Positions 1 to 49,700 of a DNA stretch of 49,700 bases are shown here, piece after piece. The position numbers were made by a program, and so were the translations under genes. The notes beneath the pieces are model-generated. The model did not search any database. It had not been told where the DNA came from and was given only the letters and a program-made list of their open reading frames with translations. The stretch is taken from positions 1 to 49,700 of the forward strand of contig CANFOW010000010.1 in assembly GCA_947448865.1 (NCBI GenBank), in the 5' to 3' direction. Origin of the DNA: Actinomycetota bacterium (GTDB lineage: Bacteria; Actinomycetota; Actinomycetes; S36-B12; UBA5976). Each line of letters starts with the position of its first letter. The first letter of the stretch is position 1.

Positions 1-1730
1 ACAACGCCGACTGTCATCGGGCGTGCCATGGGTTGGGTCCATAAGGTCGGTGCGGGTTCCGAGCCGGTGGCCAGCTCGTTAAACGTAATAGTCACAACGT
101 TGCTTGATTGCGCTTTCAAGTCGATATCAAAGCGCCACACCTGTCGACCGTTTTCAGTCCCTGATGAAACTAAACTCAAAGGCTCTTTGCCGATTGTTGC
201 GCTGGTGAATTCTGCCCCGATTGGAACATGAACGAAGGTAAGCATCAGAGTCGAGCCATCTTGCCCAGTTCCAACCGGCCCTAAATCAAGTCGTTGCGTC
301 ACATAGGCAGGCAATCCCTTTTTCGGCGCATCGTTTGTGAGTTGCAACCGAATCGTTGATGCCCTGAATGGCACATATGGTACGCATTGGCCTTCGGTGT
401 ATTTCACATCGGCTTGCACATACGCGTCAATTTTGTTTCCGGCTCCATTGGCAAATACCACGATGTGCGACGGATTGTTCGCGTTTGCGGTTGACCCACC
501 AATCGAAGTCGCTTCTAAAGCCTTTTGTTCGTCAGGATGTGAACTCCACGCCTTAATACGGGCATCTGTAATGGCAGGCAACAAAGCGCGTGACAATGAC
601 ACAATCCCGAGCTCACCAGATTTCAATTTGCTGAATACCTGAGAAATAATTGAGAACAGAGCTGCGTCTTTTTTAGTTGGATCCGGGTAATCGGAGTACA
701 CAGTTTTCGTCACATACTCGACAATCTGATCAGCCGTGATGGTCTTGCCATCGACTACGACTGGACCTGTCACTTGCATGAGGTCGCGCAGTGCGTGTTC
801 ATCCATCGCAATCAGTCCGTCTGTCCTGACACCTTTAACTTGGTGGTACAGAGTCCACATAAGTTTTGCGTTGGTGGGGAAATCAGGCGACAAATTCATG
901 TCAGATAACCGAGTCAAGTCGTCGTGGTAGAGGTCCAACATGTCTGGTGACACGAGCGTGTCAACGTGTTGAAGTGGCTGTGTGGCAACAGCGTCATTGG
1001 CTTCCAAATTGCCGAGTGTAATTTTTCCTTCGGCTGCGGTAGCGATTCCCCATCCTCCGGGGAATCCACCAATGCTGCGCGCTTCAGCTCCGCTTTGGAA
1101 TACCAGCAGCCAGTCACGTTTCTTGTCGAGGCCCAAAATAATTGGTGCCACGTCAATAAAATCTGAACCTGCATTAACAAGTTCTCGACCGTCAGTCAGT
1201 TGCTTTTGAAGGGTGCGCGTTGGGTTTGCGATCACGCCAGGCACGCCGCTCAAATCAAGTGCTTCGACTCGAGGTGCATACGTATTGAGTGGACCTGACA
1301 TGTCGTGTGTCAGCGTCTTGATCATGGCGATTAATTCGGGATCGGCAACTCGATTTGCGCTGGGGTGATATGTGCGCAGTTGAGTTTCAACATTACTCGT
1401 AGCACTAGCTATTGCATCCGATGCCGAAAGTACTTCGCGAACTGCCGTTGGAGTGCGCCCAAGATACGGAATCTTGCTTGCAGTCCACCAGATTGGTCCA
1501 GACACCAAAGAGTGTGCGTGATGAACTGTGTTGCGCAATTTAGCAATCTGATCAGCAGTCTGTATCGGGTTACTCAAATTGGAACCGGCGGAAATCGCTG
1601 CGGCTTGTGTTCGCACTGAATTCACTTGCGAGCGCACAGCCAATCCAGTAACCGCGAGGTAGACGATCGAACCAACAATGACCACAATCGCAGACACCCA
1701 AACCCGTCGGGTCGTGATTATTCGTCGCAT
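1..1730 (-). CDS. DUF4012 family membrane-anchored protein, C-terminus beyond the window
   Basis: An open minus-strand frame of 576 codons starts at ATG 1730-1728 behind a GGAGAA ribosome site and runs off the left edge, so its true length is unknown. A single hydrophobic segment lies at about residues 10-30 after an Arg-rich start (MRRIITTRR), giving a signal-anchor topology with the rest outside the cell. At about residues 207-225 it has FQSGAEARSIGGFPGGWG, matching the family hallmark F-Q-x-x-A-E-x-R-x-x-G-G-F. DUF4012 proteins are common in actinobacteria and are often found beside surface-polysaccharide genes, as here; their biochemical role is not established. It is divergent from the glycan operon that starts at 1850. 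The family call rests on the central motif and topology. Confidence 0.8.
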   Translation of the reverse strand, partial: MRRIITTRRVWVSAIVVIVGSIVYLAVTGLAVRSQVNSVRTQAAAISAGSNLSNPIQTADQIAKLRNTVHHAHSLVSGPIWWTASKIPYLGRTPTAVREVLSASDAIASATSNVETQLRTYHPSANRVADPELIAMIKTLTHDMSGPLNTYAPRVEALDLSGVPGVIANPTRTLQKQLTDGRELVNAGSDFIDVAPIILGLDKKRDWLLVFQSGAEARSIGGFPGGWGIATAAEGKITLGNLEANDAVATQPLQHVDTLVSPDMLDLYHDDLTRLSDMNLSPDFPTNAKLMWTLYHQVKGVRTDGLIAMDEHALRDLMQVTGPVVVDGKTITADQIVEYVTKTVYSDYPDPTKKDAALFSIISQVFSKLKSGELGIVSLSRALLPAITDARIKAWSSHPDEQKALEATSIGGSTANANNPSHIVVFANGAGNKIDAYVQADVKYTEGQCVPYVPFRASTIRLQLTNDAPKKGLPAYVTQRLDLGPVGTGQDGSTLMLTFVHVPIGAEFTSATIGKEPLSLVSSGTENGRQVWRFDIDLKAQSSNVVTITFNELATGSEPAPTLWTQPMARPMTVGV

Positions 1731-1849
1731 CAGGTTCTCCGCAATCCGTATGTAGGTCAAGACTAAAGCAAAGGCCATTTCATCGCACAATGCATCGAAG
1801 TGAATTCAAGGCTGTGGCAAGATGACATATTGACGAAGACTGGGGTCTC

Positions 1850-2470
1850 ATGAGCACAACAAGCTACCGAGCGTTTAAGCGCCTTATGGACATGTGCGCT
1901 GCGCTATTGGGACTGATTGTGCTGTCTCCGCTTTTCCTGCTGTTGTATGTGGTGGGCTTGAAGCAATTTGGTCGCCCGGTGTTATTCACGCAGGTGCGAC
2001 CCGGCCGAAACTCAAAGTTGTTCACTATGTATAAATTCCGCACGATGCGCAATGCAATCGGTTCAGATGGTTTGCCGTTGCCGGATGCTGATCGCCTAAC
2101 GAGATACGGCCGAATACTTCGCGCCACGAGCCTAGACGAGCTACCTGAATTGTGGAATGTGCTTATTGGTGACATGAGTGTTGTCGGTCCACGACCGTTG
2201 CTAGAGGCGTACTTGCCGCTGTACTCACCAGAACAAGCAAAACGTCATTTAGTGCGTCCAGGGCTCACTGGGCTGGCACAAGTGAGTGGCCGGAACGCTC
2301 TCACCTGGGAAGAGAAGTTTGCATTTGATGTGAAGTATGTTGAATCTATGTCACTTCGAATGGATGTTGAGATTTTTGTAAAGACTTTTAAATCTGTTTT
2401 GAAGAGACAAGGAATTTCTGCGTCGGATAGTGCGACGATGTCCGCTTTCGAGGGGAGTGCAAGTGCCTGA
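1850..2470 (+). CDS. PglC-like phosphoglycosyl transferase (bacterial sugar transferase)
   Basis: At 206 residues this is a minimal monotopic phosphoglycosyl transferase. Such enzymes move a sugar phosphate from a UDP-sugar onto undecaprenyl phosphate, the first membrane step of glycan assembly. The N-terminal hydrophobic segment (about 18-38) is the expected re-entrant helix. The family motifs follow in order: KFRTM near 62-66, SLDELPEL with the catalytic Asp-Glu pair, DMSVVGPRP, and RPGLTGLAQVSGR. The small size fits the PglC/WcaJ-core type rather than the large WbaP type. A PglD-like acetyltransferase overlaps its end by 8 bp, and PglE/PglF-like genes lie in the facing operon. The likely substrate is therefore a UDP-di-N-acetylated 4-amino sugar; this is inferred from context. 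Confidence 0.88.
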   Translation: MSTTSYRAFKRLMDMCAALLGLIVLSPLFLLLYVVGLKQFGRPVLFTQVRPGRNSKLFTMYKFRTMRNAIGSDGLPLPDADRLTRYGRILRATSLDELPELWNVLIGDMSVVGPRPLLEAYLPLYSPEQAKRHLVRPGLTGLAQVSGRNALTWEEKFAFDVKYVESMSLRMDVEIFVKTFKSVLKRQGISASDSATMSAFEGSASA

Positions 2471-3080
2471 TCTAGTCATAATTGGTGCAGGTGGCTCTGG
2501 TCGCGAGTTGCGCGAGTTTGTAAGACAGCACCCGTTCACTTCAGAAGACGTCGCTATTAATTTCCTTGGCTTTGTTGACGATCATGTTGAGGTCAACCCT
2601 GAGTGGATTGCTACAACTAGTGAATTGGGACTTTACCCCGGTCGATACTTTTTAATTGCAATCGCAGATCCGCATACGAGACGCACTTTGACCCGAGTTG
2701 CCATAGAAGCGGGACTCATTCAAGCAAGTTTTCAGCACCCATCGTCGATTATCGGCTCAGACGTAAGGTTGGGCGATGGTCACATAATTTGGCCAAGTGT
2801 CAGCATCACAACAAATGTAATTGTAGGAAACAGCTGCCACATAAATGTTGGCGTTGCGATAGGACATGACTGTGTCTTAGGCGACTTTGTAACTGTTAAT
2901 CCATTGGCGGCAATTTCGGGATTTGCTCACATTGCCGATGAGGTCCTCATCGGTAGCCACGCAACTATCCTTCAAAGTCTTGAAGTAGGTCCGCGTTCGG
3001 TAGTTGGAGCAGGATCAGTGGTAACGAGAAATGTTGAGCCGGGTATGACAGTGGTTGGAGTACCAGCGCATGTTCAATAG
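2463..3080 (+). CDS. PglD/NeuD-like sugar O/N-acyltransferase (hexapeptide repeat)
   Basis: A 205-residue protein starting at GTG 2463, chosen because GGGGAG lies just upstream and MPDLVIIGAGGSG matches the family N-terminus; the frame is open further upstream without support. Residues 1-90 form a Rossmann-like nucleotide-sugar domain (GAGGSGRE). Residues 90-205 are a left-handed beta-helix of hexapeptide repeats (IIGSDVRLGDG, VIVGNS, CVLGDF, VLIGSHATI, VVGAGSVV). His in NVGVAIGHDC is in the place of the PglD catalytic base. PglD acetylates the 4-amino group of UDP-4-amino-4,6-dideoxy-GlcNAc with acetyl-CoA. The start overlaps the end of the PglC-like gene, so the two are translationally coupled. 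The exact amino-sugar substrate is inferred. Confidence 0.85.
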   Translation: MPDLVIIGAGGSGRELREFVRQHPFTSEDVAINFLGFVDDHVEVNPEWIATTSELGLYPGRYFLIAIADPHTRRTLTRVAIEAGLIQASFQHPSSIIGSDVRLGDGHIIWPSVSITTNVIVGNSCHINVGVAIGHDCVLGDFVTVNPLAAISGFAHIADEVLIGSHATILQSLEVGPRSVVGAGSVVTRNVEPGMTVVGVPAHVQ

Positions 3081-3121
3081 TTATGTCGTTAAGACCTCTC
3101 AATTAAGACTGAGCAAGTAAC

Positions 3122-3943
3122 GTGACTCCAACAAAGCTCGAGGTGCTTCAGACAATAGGTATCAAACTTCTTGAGGAATTAGAGCGCGTATGCGATCTCG
3201 AAGACATCGAGTACTTCATTTGTGCTGGCACCCTGCTCGGTGCGGTCCGCAACAACGGCTGGATACCTTGGGATGACGATGCCGACATTGCGATGACACG
3301 CGACGCTTATGAACAATTAGAAAGAAACGCTCATTTATTTAGTGAAGATTTCAGACTTGTTTCCCCTGAGAGTAGCCAGCATCTTCACGAAATCCCGCGC
3401 ATTGAGTACCTACCGAGCAAATTCGGTATCGATCAGAGCAGTGTAACTCTAGACATCTTCATTTTAGAAGAAGCACCAGCTAACAAATTCCTCAGAATAC
3501 TTTGGGTTTCAAGCTGCATTCTAATCCGATTGCTGCGTTCATCTCGAGATAACAGCATGCGTGAATCGTCGTTTGGGCGACGCTTTGCAATGTTTATACT
3601 GAGACAATTTTCAAAAATCATGAGTGACCTGCAATGGCATCGCTTTTATGTAAATCTAATTGAATTACCTACAAAGAGTGGCAATAAGAGCGAGTATCTA
3701 TCACTAATCACATTTGGGATTAAATATGCGAAGGTGGCTTTACCTCGTGATTCATTTATTCCAGCCAGACGAATTACTTTTGAAAATCTCTTACTTTCTG
3801 GTCCTGCGAATCCCCAAGTATTTTTAGAGATGAGATACGGTGCCAATTTCTTAACACCGCCCCCCACTCACCTTCGAGAATCCCAACATCCTAAGACCTC
3901 GTTGGTTGCACGAATTGATGGCGAGTGGGTGTCAATTGAATAG
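3122..3943 (+). CDS. LicD family phosphotransferase
   Basis: A 273-residue protein starting at GTG 3122, with only a weak ribosome site (GAGCAAG). The LicD signature spans residues 36-58: GTLLGAVRNNGWIPWDDDAD, with acidic metal ligands at 51-55, the nucleotidyltransferase-fold core of the family. LicD proteins transfer phosphocholine or related polyol phosphates onto cell-surface glycans. Here it lies inside the polysaccharide operon, 41 bp after the acetyltransferase, so it probably decorates this repeat unit. No CDP-choline synthesis genes (LicA/LicC) are visible, so the donor could be another CDP-linked group. The C-terminal half is divergent and recognised only by continuity. The gene is AT-richer than the metabolic genes, like its neighbours. 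Confidence 0.85.
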   Translation: MTPTKLEVLQTIGIKLLEELERVCDLEDIEYFICAGTLLGAVRNNGWIPWDDDADIAMTRDAYEQLERNAHLFSEDFRLVSPESSQHLHEIPRIEYLPSKFGIDQSSVTLDIFILEEAPANKFLRILWVSSCILIRLLRSSRDNSMRESSFGRRFAMFILRQFSKIMSDLQWHRFYVNLIELPTKSGNKSEYLSLITFGIKYAKVALPRDSFIPARRITFENLLLSGPANPQVFLEMRYGANFLTPPPTHLRESQHPKTSLVARIDGEWVSIE

Positions 3944-3953
3944 TGAAGACGCT

Positions 3954-5231
3954 ATGCCGGGTCACTTAGCCGAAAAGCAATTTTTAGGTTTAGCCAGGGT
4001 CGACATTGAGTTACTTTTAACCACAGGCATAGCGAGAGCCTTGGGGATTTCTGCCTTGATTTTGGTGTCGCAGAATCTCGGATCTCATTCTCTTGGTGGG
4101 GTTGTCTGGTACTTGTCCACTACCGGTCTAATCTCTGGGCTAGCGCAGCTCGGCGTGGCTCCGATAGTTGCCAAAGAAATCGCAAAAATGGCCACTCCAA
4201 CCTTACGCAGAGATTTGTCAGTGGGCTTTTTAGCGACAAGTTTCCTGTGCTCAATTTCAATATCTGGAGTTATCGCTTTAATTCAATGGTCTTCTTGTAA
4301 CTATGGAAGTTGCCTTCTTAATCCTATATTCAGCCCTCTACTGCTGACAATATGGGGAATTTCAGTAACAGTATCTAGTGTTTCCCAAACCATTTTTTCC
4401 ACGCAGCACAGTAAAAGTTTGAGTGGTCGATTTTTGGCCATTCGTAGTCTTTTCACAACAGTGGCCATTGCTGTTGCCAGTAAGCAGCACGGTCAACAGG
4501 AAGTATTCCAATACATAACATTTGCGGAAATACTCGTTGCCTCTGGCGCAATTTTCGTAATCGTTGGTACAAAGCTAAAAAACCTACGAGTGATAACTAG
4601 CATTAAGGCCTTTGTTTCAATGTTTCGAGAAACTGGACTAAGAATTCTTGGAGTCACAGTAATAACACAGCTTGCTCTTTGGATTCCTCAAACGTATCTG
4701 GCTCATCAGCCAGGTGGGCTGGACGAATTAGGAGTTTACGGAATTGCAGCACGAATTTCACTTGTGATCAGCTTTATACCTGGGGTGTTACTTTCTCGAG
4801 AACTTCCAAGAATGTCTGAGAATTCGAACAGAGTTCCACAGAAGTGGATTAAAGAAGCAACTCGTGTTACCAAACGAAGTATGAAGTTTTCTGCCATTGG
4901 ATTTATTGCCTTAATTTTTCTAATTCCAATCTTGCAAAAGCAAACGAACATATCACAGGCTATGTTCATACCAGTGTTTACCTGCACATTATTTATGACC
5001 TTTCTATCCTCGATAAACTCTCTCGTGGGAGTAATTGCCATCTCTGGGGATCTCACGCCAGAGTGGATAGTGAGTGACCTAATTCTGGCAGTTACACAAG
5101 TTGTTTTTGGTCTCCTGTTAGTCAAGGAGTTTGGCGCAGTCGGCCTCGCTATTAGCGGATCTTTGGCGTACTTTGCCTCCGTTTTGTATCTAGGGTTGCG
5201 AATACGCAATAAGGTATTGACATGCGTGTAG
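3954..5231 (+). CDS. Polysaccharide flippase (Wzx/MOP-superfamily-like)
   Basis: A 425-residue, almost entirely hydrophobic protein with about 12 predicted membrane helices and few conserved motifs, as expected for Wzx-type flippases that move undecaprenyl-linked repeat units across the membrane. ATG 3954 is chosen as the start; it is 10 bp after the LicD stop behind a weak GAAG. A TTG at 3936 in the same frame is an alternative, and the frame is open to 3906 inside licD. The 3' end overlaps the next glycosyltransferase by 10 bp. With the polymerase at 8167-9504 it completes a Wzx/Wzy pair. The call rests on topology, length and operon context, because sequence conservation in this family is poor. 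Confidence 0.8.
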   Translation: MPGHLAEKQFLGLARVDIELLLTTGIARALGISALILVSQNLGSHSLGGVVWYLSTTGLISGLAQLGVAPIVAKEIAKMATPTLRRDLSVGFLATSFLCSISISGVIALIQWSSCNYGSCLLNPIFSPLLLTIWGISVTVSSVSQTIFSTQHSKSLSGRFLAIRSLFTTVAIAVASKQHGQQEVFQYITFAEILVASGAIFVIVGTKLKNLRVITSIKAFVSMFRETGLRILGVTVITQLALWIPQTYLAHQPGGLDELGVYGIAARISLVISFIPGVLLSRELPRMSENSNRVPQKWIKEATRVTKRSMKFSAIGFIALIFLIPILQKQTNISQAMFIPVFTCTLFMTFLSSINSLVGVIAISGDLTPEWIVSDLILAVTQVVFGLLLVKEFGAVGLAISGSLAYFASVLYLGLRIRNKVLTCV

Positions 5232-6217
5232 CGATTGTCGGCGGAATTTACAACCGGTCTCCAGATGAAAGAAATTCGATTACCCCAACGCCTGAAGAAA
5301 ATCTTGCCGTGGGCCTTGAATTGCATGGCTTTGAAGTTCAACGCATTGGCTTGAATGATTTTTCAGAGATATCTAGCTGCCAATTTGATGTGATGCATGT
5401 GCATCATTTGGCTAAAGGCACCCTAGTCGCTGCTCGACGATCTGGTCCGAAGATATTTACATATCACGCTAACAACTTCAATCTTGAGCTAAAGCGTAGA
5501 ATCGCACAACGAGTGGTGGAATTAAGATTTCAAAAATTGATTTGCTTGAGTCAGAGCGAAAAAGATACACGTGTTGCTGCGAGCAAGAACCTTCTTGTAA
5601 AAATGGAAGTAGTTCCAAATGGAATGAGCTTTGAGTCATTCAAGTCAATTGAGCGAAAATTCAATGATCAGGATGAATTCAAACTTTTATTTGTAGGTCA
5701 ATTGCTACCGGTGAAACGTGTTCACTTGATTCTGGAAGCTCTCGCAACACTTCCAGAACATGTAACACTTCGAATGGTCTATCACAATGACACTCTCTTT
5801 GCCGAATTGCGTGCCTTAGCCGAACGGCTTCAAATAGCGACACGGGTAACATTTGTTGGAAAATTAGGCCCAACTGAGTTAGTTGTTGAGTACCTAAATG
5901 CACATTTATTAGTACTCCCATCGCAAACCGAAGCGTTGCCATCCGTAGTAACTGAAGCGCTTGCAACAGGATTACCTGTAGTCGCAATGCGAACTGGAGG
6001 AATTTCAGAACAAGTCGGTTTAGCTGGTGTAGTGGAGGCAATCGATAATGCAGGTGACCTAACAAATTCCATTCGGCTTATTGGAAATTCGTATCCTCAA
6101 TTCGCAAAGACTGCTTTCACACGATCTCAGCAGATACCTCAAGAATATTCTCTACAAGCAATGGTAGATAGACATATTGCAATATATACTCGAATTTTAG
6201 ATAAAGGATCTTCTTGA
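5222..6217 (+). CDS. Glycosyltransferase family 4 (GT-B fold)
   Basis: A 331-residue retaining glycosyltransferase that should add one sugar to the lipid-linked repeat unit at the inner membrane face. The N-terminal domain begins MRVAIVGGIYN with an acceptor-domain history (HVHHLAKG near 60). The C-terminal donor domain has FVGQLLPVKR near 158 and the E-x7-E type signature TEALPSVVTEALATGLP near 237, followed by GGISEQV. The ATG overlaps the flippase stop by 10 bp, and the end overlaps the next gene start at TTGA. It is somewhat shorter than typical GT4 enzymes (about 360-400 residues), but both domains appear complete. Sugar specificity cannot be read from the sequence. Confidence 0.88.
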   Translation: MRVAIVGGIYNRSPDERNSITPTPEENLAVGLELHGFEVQRIGLNDFSEISSCQFDVMHVHHLAKGTLVAARRSGPKIFTYHANNFNLELKRRIAQRVVELRFQKLICLSQSEKDTRVAASKNLLVKMEVVPNGMSFESFKSIERKFNDQDEFKLLFVGQLLPVKRVHLILEALATLPEHVTLRMVYHNDTLFAELRALAERLQIATRVTFVGKLGPTELVVEYLNAHLLVLPSQTEALPSVVTEALATGLPVVAMRTGGISEQVGLAGVVEAIDNAGDLTNSIRLIGNSYPQFAKTAFTRSQQIPQEYSLQAMVDRHIAIYTRILDKGSS

Positions 6218-7305
6218 AAATACTCCATTTGGTACCTACCGAAATTCCCTTGTTGTCAAAGTTTGGTGGGGCGGTGCAAAAGCGGGCAATTGAACTTGTC
6301 TTTCAGCAGCGAATATCCGGGGAAGAATCATTGGCTCTATCACCTGGTGAGCTTGACTCTGAGGATGCCAACTTAAACAATTTTCCATATGTCTTTCTTA
6401 GATTAAATCGACCTTTTCGGGACATCGAATACATGTACAAAGCGAGGCGGTTTATCAAGAAGTCAAGTGATATAGATATTGTTCACGTGCATGGTCTGCC
6501 GTTAATGTCATTATTTTTACCGAAGCAAGTAAAAGGTTTATTAACTGTTGATTATTTCCGCTACCGAGGGTCGGGTAACAGATTTTTACATCAACTTTAT
6601 CTAGTAGCCTTGAAAAAATATACTGTAATTGCTTGCGTCTCAGAGGCTTGCCTGAATGACTTCGTCGAATTTTACCCGAGTGTAAAAGCCACCGTAATCT
6701 ACAACGGTGTGTCTTCCGATCAGCGGGAACCTCAACCCGACGAGACAGCAAAGATTTTGAATAAGTACGGGCTTGTTCATAACAACTACGTTTTGTACCT
6801 TGGGCGGGTTTGTGAACAAAAGGGCTCACATCTTCTTGCCAAGATTCAAGAAGAACTGTCAAGTCTTGGCGGTGATTTAGAAATGGTAGCGGCGGGTCCA
6901 CTGGGGCAATTTGGAGCCATTCTTGATTCCGTCCCTCAGAAAAGGGATAAAAATGTCAAATACCTTGGCGCAGTGCATGATAACGATGTGCAAGTGTTGC
7001 TTCATAGCGCTCGAGTCTTTGTTTTGCCCACAATCAGAGACGAGATGTTTGGCATGGTAATTCCAGAAGCACTTGCACAGGGAACTCCAGTCGTGGCATC
7101 TCGACTTGGAGGTATTCCAGAAGCGTTGGGCGATGGTGGATACCTATTTGAAGTCGGAGATGTAAAGGAATGCGCACAATTGATTTTCAACATAAGCGAA
7201 GATGCTTCGTTACGGAAGAGGCTTAGCGAAGACGGAATGCGTCACATCCAAAAGTTTTCGTGGGCTGAAATATCAAACTGCTATCTCCATTCGTATAAGG
7301 TCTAG
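6214..7305 (+). CDS. Glycosyltransferase family 4 (GT-B fold)
   Basis: A 363-residue second GT4 enzyme of the operon. It starts at TTG 6214, overlapping the previous stop by 4 bp (TTGA), so translation is coupled. The N-terminus MKILHLVPTEIPLLSKFGGA and the VHVHGLP motif are typical of the acceptor domain. The donor domain carries YLGRVCEQKGSHLL near 195-208, then RDEMFGMVIPEALAQGTP and SRLGGIPEAL, the GT4 nucleotide-sugar site. It should extend the lipid-linked oligosaccharide in the cytoplasm. An ATG start is not available near the N-terminus, which supports the TTG. The substrate is unknown. Confidence 0.88.
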   Translation: MKILHLVPTEIPLLSKFGGAVQKRAIELVFQQRISGEESLALSPGELDSEDANLNNFPYVFLRLNRPFRDIEYMYKARRFIKKSSDIDIVHVHGLPLMSLFLPKQVKGLLTVDYFRYRGSGNRFLHQLYLVALKKYTVIACVSEACLNDFVEFYPSVKATVIYNGVSSDQREPQPDETAKILNKYGLVHNNYVLYLGRVCEQKGSHLLAKIQEELSSLGGDLEMVAAGPLGQFGAILDSVPQKRDKNVKYLGAVHDNDVQVLLHSARVFVLPTIRDEMFGMVIPEALAQGTPVVASRLGGIPEALGDGGYLFEVGDVKECAQLIFNISEDASLRKRLSEDGMRHIQKFSWAEISNCYLHSYKV

Positions 7306-7309
7306 AGAC

Positions 7310-8077
7310 ATGGCGCGCGTTTCCTGGATATTGCCAGTAGGTCCCAATGCTGGGTGGCTAAATCAAACTCTTGATTCAGTCCGAGAGCAGACTTTTCAGG
7401 ATGCCGAATTGTGTGTGATTTACGACGGGCACTGTGAATTAAATGAAATGGCTGTCGATGGACTTCGCAGTAGTGGCTTTAAAAATATACGAGAATTGGT
7501 CGTGAACGAGCCATCGGGCATAGTTAACGCCCTGAACTTGGGAATTTCGAATACAGATTCCGAGTATTTGGCGAGAATTGACAGCGACGATGTAAACCTC
7601 CCAGAACGACTCTCAGTGCAGATTGAGCACATGTCGCGCCAGAAAGATCTGTTCGGCGTTGGCTCGTCGGCGATACTTATCGATCAAGATTCGCGAGTAA
7701 TTGGCAACAGAAATGTAGTGACCGGAGTCAATAGCGTAAAGCGAAAGCTCATGTGGCGTAATGCATTGATACATCCAACCGTTCTCATGAGACGCACTGC
7801 TCTTGAAAGAACAGGTCTTTACAATCCGTTGGCCAAACATTGTGAGGATTATGAACTGTGGTTGCGAATGATTGCCCTAGGTAATTTGGATAACGTTGGT
7901 CGACCACTTATTAAGTATCGAGTGCATGCTTACCAAACGAGTCGAAAATTTCAAGCCGACATAGCAAGTGCGGCAATCCTTAAGGCACGAAGTGGTGCGG
8001 CATCAACTGGAATTGAAAAATTGTCGGTCCCGCTCAAGCACAAAATATGGCTCGCAGCCAACAACCTGCGACCCTAA
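7310..8077 (+). CDS. Glycosyltransferase family 2 (GT-A fold)
   Basis: A 255-residue inverting glycosyltransferase. ATG 7310 is preferred over the more upstream in-frame ATG at 7202 because MARVSWILPVGPNAGWLNQTL is the canonical GT2 beginning and the upstream part overlaps the GT4 gene by 100 bp. The metal-binding motif is RIDSDDVNLPERL near residues 85-97, followed by HPTVLMRR and the acidic CEDYELWLRM that supplies the catalytic base region. It is the last plus-strand gene of the operon and converges on the polymerase gene across about 90 bp. It probably adds a further sugar or branch to the repeat unit. Confidence 0.88.
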   Translation: MARVSWILPVGPNAGWLNQTLDSVREQTFQDAELCVIYDGHCELNEMAVDGLRSSGFKNIRELVVNEPSGIVNALNLGISNTDSEYLARIDSDDVNLPERLSVQIEHMSRQKDLFGVGSSAILIDQDSRVIGNRNVVTGVNSVKRKLMWRNALIHPTVLMRRTALERTGLYNPLAKHCEDYELWLRMIALGNLDNVGRPLIKYRVHAYQTSRKFQADIASAAILKARSGAASTGIEKLSVPLKHKIWLAANNLRP

Positions 8078-8166
8078 TACGTGAATTTTAAGAGGAAAAC
8101 TTGCGTGCGGGCACTAGAAACATGAAGCATAATGTTTGCGCATATGGATCACATTTGTGGATGAAT

Positions 8167-9504
8167 TTAAATTTCCACTTTCTGACGGGAATTCATGATG
8201 TAAGGCAAAGCTATGAAATATATAAACACCTGCACTAGGACCGAGAAACTGACAAAAAAACTCAATGTAAGCCAGATTGCGGGAAGGAGCATGACATAGG
8301 TACACGCGACATCCTCTTGTTTGGCAGCTTTTGTGAAAAAGAAGCTTGCGGCGATACCGAGTAAAACAAAGACAATAAAATTTCCTACATAGCCAAACGC
8401 CCAGTAGGTTTCAGCGACAGTCGTCAGAATTTGATCAACCGTCAATAAGCCTCGATAAATGATTCGATTAAGAACCACTGGGCCGCTTTGACTCCGAAAA
8501 TTTTTGCCGATCGTCGGCAAAGGTCCAATCAACGACTCCGGGATTGTTGCCGCAATACCTAATGAGGTTGGTCTAACTGCAATTGCGTATCCCACTGTCC
8601 GTAGTCCGCCACCGTAAATCTCCACCTGGCTAGCCACTGAAGGTTTTTGAATTCTGGCAGTCTGCGTGGAGTATCGCCCACCTTGTGTCCCGACAAACTC
8701 GCTTCGCAATGTAGAAATACGAAAAAACAATAATGCCAATACGCAAACTAAGATCGCCGATAATGTTTTTGATGCCCGTTCAGATTTGAATGATCGAATA
8801 GCGAGCCAAATACATAGACCAGTTATAACAAATGAAGCTCGATTGTAAGAGTATGCCGTCATTGGAAATAAGGCAATGGATGCCATCACAAATTGCTTGG
8901 CCACGCTTGTGCTCGCCCAATCAACCAAACGCACGATACCAATAGTCCATAGCGGTGGAAGTAGAGACGCGAGTAGTCCCACTAAACCATCCTTTGGACT
9001 AGATTCTGCAGGAGAACTGCGCATCAGTAAGTAGTTAAAAAATGCCGATGGTGAACCAAATTTTATGCCGAGACCAGTGATGCCGAGAATGACAAGTACC
9101 AAACTGCGACTCACATTGTGACTGTGAAAATGACGTCGAATCACTTTGAACTTAATCAACCTGAGACCAACAATAAATCCCGCAAAAGAAATGGAACTGA
9201 CTACCGAGGCTTGATTGAGGTAATGCCAATCAATCGGTGTACCAAATCTTTCGCTGGGTATCAACTTGAGGTACAACAGAGCAGGATTAAAGACAAGCAA
9301 AATAAAACCCGTGAAAAAAATCATGTCAATTGGTTGAAAACCACGAATGTTTGTCTCTGGAAAATTCCTTTGGACTACGAAGAAAAATAAATATGTAACC
9401 AAAGATAAAGTTGCACCCCAGAATTCCCAAGAGTGACCAATAGCGAGGCATGAAAGTTCAACAGAAATAGCAGCAAAGGCAATAACCAACCTCTTACCGT
9501 TCAT
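8167..9504 (-). CDS. O-antigen/oligosaccharide repeat-unit polymerase (Wzy-like)
   Basis: A 445-residue polytopic membrane protein with about 11-12 hydrophobic segments and a large extracytoplasmic loop (roughly residues 265-375, rich in Arg, Gly and Ser, including TLRSEFVGTQGGRYS). This is the usual Wzy layout. It starts at ATG 9504 behind AGGTGG. Wzy proteins polymerise flipped repeat units on the outer membrane leaflet face. It is the last gene of the minus-strand arm after a GT4 gene and faces the plus-strand arm end to end. The family is poorly conserved in sequence, so the call comes from topology, the loop and the presence of a flippase and glycosyltransferases. Confidence 0.75.
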   Translation of the reverse strand: MNGKRLVIAFAAISVELSCLAIGHSWEFWGATLSLVTYLFFFVVQRNFPETNIRGFQPIDMIFFTGFILLVFNPALLYLKLIPSERFGTPIDWHYLNQASVVSSISFAGFIVGLRLIKFKVIRRHFHSHNVSRSLVLVILGITGLGIKFGSPSAFFNYLLMRSSPAESSPKDGLVGLLASLLPPLWTIGIVRLVDWASTSVAKQFVMASIALFPMTAYSYNRASFVITGLCIWLAIRSFKSERASKTLSAILVCVLALLFFRISTLRSEFVGTQGGRYSTQTARIQKPSVASQVEIYGGGLRTVGYAIAVRPTSLGIAATIPESLIGPLPTIGKNFRSQSGPVVLNRIIYRGLLTVDQILTTVAETYWAFGYVGNFIVFVLLGIAASFFFTKAAKQEDVACTYVMLLPAIWLTLSFFVSFSVLVQVFIYFIALPYIMNSRQKVEI

Positions 9505-9574
9505 GGAAGTCCACCTAAATCACTCAAACTAAAAATCTCTCATAACAATCAACAATCTACTAATTAAGAAATAA

Positions 9575-10702
9575 TCAGTTGGCCTCGATTACTTCAGATA
9601 TGAGTTCAAGATAATTGCTAATTGCGAGTGTGATTTCGTATTTAGACGCTGTTTCGAAGTTCGCCTCTAAAGTCTCGGGGAGTCTCTCGCACCCTTCCAA
9701 AAGGTGAGCGAGCGCGTAAATGTCTTTGATGGGATAACGATATTTCTGAGGCACGATTTGACGAGCACCTCGGTGGTCAGAAGAAATAACTAAGCATTTT
9801 TGTGCCATAGCTTCAAGAAGCACCATGCCCAACCCTTCTCGGACCGAACAACTCACAAGTATATCTGAAATCGCAATCAGTTCATGCGCGTCAGGTCTAT
9901 AACCAAGAACTCTAATGTCCAAGCTAGAGGAAATAGCCCTTTGATTAGACTCTCGTTCGAGAGGTCCTTCACCAACAATGAGAATTGTGACGTCTTCACG
10001 ATCCCTAAATGCAATCTCGGCAGCGTCAATCAAGTCAATCGGTCTTTTGTTATCATTTAGTTCACCGACAAATATAATGAGATTATTCCTGGCAGGAATT
10101 TGCATGTTTTCTCGCAAAATGGTCTTCTCGTGAATTTCGAGTGTACGAAGATTCCCGAAAGAGATGCCGACACCATTTGTAAGTAATACCGAACTATTTC
10201 CTGTAAAAGATTTGGCACTCTCGTAATCCTCATCATTAGTCGTGAGGATTACGTCAGTGAAACGTGCAAGATAGTTCTCAACTGCATAAAAAACCCAATT
10301 CTTGATTCTGCTTCCCTGGGAGTGGTGATGGAATCCGTGTGCAGTATAGATAATTTTTGGAAAGTCATTGTGACTACGTCTAGCTACGAGGCGAACAATC
10401 GCGGATGCAATAGGAGTATGAGTGTGAATAATATCGAAATGCTCACTCTGAATAACTTTGCGTACCTCAAAATACGCGCGAAAATTTTTACGGATGTTCA
10501 ACGGACTTCGAGTCCAACAAATGTCGTAGGTGCTGTTGAAAAAATCCCTGAACTTTTCCTCAAGCTCAACTCCATTAGTGGCTAGGTCGACTTCGTAACC
10601 GGCATCACGAAGCGATGCTGCGTACGGAAGTAAGAAACTTCTAGCTGTAATTGAAACAGTGGTCACAAAAAGAATACGCTTGGTCGGAGTGTCACTTATC
10701 AA
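9575..10702 (-). CDS. Glycosyltransferase family 4 (GT-B fold)
   Basis: A 375-residue GT4 enzyme of the facing arm. It begins at TTG 10702 (MISDTPTKRILFVTTV) with only a weak purine-rich site. Visible elements are the VDLATNGVE and HTHTPIAS acceptor-domain segments (HTHTP near 95), FVGELNDNKRPIDLI near 210, and the donor signature SVREGLGMVLLEAMAQKC followed by SSDHRGARQIV. The HTHTPIAS pattern recalls Pgl-type and CapM-like enzymes that act early on a bacillosamine or QuiNAc primer, but this is suggestive only. It follows the aminotransferase by 21 bp and precedes the polymerase, so it is most likely co-transcribed with both. Confidence 0.88.
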   Translation of the reverse strand: MISDTPTKRILFVTTVSITARSFLLPYAASLRDAGYEVDLATNGVELEEKFRDFFNSTYDICWTRSPLNIRKNFRAYFEVRKVIQSEHFDIIHTHTPIASAIVRLVARRSHNDFPKIIYTAHGFHHHSQGSRIKNWVFYAVENYLARFTDVILTTNDEDYESAKSFTGNSSVLLTNGVGISFGNLRTLEIHEKTILRENMQIPARNNLIIFVGELNDNKRPIDLIDAAEIAFRDREDVTILIVGEGPLERESNQRAISSSLDIRVLGYRPDAHELIAISDILVSCSVREGLGMVLLEAMAQKCLVISSDHRGARQIVPQKYRYPIKDIYALAHLLEGCERLPETLEANFETASKYEITLAISNYLELISEVIEAN

Positions 10703-10723
10703 GATTCTGTCTCACTAAATCGA

Positions 10724-11797
10724 TTAAGACGTACAAAACTGCAAGCTAGGCAGGCAAAGTCCACGCTCAAAAATATCGCGTGCGAATTCTCCACCAATCA
10801 CTTCATTGTTTTCGAAGACTGGCTGCATGTGCATGGGCTTCCAGAGCGGGCGCGCTTCAATTCTTTGTGCCCCCAAATCCAAGCGCATTTTCTCGGCATC
10901 ACTAGCGTTGTCAAAAATTGCGACACTCAGCCAAGAATTGCTGACACCCCAGGGTGCGTCTTCCTGAATAACTGCGCCACCATGTTCCGCAAAATACGAC
11001 ACATATTGATCGCGAACAGATTTTCGCTTTGCAATAAATTCAGGTAAGCGTTTCAACTGCGCACGACCGAGAGCAGCCAGGATGTTACTTAATCGATAGT
11101 TGTAACCAACATCTTCATGTTCGTACCAAGGAACTGGCTGACGTGTTTGCGTAGCGAAGTAGCGCACTCTGTCGATAAATTCGCCATCATTGGAAACCAC
11201 CATGCCACCACCGCTGGTTGTGATGATTTTGTTTCCGTTAAATGAAAACGCCGCGGCCTTGCCAAACGAACCGGCCATACAATCACCGAACGTGGCCCCA
11301 AGTGCTTCTGCAGCGTCCTCAATAATTGGAACCCCAAACTCTGCGCAGACTTTTTCAATGGCTGTGTAGTTGGCGGTCTGTCCAAAGACATCCACCACAA
11401 TCACAGCCGCAGGAAGTCGATCTTCCGCAGCACGCCGAGATAGAAAATCCGCCAATAACTCGGGGTCTAGGTTCAAGCTTTGGGCTTCGGAATCAATAAA
11501 TACTGGCTCAGCCCCAATGTATTTCACAGCAAACGCAGTCGCAGCAAATGTCAAAGTTGGAACAACAACTTCGTCACCAGTTTTCACCCCAGCAACTAGT
11601 AACGAGAGGTGCAGACCTGCAGTTCCACTGGACAATGCAACGGCATGATCAACACCAACCATTGAGGCAAGTTCATGTTCAAAGTCGTTTACGTGTGGGC
11701 CTAGCGGTGCAACCCAACCGGAATCCAACGCGTCTAGTACGTATTCCTTTTCAAGATCGCCCACATTAGGCGCGGAAAGGTAAACGTCGTAACTCAT
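10724..11797 (-). CDS. DegT/DnrJ/EryC1/StrS aminotransferase (PglE-like)
   Basis: A 357-residue PLP-dependent sugar aminotransferase. It opens with LSAPNVGDLEKEYVLDALDSGWVAP, the PglE/LegC-type N-terminus. Asp161 in EDAAEALGA should contact the PLP ring nitrogen, and Lys190 in SFNGNKIITTSGGGM forms the Schiff base. PglE converts UDP-4-keto-6-deoxy-GlcNAc to the 4-amino sugar, using Glu. The start ATG overlaps the 4,6-dehydratase stop by 4 bp, exactly the substrate-product order of the pathway. Together with the PglD and PglC homologues in the other arm this indicates synthesis of a UDP-di-N-acetyl-bacillosamine-type sugar. Stereochemistry at C4 cannot be assigned. Confidence 0.9.
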   Translation of the reverse strand: MSYDVYLSAPNVGDLEKEYVLDALDSGWVAPLGPHVNDFEHELASMVGVDHAVALSSGTAGLHLSLLVAGVKTGDEVVVPTLTFAATAFAVKYIGAEPVFIDSEAQSLNLDPELLADFLSRRAAEDRLPAAVIVVDVFGQTANYTAIEKVCAEFGVPIIEDAAEALGATFGDCMAGSFGKAAAFSFNGNKIITTSGGGMVVSNDGEFIDRVRYFATQTRQPVPWYEHEDVGYNYRLSNILAALGRAQLKRLPEFIAKRKSVRDQYVSYFAEHGGAVIQEDAPWGVSNSWLSVAIFDNASDAEKMRLDLGAQRIEARPLWKPMHMQPVFENNEVIGGEFARDIFERGLCLPSLQFCTS

Positions 11798-13599
11798 GAG
11801 GACAGACTATCTCGCATACCGTGTAATGCTAAGTCCTTCATATGTCCGGCCGAGCCGTCCTCAAGCAACCCCAGGTCGATACCTTCAACCGCTACACGGG
11901 AAATCATGGGGTGCTGTGTGAGCGCAGATTCTTCATTGACACCGAAAAGATCTTCATGAAGTTTCTCGCCTTCGCGCAATCCAGTGAACACAATATCGAT
12001 GGACTGGTTACTCAAATTAATCAAGTGTTCTGCAACTTGGGCAATGCGTACGGGTTCGCCCATGTCCAAAACCAAAACGTCACCGTGTTCGCCGAATGCG
12101 GCCGCTTGAATGACGAGTTCAACTGCTTCAGGAATAGTCATAAAGAATCGTGTGACCTCAGGATCAGTCACCGTGACTGGACCACCCGCTGCGATTTGTC
12201 GCGAAAAGGTTTCTAACACCGAACCACGGCTAGCTAAGACGTTGCCAAATCGAACACTGACGTAGCGACCGTTTCCATCGCGGCCGTAATGAGCCGTGAG
12301 TCGTTCTGCAACTCGCTTTGAGTAACCCAAAACACTTACAGGGTTAGCTGCTTTATCCGTACTGATGTTGGCGAATACTTCAACGCCTACACGTTTAGCC
12401 GCTTCAAGAACATTTCGGGTGCCGAGCACATTAGTTTTCCAAGCTTCATCGGGATACTGCTCGAGCATGGGTAGATGCTTAAGCGCCGCAGCATGGAAAA
12501 CTATGTTTGGCTTGCGTTCGTCAAAGATTTCATGCATCCGAGCAGTGTCACGAATGTCTGCCAATACGAACTCAGGTGATGTCAACAAGCCTTGACCGCT
12601 TAGCGAAAGTTCGAGAGCATGCAAAGCTGATTCATCGCGATCAAGCATGATCAAATTGCAGTTCGTGTGATCGCGTAACTGGCGGCATAACTCGCTACCG
12701 ATAGAACCGCCAGCTCCAGTGACAAGCACTCGACGGCCATCAAGGTATTCCAAAATAGATTGCAAAGATGTTTCGACTTCCTTGCGTCCCAAAATATCGG
12801 CCAGACTCAAGTCTTCAATGTTCTTAATTCCGACCCGTCCATCCAGAAGCGATGAAAGCGGAGGAATTGTCTTGAGCTTCACACCGGCTTGGCGACAGGT
12901 TTGTGAAAGTTCCGCATAAAGTGCGCTACTTCCATGTGCCAGTGCAACAACGACATATTCGGCATGTGTTCTTTCAATAGTCTCGGCAAGCTCTTTGCGT
13001 GTGCCGACAACAGGGACTCCACGGATTCTCAAATTTCGCTTGTTTGGGTCATCATCCAAAAGCGCAACGGGTAGGAATGGCGACTCCGGGTTTAGCATCA
13101 TGGAATCAACGAGTTGGGCACCGGCATTTCCGGCGCCGTATATAACGGTAGGAACGCCGCGTTCAGACTTAAGTGCATTATCGCGAAGCGCCCGCATCCA
13201 GAGCCGATATCCACACATGCCAAGGAAAGTGGACATCGAAGCACCAAGCAACGTTGAAATAGGCAGGTATCGACCATGTGTATTTAATTCGTTTATGACC
13301 CCAAGAATCATTGCCGTGGAACCGACAGTCATCGCAATTGCAAGCGCTTCTTCTTGGCTACCAACTCGAAAACGCCCACGGTTGACGTACAGCGCCTGGG
13401 AAATAGGTGTTCCTACCAGGATTGCCGTGAATAATGCCGCAAATCCGTGACCATACGGTGTTTTACCTGATTCAACATCCAGGTATCGAAGAAACAGGAA
13501 CCCTTGAATCGATACTAAAGCGATGGCCAGATCTGCAGTTGCTATCAGCCATTTGCGGTTACGTCGCGCAAAAGAATTAAGTTTGGGGCTGACCTGCAT
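11794..13599 (-). CDS. Membrane UDP-GlcNAc 4,6-dehydratase (PglF/CapD-like)
   Basis: A 601-residue protein with four N-terminal membrane helices (about 15-135), a first nucleotide-binding core (VIYGAGNAGAQL near 150) and a C-terminal extended SDR dehydratase (VTGAGGSIGSELCRQL near 295; STDKAANPVSVLGYSKR, in which the usual catalytic Tyr position is taken by the PglF/FlaA1-type arrangement). It oxidises, dehydrates and reduces UDP-GlcNAc to the 4-keto-6-deoxy sugar. The length matches the CapD/WbpM class. ATG 13599 follows TTAGGATTTCGGT. It is the first gene of the minus-strand arm and feeds the overlapping aminotransferase. Confidence 0.92.
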   Translation of the reverse strand: MQVSPKLNSFARRNRKWLIATADLAIALVSIQGFLFLRYLDVESGKTPYGHGFAALFTAILVGTPISQALYVNRGRFRVGSQEEALAIAMTVGSTAMILGVINELNTHGRYLPISTLLGASMSTFLGMCGYRLWMRALRDNALKSERGVPTVIYGAGNAGAQLVDSMMLNPESPFLPVALLDDDPNKRNLRIRGVPVVGTRKELAETIERTHAEYVVVALAHGSSALYAELSQTCRQAGVKLKTIPPLSSLLDGRVGIKNIEDLSLADILGRKEVETSLQSILEYLDGRRVLVTGAGGSIGSELCRQLRDHTNCNLIMLDRDESALHALELSLSGQGLLTSPEFVLADIRDTARMHEIFDERKPNIVFHAAALKHLPMLEQYPDEAWKTNVLGTRNVLEAAKRVGVEVFANISTDKAANPVSVLGYSKRVAERLTAHYGRDGNGRYVSVRFGNVLASRGSVLETFSRQIAAGGPVTVTDPEVTRFFMTIPEAVELVIQAAAFGEHGDVLVLDMGEPVRIAQVAEHLINLSNQSIDIVFTGLREGEKLHEDLFGVNEESALTQHPMISRVAVEGIDLGLLEDGSAGHMKDLALHGMRDSLSS

Positions 13600-13760
13600 A
13601 CCGAAATCCTAACTAGATATGGTGAAGGTCACTGAGTAGTGAAGTGTGCAATTCAGCAGTGATGAGCCAAATTCTGAATACCTTGTACTCAACGCGTAAG
13701 GATTCCGTAAGCATCCTCAAAATACCTGGTTTTAACGTGGTGATAGCACCACTTTGGATT

Positions 13761-13766
13761 TATTGT
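13761..13766 (+). promoter_or_regulatory. Putative -10 box of a leaderless transcript
   Basis: TATTGT sits 6 bp before the ATG of the COG4705-like gene, and there is no ribosome site between them. The spacing equals that at 35066-35071, 47948-47953 and 48672-48677, where the start codon would be the transcript's first codon. No convincing -35 box is seen. Confidence 0.4.
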
Positions 13767-13772
13767 CCTCGT

Positions 13773-14597
13773 ATGACAAATTCACAAACGTCCTCCCGTG
13801 GCAATCTCCTTTCTGACCTCCATATAAAGGTGCCAGTTGTCACCGCCTTCTTTTGGGTTATCAAAGTGCTCGCGACAACTGTCGGTGAGACATTTGCAGA
13901 TTTCCTAAACTCAAATCTGAATCTTGGTCTAACTAATACGTCACTGATTATTACGGTGTTGACTTTGGTCGCCCTCGCAATTCAGTTTCGTTCATCGACT
14001 TACACGCCATGGATTTATTGGCTCGTAGTCATCCTTATTAGCGTTTCAGGAACTCTGATTACGGATAATTTGACGGACAATTTTGGAGTACCACTTCAAA
14101 ATACGACAATCATCTTCGCAATTTGTTTGGCTTTAACATTTCTTTTGTGGCATCGAGTTGAAGGAACGCTTTCGATTCACAGCATTCGCACGAATCGGCG
14201 TGAAGTCTTCTACTGGCTGACAATTTTGTTCACCTTTGCATTGGGTACTGCAGCTGGTGACTTAGTGAATGAACAATTCGGAATCGGATACAAGCTCGGA
14301 CTTCTCTTATTCGGCGGATTAATCGTGGCGATAGGCGTCGCGTATAAGTTTGGACTGAACACGGTCCTCACGTTCTGGTCTGTGTATGTTTTGACTCGTC
14401 CGCTTGGTGCATCGCTTGGCGACTTGCTAACTCAACCAGTAACTCCAGAAGAAGATGGTGCATTCCCTGGTCTCGGATATTCCACAAACTTAGTCAATGG
14501 TGTGTTTGCAGTGATCATTGTTGTCCTAGTGGGATACCTGAGTAAATCAAAGGTCGACCAGATCACGCCGGAGAAATTCGAAGATGTCCTGACTTAA
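13773..14597 (+). CDS. COG4705-like multi-pass membrane protein of unknown function
   Basis: A 274-residue hydrophobic protein with about eight membrane segments. It shows a fourfold internal repeat, each unit with a small acidic motif in a helix: TTVGETFADFL, GTLITDNLTDNFG, GTAAGDLVNEQFG and GASLGDLLTQ. This matches uncharacterised membrane-anchored proteins of the COG4705 type as I recall them; no function is known. The frame is open from 13644, but ATG 13773 gives a sensible cytoplasmic start (MTNSQTSSRGN). No Shine-Dalgarno site precedes it. TATTGT lies at -12 to -7 from the ATG, so the mRNA may be leaderless. It is divergent from the dehydratase arm and does not look like part of the glycan locus. 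Confidence 0.75.
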   Translation: MTNSQTSSRGNLLSDLHIKVPVVTAFFWVIKVLATTVGETFADFLNSNLNLGLTNTSLIITVLTLVALAIQFRSSTYTPWIYWLVVILISVSGTLITDNLTDNFGVPLQNTTIIFAICLALTFLLWHRVEGTLSIHSIRTNRREVFYWLTILFTFALGTAAGDLVNEQFGIGYKLGLLLFGGLIVAIGVAYKFGLNTVLTFWSVYVLTRPLGASLGDLLTQPVTPEEDGAFPGLGYSTNLVNGVFAVIIVVLVGYLSKSKVDQITPEKFEDVLT

Positions 14598-14668
14598 GCC
14601 AGGAAAGTATTCTCTTCGCGTAAAAAGTGCTGATTCATCGTTGTCATGACGAAGCGAATGTGCTCAAG

Positions 14669-14697
14669 TTGCTGGTAGTTGAAAGTTCAACTAAAGT
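14669..14697 (+). promoter_or_regulatory. Putative sigma-A-type promoter of the nitroreductase gene
   Basis: TTGCTG (14669-14674), a 17-bp spacer and TAAAGT (14692-14697) precede ATG 14723, leaving a short leader that contains the AGGA ribosome site. The 18-bp palindrome overlaps the spacer and -10. Confidence 0.45.
14676..14693. promoter_or_regulatory. 18-bp perfect palindrome, probable MarR-type operator
   Basis: TAGTTGAA-AG-TTCAACTA is a perfect inverted repeat with 8-bp arms and a 2-bp centre, 29 bp before the nitroreductase ATG. TTGAA-N2-TTCAA is a half-site pattern often bound by MarR-family dimers. It fills the spacer and start of the -10 of a good promoter candidate (TTGCTG-17-TAAAGT), so binding would block RNA polymerase. 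No regulator gene is adjacent. Confidence 0.6.
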
Positions 14698-14722
14698 GAA
14701 AAAAGCGGGCGATAGGAAAAAC

Positions 14723-15334
14723 ATGACTTCAGCACCAGAACGCACGACGTATGCAATTGATGATGCTTCCGCAGATCTGTTATTTCGCCACGCACGCACT
14801 GCAAATAAGTTCACCGACGCGCCAGTTACCGAAGACGAACTTCGCGCGATTTATGAACTTGTTAAGTGGGCACCAACTGCGATGAACGGACAGCCTTTTC
14901 GCATAGTTGTCGTTGCTAGTGAGGACGCAAAGGCTCGACTGCAAACTCATTTGCGTGAGCCCAATCGTGCTAAAACTGCGTCAGCGCCGTTAACGGTAAT
15001 CATCGCTTTAGATACTGAGTTCCACGAAAACTTGCCAGCGTTGTTCCCACATTTTCCTGGCGCAAAAAACATGTTTGCGGACACGGATCCACGTCACAAT
15101 GTTGCTAAAGCCCAAACGTGGCTCCAAACTGGCTATTTCATTCTTGGTGTTCGTGCACTTGGATTGGCAGCTGGTCCTATGACCGGATTTGATTCAGCCG
15201 GTGTAGACGCCGATCTTCTTGCAGGAACAAACCTGCAGTCAGTTGTTGTCATCAACATTGGTCATCCGGATCACGATGCAACCTTCGATCGTTTGCCCCG
15301 TCTTTCATACGAAGACGTTGTGACGACGATATAA
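14723..15334 (+). CDS. Nitroreductase family protein (RutE/malonic semialdehyde reductase-like)
   Basis: A 203-residue FMN enzyme. ATG 14723 is chosen because of the AGGAAAAAC site before it; the frame is open from 14627 without support. The family pattern is clear: LLFRHARTANKFTDAPVTEDELRAIYELVKWAPTAMNGQPFR (residues about 19-60, with the FMN-binding R-x-x-x and SAMN/TAMN-Q motifs), then GYFILGVRALGLAAGPMTGFD (about 150-170). Length and motifs fit the RutE/YdfN branch that reduces malonic semialdehyde and similar carbonyl or nitro compounds with NAD(P)H; without other rut genes nearby that substrate is uncertain. A flavin oxidoreductase follows 41 bp downstream. A palindromic operator in its promoter suggests induction by a small ligand. 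Confidence 0.85.
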   Translation: MTSAPERTTYAIDDASADLLFRHARTANKFTDAPVTEDELRAIYELVKWAPTAMNGQPFRIVVVASEDAKARLQTHLREPNRAKTASAPLTVIIALDTEFHENLPALFPHFPGAKNMFADTDPRHNVAKAQTWLQTGYFILGVRALGLAAGPMTGFDSAGVDADLLAGTNLQSVVVINIGHPDHDATFDRLPRLSYEDVVTTI

Positions 15335-15375
15335 TTCGACTATAGACACTCTGTTCCAAGAAAAGAGGAGTCACG

Positions 15376-16671
15376 ATGTCGCGCTCCTGTGATGCGGTTG
15401 TTATCGGTGCTGGTGTTATTGGTTCTTCTGTCGCATTCGAGTTGGCCAAGACAGGTCGCAACGTAATCGTTGTCGACAAAGCAGCAGGACCTGGGCAGGG
15501 CTCAACGAGCGCATCAAGTGCTGTTATCCGTTTCAACTATTCAACTTTTGACGCGGTAGCCCTAGCGTGGGAGTCATTTCAAGGTTGGCTCAATTGGCCG
15601 CAACATGTTGGCGCATTGGAATCAGAGACTTTAATTCAAGTACACAACATTGGTGTGGCAATGATCGAAGTCCCCGTAATAAATATGCCTAGGACCTCAG
15701 AATTATTTGAACAAGCCGGAATCTCATACGAAGTATTGGATTCCGAAGGACTACAAAAACTCATTCCCGGAATTGATACCGGACGGTATTGGCCACCTAA
15801 GCGAATTGATGACGAAGCTTTTTGGGATGAATCATCCGAAACAATCCGCGCAATGTATACCACTGATGGCGGATACATAAATGATCCAAAGCTTGCGGCC
15901 GAAAACCTTGCGTCTGCTGCAGAACGCGAAGGAGTTCAATTTGTCTTTCGCTCGCAGGTAGTGCAGATTGTTCGCGAAAATAATCGTGTGGCCGGCGTTG
16001 TTCTCGACACCGGTGAAACAATTGAGGCGCCAGTTGTAGTGAACGTAGCTGGCCCATGGTCGAGCCACATCAATGAACTAGCAGGAGTCGGCGAGGACTT
16101 CACAATTACATTGCGTCCCATGAGGCAGGAAGTGCATCACGCCACAGCACCAGCATCATTAATCAATCCGCCAATTATTGGTGACCTCGACACGGGCGTA
16201 TATATTCGACCCGAAACAGGACATACATTACTGATAGGTGGGACAGAGCCAGAGTGTGATCCGTATCAATGGGTCGACAATCCCGATGTTGCAAATATGA
16301 ATCGAACGCAAGAACTTTTTGAAGCCCAGGTCACTCGTGCGGCTCGACGTCTACCAGACCTTCAAGTGCCAAGTAGTGCAAGTGGTGTTGTAGGAATTTA
16401 TGACGTCTCGTCTGACTGGTCCCCGATTTATGACAAGACGAGCCTTGATGGTTTCTATCTCGCCGCTGGCTCAAGCGGTAATCAATTTAAGAATGCGCCT
16501 GGAGCTGGTCGCATCATGGCGCACCTCATCAACGAAGTCGAAGCTGGTGTAAACCATGACGTCGAGCCCGTGCACTACGTTGGTCCATACACGGGATTGC
16601 GAATTAACTTAGGGACTTTTTCTCGTAAACGTGCCGAAAACGAAAACTCAACCGGAACGGTAATGGGCTAA
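15376..16671 (+). CDS. FAD-dependent oxidoreductase (DAO / sarcosine oxidase beta-like)
   Basis: A 431-residue protein starting at ATG 15376 behind a strong AGAGGAG site. The N-terminal dinucleotide fold is VVIGAGVIGSSVAFELAKTG with the acidic VDK at the end of the second strand. It is followed by GSTSASSAVIRFNYS, the flavin-contact loop of the DAO family. A second conserved block, GFYLAAGSSGNQFKNAPGAGR near 375-395, closes the FAD site. Members oxidise secondary or primary amines such as sarcosine, dimethylglycine or D-amino acids. A His for covalent FAD attachment is not obvious, so the flavin is probably non-covalent. It may share a transcript with the nitroreductase and converges on kup with only 4 bp between the genes. 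Confidence 0.85.
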   Translation: MSRSCDAVVIGAGVIGSSVAFELAKTGRNVIVVDKAAGPGQGSTSASSAVIRFNYSTFDAVALAWESFQGWLNWPQHVGALESETLIQVHNIGVAMIEVPVINMPRTSELFEQAGISYEVLDSEGLQKLIPGIDTGRYWPPKRIDDEAFWDESSETIRAMYTTDGGYINDPKLAAENLASAAEREGVQFVFRSQVVQIVRENNRVAGVVLDTGETIEAPVVVNVAGPWSSHINELAGVGEDFTITLRPMRQEVHHATAPASLINPPIIGDLDTGVYIRPETGHTLLIGGTEPECDPYQWVDNPDVANMNRTQELFEAQVTRAARRLPDLQVPSSASGVVGIYDVSSDWSPIYDKTSLDGFYLAAGSSGNQFKNAPGAGRIMAHLINEVEAGVNHDVEPVHYVGPYTGLRINLGTFSRKRAENENSTGTVMG

Positions 16672-16675
16672 TCGC

Positions 16676-18550
16676 CTAAAGGTCGATTCGAGTACCAATC
16701 GTGATCACGCGGTCAGCCGGCAAGTTAAAGAATGCGGCTGGCGAGGCTGAATTTCTGTGCAGAATACTGAACATCAATTCCGGCCAATGCTTCACGCGAT
16801 TTTCATTTGTTGCAGCAAACTTTCGTTCTGACAAGTAGTAAGTCGCAGAACGTTCAGCTTGACCAAGATGGTGATGGCTGCGCAAAATCTTCGGCAGATC
16901 AACGAGTTCCATGTAACCAATCGGGATTGTCATTTTATGAACTCGCGGAATAATCTGCGTCAATTCAACTGACCCGTCACTGTAAGGAGATGGAATATTT
17001 CTTACAGTCACAACCAAAATTTCACTTGGCATGGAGTGCAACACTTCGGTCTGCGAAATCAAAGCGGCGGGCACTTGTTCGTTAGGGCCAGCCAAGTAAA
17101 TACCGATTCCGGGAACTCGATACAGACTTCCGTGCCCGATTTCTTCATGAATGTCAGACCATGGAATCGCGCGCTCGGCCATGTATCTGTTCAGAGCGTG
17201 GTAACCCTTTCGCCACAGCAACATGATGGCGAGAACAAATGAACCCAAAAGAACTGGAACCCAGCCACCCTTGAAAAGATTCGCGGAAGTACCTGCTAGG
17301 AATGCAAGGTCAACAGTGAGGAACAGCGCAGTCAAAGGATAAATACGTGCCTTTGGCCAATTCCATACTTCAAGCGCAACTTTATGGAACGCAACAGTGG
17401 TGACCGACATAGTTCCCGCAATTGCCAAAACATATGCGTGAGCCAGCGCCGTAGAAGATTTGAATGCAATGACTAAGAGGATGCTGGTAACGCCAACGAG
17501 CCAATTAACGACAGGAAGGTAGATCTGCCCTTCATGTTGCTCGCTGGTATGACGAATCGAAAGTCGTGGAAATAAACCAAGCTGAATTGCTTGGCGCGAA
17601 AGTGAAAAGACTCCCGTAATCAAAGCCTGCGATGCAATAACCGTGGCGGCTGTCGCAAGCAGGACAAGTGCAAACGTAATCCCGGTATTTGTAGGTAGTG
17701 AGAAGAATGGGTTTGCAATTGCATCAGGATGTTCAGCAACGAGTGCTGCTTGACCTAAGTAACACAAAACCAGTGACGGTCCAACGAGAATCCACCATGC
17801 CATCCGGATTGGTCGTGCACCAAAGTGACCCATGTCCGCATAAAGAGCTTCGGCTCCAGTAACTGACAGGATAATTGATGACAACAAGACAATTGAATGC
17901 AAACCATGATGATGCATGTATGCAATTGCATAAGTTGGCGAAAGTGCCTTGATGACATCTGGACGTTCCAGGAATCGAATTGTTCCGAGCACTGCGATTG
18001 TGCCAAACCATAAAACCATGATTGGTCCGAACACTTGACCAATGCGATGCGTTCCTCGTGACTGCATAGCAAAAAGGCAAATCAAAATCACGACCGTGAT
18101 CGGGACCGCACTTTGAGCAAGTCCTTCGTTGACTAGTCCTAAGCCTTCAGTTGCCGATAAAACGGAAATTGCTGGAGTGAGCACTCCATCGCCAAAAAGT
18201 AAAGCAGTTCCGACAAGAACCAAGAACAGTAGAGCAGACTGCTTGCGATTGCTCGGATGACGATATTGATTAGGCAGCAATGAAAGCAATGCCAAGATAC
18301 CGCCTTCGCCGTCATTATCAGCACGCATCACAAAAGACAGGTACTTGATTGAGACAACAAGCATCAACGACCAGAACACCAGCGATACAACGCCAAAGAT
18401 GTCAGGAAGTGTTGTACCTGACTTAGCGAAAGTTTCATGAAGTGCGTAGATAGGACTTGTTCCGATGTCGCCAAAAACAACTCCGGTAGCGCCTAGAACC
18501 AAACTCGCCATTCCTGACGGATGCGCACTTTCGTGGCTTTCTGAAGTCAT
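16676..18550 (-). CDS. kup: KUP/HAK/KT family potassium uptake protein
   Basis: A 624-residue proton-coupled potassium importer with about 12 membrane helices in the first 430 residues and a hydrophilic C-terminal tail (about 460-624). The signature GVVFGDIGTSPIYAL is at about residues 23-37, followed by ADNDGEGGILALLSLLP, both diagnostic of Kup/TrkD. Length matches the family (about 620-630). The start ATG 18550 lies after CTAAGG; an in-frame Met at residue 14 is a less likely alternative. Two inverted repeats lie upstream (18590-18619 and 18673-18686). No c-di-AMP riboswitch could be recognised, although many kup genes have one. Confidence 0.95.
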   Translation of the reverse strand: MTSESHESAHPSGMASLVLGATGVVFGDIGTSPIYALHETFAKSGTTLPDIFGVVSLVFWSLMLVVSIKYLSFVMRADNDGEGGILALLSLLPNQYRHPSNRKQSALLFLVLVGTALLFGDGVLTPAISVLSATEGLGLVNEGLAQSAVPITVVILICLFAMQSRGTHRIGQVFGPIMVLWFGTIAVLGTIRFLERPDVIKALSPTYAIAYMHHHGLHSIVLLSSIILSVTGAEALYADMGHFGARPIRMAWWILVGPSLVLCYLGQAALVAEHPDAIANPFFSLPTNTGITFALVLLATAATVIASQALITGVFSLSRQAIQLGLFPRLSIRHTSEQHEGQIYLPVVNWLVGVTSILLVIAFKSSTALAHAYVLAIAGTMSVTTVAFHKVALEVWNWPKARIYPLTALFLTVDLAFLAGTSANLFKGGWVPVLLGSFVLAIMLLWRKGYHALNRYMAERAIPWSDIHEEIGHGSLYRVPGIGIYLAGPNEQVPAALISQTEVLHSMPSEILVVTVRNIPSPYSDGSVELTQIIPRVHKMTIPIGYMELVDLPKILRSHHHLGQAERSATYYLSERKFAATNENRVKHWPELMFSILHRNSASPAAFFNLPADRVITIGTRIDL

Positions 18551-18589
18551 GAACCTTAGGTTAGCGAATACCCAAGTGGGACTTACGCC

Positions 18590-18619
18590 CGCAGATACCT
18601 ATTGTGAGCGTTATCTGCG
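18590..18619. repeat. Inverted repeat upstream of kup
   Basis: CGCAGATA (18590-18597) and TATCTGCG (18612-18619) form a perfect 8-bp inverted repeat with a 14-bp centre, 40 bp before the kup start. It could be a transcript hairpin in the kup leader or a regulator site. Confidence 0.5.
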
Positions 18620-18672
18620 TCATAAATCTGCAGTTTTGATGCCCAAACAGGCTGGATTGAGAAGGTTCTACG

Positions 18673-18686
18673 GCTGATTAATCAGC
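18673..18686. promoter_or_regulatory. 14-bp perfect palindrome, possible operator
   Basis: GCTGATTAATCAGC reads the same on both strands. It lies 122 bp upstream of kup and 276 bp upstream of the EXORDIUM-like gene, so either could be its target. No T-run follows, so it is not a terminator. Confidence 0.45.
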
Positions 18687-18696
18687 GGTTTGTCAT

Positions 18697-18768
18697 ATCT
18701 ATATAGAGGAGCCCGTGTACGTCTATATAGAGGTGCCTTTATACGCCTATGTAGAGGTGCACATCCAC
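18697..18768 (+). repeat. Three tandem 24-bp units with CTATATAG core
   Basis: The core CTATATAGAGGAGC at 18699, CTATATAGAGGTGC at 18723 and CTATGTAGAGGTGC at 18747 recur with exactly 24-bp spacing, with variable 10-bp linkers. CTATATAG is itself palindromic. The three cores could be tandem protein sites or a structured leader upstream of the secreted-protein gene. The period is a multiple of three, but the overlapping small frame has no ribosome site. Confidence 0.7.
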
Positions 18769-18887
18769 GAGACTTTTGGCACTCCTTAAAGGGGGTAGTA
18801 CCCAGTAAACCATCGCTTTCCACCGAACCCCAGCGAATCGATCACGGTCACTCGAGCCCCCTAACCGCGTCTAAAGTTAGCCAAATC

Positions 18888-18916
18888 TTGGACTTCTAGC
18901 AGATGAAGCCTTAACT
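18888..18916 (+). promoter_or_regulatory. Weak promoter candidate for the EXORDIUM-like gene
   Basis: TTGGAC (18888-18893) is separated by 17 bp from TTAACT (18911-18916), which leaves a leader of roughly 40 nt carrying the GAGGAG ribosome site. The -10 match is poor. Confidence 0.25.
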
Positions 18917-18962
18917 ATTCACTGTTAGCCTTGCTTCAAGTTGTTTGAGGAGTCTTTTTAAC

Positions 18963-21587
18963 ATGAAAATCCAGATTCGCGCTGGTTTATTAGCGGTCTC
19001 GGTCGTTGCAAGTTCGTTAACCTCTGTCGTGGCTGCCCAAGCGGTCACTCGTACAAGCACGGCAGGCGAAGGCCACATCCGTATGTACAACCACGAAACT
19101 CGCGATGGACGAACTGTCACCACGACACCGATTGAAGCGTTCCCAATTCGTAAGGGCAATGCGTCAACTGGCGCAGTAATCTCCGGCAACATCAATTACC
19201 ATGCCAGCACTCCAGTGATGATTAACCCGAATGTGTACATCATCTGGTACGGAACGTGGGCCTCAGACTCATGTTCACAAACCGGCACTACAACTCCTGC
19301 ACTTACAAATAGTTTCTTAAACAATGTTGGTTCGTCCGATTGGTACAAGATCAACATGTCTTACTACCAAACTATTAATGCCACCACGAGTTACGTCACT
19401 GACTTCGTTAAAGTCAATGGCTGTGCCGTGGATGCAGCGTCATTAGGAAAGTCACTTGATGGAGCTGCGCCACAAACTTATGCAGTTGTCAACCAAGCTA
19501 TTGATTCTGGCGCACTGCCAGCTGACCCAACTGGTTTGTATTTTGTTTTGACGTCACCAGATGTCGCCGTGAGCGGTTTTGGTACTTCGTTTTGTGGCTA
19601 CCACTCGTACTCAACTAATGCATCAACCGGTGTGACATACAAATATTCATTTGTTGGAGATCCGCAAAACTACATGGGTGGTTGCGCAGGTCAATCCGCG
19701 GCTTCACCGAACACGAACCCACGCGCCGATGCGATGCTCAGCGTTGTTGCGCACGAACTTGTTGAAGCAGTCTCGGATCCAATGCTGAACGCTTGGTATG
19801 ACGCCGCGGGTAATGAAAATGCAGACAAGTGTGCTTGGACATATGGCACCGCACAGGCTGTTGGAAACGGCTCCATGTACAACATCACCGTCGGTAGTTT
19901 GAAGTACTACATTCAGCAAAACTGGAACGCTACAACTCAGGGTTGCAACATCACATCAACGAGCGCAACATCGCAAACTCTTACTCCGACTCCGACAATT
20001 TCTGGAACAGCGAGTATCGGCCAAACACTCACAGCCGATACGGGAACATGGGATTCCGGGGTAACAGTAGGAAAGCAATGGCTTCGTGGTGGAGTCCCAA
20101 TTTCAGGTGCAACAGGCTCGACGTATGTCGTTGCTAATGCCGATGCCGGTTACTCACTTTCCGTTGTTGCCACGGGAACTCGTGCGGGTTATTTCTCCGC
20201 TGCTCGTCAAAGTGCACCAAGTGCTCAAGTGCCGATTACGTACCAAACGCTTACTCCGACTCCGACAATTTCAGGATCTGCGATTGGTGGCTCAACGTTG
20301 ACCGCTGATCCCGGATCATGGGATGCAGGTTCAATACAGACCTACCAATGGAATCGCAACGGCACGGCAATAGCTGGCGCAACGACTTTGAATTACACCA
20401 TTGCTGCCGCTGACCTTGGCACGAGCCTTACATTCACAGTGACGAGTTCGGAGGTCGGTTTTGCGACTGCACGCAAGACGAGCCTCGCAACCTCGGTAGT
20501 CGTTGCAGGTACACAACAACTCACTCCAGTCCCGACTATTAATGGAACAGCGCGTGGCGGAAATACTCTGACCGCGACTGTCGGTACTTGGGACAGCGGT
20601 GTCACGCTTGCTTATCAGTGGAAGCGCAACGGCGCCAACATCGCGGGTGCGACGACAACTTCTTATGCAATCGCATCAGCTGATGTCGGCACGACACTCA
20701 CTTTTAGTGTGACTGGATCGAAAGCTGCGTTTACATCGGTGACTCAAACAAGCGCAGCAACAGCCACAGTTACTGCGGGTACTTTGACACTGACTCCGGT
20801 TCCATCGATCACGGGAACTGTTCGCGGAGGCAACACTCTCACGGGAGTTGCCGGAACGTGGGACACCGGCGTTACTCTGACCTATCAGTGGAAGCGCAAT
20901 GGAACCAACATCGCTAGCGCAACGAAAACCACATATGCACTAGTTACTGCTGACCTTGGAACCACAATCACATTCAGTGTTACTGGCACGAAAGCTGGCT
21001 TCACTACCGTGACACAGACAAGTGCTGCCACGGTATCGATTCCTGCAGGAACATGGGTGCTCACACCAACGCCAACAATTACAGGCACCGTTAAGGGTGG
21101 ATCAACTTTGACAGCGGTCCCTGGAACCTGGGATACCGGAACAACATTCACATACCAGTGGTATCGCGGAGCTTCGGCAATTTCAGGTGCAACTGCGAGT
21201 ACGTATGCACTCGTTGTGGCTGACATTGGTTCAACAATCTCGGTCAATGTAACGGGAACAAAGGCCGGATTTACAAACGTTGTTAAGTCCAGTGCGCCAA
21301 CTGCAGTTGTAGTGATCGGCACGCAAACCTTGACGCCAACACCAACAATCACGGGAACTCTTACAGTTGGAAGTCGCCTGACGCTTAATTCTGGAACGTG
21401 GGATACGGGTGTTACCAAGACCTACCAGTGGTACAGCAATGGTGTGGCCATCGCCGGAGCGACTGCGACAACCTTCACTTTGACTGCGACCCAGCGAGGA
21501 ACCACAATTACCGCGGCCGTCACTGGAACAAAGACGGCAGTCACAACCGTTACTAAATTAAGTGCAGGAGTTGGACCCATTATTTAA
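18963..21587 (+). CDS. Secreted EXORDIUM/PHI-1-like protein with six 90-residue repeats
   Basis: An 874-residue exported protein. ATG 18963 is preferred over TTG 18945 because GAGGAG lies 10 bp before it and a clean signal peptide begins there (MKIQIRAGLLAVSVV, cleavage after AQA near 27). Residues about 60-335 resemble the phosphate-induced protein 1/EXORDIUM family: IIWYGTW near 95, FCGYHSY, and AHELVEAVSDPMLNAWYD near 262-280 followed by NADKCAWTYG, with six or more Cys. EXORDIUM proteins are extracellular growth-related proteins of plants; bacterial members are uncharacterised. Residues 338-874 are six Ig-like repeats (LTPTPTITGT, GTWDTGVT, YQWKRNG, G-TK-AGF) starting at nt 19974, 20244, 20514, 20784, 21054 and 21324, every 270 bp. 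No sortase motif or C-terminal membrane helix is visible, so surface attachment is unclear. A strong terminator follows. Confidence 0.85.
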   Translation: MKIQIRAGLLAVSVVASSLTSVVAAQAVTRTSTAGEGHIRMYNHETRDGRTVTTTPIEAFPIRKGNASTGAVISGNINYHASTPVMINPNVYIIWYGTWASDSCSQTGTTTPALTNSFLNNVGSSDWYKINMSYYQTINATTSYVTDFVKVNGCAVDAASLGKSLDGAAPQTYAVVNQAIDSGALPADPTGLYFVLTSPDVAVSGFGTSFCGYHSYSTNASTGVTYKYSFVGDPQNYMGGCAGQSAASPNTNPRADAMLSVVAHELVEAVSDPMLNAWYDAAGNENADKCAWTYGTAQAVGNGSMYNITVGSLKYYIQQNWNATTQGCNITSTSATSQTLTPTPTISGTASIGQTLTADTGTWDSGVTVGKQWLRGGVPISGATGSTYVVANADAGYSLSVVATGTRAGYFSAARQSAPSAQVPITYQTLTPTPTISGSAIGGSTLTADPGSWDAGSIQTYQWNRNGTAIAGATTLNYTIAAADLGTSLTFTVTSSEVGFATARKTSLATSVVVAGTQQLTPVPTINGTARGGNTLTATVGTWDSGVTLAYQWKRNGANIAGATTTSYAIASADVGTTLTFSVTGSKAAFTSVTQTSAATATVTAGTLTLTPVPSITGTVRGGNTLTGVAGTWDTGVTLTYQWKRNGTNIASATKTTYALVTADLGTTITFSVTGTKAGFTTVTQTSAATVSIPAGTWVLTPTPTITGTVKGGSTLTAVPGTWDTGTTFTYQWYRGASAISGATASTYALVVADIGSTISVNVTGTKAGFTNVVKSSAPTAVVVIGTQTLTPTPTITGTLTVGSRLTLNSGTWDTGVTKTYQWYSNGVAIAGATATTFTLTATQRGTTITAAVTGTKTAVTTVTKLSAGVGPII
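19974..21584 (+). repeat. Six tandem 270-bp coding repeats (Ig-like domains)
   Basis: Units begin at 19974, 20244, 20514, 20784, 21054 and 21324. The first five are exactly 270 bp and the last 261 bp. Units 3 and 4 are most alike; units 1 and 6 are more diverged. Exact register without insertions suggests duplication of a whole domain and selection on its length. Confidence 0.9.
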
Positions 21588-21614
21588 AGGGTTTTTAACC
21601 GTTATTTGACTGAA

Positions 21615-21657
21615 TCAGGGCAGTTGCTGCACTAGGCACAACTGCCCTGAGCTTTTT
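21615..21657 (+). terminator. Intrinsic terminator of the EXORDIUM-like gene
   Basis: A perfect 12-bp stem, TCAGGGCAGTTG (21615-21626) with CAACTGCCCTGA (21639-21650), is followed by GCTTTTTG. It begins 28 bp after the stop codon. Confidence 0.9.
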
Positions 21658-21838
21658 GTGGGGAAAACCCCATAACTTTGATTTGTAAGGGTTTTAGAGT
21701 CTCGAGAGCCAAAATTCGTCCAAGAAACCGCCAAAACCGATGTACCATTAAAAGGCAACGCCCTGAAATGCCTGCTTAACCAAGTTGCGCTATTGGGCGT
21801 ATCGGCGTGTTTTGGCGTGTGATTTGGGGGAACACCAA

Positions 21839-24800
21839 ATGAACATGAAAAAACTAACTGGTACGGAAAGCGTAGTTACCAGAAAGTTTCTTGTCGCGAC
21901 CGAGCGTCAAGATTTATCGAAAGAGATCACTGTGCAGATGTCCCGCATAATTAATTCAAGCGACTCACGAGGCAAGTCACGCTTTGTTGTTGTTGTCGGT
22001 GTTGTACTAGCGATGTTCGCTGGTCAACTTGAGTTTGCGGGAGCTGCACAAGCTGACCCGACGCCACCAGCATATGTAGTAACCACTTGTTTGGACACTG
22101 TTGCTGATGACTCCGTGCTTTCACTTCGTGAAGCAGTTGCCGAAGCAAACCTTGCGGGATTGGTTAATCAAGCAATCACGTTCGATCCGACAATTGCATG
22201 TAACGGTGACGCAGATCCAGCTGCCAATGAAGGACATCCATTGGTACTCGGTTCAACAATTGAAGTCACAGCAAACGGACTCACAATCGATGGTCTCGGT
22301 CAGACCTCGGGTGACGGTGCACACTTCATCAACGTGATTACTCGCGGTTACAGCAACGAGACGAGTTCCACAGACGAATCCAACTGGTATGTGGATGCAA
22401 ACAATTCGATTTTGTACCAAGAGGTTTACTACGAAGGCCCACTGTTTTACATCAACGGTCCTGATACCGACTTCGCCATCAACATCACTGGTTTGAAGAT
22501 CGACGGTAATGGCGACAACTACATGGGTCGTGCAATTGATGTTGCGCCTCAGGCTGCACCAGGCACCATGCTAGTTAACGTCACAGATTCCTCAATTGTG
22601 AACAACCGTTTAGGTTCAGCAGACAGCTGTACAGCTGTTGATCCAAACGTGACACCACCTACGATCCCAGACTTCAATGGCAGCGAAAGCGAACATCCTT
22701 ACAGCACCATTTGTGTGACCTACGTTGACGGTGATCGCTTGCATGCAAGCGGTGCTGCGATTTTGGCGCAAGGCGCAGGTTCTTCCGTACACATCACAAA
22801 CTCGAATGTGTCTGACAACTTCGCTAAGGGTGTTGGCGGAGCTATTGTCGCTGATCGCGTAGAAGTAACAAACTCAGACATCAACCGGAATACGGCGTAC
22901 TCAAACCCGAATCAAGCAATTGTTCGAGGCGGCGGAGCAATCCTTGCTCTCAATGAAGTAACTGTTTCAGGTTCAACTTTCAAGAACAACAAGATTGTCG
23001 ACGGCTACGGCGGCGCAATTGCAGTCGCAGGAAAGTTCAGCATTTCGAATGATTCACTGTTCCAGAACAACGCAGCGAATCCAGCGACAGACCCAGCATC
23101 GGAACTAAACCACGACTTAGCTCCACAGAGCCTGCGCGTTGGTTTCGGTGGCGCTGTCTCATCAAATATCTTTGCTGCCGTAAACGGCTGGACCCGATTT
23201 GATGGCGAGCATTTGCCAACTGACGATGCGCTGACATCGGATGACTCCAATGCTGAGATCTGGTTAACAGATCCCGATGGTGACATGCGTGGTGGAAAGC
23301 CATTCATCGACCCAGACTTGCTGGCTGCTAATGACACGATCGACAACTCGACCTTTGATTCAAATGCCGCAACCAATGGTGATGGTGGCGCAGTATTCGG
23401 CGATGGCAATCTCGACATCACAACTTCTGATGCGCCAACAACATCCTTCACAACTAACCAGGCTCCTAACGGCAATGGTGGAGCTGTCGCTGTCCGCTCG
23501 GCTTTGACCGTTTCTGATACGCGCTTTGAATCGAACACCGCAAGTGGTGACGATGTTGAACATGGTGCCGGTGGCGCAATCCATGGCTCAGGCTCGACGA
23601 GCATCACGCGTTCGTCTTTCCTTTCTAACATTTCGTACCTTGATGGTGGCGCTGTTTACACAACATTCACCGCACCATTGACGGTTTCGCAGTCACAGTT
23701 CAACAGCAACCGTTCGAACTTGAACGGTGGTGCAATCTCCGCAAACGACTCGTTGACACTCGAAAAGTCAACTTTCGATCAGAACGTTGCATCTAACAAC
23801 GGTGGCGCACTTGCGGTTTACTCATTCGCAAACGCAATTAACAACACCTTCTACAAGAACTCTGCCGGTGCAAGCGAAGCAACTGGTAACGGTGGCGCGG
23901 TTTACATCTGGAACGAAGGTTCCGTGGCGGAAGGTGCAACTGTAGGTAATGCAGGTTCACACTTCGTTAACAACACATTCCGTGGCAATACTGCATTAGC
24001 TTCTGCAGGTGATTCGATTTACAGCGCTGGAGATACGGATCACATTGGCGCCAAAGTTCTCATCGCGATTGCAAATATCTTTGCTGCAGATTCTGATGAT
24101 GCTGGTGACTCTGCACGTGTTCAGTGTGTATCGACCTCTAACAACGGCTGGAGTGCATACACTGACTGGCAGTTCAACATCGCAACAGATAATTCCTGTG
24201 GCGCTGCTGCAGCAACTATCGGATCAGACCCAGGTCCAGCTTCACCTTCGTACTTGTCGACGAACGTTGTTGACACTGTTGCGAACCTGGTGCTGTTCCC
24301 AATTGACCTCAACAATTCACAACCAACTAACAATGGTTATGCAACAACGATTGCGTTAGGAATCAGCTCAAGCGCCGTAAACGTTTTCTTCAAGTCTGAA
24401 GACGCAACTTACTCGCCGAACTCACTTCCATGGGTCCAGACAAGTGAAACATTCACTCCGGAAGATCGTGACGCATTCGTACCGACAGTGGACCAACGCG
24501 ACACTGACGCAAGTGCAGTAAGTCGCGATAGCAACCTAGCTGGTCCAATCAACACTGGCCAGATTGGTTCTCCTTACAACACGAAGCCACAGCACGACGT
24601 CGGTGCTTACGAATTCACTTCCGGTGTACCTAAGGCTGAGACCAACGAGGCAACTCTGGTTCGTAACACGACCGCAACCCTCAATGGCGTGGTAGATCCA
24701 TACCGTTTGATTTCCAGTGATGCATCGTTCTACTACACCAAGGTCAAGCCTTCTGATTCGGATCTTGCGAATCGTTGTACTGATTCGTTAATTGCTGACT

Positions 24801-27574
24801 GGTCCAAGGCAACTGCTGCTCAGAGTCCTGTTTATGGATACTCGGATCGCAGCGTGTCTGCTGCTTTGACCAGCTTGTCAGAAGATACGACCTACTACTT
24901 CTGTGTTCACGTCACGACAGATGCCGGTAACAAGTACGGATTCATTCTGAACTTCAAGACGTTACTGTCAACCGCAGAGACCAACGACGCGTCACCAGTA
25001 GGTGATACCTCAGCAACGTTGCACGGAACGATTAAGCCATTCCGTGTAAACCCAGCTGATGCATCGTTCTACTACACATCGATCGAACCTGTGAGCGGTG
25101 TAATTGATAACCGATGCAGCGATGAGTTAGTTGCAACTCCAGGCTTGGGTTGGACCCAGATCGCAGCAGATCAAAGTCCAGTGACAGGTGACAACGAGCA
25201 GACGCTCAGTGTTGATGTCACAACCTTGACCAAGCACACCGTGTACTGGTTCTGTGTTCAGGTCGGAACGGACGTGGGCAACAAGTATGGCTACATCCTG
25301 AACTTTGAAACTGGACCAAACCAAGCGGTCGTTCAAACGCGTCCTGCAACTGATGTGACTGCTAACAGCGCATCAATTCACGGTTGGATTACTCCGAACG
25401 CACGTCCAGTTGGAAACATGCGATTCCGCTACACCAAGGTTCAGCCAGTTTCGGCTAACGAACCGTGTGTTTCGGTTGATGTTCCTGCGGATACCGTAGA
25501 AGTTCCAGCTCTCGAAGACGGCGTCACTCCAGACAAGTCAACTGGTAAGGGCAATGATTTGATTTATGTTCACGCCGACCTATCTGGCTTGGATACCAAT
25601 GCGCTGTATTACTTCTGTGTCTACTTTGAAACTCCGGCGCTTCGTACACCTGGTGGTACCGCAACATTCATTACGAATGCTGCAGCTCCAGATGTTCTGA
25701 CCATGCCTGCGACCAATGTTGACAACAACAAGGCCCGTATCAACGGCTTGGTAAATTCACATGCTCAAGCGGTTTCGCTCTTGGAGTTCTACTACAAGAA
25801 GAAGGACGTAAATAATCCACTCAGTCTTGCAACGTGTAACGCTGCAAACCCTGATGTGAAAATTGCCGCTTCGCTTCCGGGCAAGAGCATCGTCAGCCTC
25901 ATCGACGGTGGTACCGCAGAAGATGCTGTCTTGATGGGTCTGCTACCTGGTGTTACCTACGAGTACTGCATCGCTATTGCTACAAGTGGATACCAAATCG
26001 ACGGTGTCGATCAGGTAGTAACTGGTGACGTAGAGGAATTTACGACTGGCCCAGCTGCGACCGCAGAAACGAAGAAGGCTACGAACATCACGCTTGATGG
26101 CGGTCAGATGAACGGCACGGTCGATCCACAGTTACTTGATGATTCATCGGATACTGTACGTTTCCGCTACTCGTTAGTAGAGCCAGCTGCAGGTCAAACA
26201 TGTGAGTACATGGTGGACTTCACTGAGGCTGATGCAACGCCAGCAACAGTTTCGGGAACAAATCCGACGGATGTGAGTTACACATTCACAGGTGGAAACG
26301 CTGGAGAAACGTATTACTACTGCGTCATCATGCAAAGCCCGACTGAAACGGTTTACGGAGACACTTTCAAGATCGTTTTGGATCCATCAGCTCCAATTGC
26401 TGTCACTGATCCTTCTTCGCACGTAGGTCACGACTCAGCACTACTTGATGGAACCTTGAACCCACGTGGACGCGCATCGACATCGATGAAGTTCTACTGG
26501 TCAGCCACACCGTTGACTCAAGAGACATGTACAACGGTTGGTACGGAAGTTCAGGCCTATGTTCCTGCAACAACGTCGACAAACCCAGATCCTGACATTG
26601 CGCGGATTGAAAATACGCTCGCATCAACCAAGACAAACATTCTTGGCAATGGTGATGTGGCCGTGTCTGCTTACTTAGACGGCGTGCTACAGCCTGCGAC
26701 AACATATTTCTACTGTGTCTATTTGCGAACAGGCACAGGTGCGAACGTTAAGGAATCTGTTGGAAACATCCAAGAGTTCACGACCCAGAATTTGCACTTG
26801 AATCTGGACTTGAACCTTGCAGCTGGTGGCGGTATCAAGGGTGCTGTTGCGACCACAGGTGGAGATGGTATGTTGCCAAATACTGATCCAGCAGTCACGA
26901 ATTGTTACCCAGATGCAGTTGGCGATGTCTTGATTGACGGCGTGCTGAGTTCAACACCTAACTTGGACAGCGAATACTGCACACCGTATGTAGCTCACCT
27001 GTACCAGTACTCGAAGAAGAAGCTTGTGGGCACATTCTCGGTTGACGAAAATGGTCAATTCGTGGGTGAGTACGTCATCGCTGCGTGTCCAACACCTGGT
27101 CTTCACAAGTTCCAGATCGAAGGTACTGCTCCTGATGGAAGCATTGTTACGAAGTTCATCTCATTCATTGTTGATCCATCGTGTTCGGTGCCTTCATTAA
27201 CAAGAGGTCCAACTGAAGAGACGACTTTGCAGCTTCAGGACATTTTGTTCCCGAACTACAAGTACACCTTGACAGCTAAATACAAGAAGCGCCTGCGTGC
27301 TTACGCACCGCTTCTGAAGGCTGCAAAGAGCTTGAAGATCACTGGTTACACGGAAACAAAGCAACCATCACGCTCCGCTTTGCTAGCTTGTATCGTTCTG
27401 TCGGGCAATCGTGCAAAGATCGTTCGTAGCTACTTGCGAAGCCTTGGGGTGAAGATCAAGTACATCACGATCGCTCGTGGTGCAACGAATCCTGTGAGTA
27501 TCAAGAACCAGTATCGCAACCGACGCGTTGTGTTGAAGTTCACCATTGATCTCAACAACGCGTACACACCGTAG
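21839..27574 (+). CDS. Giant secreted CSLREA / beta-helix / FN3-like protein with OmpA-like C-terminus
   Basis: A 1911-residue exported protein. ATG 21839 follows GGGGGAACACCAA; this gives an unusually long 47-residue polar stretch before the hydrophobic signal segment (about 48-70, cleavage after AQA). ATG 21938 (MSRIINSS) would give an ordinary signal peptide and is an alternative. Residues about 83-105 hold a CSLREA-like motif (CLDTVADDSVLSLREAVAEAN). Residues 300-725 are a right-handed beta-helix with repeated GGA(I/V) and NN turns. Residues about 930-1650 contain six FN3-like units, each with the ATLNG-V-P motif and a YYFC-type strand plus a second Cys. Residues about 1795-1911 resemble the OmpA C-terminal peptidoglycan-binding fold (ITGYTET, LSGNRAKIVRSYL, RNRRVVLKF). 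It is probably a cell-wall-associated adhesin; attachment via the OmpA-like domain is inferred. A bidirectional-type terminator follows. Confidence 0.85.
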   Translation: MNMKKLTGTESVVTRKFLVATERQDLSKEITVQMSRIINSSDSRGKSRFVVVVGVVLAMFAGQLEFAGAAQADPTPPAYVVTTCLDTVADDSVLSLREAVAEANLAGLVNQAITFDPTIACNGDADPAANEGHPLVLGSTIEVTANGLTIDGLGQTSGDGAHFINVITRGYSNETSSTDESNWYVDANNSILYQEVYYEGPLFYINGPDTDFAINITGLKIDGNGDNYMGRAIDVAPQAAPGTMLVNVTDSSIVNNRLGSADSCTAVDPNVTPPTIPDFNGSESEHPYSTICVTYVDGDRLHASGAAILAQGAGSSVHITNSNVSDNFAKGVGGAIVADRVEVTNSDINRNTAYSNPNQAIVRGGGAILALNEVTVSGSTFKNNKIVDGYGGAIAVAGKFSISNDSLFQNNAANPATDPASELNHDLAPQSLRVGFGGAVSSNIFAAVNGWTRFDGEHLPTDDALTSDDSNAEIWLTDPDGDMRGGKPFIDPDLLAANDTIDNSTFDSNAATNGDGGAVFGDGNLDITTSDAPTTSFTTNQAPNGNGGAVAVRSALTVSDTRFESNTASGDDVEHGAGGAIHGSGSTSITRSSFLSNISYLDGGAVYTTFTAPLTVSQSQFNSNRSNLNGGAISANDSLTLEKSTFDQNVASNNGGALAVYSFANAINNTFYKNSAGASEATGNGGAVYIWNEGSVAEGATVGNAGSHFVNNTFRGNTALASAGDSIYSAGDTDHIGAKVLIAIANIFAADSDDAGDSARVQCVSTSNNGWSAYTDWQFNIATDNSCGAAAATIGSDPGPASPSYLSTNVVDTVANLVLFPIDLNNSQPTNNGYATTIALGISSSAVNVFFKSEDATYSPNSLPWVQTSETFTPEDRDAFVPTVDQRDTDASAVSRDSNLAGPINTGQIGSPYNTKPQHDVGAYEFTSGVPKAETNEATLVRNTTATLNGVVDPYRLISSDASFYYTKVKPSDSDLANRCTDSLIADWSKATAAQSPVYGYSDRSVSAALTSLSEDTTYYFCVHVTTDAGNKYGFILNFKTLLSTAETNDASPVGDTSATLHGTIKPFRVNPADASFYYTSIEPVSGVIDNRCSDELVATPGLGWTQIAADQSPVTGDNEQTLSVDVTTLTKHTVYWFCVQVGTDVGNKYGYILNFETGPNQAVVQTRPATDVTANSASIHGWITPNARPVGNMRFRYTKVQPVSANEPCVSVDVPADTVEVPALEDGVTPDKSTGKGNDLIYVHADLSGLDTNALYYFCVYFETPALRTPGGTATFITNAAAPDVLTMPATNVDNNKARINGLVNSHAQAVSLLEFYYKKKDVNNPLSLATCNAANPDVKIAASLPGKSIVSLIDGGTAEDAVLMGLLPGVTYEYCIAIATSGYQIDGVDQVVTGDVEEFTTGPAATAETKKATNITLDGGQMNGTVDPQLLDDSSDTVRFRYSLVEPAAGQTCEYMVDFTEADATPATVSGTNPTDVSYTFTGGNAGETYYYCVIMQSPTETVYGDTFKIVLDPSAPIAVTDPSSHVGHDSALLDGTLNPRGRASTSMKFYWSATPLTQETCTTVGTEVQAYVPATTSTNPDPDIARIENTLASTKTNILGNGDVAVSAYLDGVLQPATTYFYCVYLRTGTGANVKESVGNIQEFTTQNLHLNLDLNLAAGGGIKGAVATTGGDGMLPNTDPAVTNCYPDAVGDVLIDGVLSSTPNLDSEYCTPYVAHLYQYSKKKLVGTFSVDENGQFVGEYVIAACPTPGLHKFQIEGTAPDGSIVTKFISFIVDPSCSVPSLTRGPTEETTLQLQDILFPNYKYTLTAKYKKRLRAYAPLLKAAKSLKITGYTETKQPSRSALLACIVLSGNRAKIVRSYLRSLGVKIKYITIARGATNPVSIKNQYRNRRVVLKFTIDLNNAYTP

Positions 27575-27587
27575 ATAGACAAAAGGA

Positions 27588-27622
27588 AAGGGCCGTTGGG
27601 AGTAATCCCAGCGGCCCTTCTC
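27588..27622. terminator. Terminator between the giant secreted-protein gene and the ureohydrolase gene
   Basis: The stem of GGGCCGTTGGGA (27590-27601) with TCCCAGCGGCCC (27606-27617) has a single G-T wobble. It is flanked by AA on one side and TTCTC on the other, between two converging stop codons, so it may serve both genes. Confidence 0.85.
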
Positions 27623-27638
27623 ACATAGCGGGTCAAAT

Positions 27639-28589
27639 TCAGTTTGAGTTTGCCTGTCGGGTTACCAAACCAAGCACATTGCAAATGATGCGAGCGTTAT
27701 TTAGGGCTCCGATAGCATCAACATCCGCATCTGGCATGAACTCCACGAGGTCGAAGGCCGCTATCTTCGCTTTGCCTGCGATGCCGTGCAAGAGTTCTAC
27801 GACTTGCCAATAGGTCAAACCGCCAGGAGAACGTCCAATGACTCCAGGGACAATTGACGGGTCAAGCGCATCGCAATCTAAAGCGATGACAACGTTCGCT
27901 CCGGCTGGGACGAGCTCGATTGCCTGTTGAATACCACTGGAATGCACTTGGCGCGCAGAAACGAACTTCACGCCCCAGTCTGTGGCAGCTTGGTGATCAA
28001 TTGGTCGAGCTGAACCAATGCCTCGCTGACCGACTTGAATAATGTTCTCAACATGCTTCATTTCCGATGCTCGACGCATTGTTGAACTTAAGCCCCACAC
28101 TTCGCCTCGGACTTCATCGCGCCAGTCAATGTGAGCATCAATCTGAACAACAGTCACGTTGCTGTGACCTTCGAAAGCTTGAAGCATGGGAATCGGAATG
28201 GAATCATCACCACCGATAACTACTGGTACCGCGCCGGCTTCCAGAATCGCGCGAGTCGTGTTGCGGATCAAGTCACGATTGCCGGCACCATCAGATTCGT
28301 CGTATGCGAGATTGCCGAGATCGGCTGCATCAACTCCGAATGGAAACATAGGACCACCGAGATCAAAGTCAAAGTGTGACAGTGTGGAAGTGAACCCACT
28401 CACTGAGGCACGAATTGCGTCTGGTGCTGCGGCGCAATATGCTCCGACTGATTCGTATGGCGTGGCGCACGGTGCTCCGAAAACAACCGAAGTGAATGCA
28501 AGATTATCTGGGGTCGCACTAGGGATGCCCATAAATGTGGTTCCATCTAGGGCTCCGAACATCGTGCCTATGCGTGGACGATTTGTCAT
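27639..28589 (-). CDS. Ureohydrolase family enzyme (agmatinase/guanidino-acid hydrolase-like)
   Basis: A 316-residue member of the arginase/agmatinase superfamily, which hydrolyses a guanidino group to urea with two metal ions. Metal-ligand motifs are GGDDS (126-130), DAHIDWRD (151-158) and ALDCDALDPS (236-245). The first motif is usually GGDHS, with His as a metal ligand; here Asp129 replaces it. I recall the same GGDDS with DAHIDWRDE in a group of proteobacterial agmatinase-like proteins, so it is probably a subfamily feature rather than a defect. Substrate candidates are agmatine, guanidinobutyrate, guanidinopropionate or guanidine itself. It starts at ATG 28589 behind GAGAAAAC and is monocistronic by spacing. 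Confidence 0.88.
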   Translation of the reverse strand: MTNRPRIGTMFGALDGTTFMGIPSATPDNLAFTSVVFGAPCATPYESVGAYCAAAPDAIRASVSGFTSTLSHFDFDLGGPMFPFGVDAADLGNLAYDESDGAGNRDLIRNTTRAILEAGAVPVVIGGDDSIPIPMLQAFEGHSNVTVVQIDAHIDWRDEVRGEVWGLSSTMRRASEMKHVENIIQVGQRGIGSARPIDHQAATDWGVKFVSARQVHSSGIQQAIELVPAGANVVIALDCDALDPSIVPGVIGRSPGGLTYWQVVELLHGIAGKAKIAAFDLVEFMPDADVDAIGALNNARIICNVLGLVTRQANSN

Positions 28590-28735
28590 GTTGTTTTCTC
28601 AATCTTTCTATGGTTATTGAATATTCAGGTTTGGTTTCTTAAAGACTCAATGATGAACTTGAAGGTCGAGACCCTCGCGAAATCCTCCACTTAAATCTAA
28701 GCACTTGCGAATGCTCATTATTATTATGACGGCGA

Positions 28736-29812
28736 TTACGAATTCAGAGCAGTGATTGCGTCGGATTCGATCACTCGTAGACCGAGCTGTACTAGGGCCC
28801 GAGTTGCTTGGCCCATTGACTCCACATCGTCACTTGCTTCACCGAGTTGTTGGCCAGCAAGTGCACGTTTGCGTATCGACTCCATAATCACGGCAAGTTT
28901 GAAGCATGCCAAAGCAACACAAGTATCTAAATGGTCAAGTGAAAAGCCTGTCGCTTTTTGATACTGCGCCACGATATCGCTGCGACTCCAAAATCCGGGA
29001 GTATCCGTGACGTATTGAGCCACGGGAATGAGCGCACGTAAAGTATCGGTCGGTTGTGACCAATAAACCAACGAAATTGCTAAATCTGAAATGGGATCAC
29101 CGAGTGTGGCCATCTCCCAATCAAGAACAGCATTGATGTGAAAAGTGTCTGGTGCGACGATGACGTTGTCAATCCGGAAGTCACCGTGCACGATGCTTGT
29201 TGGTAGTGATTCCGGAAGTCGCGAGATTGATTGCGTCAACCACGCATGTAGGTCGGCGATGTCAGGTAGTTCGCGAGTCTTGGTAATTTCCCACTGTTCG
29301 CCCCAGCGTCGTGCCTGTCGAGCAAGGTAACCAGCAGGTTTTCCGATGCCACTCAAACCAGCGCTTTCAGGAGAAACTGAATGAAGCCGGCTTAACGTGT
29401 CTACAAGATTGCGAGACAGAATGTCTGCATGTTCTGGTGAAAGTAGTTGCGATTCAGAAGCATTGCTGATCACAACACCGTCAACAAATTCCATCAAGAC
29501 GAACGAGGCTCCGATGACTTCGATGTCCTCACAGAGTGCGATCACCTGTGGTGTTGGAAACCCGACTTGATTCATGCCGGCTAGCAATTGAAACTCACGT
29601 TTCATGTCGTGCGCACTGGGCATCAGGTTGCCAAGAGGCGGACGCCGCAAAACATACTTGATTCCTGATACATCGCTCAGTGTGTAGCTGACATTACTTC
29701 GGCCACCAGCCAGAAGTTCTGCCTTCAAAGGCGCATGCAGGTCCATGGCAGGAACATGAGTCGAAAACCAAGACTCAAGTTGAGCCATCCGTAAACCTGC
29801 GGGGTCGGTCAA
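28736..29812 (-). CDS. APH-like kinase, LvaA / ACAD10-11 kinase-domain type
   Basis: A 358-residue aminoglycoside-phosphotransferase-fold kinase. TTG 29812 is chosen because it forms a TTGA overlap with the acyl-CoA dehydrogenase stop and sits 7 bp after AGGAG; ATG 29788 is the alternative. Kinase motifs are YVLRRPP near 53-60, the catalytic loop HGDFRIDN at 209-216 and the metal-binding DWEMATLGDP at 231-240. This kinase paired with an acyl-CoA dehydrogenase parallels the fused human ACAD10/ACAD11 and the LvaA-LvaC pair of the Pseudomonas levulinate pathway, in which a 4-hydroxyacyl-CoA is phosphorylated and then rearranged. The same reaction here is inferred from the pairing; the acyl chain length is unknown. 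Confidence 0.82.
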   Translation of the reverse strand: MTDPAGLRMAQLESWFSTHVPAMDLHAPLKAELLAGGRSNVSYTLSDVSGIKYVLRRPPLGNLMPSAHDMKREFQLLAGMNQVGFPTPQVIALCEDIEVIGASFVLMEFVDGVVISNASESQLLSPEHADILSRNLVDTLSRLHSVSPESAGLSGIGKPAGYLARQARRWGEQWEITKTRELPDIADLHAWLTQSISRLPESLPTSIVHGDFRIDNVIVAPDTFHINAVLDWEMATLGDPISDLAISLVYWSQPTDTLRALIPVAQYVTDTPGFWSRSDIVAQYQKATGFSLDHLDTCVALACFKLAVIMESIRKRALAGQQLGEASDDVESMGQATRALVQLGLRVIESDAITALNS

Positions 29813-30996
29813 GACCAATCTCCTGGGAGTAATCCAGCTTCACTTTGGCGGGTGGCGCGTTTGGCTATCGACCAACGATGAACCTCGGATGGCCCATCGT
29901 AAATCCGAAATGGGCGAACATCACGGAAAATTTGAGCGATGGGCAGATCACCAGAAATCCCTGAGGCACCGCACAATTGCATGGAACGGTCAACTATGCG
30001 ATTGGTAGCTTCGGCGACAAACGTTTTAGCAATTGAGGTTTCCTTGCGTGCTGGCGAACCTGCGTCTAATGCCTGGGCGGCTGTGCGAATAAGCGCACGG
30101 CTTGCGGCTATGTCGATCTCGTTATCAGCAATCATCAACTGGGCCATTCCAAGCGATGACAACGTTGTACCGAACATGGGTCGCTGGGCGGCGTAGGCAA
30201 CAGCCACTTCGTGCGTGCGACGCGCGGCGCCTAGCCAGCGCATACAGTGCGTTAGTCGAGCAGGACCTAGACGCACTTGTGCGTACTGAAAACCCTCGTT
30301 GACCTTACCGAGCACAGCGTCATCGCTCACGAAACAGTCCTGGAAGGAAATCACACCATGGCCGCCTGAAAACGCACTGTCGATTGTGTCAAGCGTGCGC
30401 TCAATTGTCATGCCTGGATTTTCAGAATCGACAAGAAACATCGTTGCCTTATCGCCGGTACGCGCCATGGCAATTGAAAACGAAGCGCCATCTGCGCCGG
30501 TGATGAACCATTTGGTTCCATTGATCCTCCAACCGCCATCAACCTTTGTTGCTGTTGTGGTGAGTTGGTCAGGATCAGCACCTGCACCCGGTGAAGGTTC
30601 CGTCATTGTGAATGTGGAACGAATTTCACCACGGCTAAGCGGACCAAGATATTTCTCGCGCTGTTCAGGAGTTGTTACTTTGTCTAAAAGCAGAATGTTT
30701 CCTTCATCAGGTGCCGCACAATTAAGTGCAGTTGGACCAAGAAGACTGCGACCGCTCTCTTCGAGAATGACGGATTGCGCGAAATGTGACAACGCCATGC
30801 CACCAAACTCTTTGGGTGCAGTTGGCGCAAAAACTTGTGCCGTGCGCGCAAGCGATTGCAATTCAACGCGCAATGCAGGAGCAATGCCGTGTTGCTCGGG
30901 ACGAAGAAGATGCTCTCGAGGAATCACGTGTGTGTTAACGAAGTCACGAACTTTCAACGCAATTTCTTTAAGCTCGTCATCAATTATGTGAGTCAT
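29809..30996 (-). CDS. Acyl-CoA dehydrogenase, LvaC / ACAD10-11 type
   Basis: A 395-residue flavoprotein starting at ATG 30996 behind AAGAGGCG. It contains FTMTEPSPGAGADP near 130, WRINGTKWFITGADGASF near 155, the AAQRPMFGTTLSSLG block near 270 and C-terminal DVRPFRIYDGPSEVHRWSIAKR. In ordinary acyl-CoA dehydrogenases the catalytic base is Glu in a YEG motif; here the position is Asp (Asp367), giving DGPSEVH, close to the DGPDEVH of ACAD10/11-type enzymes. It is translationally coupled to the kinase and should act on its phosphorylated product, eliminating phosphate to yield a 2-enoyl-CoA. A GntR gene is divergent, with a palindrome between them. Confidence 0.88.
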   Translation of the reverse strand: MTHIIDDELKEIALKVRDFVNTHVIPREHLLRPEQHGIAPALRVELQSLARTAQVFAPTAPKEFGGMALSHFAQSVILEESGRSLLGPTALNCAAPDEGNILLLDKVTTPEQREKYLGPLSRGEIRSTFTMTEPSPGAGADPDQLTTTATKVDGGWRINGTKWFITGADGASFSIAMARTGDKATMFLVDSENPGMTIERTLDTIDSAFSGGHGVISFQDCFVSDDAVLGKVNEGFQYAQVRLGPARLTHCMRWLGAARRTHEVAVAYAAQRPMFGTTLSSLGMAQLMIADNEIDIAASRALIRTAAQALDAGSPARKETSIAKTFVAEATNRIVDRSMQLCGASGISGDLPIAQIFRDVRPFRIYDGPSEVHRWSIAKRATRQSEAGLLPGDWS

Positions 30997-31021
30997 GAGT
31001 CACGCCTCTTTCTCTAGCGGC

Positions 31022-31044
31022 GAGCATAGCAGGGTGCTATGCTC
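31022..31044. promoter_or_regulatory. Palindromic operator between the acyl-CoA dehydrogenase and gntR genes
   Basis: GAGCATAGCA (31022-31031) and TGCTATGCTC (31035-31044) form a perfect 10-bp inverted repeat around GGG. It lies 25 bp from the acyl-CoA dehydrogenase start and 45 bp from the regulator start, so one bound GntR dimer could control both directions. The T-run needed for a terminator is absent on either exit side. Confidence 0.7.
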
Positions 31045-31089
31045 AAAAAATCTTGAATCTTGCAGAATCAGAAAGGTTGGCACCTGTTA

Positions 31090-31731
31090 ATGACGTCCTC
31101 CAACGGGTCGCTCACCATTGACACATTCAATCGTTTACGTCTGGACATTATTCAAGGAACTATTCGTCCTAATGAGCGCCTCATTGCAGCAGACCTCGCG
31201 GCGGCGCTAAATATTTCCCGCACACCGATTCGTGAGGCGCTTCAATTACTTGAATCAGAAGATTTAGTTGTTGCAGTAAAACGTGGATACGTCGTTCGAG
31301 AACATTCTCGAGCTGACATTCAGGAAATTTATGAAGTGCGTGCCGCACTAGAAGGCATGGCCGCTCGCTTGGTTGCAGAGCAAAAAGGCTTGGCCGCTGT
31401 GAAAACAATTGAAGCGGTAGGTGCTCATAAAGATCAACTGGGAACCACAAAGGATCGCTCAAAAGTAGTTGACTTGAATAATGCATTCCACTCTGCGATT
31501 TTCGTGGCGTGTGGCAATCAGCGTCTAGAGCGAATTAATCGAAGCAATAGTCAACACTTCTTCAACTATCGGATTGCGGAGCTGTATACCAACGAAGAGC
31601 AACTCGCATCCATTCGCGAGCATGCTCGTATTGTAAAAGCCATCCGAGCACACGATGGTGATGCAGCCGAAACTGCGGCTCGTGAGCATGTACTGAATGG
31701 ACTTCGAGTCACACTCAGCAAATTGCGTTAG
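31090..31731 (+). CDS. GntR family transcriptional regulator (FadR/FCD subfamily)
   Basis: A 213-residue DNA-binding protein. Residues 8-70 form the winged helix, with the signature LAAALNISRTPIREALQLLESEDLV at about 37-61. Residues 75-205 form an all-helical FCD ligand domain (EIYEVRAALEGMAARLVAEQ, NNAFHSAIFVACGN, HARIVKAIRAHDGDAAETAAREHV) with the His/Asp positions that bind a metal and carboxylate ligand in this family. ATG 31090 is chosen; an upstream TTG at 31060 is in frame, and the ribosome site is loose (AGAAAGGTTGG). It is divergent from the acyl-CoA dehydrogenase-kinase pair and probably represses it until an acyl or hydroxyacid ligand binds. Confidence 0.88.
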   Translation: MTSSNGSLTIDTFNRLRLDIIQGTIRPNERLIAADLAAALNISRTPIREALQLLESEDLVVAVKRGYVVREHSRADIQEIYEVRAALEGMAARLVAEQKGLAAVKTIEAVGAHKDQLGTTKDRSKVVDLNNAFHSAIFVACGNQRLERINRSNSQHFFNYRIAELYTNEEQLASIREHARIVKAIRAHDGDAAETAAREHVLNGLRVTLSKLR

Positions 31732-31745
31732 CTCGCTATTGAGTT

Positions 31746-32507
31746 TTAAGTATTGCCATTTATGGTGATACCACCATCGACTAATAATGTTTGGCCAGTC
31801 ACATAGCTTGCTGCTGGGCTCGCAAGGAAAAACACGACCTGCGCAATTTCGCGAGGTTCAGCAAGTCGGCCAAGGCCAATCCGTGAATTGAGAAAGGCCT
31901 CGTCAATGCGCCCTTGCTTGATTCCGCCATCAACCATCTCAGTGCGAGTCCATCCAGGTGCCACATTGTTCACTCGAATGTTTCGCGGCGCCCACTCCAA
32001 TGCGAGTGTTCGGGTAAAACCTTCCAGGCCCGCTTTTGCAGATGTGTAACCAGTACGCCCTGCAATTCCAACGGAACCAGCGATTGATCCCACATTGACG
32101 ACTGAGGCGTCATCGGCTTTTCCGAGCAAGGCGCTAGCGGCGCGACAGACTTTGAATGCGCCGGACAAGTCAGTGTCAATCACTCGAAGCCATTCTTCGT
32201 CACTTACCTCTTCAATGGGCTTGCGAATAATGATTCCTGCGCAGTTCACCACTGAAGTTAAAGATCCAAAGTTTTCCTCAATGTCGACAAATGCTGCGCT
32301 AACAGATTCTGTATCTGTCACATCCATGACTACGCCGCTCACACGAACGTGTGGGTAGAGCGCCGTGAGCGATGCAACGGTTGAGTCAATTGCCGAAGCA
32401 TCGCGCCCCGACACGATGACATTCCAGTTGTTGCGCGCGAACTCGTCACTGATGGCTTGGCCAATTCCTTTGGCGCCACCTGTGACAAGAACGGTAGGAA
32501 GACTCAC
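31746..32507 (-). CDS. Short-chain dehydrogenase/reductase
   Basis: A 253-residue classical SDR. The cofactor site TGGAKGIGQAI is at residues 9-19, NCAG near 88 and the catalytic Ser-Tyr-Lys set is in NVGSIAGSVGIAGRTGYTSAKAG near 137-160. The C-terminal VTGQTLLVDGG is typical of 3-oxoacyl or polyol/hydroxyacid dehydrogenases. It begins at GTG 32507, overlapping the DadA stop (GTGA), and is the last gene of a racemase-RidA-DadA-SDR operon. It may oxidise or reduce a hydroxyacid or oxoacid intermediate of that pathway; the substrate is not readable from the sequence. It converges on gntR with 14 bp between. Confidence 0.87.
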   Translation of the reverse strand: MSLPTVLVTGGAKGIGQAISDEFARNNWNVIVSGRDASAIDSTVASLTALYPHVRVSGVVMDVTDTESVSAAFVDIEENFGSLTSVVNCAGIIIRKPIEEVSDEEWLRVIDTDLSGAFKVCRAASALLGKADDASVVNVGSIAGSVGIAGRTGYTSAKAGLEGFTRTLALEWAPRNIRVNNVAPGWTRTEMVDGGIKQGRIDEAFLNSRIGLGRLAEPREIAQVVFFLASPAASYVTGQTLLVDGGITINGNT

Positions 32508-33763
32508 TTACGAATCGACCGAACCTTAAACGGCTCAGTGGATACTTCTGGTGTGCGTCCCGCAATGATGTCTGCAAGCATTGCGCTGGAACCGCTGGCC
32601 ATGGTCCAACCCATGTGCCCATGGCCGGTGTTGTAATAAAGATTGTCGTGCTTCGGGCCTTTACCAATAATCGGAGGACCATCTGGTGTCATAGGGCGAA
32701 GACCCGCAGTCATGCGCGCTGTGTCCCAATCAGCGGCGTCTGGCCAGAGTTCACGAGCGGTATTCAAAATATTGTCGAAGTCGCTTGGCTTATGCGATTT
32801 GTCGTAACCGCTAAATTGTGCAGTTGACGAGATACGAAGTTTGTCGCCCATGGGTGACCATGCAACGAGTGTTTTTTCATCAACACCACCAAGGGTTGGA
32901 GCTGCTGCTTTGTTTGTGATGTCGATTGTTACTGAGAATCCCTTTGCTGGGTATACAGGAATGTCTTGACCAACACTTCGCGACAAGAATGGGCTTCCGA
33001 CGCCGAGCGCAAGGACATAGTTATCAGCTGTCATGGTTCCGTGATCGGTAACTAGTCCTGTGATGTGGCCATCTTTTTGCAAGAACTTTTCAGCAGTAAT
33101 TCCAAATTTGAATTCCACACCAAGTTCTTTGCATCTCGCCATCAAGTTACGACTGTACTTTTCAGAATTTCCACTTGCGTCATTGGGAGCGTGAATGGCG
33201 CCAACGATTGTGTCACCTGCTCCGGCAAATGCTGGATCAATACGCGCGAGTTCCTCGATACTAAGTCGTTCTAGTTTTTGACCATGTGATGTGAGAAGTT
33301 CCATCTTCATCAAGCCAAGCTCTAGTTCGGCTTCGTCGCGATACAAGTAAACAAGTCCTTGGTTTACTCCGTCGTATTCAATGCCTTCTGTTGTTGCGAT
33401 CTCGACAAGTTTGCGTTGGCTGTATTCCGAAAGTTCGAGCTTGGCGAGCGTGTTGATGCGAGCGCGACTTGAGGTGCATTCACGCAAAAATTGCAGACCC
33501 CACCACAGGAATCGCGGACTCAAAGTCGGCTTAACCCGGATAGACGTCTTTTCACCAAAAAGCGACTTGATCAGCATTTTTGGAGCAGCCGGAGAAGCCC
33601 ACGCAAAGCAGTGAGCTGGGGCAATGAGACCAGCGTTTACTGCAGTTGCTTCTTGGCCAACAGTGTCCTGTCGGTCAATTACGGTGACTTCATGACCATC
33701 TTTGGCCAAGTAGTACGCGGTCGTCACGCCGACGATCCCGCCGCCTAGCACGATTGTGCGCAT
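32504..33763 (-). CDS. dadA: D-amino acid dehydrogenase, DadA family
   Basis: A 419-residue flavoprotein that oxidises D-amino acids to imino acids and passes electrons to the respiratory chain. The FAD fold IVLGGGIVGVTTAYYLAKDG starts at residue 4, followed by EATAVNAGLIAPAHCFAWASP (about 39-59), the DadA-specific segment, and C-terminal YYNTGHGHMGWTMASGS near 383. Length fits DadA (about 410-435). ATG 33763 follows CAGGAGAATCCC. RidA lies immediately upstream, which suits an imine-producing enzyme. D-hydroxyproline dehydrogenases belong to the same family and are an alternative, especially as a proline-racemase-family enzyme is encoded 8 kb away. Confidence 0.88.
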   Translation of the reverse strand: MRTIVLGGGIVGVTTAYYLAKDGHEVTVIDRQDTVGQEATAVNAGLIAPAHCFAWASPAAPKMLIKSLFGEKTSIRVKPTLSPRFLWWGLQFLRECTSSRARINTLAKLELSEYSQRKLVEIATTEGIEYDGVNQGLVYLYRDEAELELGLMKMELLTSHGQKLERLSIEELARIDPAFAGAGDTIVGAIHAPNDASGNSEKYSRNLMARCKELGVEFKFGITAEKFLQKDGHITGLVTDHGTMTADNYVLALGVGSPFLSRSVGQDIPVYPAKGFSVTIDITNKAAAPTLGGVDEKTLVAWSPMGDKLRISSTAQFSGYDKSHKPSDFDNILNTARELWPDAADWDTARMTAGLRPMTPDGPPIIGKGPKHDNLYYNTGHGHMGWTMASGSSAMLADIIAGRTPEVSTEPFKVRSIRK

Positions 33764-33789
33764 GGGATTCTCCTGGTTTCTGTTCTGAA

Positions 33790-34179
33790 TTACTGGGGCA
33801 GTGCCGCGATAGCGGTGATTTCAACAACAAGGCCGTCAATCAGCAATCCGCACACAAGCGTGGCGCGAGCTGGACGATGGTTTGTGAAGATTTCAGCCCA
33901 AGCCTTGTTGTAGTGAGGCAAATGAGCGAGGTCTGTGATGTAAACAGTTGCTTGCGCGATGTCATCAAGAGTTGCGCCTTTTTCGGCGAGGATTGTTGCT
34001 ACCCGACCAAGTGTGTATTTGGTTTGTTCGTATGGGTCACCAGGGAATACAACATTTGCTTCTGGGTCGAGAGCAACTTGGCCTGCGACGAAAATAAGGC
34101 CATTTGCTACAGCTGCATTTGAATACGGCATGATTGCTGGACCTAATGACGGTGGGTTGTATGTTTCGACGTTACTCAT
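33790..34179 (-). CDS. ridA: RidA family imine/enamine deaminase
   Basis: A 129-residue YjgF/YER057c/UK114 protein that speeds hydrolysis of reactive 2-imino acids to 2-oxo acids. It contains SLGPAIMPYSNAAVANGLIFVAGQVALDP (about 12-40), QTKYTLGRVATILAEKGATLDDI and HRPARATLVCGLLI near 101-114, where Arg104 or Arg105 is the carboxylate-binding residue of active members. It lies between the racemase and DadA genes with short gaps, so it probably clears the imine released by DadA. The usual trimeric, cytoplasmic form is expected. Confidence 0.92.
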   Translation of the reverse strand: MSNVETYNPPSLGPAIMPYSNAAVANGLIFVAGQVALDPEANVVFPGDPYEQTKYTLGRVATILAEKGATLDDIAQATVYITDLAHLPHYNKAWAEIFTNHRPARATLVCGLLIDGLVVEITAIAALPQ

Positions 34180-34187
34180 GTTTTCTC

Positions 34188-34922
34188 CTAGACGATTCCG
34201 TTGTAGTTGTGTGGAACTGTTGCGTGATAGACGTAATTAATAAAGTTCGCCCAGTCGAACACGGGTAAACCAGTGGCCTCGTGAATTGCTTTGCTATACG
34301 GCGGCAAGTCACTACATTCGAGCATAAACGCACCGATTTGTGGATGTGCACGAACTAGGTCTTGCGCTGCAGTGACTACTTCGCTACGCATGTGGTCTTC
34401 GTCAAGCGTGCCGAGTTCCTTGAGAATGACGTCATTGAAGTGTGGGTAATTCTCCATGCCTTGAACCCGAAGCCGTGACGTATCGTGCACGCCTACAGTT
34501 GCGAATTCTTTGTCGCCAAGACCCGCAGAGTTAGCGGTCAAGATTCCCAGTTGTTTGTCTGGGCCAATCATTTGAAGCAACATAGGAAGCTGAACCAGGC
34601 TGGTCAAGAAAACCGGAATGTCAACGGCAGCTGCAACCCGATCTTGGAATGCGAGCATGAAACCACAGTTTCCTGTGATGGCACGCACTCCTTCGCTTTC
34701 GAGCTTCTTGGCTGCGTTGATCATGAGTTCGGCGAATGAATCACCGGATCCACGTAATACATCTGCGCCGCTAGCGCCGGGAACGGTTTCGTAGCGCACG
34801 GGGAAGTTAAACGTGTTGGCGTTATTTAAGTCGCCGGGAACGAATGGAATGTTCCATTCTGCACACAGCATGCCGATTGCATAGCCGTATGCGACTTGTC
34901 CTTGTCGAGCGTGGTAAATCAT
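34188..34922 (-). CDS. Aspartate/glutamate/hydantoin racemase family protein
   Basis: A 244-residue two-cysteine racemase-fold protein. The frame is open to 35123, but ATG 34922 (MIYHARQGQVAYGYAIG) is preferred since GAGGG lies 6 bp before it and family homology begins there. Cys86 in TGNCGFM and Cys203 in LECSDLPPYS are the paired acid/base residues of cofactor-independent racemases. The family includes Asp/Glu racemases, hydantoin racemase and maleate isomerase, so the substrate is open. It is the first gene of the RidA-DadA-SDR operon, which suggests it makes the D-enantiomer that DadA oxidises. A mirror-image motif pair controls this and the divergent 2-oxoacid dehydrogenase operon. Confidence 0.8.
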   Translation of the reverse strand: MIYHARQGQVAYGYAIGMLCAEWNIPFVPGDLNNANTFNFPVRYETVPGASGADVLRGSGDSFAELMINAAKKLESEGVRAITGNCGFMLAFQDRVAAAVDIPVFLTSLVQLPMLLQMIGPDKQLGILTANSAGLGDKEFATVGVHDTSRLRVQGMENYPHFNDVILKELGTLDEDHMRSEVVTAAQDLVRAHPQIGAFMLECSDLPPYSKAIHEATGLPVFDWANFINYVYHATVPHNYNGIV

Positions 34923-34938
34923 GTGTGCCCTCATCTCT

Positions 34939-34958
34939 TGCATACATCTTTGCATGCA
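34939..34958. promoter_or_regulatory. 8-4-8 operator motif, racemase side
   Basis: TGCATACA-TCTT-TGCATGCA on the plus strand lies 17 bp before the racemase start codon. It is the mirror image of the element at 35059-35078 on the other side of the same divergent promoter region. Confidence 0.65.
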
Positions 34959-35041
34959 GTAATGGCTTTTTCTCTGCGTTTCCAAAACCAGACCATGTGG
35001 CAAAGGTCGCAGAAAATAAGGATTTTTCTGGTCTAAGTGTG

Positions 35042-35071
35042 TTGTCAAGCAGGTGGATTGCATGCAATAGT
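35042..35071 (+). promoter_or_regulatory. Promoter of the 2-oxoacid dehydrogenase operon, leaderless
   Basis: TTGTCA (35042-35047, five of six consensus positions) is followed by an 18-bp spacer and AATAGT (35066-35071), with the ATG at 35078. No ribosome site lies close to the ATG, so transcription probably starts at the start codon. Confidence 0.5.
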
Positions 35072-35078
35072 GCATACA
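35059..35078. promoter_or_regulatory. 8-4-8 operator motif, dehydrogenase side
   Basis: TGCATGCA-ATAG-TGCATACA overlaps the -10 box and its last base is the A of the E1alpha ATG. A protein bound here would block both polymerase and the start point. It is the inverted partner of 34939-34958. Confidence 0.7.
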
Positions 35079-36157
35079 TGAGCGATTATCGGTTCGTCCC
35101 GAGCGACGAGCCCGTCGCGCCATTTAACCTGTTGGCTCAAGACGGCACACTTCATGGACAACCATCCATGACTGATGCGCAAGTATTTGATGCGTTGCGT
35201 TATATGGTCCTCACCCGCACCTTTGACGAAAAAGCAACAGCGCTTCAGCGTCAAGGTCGATTTGGAACCTTTTCGTCAGTTCGAGGTCAAGAAGCATCAG
35301 TTGTTGGATCATCGTTTGCGCTTGATCCGAGTAAGGACTGGATTGCTCCGCAATATCGCGAACTTCCAGCGCTGCTTCGCCACGGATACCCGCTAGAAAA
35401 CTTTGCGCTGTACTTCATGGGAAATCCTCGAGGCGGTTCCATTCCAGAGGGAGTGAATCTACTTCCGCTACAAATTTCATTAGCGGCCCAAATTCCGCAA
35501 GCAACAGGTGTGGCATGGGGACTCAAACTTCAAGGCTCTGATGGAGTCGCACTGACTTACTTCGGTGACGGTGCGTCGTCCGAAGGTGACTTCCACGAAA
35601 GCCTAAATCTCGCGGGTGTTGTGAAAGCGCCAGTGATTTTCTTTTTGCAAAACAACGGTTGGGCAATTTCTACTCCGCGTGCAATCCAAACTGCAGCTAG
35701 AAGCTTTGCTGAACGAGCACTTGGATACGGAATTGATGGCGTAGTCGTTGATGGAAATGATTTGCTTGCCGTTTATGAAGTAACTGCAGCCGCTGTTGCT
35801 AAAGCTCGCGCGGGAGGCGGAGCAACACTTATTGAGTCGGTTACTTATCGCACAGGTGCACACAACACAGCCGATGATCCTTCGCGCTACATCGACAATG
35901 ACGAATTAGCTGCCTGGGTAGCAAAAGATCCAATTGAGCGTGTTGAAAACTACCTGCGCAAAAAAGGTGTCTGGAGTGATTCCGATGCGCAGCAACTTCG
36001 CGAGGAATGCGCACAGGAAGTTGATCGTGCGGTAACGGCTGCCCGAGCAATTCCACTTCCGACCAGTGACGCATTATTTGATCACGTGTACGCCGACCCA
36101 CCTGCATTAATTCAACAACAACGACAAACGTGGAAGAAAAGAGAGGCGCAGTCATGA
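35078..36157 (+). CDS. 2-oxoacid dehydrogenase E1 component, alpha subunit
   Basis: A 359-residue thiamine-diphosphate subunit of a heterotetrameric E1. ATG 35078 (MSDYRFVPSDEP) is chosen; the frame is open to 34844 but runs through the promoter region. The thiamine-pyrophosphate motif is GDGASSEGDFHESLNLAGVVKAPVIFFLQNN (about 164-194), and RGQEASVVGSSFAL and YRELPALLRHG match the PdhA/BkdA group. Residues such as IPEGVN-LP-QI are very close to Bacillus PdhA. Both pyruvate and branched-chain 2-oxo acids are possible substrates; actinobacteria usually use homodimeric AceE for pyruvate, so a branched-chain or specialised oxo acid is favoured by inference. It is the first gene of a tightly overlapping four-gene operon. 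Confidence 0.9.
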   Translation: MSDYRFVPSDEPVAPFNLLAQDGTLHGQPSMTDAQVFDALRYMVLTRTFDEKATALQRQGRFGTFSSVRGQEASVVGSSFALDPSKDWIAPQYRELPALLRHGYPLENFALYFMGNPRGGSIPEGVNLLPLQISLAAQIPQATGVAWGLKLQGSDGVALTYFGDGASSEGDFHESLNLAGVVKAPVIFFLQNNGWAISTPRAIQTAARSFAERALGYGIDGVVVDGNDLLAVYEVTAAAVAKARAGGGATLIESVTYRTGAHNTADDPSRYIDNDELAAWVAKDPIERVENYLRKKGVWSDSDAQQLREECAQEVDRAVTAARAIPLPTSDALFDHVYADPPALIQQQRQTWKKREAQS

Positions 36158-37137
36158 GTGACAAGACCATGATTGAAGCCATTCGTGAATGTCTTCGCCA
36201 AGAAATGGAAGCCGATTCTCGAGTCGTTGTGATTGGTGAAGATGTTGGCCGGCTTGGCGGCGTTTTCCGCGCTACGGATGGACTGCAAGCACAGTTTGGC
36301 AAAAATCGCGTTGTAGACATGCCGCTTGCAGAAGGCGTGATTATTGGCTCTGGAATTGGGTTGGCGATGAGCGGGTTGCGACCTGTTATTGAATTGCAGT
36401 TCCTCGGCTTTGGTCATCAAGCGTTTCATCAACTCGGACAGCAAGTCGCACGATTGCGCTTTCGTTCCCAAGGTCGCCACAGTTTGCCGCTGGTGATTCG
36501 TTCCCCGTATGGCGGTGGCGTTCGCACACCCGAGTTGCACTCGGATGCGTTTGAAGCTTTTTACACACATACCCCTGGCCTCAAAGTTGTTGCCCCAGCT
36601 TCAGCACATGATGCGAAAGGCATGCTCGCCGAAGCAATCGCAAGCGATGATCCTGTGTTGTTCCTTGAGCCACTCAAGGGCTACCGTCTGGTCAAAGATG
36701 ACGTTCCGGACGAACGTTTCCGCACACCGCTTGGAAAGTTACGGGTCATGCGCGAAGGCACCGATGTCACATTGATTGCGTGGTCAGCAGCATCAGTCAT
36801 GGTTAATCAGGCTGCCGAAATTCTTGCAGAACGCGGTATCAGTGCCGAGGTACTCGATTTACGCAGTCTCAATCCACTCGATGTTGACGGCATTACCGCA
36901 TCAGTTGAAAAAACTGGCCGTGCTGCTGTTATTCAGGAAGCATCCTTTACGGGTGGTTTCGCGAGCGAAATCATTGCCACAGTCCAAGAACACTGTTTCT
37001 ATAACTTGCAGGCACCAATCTTGCGTATTACTGCGCCTGATACTCCCTACCCACTGGGTGCGGTCGAAGATCTTTATGTTCCAGATATTGATCGTGTGGT
37101 CAACGAAGTAACTGCACTAGTGCAGGAATCCGCGTGA
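36154..37137 (+). CDS. 2-oxoacid dehydrogenase E1 component, beta subunit
   Basis: A 327-residue transketolase-type subunit that pairs with E1alpha to decarboxylate 2-oxo acids. ATG 36154 overlaps the alpha stop by 4 bp (ATGA) behind GAGAGGCGCAG. Characteristic blocks are VVVIGEDVGRLGGVFRATDGL (about 26-46), DMPLAEGVIIGSGIGLAMSGLRPVIELQF (about 57-85), PYGGGVRTPELHSDAFEAFYTHTPGLKVVAP (about 118-148) and the C-terminal TGGFASEIIATVQE. Length is that of PdhB/BkdB (about 325). The neighbouring E2 and E3 genes make a complete complex. Confidence 0.93.
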   Translation: MSDKTMIEAIRECLRQEMEADSRVVVIGEDVGRLGGVFRATDGLQAQFGKNRVVDMPLAEGVIIGSGIGLAMSGLRPVIELQFLGFGHQAFHQLGQQVARLRFRSQGRHSLPLVIRSPYGGGVRTPELHSDAFEAFYTHTPGLKVVAPASAHDAKGMLAEAIASDDPVLFLEPLKGYRLVKDDVPDERFRTPLGKLRVMREGTDVTLIAWSAASVMVNQAAEILAERGISAEVLDLRSLNPLDVDGITASVEKTGRAAVIQEASFTGGFASEIIATVQEHCFYNLQAPILRITAPDTPYPLGAVEDLYVPDIDRVVNEVTALVQESA

Positions 37138-38378
37138 GCACATTCAAGTTTGAACTCCCCGATGTCGGCGAAGGCATTGCCGAAGCGGAAATTATCGAGT
37201 GGCTTGTTGCAGTCGGTGACGTGGTTCGCGTGGACCAAGTCATCGCCGTTATTGAAACAGACAAATCACAAATCGAGATGCCTACTCCAGTTGCAGGCAC
37301 TGTCACTTACTTAAATGGCAAACCAGGTGATGTGCTCAAAGTCGGTTCTGTGCTGGTGGAAATCAGCGGCGACGCAACCGCGCCAAGTGGACAGGGATCG
37401 AGTCACACAGAGCACGCAAACAGTTCGGGCACATCAACAGCGGCTTCGCAAGCAAGCTCGGGAACATCGGCAACTTCAGGAACAGTGGCTTCAGAAAACT
37501 CAGCGGGGCGCGCATTAGCCAGCCCGAGTACCCGCAAGTTGGCTGCGTCTCTAGGGGTCAATCTTGAAGCTGTTATTGCCACCGGACCTAGCGGACGGGT
37601 GACCGATGACGATGTTCGACGAGCAGCCTCAGGAACGCAAGAAGCAACGGACCCTTCAACACCTACTGCACATTCACCACAAGCAAGCCGACCAGGAGTA
37701 ACAGTCGTTCCTCTCACCGGCTTGCGTCGCAGCATCGCCGCTTCCATGACAAACGCGCTTTCGATTCCGCACATTCTTGAATTCAAAGAAATTGATGCCA
37801 CTGCATTGTTGGAGTTACGCGATTCCATTAATGCTGGAGGTGGCGAGAAAATTTCTGTTACGCCACTTTTGATGAAGGCATGCATTATTGCACTTGCGCA
37901 ACACCCAACTCTGAATGCGCGCTTTGATGCACAAAGCAACGAAGTATCTCAATACGAAGCCATTCATTTGGGAATCGCAACGGCAACTGATGATGGATTG
38001 ATTGTTCCCGTAATACATGACAGCCAAGCGCTCGACATTAAGCAACTTGCCAGCGAGCTTGATCGACTTGCCGATTTAGCACGCACTCGAACTGCAACGT
38101 CAGAGCAACTCAACGGTGGAACTTTTTCGATCACTAACTTTGGTTCATTCGGTACATGGTTAGGCACTCCAGTAATTCGACCTCCAGAAGTTGCTATTGC
38201 TGGCTTCGGGCGCATTGCTGACAAAGTGATTGCCGAAAACGGATTACCCGTTGTGAGAAAAGTTTTACCAATCGTTGTTGCGGTCGATCATAGAATTAAC
38301 GATGGTGCACATTTGGGTGCCTTCACGGCAACACTTGCAGAGTTGCTGACCCATCCTCAACAGTTAGCGAGCTCATAG
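37134..38378 (+). CDS. Dihydrolipoamide acyltransferase E2 component
   Basis: A 414-residue three-domain E2. The N-terminal lipoyl domain has the modified lysine Lys44 in ETDKSQIEMP. A Ser/Thr/Ala/Gly-rich linker (about 85-123) is followed by the E3-binding domain ASPSTRKLAASLGV...GPSGRVTDDDV (about 124-158). The C-terminal acyltransferase domain (about 185-410) ends with the active-site DHRINDGA near 386, where the usual DHRxxDG His and Asp are present. One lipoyl domain is typical of BkdC/PdhC in Gram-positives. GTG 37134 overlaps the E1beta stop (GTGA). It transfers the acyl group from E1 to CoA. Confidence 0.93.
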   Translation: MSTFKFELPDVGEGIAEAEIIEWLVAVGDVVRVDQVIAVIETDKSQIEMPTPVAGTVTYLNGKPGDVLKVGSVLVEISGDATAPSGQGSSHTEHANSSGTSTAASQASSGTSATSGTVASENSAGRALASPSTRKLAASLGVNLEAVIATGPSGRVTDDDVRRAASGTQEATDPSTPTAHSPQASRPGVTVVPLTGLRRSIAASMTNALSIPHILEFKEIDATALLELRDSINAGGGEKISVTPLLMKACIIALAQHPTLNARFDAQSNEVSQYEAIHLGIATATDDGLIVPVIHDSQALDIKQLASELDRLADLARTRTATSEQLNGGTFSITNFGSFGTWLGTPVIRPPEVAIAGFGRIADKVIAENGLPVVRKVLPIVVAVDHRINDGAHLGAFTATLAELLTHPQQLASS

Positions 38379-39808
38379 TGGTTGTCGGCGAACTTCCCGA
38401 TCAAGTTGATTTTCTCGTGGTCGGCGGTGGGCCGGGTGGCTATGTGGCTGCGCTTGTTGCCGCTCAATTGGGACGAAAAGTCGTAGTCGTTGACGTACTT
38501 GGCGAAGCAGGACTCGGTGGAGTTTGCGTCAACGTCGGTTGCATTCCGTCTAAAGCGCTTATTGAATTAGCGCACGAAAATTACGAGCGGGCATCGTGGG
38601 CATGTCGTGGCCTGCCAGGCTCGGAGTCTGGACAAGTAAACATGGCTGACTTCCAAGTCTGGAAGGAGCAAGTTACTTCAGGGCTCAACGGTGGGATTCA
38701 GCAACTGTTCCGCACAGCTGGAATTGAAGTGCGACAAGGCTTCTTTAGATTCACGCGCAAAGACCAAGGCGCTGTTGATTATGGCGACGAGCGTCCACCG
38801 ATGCACATCAAATTCAAGTCATGCATCGTGGCAACGGGATCTCGCCCGACACACATACCCACGTTGAAACATGACGGGATTCGCATAGTTGATTCAACAG
38901 ATGTGCTCGCATTACATGAAGTGCCACAACGTGTTGCTGTAGTTGGTGGCGGATATATCGGAATTGAACTTGGAACTGCACTTGCCAAAGTTGGCTCGCA
39001 CGTCACGATTGTGGAGGCGCTGCCTCGTATTTTGGCGGCAATGCCAAGTCACATCGTGTCGCCGGTTGCTAAGCGTCTGAACGAAATTGGTGTGACGGTA
39101 CTGACGGACACTGTGGTCACCCACGATGACGGTAAGCAATTACATATCCAGAAAGGTGACGAGGTCAGTGCATTAGATGTCGACCTTGTAGTAGTTGCTG
39201 TTGGACGTACTCCAAACACTCATGATCTCGGACTTGAAGTTCTTGGTGTTCAACCTAATTCACGTGGCTTGCTCGAAGTTGGTCCCGACTTACTGATCGC
39301 ACCGAACATTGCCGCTATCGGAGACATTGTTCCTGGGCCAGCGCTTGCGCACAAAGCAAGTGCAGAAGCTCATGTTGCCGCAGAAGTACTGTGCGGGCAT
39401 GCCGAAACATTTGCTCCCGTTGCCATCCCAGCCGTTGTATTTAGTGATCCCGAAATCGCAACAACAGGAATGACTGTCGATGACGCAAAGGCCGCAGGCC
39501 TTGATGCTTCAGCAGCAATGTTCCCGATGGCCGCTTCGGGTCGGGCACGTACTCTCGATGAATCCGCCGGATTAGTTCAAATTGTTCATACACCTGATGG
39601 CGTGATTCTTGGTGCCCAAGCAGTTGGTCCACATGTATCTGAACTGATCGGTGAACTTACTTTCGCTATCGAGATGGGCGCGAATGTCGCTGATTTAGCT
39701 GGCACTATTCATCCGCATCCGACTGTGAGCGAAACATGGGTTGAAGCTGCGCGAGTTGCTATGGGTATGCCAATTCACGTGTCGCCAAAGCGCCCTCGCA
39801 AGGTTTAA
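38378..39808 (+). CDS. lpd: Dihydrolipoyl dehydrogenase E3 component
   Basis: A 476-residue FAD enzyme that reoxidises the lipoyl group of E2 and makes NADH. The FAD motif VVGGGPGGYVAAL is near 14-26, and the redox-active disulfide Cys50/Cys55 lies in GGVCVNVGCIPSKAL. The NAD domain starts at VVGGGYIGIELGTALA (about 187), and the C-terminal catalytic pair is in HPHPTVSETWVEAA near 448-461. It starts at GTG 38378, sharing one base with the E2 stop. Family members usually have GGTCLN at the first site; VCV is a conservative variation. The gene ends 14 bp from the converging SDR. Confidence 0.94.
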   Translation: MVVGELPDQVDFLVVGGGPGGYVAALVAAQLGRKVVVVDVLGEAGLGGVCVNVGCIPSKALIELAHENYERASWACRGLPGSESGQVNMADFQVWKEQVTSGLNGGIQQLFRTAGIEVRQGFFRFTRKDQGAVDYGDERPPMHIKFKSCIVATGSRPTHIPTLKHDGIRIVDSTDVLALHEVPQRVAVVGGGYIGIELGTALAKVGSHVTIVEALPRILAAMPSHIVSPVAKRLNEIGVTVLTDTVVTHDDGKQLHIQKGDEVSALDVDLVVVAVGRTPNTHDLGLEVLGVQPNSRGLLEVGPDLLIAPNIAAIGDIVPGPALAHKASAEAHVAAEVLCGHAETFAPVAIPAVVFSDPEIATTGMTVDDAKAAGLDASAAMFPMAASGRARTLDESAGLVQIVHTPDGVILGAQAVGPHVSELIGELTFAIEMGANVADLAGTIHPHPTVSETWVEAARVAMGMPIHVSPKRPRKV

Positions 39809-39822
39809 ATCGTAAAGCGCAG

Positions 39823-40575
39823 TTACATGCGAAGGTATGAAGCGCCGTTGAAGTCGAGAACAGCACCGCTTGCCCATTCAGCTTCACGCGATGCCAACAT
39901 CACAACAGCTTTTGCGACTTCATTGGGTGAAGGTACGCGATTAAACGGACTTTGAGCGCGGATGGAATCACCGACTGGGCTTGATAAAAGTGCTGCGGCC
40001 ATTTCGGTATCCACAAATCCTGGTGCCAAAGTCATGACCGAAATACCGCGTGGGGCAAGTGCTTGCGCAATTGATTGACCGAAAGCTGTAATACCAGCCT
40101 TGCTGGCTCCATATGCAGGACTCTTTGGTTCGCCTCGGAATGCGCCACGCGATCCCACATTAATGATGCGTGAATGATTGTGCTGTGGCATGTGCTGCAA
40201 TGCGCACCACGTGACATTCGCTGCGCCAACAAGATTCACACCTAATGTGTCCGCCCACGCTGACTGCCATTCTTCGTAAGTCGTTGCCTCAATGGGATGG
40301 TCAACAAAAATTCCGGCGTTGTTGACGAGTACATCGATTCCACCCAGATGCGAAGCTGCTTGATCAACCATCTCTTTAACAGCATCTGGATTGCGCAAAT
40401 CACCATGAACAATGCAATGACCTTCGCCATGGAGAGATTCAAGAACAGACTGCGCAGCTACTGGACTAGAACTGTAGTGAATTGCAACGCGATCTCCTAG
40501 AGCTGCAAATTCGCGTGCGATTTCTGCACCGATTCCGCGAGATCCACCAGTAACTAAAACTTTTCTATTCGTCAT
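39823..40575 (-). CDS. Short-chain dehydrogenase/reductase (FabG-like)
   Basis: A 250-residue classical SDR with TGGSRGIGAEIAREFA (9-24), NNAG near 86 and catalytic Ser and YGASKAG near 139-160. The C-terminus ASGAVLDFNGASYLRM replaces the usual VDGG. The role may be reduction or oxidation of a 3-hydroxyacyl or hydroxyacid intermediate made by the surrounding catabolic genes; no substrate can be read from the sequence. It starts at ATG 40575, where TAGGCT lies 7 bp upstream, so the transcript may have almost no leader. Two direct repeats lie just upstream (40616-40690). It is separated by 130 bp from the proline-racemase-family gene on the same strand. Confidence 0.87.
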   Translation of the reverse strand: MTNRKVLVTGGSRGIGAEIAREFAALGDRVAIHYSSSPVAAQSVLESLHGEGHCIVHGDLRNPDAVKEMVDQAASHLGGIDVLVNNAGIFVDHPIEATTYEEWQSAWADTLGVNLVGAANVTWCALQHMPQHNHSRIINVGSRGAFRGEPKSPAYGASKAGITAFGQSIAQALAPRGISVMTLAPGFVDTEMAAALLSSPVGDSIRAQSPFNRVPSPNEVAKAVVMLASREAEWASGAVLDFNGASYLRM

Positions 40576-40615
40576 GCCTCAGAGCCTATTACGGCAGGTA
40601 TCAATGCGCGGTTTC

Positions 40616-40657
40616 CAGAATCAACGAACGGTGACCAAGTCAGAATCAACGAACGGT
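40616..40657. repeat. 17-bp direct repeat pair, 25-bp period
   Basis: CAGAATCAACGAACGGT occurs at 40616-40632 and again at 40641-40657. The pair lies 41-82 bp upstream of the SDR start codon, a good position for activator or repressor binding in tandem. Confidence 0.85.
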
Positions 40658-40690
40658 CAATGTCGCAGAAATTATTCGTCACAATGTCGC
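40658..40690. repeat. 9-bp direct repeat pair, 24-bp period
   Basis: CAATGTCGC occurs at 40658-40666 and 40682-40690, directly after the 17-bp pair and with nearly the same spacing. AATTATT also recurs near each copy. Confidence 0.6.
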
Positions 40691-40705
40691 GGGGACTCGT
40701 GCGAA

Positions 40706-41767
40706 TTATTGAGGAGCCCAAATATCGGTCAACGTATAGCCCTGGGGGAATGGATCTGTTGAATCCAGCTTCCACGTGGCAACGCCTGTGACCCAGCCTT
40801 GCCCTGTGATCTCAGGCAAAATCGCCTGGTACTCACCAATCGTGGTCTCGCCAAGAACGCGGCCAATGAATTGGCTTCCGATGATGCTTTCATGGATGAA
40901 CTCTTGGCCAATCTCAAGCAAGCCGCGTGCATGCAACCCTGCTAGTCGGGCACATGTTCCAGTACCGCATGGAGAACGATCGAGTACACCTGACCACGTG
41001 CTGGGGTCATCGCGACTGACTGGCCCTTGTGTCATCACCATGGTGTTACGTGATGCTTTACCAGGAGTCGGGTCTCCCGTGTGAAGAACGATGAGGTTGA
41101 CGTTCTTGATGTTTGGATTAAGTGGGTGTTGAACTTGGATCTGTTCATTGCAGGCGATTTTCAACAATGCGCCAGCGCGAGTCAGTTCTCGACCTTTATT
41201 GGGATCTATTTCAAGACCAAAATTGGCAACATTTGTTTGTGCAAAAAATTGACCGCCAAAAATAATGTCGGTCGGAATGATTCCGTACTCGGGTACATCA
41301 AGTGGGTAGTCCTTATGAACAACGAATGCCGGCACATTTTGAATTGTCACACCAGTGACTTTTCCGTTACTGCAATGAGCAGTTGTTGTGATTGTTCCAA
41401 CCGCTGTATCAATCTTCACAGTCGTTGTCGGTTCATGCATCGTGACGCGACCTGTTTCCAGCATTGCAGTCACGGAACAAATAGTGTTGCTACCTGACAT
41501 CGGCGTGAAGCCACCTTGTTCAAGCACGATAATCCCGAAATCAGAATCGGCATTTACGGCTGGGACGATAAACACAGCACAGAGTCCTGGATAACCACGT
41601 GGTTCGCGCAACACTAATCGACGAAGACCATCGAGTTCATTTCGGCAGTATTCAAACCGCTCTTCCATCGTGTCACCTTTAATGAGGTGTGCGAGGTTTG
41701 TGATGACACGCCCTGCTTCACCCGCAGCATGTACTTCGATGGTTTCGATATCAATTGTGTTTGTCAT
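40706..41767 (-). CDS. Proline racemase superfamily enzyme (hydroxyproline epimerase/dehydratase type)
   Basis: A 353-residue PLP-independent enzyme. ATG 41767 (MTNTIDIETIEVHAAGEAG) is chosen; 12 upstream codons overlap the neighbouring SDR. Family motifs are HAAGEAGRVI at the N-terminus, the first catalytic site PMSGSN, and the second, DRSPCGTGTCARLA. The first catalytic Cys is replaced by Ser91 while Cys267 is retained. Variants of this residue pair in the superfamily are tied to 4-hydroxyproline 2-epimerase or 3-hydroxyproline dehydratase/epimerase rather than plain proline racemase. The gene follows an SDR by 2 bp and lies near DadA, which could oxidise a D-hydroxyproline product. Substrate is uncertain. 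Confidence 0.85.
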   Translation of the reverse strand: MTNTIDIETIEVHAAGEAGRVITNLAHLIKGDTMEERFEYCRNELDGLRRLVLREPRGYPGLCAVFIVPAVNADSDFGIIVLEQGGFTPMSGSNTICSVTAMLETGRVTMHEPTTTVKIDTAVGTITTTAHCSNGKVTGVTIQNVPAFVVHKDYPLDVPEYGIIPTDIIFGGQFFAQTNVANFGLEIDPNKGRELTRAGALLKIACNEQIQVQHPLNPNIKNVNLIVLHTGDPTPGKASRNTMVMTQGPVSRDDPSTWSGVLDRSPCGTGTCARLAGLHARGLLEIGQEFIHESIIGSQFIGRVLGETTIGEYQAILPEITGQGWVTGVATWKLDSTDPFPQGYTLTDIWAPQ

Positions 41768-41769
41768 GG

Positions 41770-42363
41770 TTAACCTAATTCGTAGATTTGTCCGGTACTC
41801 CATCCTTCAACTGATTTCACATATGTGTTGGTCACTTCGGCCAAAGTCACATGTGTAAAACCAGGAAAGTATGGATGGTATCCCTCTGCTTCAGCTAAAA
41901 CGCTTGGGCTGACGGCATTTATGCGAATTCCTCGAGGCATTTCAATGGAAGCGCCAATAACAAATGATTCCAAAGCGCCATTAGCTAGTGCAGCCAGCGC
42001 ACCAGTCTTGATTGGTTCGCGAGCGAGTACACCAGTAGTGAGAGTGAAGGAACCTGAGTCATTGACGTAGTCCAGACCTTGATTCACGAGTTCGACCTGA
42101 CCCATCACTTTGTCCGTGATGCCCTTGAGGTAATCATCGCGAGTCAATTCGGCCAGTGGCTTGAAAGCGACTTTCCCAATACACGCAACAACTGCATCGA
42201 CTTTGCCCACTGACTTGTACATAGCGGCAATAGACGCTGGATCATTGACGTCTACGTTGACGTCGCTACTGCGACTTGCAGAAATCACTTCATGGTTTTT
42301 GCGCAATACATTTGCAACGCCACTACCAACCAGTCCGTTTGCACCAATTACGAGAATCTTCAT
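41770..42363 (-). CDS. Small short-chain dehydrogenase-like protein
   Basis: A 197-residue SDR-like protein that begins MKILVIGANGLVGSGVANVL, a G-x-x-G-x-x-G cofactor motif, and continues with ACIGKVAF in the NAG position, TTGVLAREP and PRGIRINAVSPSVL near the end. It lacks the classic Tyr-x-x-x-Lys: the segment after the TTG strand is GALAALANGALESF, as in other short SDRs whose catalytic Tyr is missing. It may therefore be a divergent reductase or a non-catalytic binding protein. It starts at ATG 42363 behind GAAGGACAGG and is coupled to the proline-racemase-family gene (2-bp gap). Confidence 0.75.
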   Translation of the reverse strand: MKILVIGANGLVGSGVANVLRKNHEVISASRSSDVNVDVNDPASIAAMYKSVGKVDAVVACIGKVAFKPLAELTRDDYLKGITDKVMGQVELVNQGLDYVNDSGSFTLTTGVLAREPIKTGALAALANGALESFVIGASIEMPRGIRINAVSPSVLAEAEGYHPYFPGFTHVTLAEVTNTYVKSVEGWSTGQIYELG

Positions 42364-42432
42364 GCCTGTCCTTCACTTGTAGAGATATGTGTAGCCTAGC
42401 CATGCGTTAGGCACAGGAGAAAGTAATAGCGG

Positions 42433-43209
42433 TTATTTGTCCCACCAGATAGTGGCCAGGGCACGCTTTCGATTGATTGGGGAATTCGTCAAGTAATCAG
42501 CGATTTCTTGATCGCGGCTTTCATCTAGACAAAGTCGGATTCGCAGGTGTCGTACTTGATCTTCAAATGGCTGTGGCCGTCCAAAATCTGATTCCCATTG
42601 CTGAATGTGGGCAGCAAACCCGAGATCGCATGCAATCGCATGGAGGTCACTCGCAGTTGGGTTTGTGGGGCGATCGAGACTCCAAAAATGCTGCCAGGCA
42701 GAAGTCAAACTAGACAGTGGATGCATTGCTGGAATTTCAACTACAACTCGCTTTGTGGCATGTTGATTAAGTGCCTCGAGGAATGGTGCAATCTCAGGAA
42801 CGTTGTAGGCAACATGATGGCAAGTAACCACCTGTGCTTCGGGTGTGACGTCAGATAAATCCGGCCAATCGCCGAGAAACTCTTCATGAGTTAATCCGCG
42901 GGCTTGAGCATTTGACGCAAACATGGTGAGCATCTCGCTCTGATGGTCGACACCAATAACGTGCATACCCTGCGAGACTGCAGCAAAAGCTGCGATCCCA
43001 CCACCGCATCCAATATCGAGAATCGAATCTCCGCCAACGAGTATCTCACGTGCTTTGGAGTGCGAAGGAGAGTCTGGTATCTCTTCCGGAACAGTAAACA
43101 TTGCTGGCGGATGAATCCACGGAGAAGTTGGAGCTTGATTCAAAATGTCATCGGGGATTCCCCAACTTGCGAGATCTTGTTTCCATTGAACAGCGCTATT
43201 GATACTCAT
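42433..43209 (-). CDS. Class I SAM-dependent methyltransferase
   Basis: A 258-residue protein with a Rossmann methyltransferase core: motif I ILDIGCGGGIAAFAAVSQG (about 69-87), the acidic end of strand 2 VIGVDHQSEML, and VVTCHHVAYNVPEIAPFLEAL in the motif IV region. ATG 43209 is chosen because AAGGGTGG precedes it; the frame extends upstream to 43260. The N-terminal 60 residues (WIHPPAMFTVPEEIPDSPS) form a distinct cap that may set the substrate. No partner gene clarifies the target. It is flanked by an SDR gene (69-bp gap) and sqr (124-bp gap). Confidence 0.8.
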   Translation of the reverse strand: MSINSAVQWKQDLASWGIPDDILNQAPTSPWIHPPAMFTVPEEIPDSPSHSKAREILVGGDSILDIGCGGGIAAFAAVSQGMHVIGVDHQSEMLTMFASNAQARGLTHEEFLGDWPDLSDVTPEAQVVTCHHVAYNVPEIAPFLEALNQHATKRVVVEIPAMHPLSSLTSAWQHFWSLDRPTNPTASDLHAIACDLGFAAHIQQWESDFGRPQPFEDQVRHLRIRLCLDESRDQEIADYLTNSPINRKRALATIWWDK

Positions 43210-43333
43210 CCAGCCACCCTTGCATATAGTTTGCTTGAACGTCATGTTGCCTGCAGCCAATGAACGAATGCATGCAATGTGAATTCATCGAGCTTGCGAA
43301 AAACGCGAAGCAAACAAATCCATGTGTCTTAAA

Positions 43334-44536
43334 TTAAGGAAGTGTAATTTTCCCGTTACGCATTTTCCACAAGAAGTATTTCTCGAATGCCAACTTAAAC
43401 AAATGATTTTGTGGTCCCGGGATAAGCATTCCGTGCTTACGTGGTGGGAACATCTTCTCGGCCAAAATCAGCACGCCATTGTTTCCAGCATCAAGAATGC
43501 AAACCGCAGGAATGTCAGCAAAAGCTTTGGTGACTGATGGCAACTCGCCTTTAATCTGATGAACAATGTTTTTTGCGGCCACGTGCGCCATTTGCTCTGT
43601 TGGGAAACCAGTTTTTGGTACTCCAATCGGTGTCGGGGTTTTCCATGGCGCAGTGACTGCCGCTGCGAGACCAACTGCGTAAATGTTGTCCCATAATTCC
43701 GTTTGATAACTGTCCTTAACTTTCACAAAACCATTTTGATCGGCGAGCCCCGCAAGCTCTTTGAGAAAACTCTGCCCACTGAATGGAGGAACAATCATGG
43801 AAAAGGAATTTTTCAAAACATCGCCGTCAGTTGTAGTAATTGCTCCATCGTCAATTGTTGAAATCGATTTATTCACGTGAAAAGTGATTCCTTGATTCTT
43901 GAAGAACTTTCCGACAATGGCCTCGCCATGAGGCATACCTCCAATTCCAAAATGTCCAAGAAATGGTTCGGATGTTAAATAAGTCAAGTTAACTTTCCCT
44001 CGAAGCCCAGCTTTCTTTAATTGGTACGAGGTGTTAAACAAAAATTCGTACGCGGCTCCGAAACAGCTTGCTCCTTGTGAGGCACCGATAACAATGTCAC
44101 CTGGTGAATCAAGATATCTTTTCCACGCTTCACCGGTCTTTATGGCTGACTCAAGAGTTGTTATCGTGTGTGAATTTTCAGCGAATCCCTCAATGGCTTC
44201 ACCGCGATTGCGAGTACCTGTTGCAATAACAAGGTAGTCATACGTCAATACTTTCCCGTTTTCAAGCGTCACGGTTTGAGACACTGGATCAATTCCCTTG
44301 GCTGCCGACAATTCAAAGTCAACATCCCCTTTGTCGAAAGTGGGCTCGACTCGAAATGTGACATCGGATGAATTGCGTTTTCCGAAAGGCAACCAAATCA
44401 GCGATGGGTTAAATAAGAAGTAGTCCCTGTCACTGACTACTGTGACGTCAACATCGCCGTGAAGATCATGTTTTACAGATAGCGCGGCAGTAAGTCCGCC
44501 AAAGTTTGCGCCGAGAACGATTACTTTCTTTCTCAT
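43334..44536 (-). CDS. sqr: Sulfide:quinone oxidoreductase
   Basis: A 400-residue membrane-associated flavoprotein that oxidises hydrogen sulfide to sulfane sulfur and reduces quinone. The FAD site IVLGANFGGLTAAL starts at about residue 6. Cys158 in QGASCFGAAYEF and Cys346 in PAVCILDAG match the two essential redox cysteines of SQR (Cys160/Cys356 in the Acidithiobacillus enzyme); the third Cys near 128 is absent. The C-terminal KLAFEKYFLWKMRNG is the amphipathic tail used for membrane binding. It starts at ATG 44536 behind GGGAGG. A CstR-like gene and persulfide enzymes are divergent, with a perfect palindrome between them, so it is expected to be induced by sulfide or polysulfide. Confidence 0.9.
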   Translation of the reverse strand: MRKKVIVLGANFGGLTAALSVKHDLHGDVDVTVVSDRDYFLFNPSLIWLPFGKRNSSDVTFRVEPTFDKGDVDFELSAAKGIDPVSQTVTLENGKVLTYDYLVIATGTRNRGEAIEGFAENSHTITTLESAIKTGEAWKRYLDSPGDIVIGASQGASCFGAAYEFLFNTSYQLKKAGLRGKVNLTYLTSEPFLGHFGIGGMPHGEAIVGKFFKNQGITFHVNKSISTIDDGAITTTDGDVLKNSFSMIVPPFSGQSFLKELAGLADQNGFVKVKDSYQTELWDNIYAVGLAAAVTAPWKTPTPIGVPKTGFPTEQMAHVAAKNIVHQIKGELPSVTKAFADIPAVCILDAGNNGVLILAEKMFPPRKHGMLIPGPQNHLFKLAFEKYFLWKMRNGKITLP

Positions 44537-44573
44537 TTTGTACCTCCCGAAAGGTTCACCATCAGCCTATGTG

Positions 44574-44591
44574 CATACCCCTAGGGGTATG
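44574..44591. promoter_or_regulatory. CstR/CsoR-type palindromic operator
   Basis: CATACCCCTAGGGGTATG is an 18-bp perfect palindrome with the CCCC/GGGG tracts flanked by TA-rich ends known from CsoR/CstR operators. It lies 38 bp from the sqr start and 64 bp from the regulator start, so it can control both transcripts. Confidence 0.85.
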
Positions 44592-44654
44592 TGGTATTGT
44601 TCCAAAGTATGCACGAAGTCACATCTTTTGGTGTAACTGAAGGGAACTGAACTG

Positions 44655-44939
44655 ATGGAATCCACTACAGATCACGTAGTACAAGATGCAGACGCCATAG
44701 CTGATTTGCGAAAGCGACTCCGTCGAGCCGAGGGCCAAGTAGCTGGCGTGATTCGCATGCTTGATGACGGTCGCACTTGTCAGGACATTGTGGTTCAACT
44801 TGCGGCAGTTTCAAAAGCGATTGACAAGGCAGCGTTTTCACTTATTTCAGTTGGACTTCGCGAATGCATTACAGATGGTCAGCACAACGCGCAAGATGTT
44901 GCGGATCAGTTGCAAAAACTTTTCCTGACAATGGCATAA
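44655..44939 (+). CDS. cstR: CsoR-family regulator, CstR-like persulfide sensor
   Basis: A 94-residue all-helical repressor of the CsoR/RcnR family. The helix RLRRAEGQVAGVIRML (21-36) is the family signature. Cys42 (TCQDI) and Cys71 (LRECI) are kept, but the third CsoR ligand, His four residues before the second Cys, is Gly67. Loss of this copper ligand with both Cys retained is the pattern of CstR, which senses persulfide through an inter-subunit Cys-Cys link. It is divergent from sqr, upstream of a CoA-disulfide reductase/rhodanese fusion, and next to an 18-bp operator palindrome. The ribosome site AAGGGAACTG precedes ATG 44655. Confidence 0.85.
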   Translation: MESTTDHVVQDADAIADLRKRLRRAEGQVAGVIRMLDDGRTCQDIVVQLAAVSKAIDKAAFSLISVGLRECITDGQHNAQDVADQLQKLFLTMA

Positions 44940-44942
44940 AGC

Positions 44943-46586
44943 ATGAGAAAAATAGTCATTATTGGTGGCGTGGCCGGTGGTATGTCTGCGGCTACCCGGC
45001 TACGTCGTTTAGATCCTGATGCGAACATTGTTGTATTAGAGCGATCAGGATTCGTTTCTTATGCAAACTGCGGGCTTCCCTATTACTTGGGTGGAGTGAT
45101 TGCAGAGCAATCCTCACTCTTACTTCAAACACCTGACTCACTGCATGCTCGTTTCAATATTGATGTTCGCACGCATGCCGAAGCAATCGAAATTAATCGA
45201 GAGAAGCACCACGTTGTAGTAGTTCAGGATGGAAAACAATATCTTGAAACCTATGACGCATTGATTCTCAGCCCGGGAGCACAACCGATTGTTCCGCCGA
45301 TCCCAGGCATTGAACGTGCTTACACTTTGCGTACCGTCGAAGACGTCACTCGCATTGCAGAGGCGCTGTCACATAATCCAAAGTCTGCGGTGGTGATTGG
45401 CGGCGGCTTCATCGGAATCGAATCTGCAGAGAATCTTGTGCATCGTGGGATTCCCACAACAATTATTGAGGCCACAGATCAACTTCTAGGACCACTTGAT
45501 ATTGAATTAGCTTCGCTCGTCCATGAAGAAATGCGTCACCATGGCGTTAACGTGATTGTCAGCGACGGCGTCAAGGAAATTACGTCCGATGCAGTGCATT
45601 TATCGAGCGGCCAAGTAATTCCAGCCGATTTCGTAATAGCAGCAATTGGCGTAAAGCCCGACATCTCACTTGCGCAAGCGTGTGGATTAGAAATAGGTGC
45701 CAGACGCGGCGTCGTTGTGAATGAATTTGGGCAAACTTCTGATTCACACATATATGCAATTGGTGATGTTGCTGAAAAGTTCGACGCATTTGACGGTGAA
45801 GCGACTTTAGTTCCGCTTGCAAATATTGCGAATCGTCAAGGTCGAGTAGCCGCAGATCATATTTGTGGCCGAACAGTGCGACCTGTTGCAACCATTGGTA
45901 CAGCAATTGTGAAGGTCTTTGATCTCACCGTCGCAGTGACTGGCTGGAACGAGAAACGGCTCACCGCAAAAGGTGTTGACATGCAAATCATCCATACCCA
46001 TCCTGGCTCGCATGCCGGCTATTACCCGGGCGCTGAGCAAATGGCACTCAAGCTCATTGTGGACAAAGACACCCACAAAATTTTAGGCGCTCAAGCTGTT
46101 GGCAAAGATGGTGTAGATAAACGCATTGATGTCCTTGCAACGGCAATGCGCTGCGACCTTCCGGCGCCAGAATTGGCGGATTTGGAATTGGCTTATGCGC
46201 CGCCATTTGGTTCAGCTAAAGATCCCGTCAACATGCTGGGTTACATCGCGGAGAATTTGCTCACTGGCTTTACGGAAAATATCCAATGGCACGAACTGGA
46301 ATCTCATCAAGACAGTGGTTGGCAACTTTTGGATGTGCGAACACAAGCAGAGTTCCACGCTGGCGCAATTCCAGGTGCCATGCACATCCCACTAGATGAA
46401 TTGCGCAGTCGGTGGTCAGAGCTCCAAGACAGACGAGTCATTGTGTACTGCCAAGTTGGCCAACGTGGACACACGGCGACAGTTCTCTTGCGCGAGCGCG
46501 GAATTAATGCAGTCAATCTTGATGGTGGATTCCAAACGTGGACAGCAATCCAAAAACTTAATCGAACACACTTAACAAAAATATAA
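44943..46586 (+). CDS. CoA-disulfide/persulfide reductase with C-terminal rhodanese domain
   Basis: A 547-residue fusion. Residues 1-445 are a flavin disulfide reductase: IIGGVAGGMSAATRLRRL (6-23), the single active Cys43 in SYANCGLPYYLGG and the NAD fold VVIGGGFIGIESAENL near 151. Residues about 455-545 are a rhodanese domain: LLDVRTQAEFHAGAIPGA and active-site loop YCQVGQRG with Cys503. The layout matches CoADR-Rhd and NADH-dependent persulfide reductase (Npsr), which reduce CoA or glutathione persulfides and polysulfide. It starts 3 bp after cstR, without a clear ribosome site, so translation is probably coupled. It should handle the sulfane sulfur produced by SQR. Confidence 0.9.
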   Translation: MRKIVIIGGVAGGMSAATRLRRLDPDANIVVLERSGFVSYANCGLPYYLGGVIAEQSSLLLQTPDSLHARFNIDVRTHAEAIEINREKHHVVVVQDGKQYLETYDALILSPGAQPIVPPIPGIERAYTLRTVEDVTRIAEALSHNPKSAVVIGGGFIGIESAENLVHRGIPTTIIEATDQLLGPLDIELASLVHEEMRHHGVNVIVSDGVKEITSDAVHLSSGQVIPADFVIAAIGVKPDISLAQACGLEIGARRGVVVNEFGQTSDSHIYAIGDVAEKFDAFDGEATLVPLANIANRQGRVAADHICGRTVRPVATIGTAIVKVFDLTVAVTGWNEKRLTAKGVDMQIIHTHPGSHAGYYPGAEQMALKLIVDKDTHKILGAQAVGKDGVDKRIDVLATAMRCDLPAPELADLELAYAPPFGSAKDPVNMLGYIAENLLTGFTENIQWHELESHQDSGWQLLDVRTQAEFHAGAIPGAMHIPLDELRSRWSELQDRRVIVYCQVGQRGHTATVLLRERGINAVNLDGGFQTWTAIQKLNRTHLTKI

Positions 46587-46600
46587 ACAAGGAGAACGGT

Positions 46601-46771
46601 ATGTGCCGACAAGTTACGTGCAACCAATGCAAGAAGATCACGTGGTCTGGCTGCGGACAACACGTGAATCAAGTCATGGCGGGTGTGCCGAAAGCGAATC
46701 GTTGCACGTGTGATCGCAATGCACCGAAGGTGAAATCTGGCGGCTTCTTTTCGAAAATTTTCGGACGCTAA
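46601..46771 (+). CDS. Small six-cysteine protein (56 aa), probable zinc or sulfur binder
   Basis: A 56-codon gene with an excellent ribosome site (AAGGAGAACGGT) 14 bp after the CoA-disulfide reductase/rhodanese gene. The product begins MCRQVTCNQCKKITWSGCG, then HVNQVMAGVPKANRCTC and ends in a basic, Phe-rich tail. Cys residues are at 2, 7, 10, 18, 35 and 37, with His21, giving CxxC and CxC pairs suited to a zinc site. I recall near-identical small proteins (CRQVTC-x-x-C-x-K-x-TW-x-GCG-x-H) widely in bacteria and fungi without a known function. Here its place at the end of a persulfide operon suggests a link to sulfur handling, which is inference. It ends directly against the dapC stop codon. 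Confidence 0.85.
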   Translation: MCRQVTCNQCKKITWSGCGQHVNQVMAGVPKANRCTCDRNAPKVKSGGFFSKIFGR

Positions 46772-47941
46772 CTAGCGAAGTTGGCTAAGCCGATCGAGGG
46801 CTTCTTCAAGTACAGGTATTTGCTTACAAAAAGCCCAGCGAACAAATGGTGCACCAACTGCAGGATCACCGCAGAGTGCTGAATGTGGGATAGCGACTAC
46901 CTTTACTTTTTCGGGAATTTCTCGGCAAAAAGTTAGCCCATCTTTGTAACCCATACTTTGAACATTTGTCGTAACAAAGTAAGTTCCTTCGGAATCAATG
47001 ACATCGAAACCTAGTGACTTCAAGCCAGCCGAGAATACGTCTCGTTTTTGCTGCAAATCATGTCTGAAGTCCTCCCAATACGAATCAGGAAAAGCTAGCC
47101 CCTCGGCGATTGCCCACTGAAATGGTCCACTCGACACGTAGGACAGATGCTGACGAACAACTCGTGCGGCAGCGACTAAGTCAGTGGGCCCACTAGCCCA
47201 GCCAACTTTCCATCCTGTGAATGAAAAAGATTTTCCAGCAGAACCAACCGTGAGCGTTCGTTCAAACATTCCGGGCAATGTAGAAATCGGGATATGAGGA
47301 TGGGTGTCGTACCACAGGTGTTCGTATGCTTCGTCGCTGATGACAATCAGATTGTGCTCAATGACAATACTTGCAAGCTCTTGAAGTTCCTCCCGCGTAA
47401 AAACTATGCCTGCGGGATTATGTGGTGAGTTAAGGAGGACTACTTTGCTTCGAGACGTAATTAAATCTCGAAGTCGCGTGAAGTCAGGACGCAGGTTTGT
47501 CGAATTAAGCGGCACTCCGATTGCTTTGCCCCGAGCTATATCAACTGCGACCGCATAAATATCAAACCACGGTTCAAAAATTAAAACTTCATCCTCAGTG
47601 TCGACCAGAGCCATCAATGCTGACTGAATTATTTCTGAGGCACCAGTAGAAACCACCACGTCGCTTTCCCAATCAACATCAAGGTTGTAAAATGACTTTT
47701 GGTGATCCGCGATTGCCTGGCGAAGTTGAGGTAGACCATGAGCTGGCGGATATTGATTTCCACGGCCTTCTTGAATTGCGCGGATAGCCGCTTCTTTTAA
47801 CACTTCAGGTCCATCGGTATCCGGGAAACCTTGCCCCAAATTAATTGCGCCAAGTTTGGTTGCCAATGAGGACATTTCTCCAAAAATTGTTGAGGCGTGG
47901 GGACGCAATCTCGGTACGAGTCGATCAAGAGGCGCAGCCAT
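46772..47941 (-). CDS. dapC: N-succinyldiaminopimelate aminotransferase (DapC type)
   Basis: A 389-residue class I/II PLP aminotransferase. The sequence is very close in character to the mycobacterial DapC: RLRPHAS, FGEMSSLATKLGAINLGQGFPDTDGP (about 20-45), SPHNPAG near 170, ISDEAYEHL near 200 and SAGKSFSFTGWKVGW with the Schiff-base Lys237. DapC makes N-succinyl-LL-diaminopimelate in lysine and peptidoglycan synthesis. Kynurenine or methionine aminotransferases (KAT/YbdL type) share these motifs and remain alternatives. There is no Shine-Dalgarno site before ATG 47941, but TAGGCT lies at -12 to -7, so the mRNA is probably leaderless. It is tail-to-tail with the six-Cys gene at zero distance. 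Confidence 0.85.
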   Translation of the reverse strand: MAAPLDRLVPRLRPHASTIFGEMSSLATKLGAINLGQGFPDTDGPEVLKEAAIRAIQEGRGNQYPPAHGLPQLRQAIADHQKSFYNLDVDWESDVVVSTGASEIIQSALMALVDTEDEVLIFEPWFDIYAVAVDIARGKAIGVPLNSTNLRPDFTRLRDLITSRSKVVLLNSPHNPAGIVFTREELQELASIVIEHNLIVISDEAYEHLWYDTHPHIPISTLPGMFERTLTVGSAGKSFSFTGWKVGWASGPTDLVAAARVVRQHLSYVSSGPFQWAIAEGLAFPDSYWEDFRHDLQQKRDVFSAGLKSLGFDVIDSEGTYFVTTNVQSMGYKDGLTFCREIPEKVKVVAIPHSALCGDPAVGAPFVRWAFCKQIPVLEEALDRLSQLR

Positions 47942-47947
47942 ACTGAG

Positions 47948-47953
47948 AGCCTA
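47948..47953 (-). promoter_or_regulatory. Putative -10 box of leaderless dapC
   Basis: TAGGCT on the minus strand is 6 bp before the ATG, with no ribosome site in between. No clear -35 is present. Confidence 0.4.
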
Positions 47954-48101
47954 GTTTGCGGTATCACCGTGGCGGGGTAAGTGGCGCAAATTCAACAAAA
48001 ATTGAACATCAAACAAATTACTGCCGATTTTGCGCCTGTCTCCGTTAGTGTTCTTAACAGGCGTTGCACATGAGACTGTAAGTTCGCATCGTGCAATTCC
48101 G

Positions 48102-48119
48102 CGTATCGCATACGATACG
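48102..48119. repeat. Inverted repeat upstream of the DUF1761 gene
   Basis: CGTATCG-CATA-CGATACG is a perfect 7-bp inverted repeat with a 4-bp centre, 26 bp before the ATG at 48146. It contains a TACGAT hexamer that could be a -10 box, so it may be an operator. Confidence 0.5.
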
Positions 48120-48145
48120 TTCCGCTGTCATAAAGGACGAGAAAA

Positions 48146-48574
48146 ATGGATTGGTCATCGATTCAGTGGCTAGGTGTTCTCGCTGCTTGGTTCGTAAGTT
48201 TTGTTAGTGCCTTCAATTGGTTTAGCCAAAAAATGTTTTTCAACACATGGTGGAAAGCCATGCGTAAACCAGAATCAGAACAACCAGGTGACGGCCAAAA
48301 CATGGGACTCGTCTTTGGTTTAACAGCGCTCTCGGGTATTGGCCAGTCCGTGATCTTGGCGCTCGTGCTGAATCTCGCTAAGCGAGCACTCGGAACTGAA
48401 GTTTCAATCAGCCAGGGTCTCACAATTGGCTTGCTAATCGGTCTTGCCACCGCAGGTGCTGCACTTGGACATCGATTGTTTGCCGGCCATGGATTTAAGG
48501 TATGGGCCATCGAAGTCAGCAACGACGTGCTCAACTGGGCGCTGATGGGCGTAATTCTGAGTTTCTGGTACTAA
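48146..48574 (+). CDS. DUF1761 family membrane protein
   Basis: A 142-residue protein with four membrane helices, a conserved N-terminal WLGVLAAWFVSFVSAFNWFSQKMFFNTWW (about 8-36) and a later block AALGHRLFAGHGFKVWAIEVSNDVLNWALMG. The FNTWW after the first helix and the GH-F--WAI-------N-ALMG pattern fit DUF1761, a family of unknown function. ATG 48146 follows AAAGGACGAG. A 7-bp inverted repeat lies in the promoter region and a strong hairpin follows the gene, so it is monocistronic. Confidence 0.8.
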   Translation: MDWSSIQWLGVLAAWFVSFVSAFNWFSQKMFFNTWWKAMRKPESEQPGDGQNMGLVFGLTALSGIGQSVILALVLNLAKRALGTEVSISQGLTIGLLIGLATAGAALGHRLFAGHGFKVWAIEVSNDVLNWALMGVILSFWY

Positions 48575-48607
48575 CGACTCGCGAAAGTAACTAGTTCTTC
48601 GCAAGTC

Positions 48608-48650
48608 TTAAGACCAAGCCTTGCCGAGTCGCACGGCTTGGTCTTAAATT
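48608..48650 (+). terminator. Probable terminator hairpin after the DUF1761 gene
   Basis: TTAAGACCAAGCC (48608-48620) pairs perfectly with GGCTTGGTCTTAA (48635-48647) over 13 bp with a 14-nt loop, 34 bp after the stop codon. The following T-run is weak (ATT), so termination strength is uncertain. Confidence 0.6.
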
Positions 48651-48677
48651 GCGAGCAGCATAGTTCTGGAACATAGT
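48649..48677 (+). promoter_or_regulatory. Promoter of the MpaB-family gene, leaderless
   Basis: TTGCGA (48649-48654), a 17-bp spacer and CATAGT (48672-48677) end 6 bp before GTG 48684. No ribosome site is present, so the transcript probably begins at the start codon. It starts directly after the upstream terminator hairpin. Confidence 0.5.
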
Positions 48678-48683
48678 TGAACT

Positions 48684-49586
48684 GTGCCAATGTCTTTGCA
48701 AGATCGCCTCGGAACTCGATTCCGGCGCATCATTACGAGCTCACCTGATGGCGTGCCGCCATGGCTCGGTGCAGTTGCCGAAGGTGACGACGCGGGCATG
48801 TATCTTCCGACTGATGAACCATGGCAAGTGCATGCAAATTTCACCACTCTTGTTGGTGGAATTCGCGCTTTGCTGATGCAAGCTTTGCATCCAGGAAGTT
48901 TGGCTGGTGTCGAGCAACATTCTCGATATGAAACTGATGCACTTGGCCGTTTAGCGGGCACTACTCGCTGGCTTACCATCATGACTTTTGGATCGCGTTC
49001 GGCGATTGCAAAAGAGGCAGCCCGTGTGAACGGTATGCATAGCCGAGTCAAGGGTGAATATGAAAATGCCCAAGGACAGCATCGCGCATATAAAGCATCT
49101 GATCCGGACTTGCTTTTGTGGGTGCACATAGCTTTTACAGATTCGTTCTTGACCACATACGAGTTATATTCCGGCAACACTGTTGATGCAGATCGATATG
49201 TCGGCTTATGGTCGCAAGCAGTTGCACCACTAGGTCTGGCTGAATGTCCAATGACAAAAGACGAACTGCATGACGCGCTCGAAAAATTCGACGAGCAAGG
49301 ACTACTTCGCGTGGATGACACCACTCTTCGCGTAGTGCGATTTATTCGCCGTCCACCTCTATCCCGTACCGCGCGATTTGCGTATTGGTTTCTTTTTCAA
49401 GGAGCCGTAGCTTCAATGCCAGCGAAGTATCGGCATCGACTAGGTTTGCGAAGTTTGCCGATGTGGGTTGTCGGCCCTGTGACTCGCACACTTCTGCGCC
49501 TGATGCGCATCGCTATCGGTTCGCACTCACCAATCGAAGAAGCTGCCCACGAGCGACTGACACGGATTGGCGCATTGCCCGCGTAA
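48684..49586 (+). CDS. MpaB family oxygenase-like protein (DUF2236)
   Basis: A 300-residue all-helical protein of the DUF2236 family, which includes the MpaB protein of mycophenolic acid synthesis and heme-containing latex-clearing enzymes. It has the family blocks ALLMQALHPGSLAGVEQHSRYETDALGRL (about 61-89) with candidate heme His residues, VNGMHSRVKG near 113, and LLLWVHIAFTDSFL near 139-152. There is no signal peptide. It starts at GTG 48684 or ATG 48690; the GTG is favoured by the spacing of the -10 box. The substrate is unknown. The 114 bp after it, up to the window edge, hold no recognisable gene, only a short 6-bp hairpin at 49679-49697. Confidence 0.82.
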   Translation: MPMSLQDRLGTRFRRIITSSPDGVPPWLGAVAEGDDAGMYLPTDEPWQVHANFTTLVGGIRALLMQALHPGSLAGVEQHSRYETDALGRLAGTTRWLTIMTFGSRSAIAKEAARVNGMHSRVKGEYENAQGQHRAYKASDPDLLLWVHIAFTDSFLTTYELYSGNTVDADRYVGLWSQAVAPLGLAECPMTKDELHDALEKFDEQGLLRVDDTTLRVVRFIRRPPLSRTARFAYWFLFQGAVASMPAKYRHRLGLRSLPMWVVGPVTRTLLRLMRIAIGSHSPIEEAAHERLTRIGALPA

Positions 49587-49700
49587 ATATTGAATGGGTG
49601 CATCGTAGACATTCTTGTTGTAACCGCATGGATCTCGATCCGATAAGTATTTAAGTTTTGGGGCGTTTCGGTTTTGGTCAGCCTGCCCAATAGGCTGTGT

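Follow-up and report, generated by a model that had tools for sequence, protein, structure and literature searches.

Two short repeated elements lie between divergently transcribed operons in an actinobacterial contig, and they raise the question of whether one protein uses them to control both operons and, if so, which protein this is. We analyzed the window, a stretch of 49,700 nucleotides carrying the locus, together with the remainder of its genome and the genomes of its relatives. The genes and sites concerned are the following.

31090..31731, plus strand: GntR/FCD regulator, candidate binder of the operators (Pfam GntR and FCD above cut-off; synteny; contact residues)
31746..32507, minus strand: short-chain dehydrogenase
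32504..33763, minus strand: D-amino acid dehydrogenase (NCBIfam NF001933 above cut-off)
33790..34179, minus strand: RidA-family protein (below curated cut-offs)
34188..34922, minus strand: Asp/Glu/hydantoin racemase-family protein (NCBIfam NF005679 above cut-off), first gene of the minus-strand operon
34939..34958, no strand: putative operator 1, racemase side (boxes 34939-34946 and 34951-34958; exact match; kept in 16/16 racemase genomes, three with one mismatch)
35042..35047, plus strand: predicted E1-alpha -35, TTGTCA (TTG kept at register in 15/15 genomes)
35059..35078, no strand: putative operator 2, E1-alpha side (boxes 35059-35066 and 35071-35078; exact match; full in 4/15 genomes with E1-alpha beside the racemase)
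35066..35071, plus strand: predicted E1-alpha -10, AATAGT (6 nt before the ATG; AA[TG]AGT in 15/15 genomes)
35078..36157, plus strand: 2-oxoacid dehydrogenase E1 alpha (TIGR03181 above cut-off)
36154..37137, plus strand: E1 beta
37134..38378, plus strand: E2 acyltransferase
38378..39808, plus strand: E3 dihydrolipoyl dehydrogenase (TIGR01350 above cut-off)

The D-amino acid dehydrogenase, the RidA-family protein and the 2-oxoacid dehydrogenase complex fit together, because the 2-oxoacid product of the D-amino acid dehydrogenase can serve as a substrate of the complex. Three further features of the surroundings were observed. At 28736-30996, an acyl-CoA dehydrogenase adjoins an APH-family kinase, a pairing that we take to belong to ACAD10/11-type hydroxyacid breakdown and that may hint at the pathway substrate. 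A protein of the proline racemase/trans-3-hydroxyproline dehydratase family, below all curated cut-offs listed, is encoded near the cluster at 40706-41803, and 18945-27574 is occupied by two large repetitive ORFs (880 and 1929 aa) whose starts make it likely that the products are secreted.

Two tandem elements in a divergent promoter region

The racemase-side element reads TGCATACA-TCTT-TGCATGCA and the E1-alpha-side element TGCATGCA-ATAG-TGCATACA. Their sequences and coordinates were confirmed, and both fit the pattern TGYATRCA-N4-TGYATRCA, that is, two 8-bp palindromes with centres 12 bp apart, the element starts being separated by 120 bp. The initial annotation had described 8-4-8 motifs with palindromic or nearly palindromic half-sites at both promoters, and this description holds, since every half is a near-palindrome. 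It had also presented the two elements as mirror images of each other. The reverse complement of the first indeed agrees with the second at 15/20 bases, but a direct copy agrees at 14/20, and in relatives the variable base of a half shifts between positions, so that the relative orientation carries little information and was rejected as a meaningful feature.

The pattern is rare in the window's genome (1.75 Mb in 105 contigs, 88% complete). With 153,759 bases of this genome as the training set, Markov models of orders 1 to 4 predict 0.018 (order-1) to 0.005 (order-4) exact sites in the 1.749 Mb used, and four were found, two of them the present elements, along with one further site carrying a single mismatch. 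Spacers of 3 or 5 bp gave no match at up to one mismatch in the spacer control scan; at the same threshold a backward control pattern had none in the window's genome, and 3 of the 23 same-genus genomes have one. When three mismatches are allowed, a looser version of the pattern yields 48 matches vs 14-16 for its control, and such weak matches are therefore uninformative. The elements are thus not due to chance, and the motif is rare in the genome; frequent occurrence at random positions was what the initial annotation had named as telling against its proposal.

Both elements lie in a defined register to predicted promoters. On the racemase side, the predicted promoter is TTGAC[TG]-17-AAGAAT, and the element begins 6-7 nt past the -10 in 15 of 16 genomes, so it would cover approximately +1 to +20. 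The window's own genome is the single exception, with -35 and -10 hexamers that are unrecognizable at the conserved register. Between the element and the start codon of the racemase gene lie 15 to 35 nt, depending on the genome, and 16 bp in the window (ATG at 34922-34920, minus strand). On the E1-alpha side, TTGTCA-18-AATAGT (35042-35071) is the region's only sigma70-like match. An arrangement of a TTG-starting -35, 18 bp, AA[TG]AGT, 6 nt and the ATG recurs in all 15 genomes that have E1-alpha beside the racemase, and the E1-alpha transcript is probably leaderless. The boxes of the second element flank this predicted -10 in the window and in three relatives (G008, G002 and G022), and the last base of the element is the A of the E1-alpha ATG (35078), as the initial annotation had noted when it placed the element over the -10 and the first base of the start codon.

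Conservation in the genus and further candidate sites

We searched for the racemase in 60 genomes, including that of the window, of which 23 belong to the same genus and 37 lie outside it. It is present in 16, all within the genus (16/23), and every one of these carries the element upstream of the gene, in 13 cases exactly and in three (G006, G010, G013) with one mismatch. Six of the seven same-genus genomes without the racemase have no match, and the seventh (G020) has a one-mismatch match within a coding frame. Over the 16 aligned regions, the mean column conservation is 0.95 in the half-sites, 0.62 in the 4-bp spacer and 0.49 in the remainder.

The E1-alpha side behaves differently. A full element stands there in only 4 of the 15 genomes with both operons adjacent, namely those of the window, G008, G002 and G022; in the remaining 11 the racemase site is the only full one, and E1-alpha shows no more than a decayed half-site, such as TGCATTCA in G004 and G013. 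The expectation that both sites are conserved in relatives keeping both operons is therefore borne out for the racemase site, which fails in none, and not for the E1-alpha site, which fails in 11/15. In one genome (G017; assembly 91% complete), the E1 operon is absent from the assembly while the racemase, the GntR gene and the site are retained, indicating that the site goes with the racemase and GntR rather than with E1. The region thus offers a compact case for comparison: most species have a single operator between the divergent promoters and a few have two. The genus, one of the Actinomycetota, is represented here by draft genomes only.

The other sites in the window's genome mark tentative further targets. 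An exact site (C3:37567) lies upstream of an AA_permease gene; at the corresponding place in four close orthologs (79-81%), it has two mismatches in G008 and G022 and three in G003, and is lost in G002. G003 is without racemase and GntR ortholog, and G002 has GntR. Another exact site (C39:1768) has a pyrroline-5-carboxylate-reductase-like gene on one side and a DUF998 gene on the other, and the three closest orthologs (68-73%) lack it; the one-mismatch site (C13:33101; L055 9102-9121) lies in the gap of a divergent gene pair. Away from the racemase, the same-genus relatives hold six one-mismatch matches, four within coding frames and two intergenic, the latter beside an ornithine cyclodeaminase-family gene (G001) and before an EamA transporter gene (G008). 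Among the 37 genomes outside the genus, when one mismatch is allowed, three contain matches; these amount to four loci, one of them exact (G036), and all four sit within open frames. As a separate observation, three TGTATGTA-like boxes with 12-bp spacing occur near the start of a small HTH-regulator-like protein at L054 3618-3649 (G000:C2). Overall, the analysis defines a concrete putative operator together with a candidate for its regulator, and a small set of candidate targets: the racemase/D-amino acid dehydrogenase operon, the 2-oxoacid dehydrogenase operon and perhaps the amino acid permease gene.

A GntR/FCD protein as the candidate regulator

Contrary to the initial annotation, which saw no regulator gene next to the elements, the cluster itself contains a GntR/FCD gene, at a distance of 3.2 kb. 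Its product (31090-31731) matches PF00392 (GntR) from residue 14 with 51.6 bits (cut-off 27) and PF07729 (FCD) with 94 bits (cut-off 24.3). The gene is found in the cluster in every relative whose contig extends far enough, and beside the acyl-CoA dehydrogenase gene wherever the contig has both. In G004 and G007 no GntR ortholog was seen, and their contigs stop before its place; in G022 it is split between contig ends, in G018 it lies on a second contig that also bears the racemase end, and G021, which has no racemase match, carries a fragment at a contig end. Co-occurrence alone lends weak support to a functional link, because genes of one cluster co-occur anyway.

More specific indications come from the protein itself. 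The 12 orthologs are 63-76% identical to it. R30, S43, R44, T45, R48 and G66, the counterparts of DNA-contact residues of Atu1419, show no variation across the 13 aligned proteins. Its best solved-structure relatives by sequence are 7xp0 and 6z74, the latter of which we take to be Atu1419 of Agrobacterium fabrum (phmmer E 9e-19 for the Atu1419 match), with residue numbers in agreement with the alignment. By this alignment, S43, R44, T45 and R48 correspond to Ser44, Arg45, Thr46 and Arg49, the recognition-helix DNA contacts of Atu1419; its Glu34, whose contact is through the main chain, is Ala33 here. Matched by eye, the metal ligands Asn137, His141, His192 and His214 correspond to N130, H134, H178 and H200, also invariant in the 13 proteins.

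The letters of the boxes can be compared with these contacts. The Atu1419 operator is given as ATGTATACAT; in the crystals with DNA, Arg45 contacts base G3 and Thr46 base A5, T4 has a phosphate contact only, and binding is lost on changing G3 and its partner C8 (PMC7797058). Among 64 symmetrised half-sites of the genus, each half having been taken on both strands, G2 and A4 are invariant (64/64 each) and position 3 is C in 47, T in 15 and A in two. The invariant bases would thus be those that Atu1419 contacts, and the variable base its phosphate-only position. The spacing within the box, GY-AT-RC, is 2, compared with GT/AC boxes 2-3 nt apart in the family, the T of GT being T in 15/64 and C in 47/64.

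Relatives outside the genus prefer the same core. Of 80 loci kept, we retained 77 and excluded three from the same genus, found in the Actinomycetota MAGs UFOp-RE-4nov15-112 and UFOp-RH-26jul17-237 and in TrE-25oct19-270; the highest identity outside the genus was 39%. MAGs of the UFOp kind presumably come from fresh water, and the MAG of isolate TrE-25oct19-270 is titled Bifidobacterium breve, a name that looks wrong (L168; same gene at 67% identity). When the 256 palindromic 8-mers were counted near the gene vs elsewhere in the same loci, TGTATACA was the most enriched (18 vs 1.17 expected, z 13.9; runner-up z 2.9). The class TGYATRCA occurred 24 times vs 2.58 expected, in 18/77 loci, and most of the loci are therefore without such a box in the counted stretch. 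Position 3 is mostly C in the genus vs T in the relatives' boxes. None of the 24 boxes has a second box at 12 bp, and the tight tandem is, in this sample, particular to the window's genus. Upstream of its GntR match, a Leucobacter MAG (L215) has a TGCATGCA box at 153 bp and a TGTATGCA box at 33 bp, exactly 120 bp apart like the elements here, which may be a coincidence.

Taken together, the evidence makes it very likely that the elements are tandem operators of the GntR/FCD protein, which would repress both operons and be released by an inducer. The proposal of the initial annotation that the operators of one regulator stand at both promoters, in positions suited to repression, is supported, and so are their rarity in the genome and the retention of the racemase site. 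On the whole the initial interpretation is partly borne out, its main point included. We infer that each TGYATRCA box is a short palindrome read by one GntR/FCD dimer; a 20-bp element should then accommodate a pair of dimers 12 bp apart. As long as no inducer is bound, the protein would form a roadblock at the transcript start of the racemase operon, at about +1 to +20, and would lie across the -10 and the start of the E1-alpha operon, occluding the -10. As inducer, a pathway amino acid, imine or 2-oxoacid is probable; it would bind near the conserved metal site and free the DNA.

Several observations count against this assignment, among them the prevalence of C at position 3 where the relatives' boxes have T, the lack of a second box at 12 bp beside the relatives' genes, the unrecognizable racemase hexamers of the window and Ala33 in the place of Glu34. 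Autoregulation is common in the GntR family, and for this reason the lack of a site at the promoter of the gntR gene weakens the case: in the 11 of 16 loci that were readable, the region between gntR and the acyl-CoA dehydrogenase gene lacks an exact box, and its best tandem has five mismatches, so that no autoregulatory operator was found there. The same divergent region contains a perfect 10-3-10 inverted repeat at 31022-31044, GAGCATAGCA-GGG-TGCTATGCTC, whose arms, judged by eye, are not kept in relatives; only the -10-like TATRCT part is.

The missing site would be explained if the elements were real operators of another DNA-binding protein encoded elsewhere, a GntR/FCD paralog or a member of another family, each 20-bp element forming one pseudo-palindrome for one dimer. 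The genome does encode at least two more GntR/FCD-like proteins (C42 and C45; 29-31% identity), and further exact sites lie on other contigs. However, neither paralog contig has a tandem site at up to two mismatches, synteny and the family preference for the TGTATACA core both speak for the GntR of the cluster, and the invariant and variable positions follow the GntR/FCD contact pattern box by box. We therefore consider another regulator improbable. That the elements act as RNA, the two boxes pairing as an 8-bp hairpin in the racemase leader, is far less probable still: the racemase-side element of the window can pair over the whole 8 bp with one G-U, but, as judged by eye, mismatches would interrupt the hairpin in G004, G016, G010 and G013, whose boxes stay near DNA palindromes, and the predicted E1-alpha transcript starts only downstream of the E1-alpha element. 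Chance or a randomly scattered motif has a negligible probability, for although loose three-mismatch matches are common and all four loci outside the genus sit within open frames, the four exact sites far exceed expectation and the racemase site, conserved in all 16 racemase genomes, holds a fixed promoter register in 15 of them.

Within the preferred reading of tandem GntR/FCD operators, the constant distance between the elements hints at a further arrangement. The 120-bp start-to-start spacing is the same in all four double-site genomes, and the intervening 100 bp of the window is gapless and only 54-55% identical to those of G008, G002 and G022, while the elements agree at 18/20 and 19/20; both E1-alpha boxes are TGCATGCA in these three. 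Conceivably, tetramers of the tandem dimer pairs bridge the 120 bp and form a loop that shuts both promoters, the second anchor having been made in this lineage by converting the -10 region of a leaderless promoter into a full operator. We regard this as rather unlikely. If true, control of one operon became joint control of two, with sister species showing the decayed half-site.

Comparison with known systems

Among the papers listed in a literature search, no title or abstract beginning describes this operator or cluster, and TGTATACA together with GntR was found only in PMC7797058. The regulator of that study, Atu1419, a member of the VanR group of FCD in the GntR superfamily, is the closest parallel: it shares the domains and, by alignment, the contact residues and metal ligands, its 8-bp core is TGTATACA against TGYATRCA here, and its boxes also lie over -10 regions, with two sites within one divergent promoter region (PMC7797058). 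In contrast, its sites are single palindromes 190 bp apart rather than tandem pairs, it is a demonstrated tetramer able to loop DNA, it represses its own gene, whereas we find no such site at gntR here, and it belongs to a different pathway (PMC7797058).

Two other regulators resemble parts of the system. HypR of Streptomyces coelicolor, likewise a GntR/FCD repressor from an actinobacterium, controls an amino acid pathway in which a D-amino acid dehydrogenase takes part, and its site covers the -10 of its own promoter; it differs in its motif, CTNTGC(A/C)ATGTCAC, in being autoregulated and in its gene cluster (PMC6608401). With NanR of E. coli, several GntR/FCD dimers pack onto boxes that follow each other closely beyond the polymerase site, as is predicted here, but NanR reads GGTATA repeats and owes its cooperativity to an N-terminal extension of 32 residues (PMC8012715); in the present protein the match to GntR starts at residue 14.

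The wider frame is set by the FadR-subfamily divergons of Suvorova et al. (2015), in which single mid-region sites are distinguished from double operon-near sites, both forms occurring in this genus, and weaker extra boxes lie 7-12 nt from the site centre (PMC4494728). In the present genus the additional box forms a complete palindrome at a constant distance of 12 bp, with C predominating at position 3. GntR/FCD divergons are thus already known (PMC4494728), and the present locus is a new and fairly ordinary instance of them; its least usual feature is the tight 12-bp tandem, joined in a few species by a second operator.
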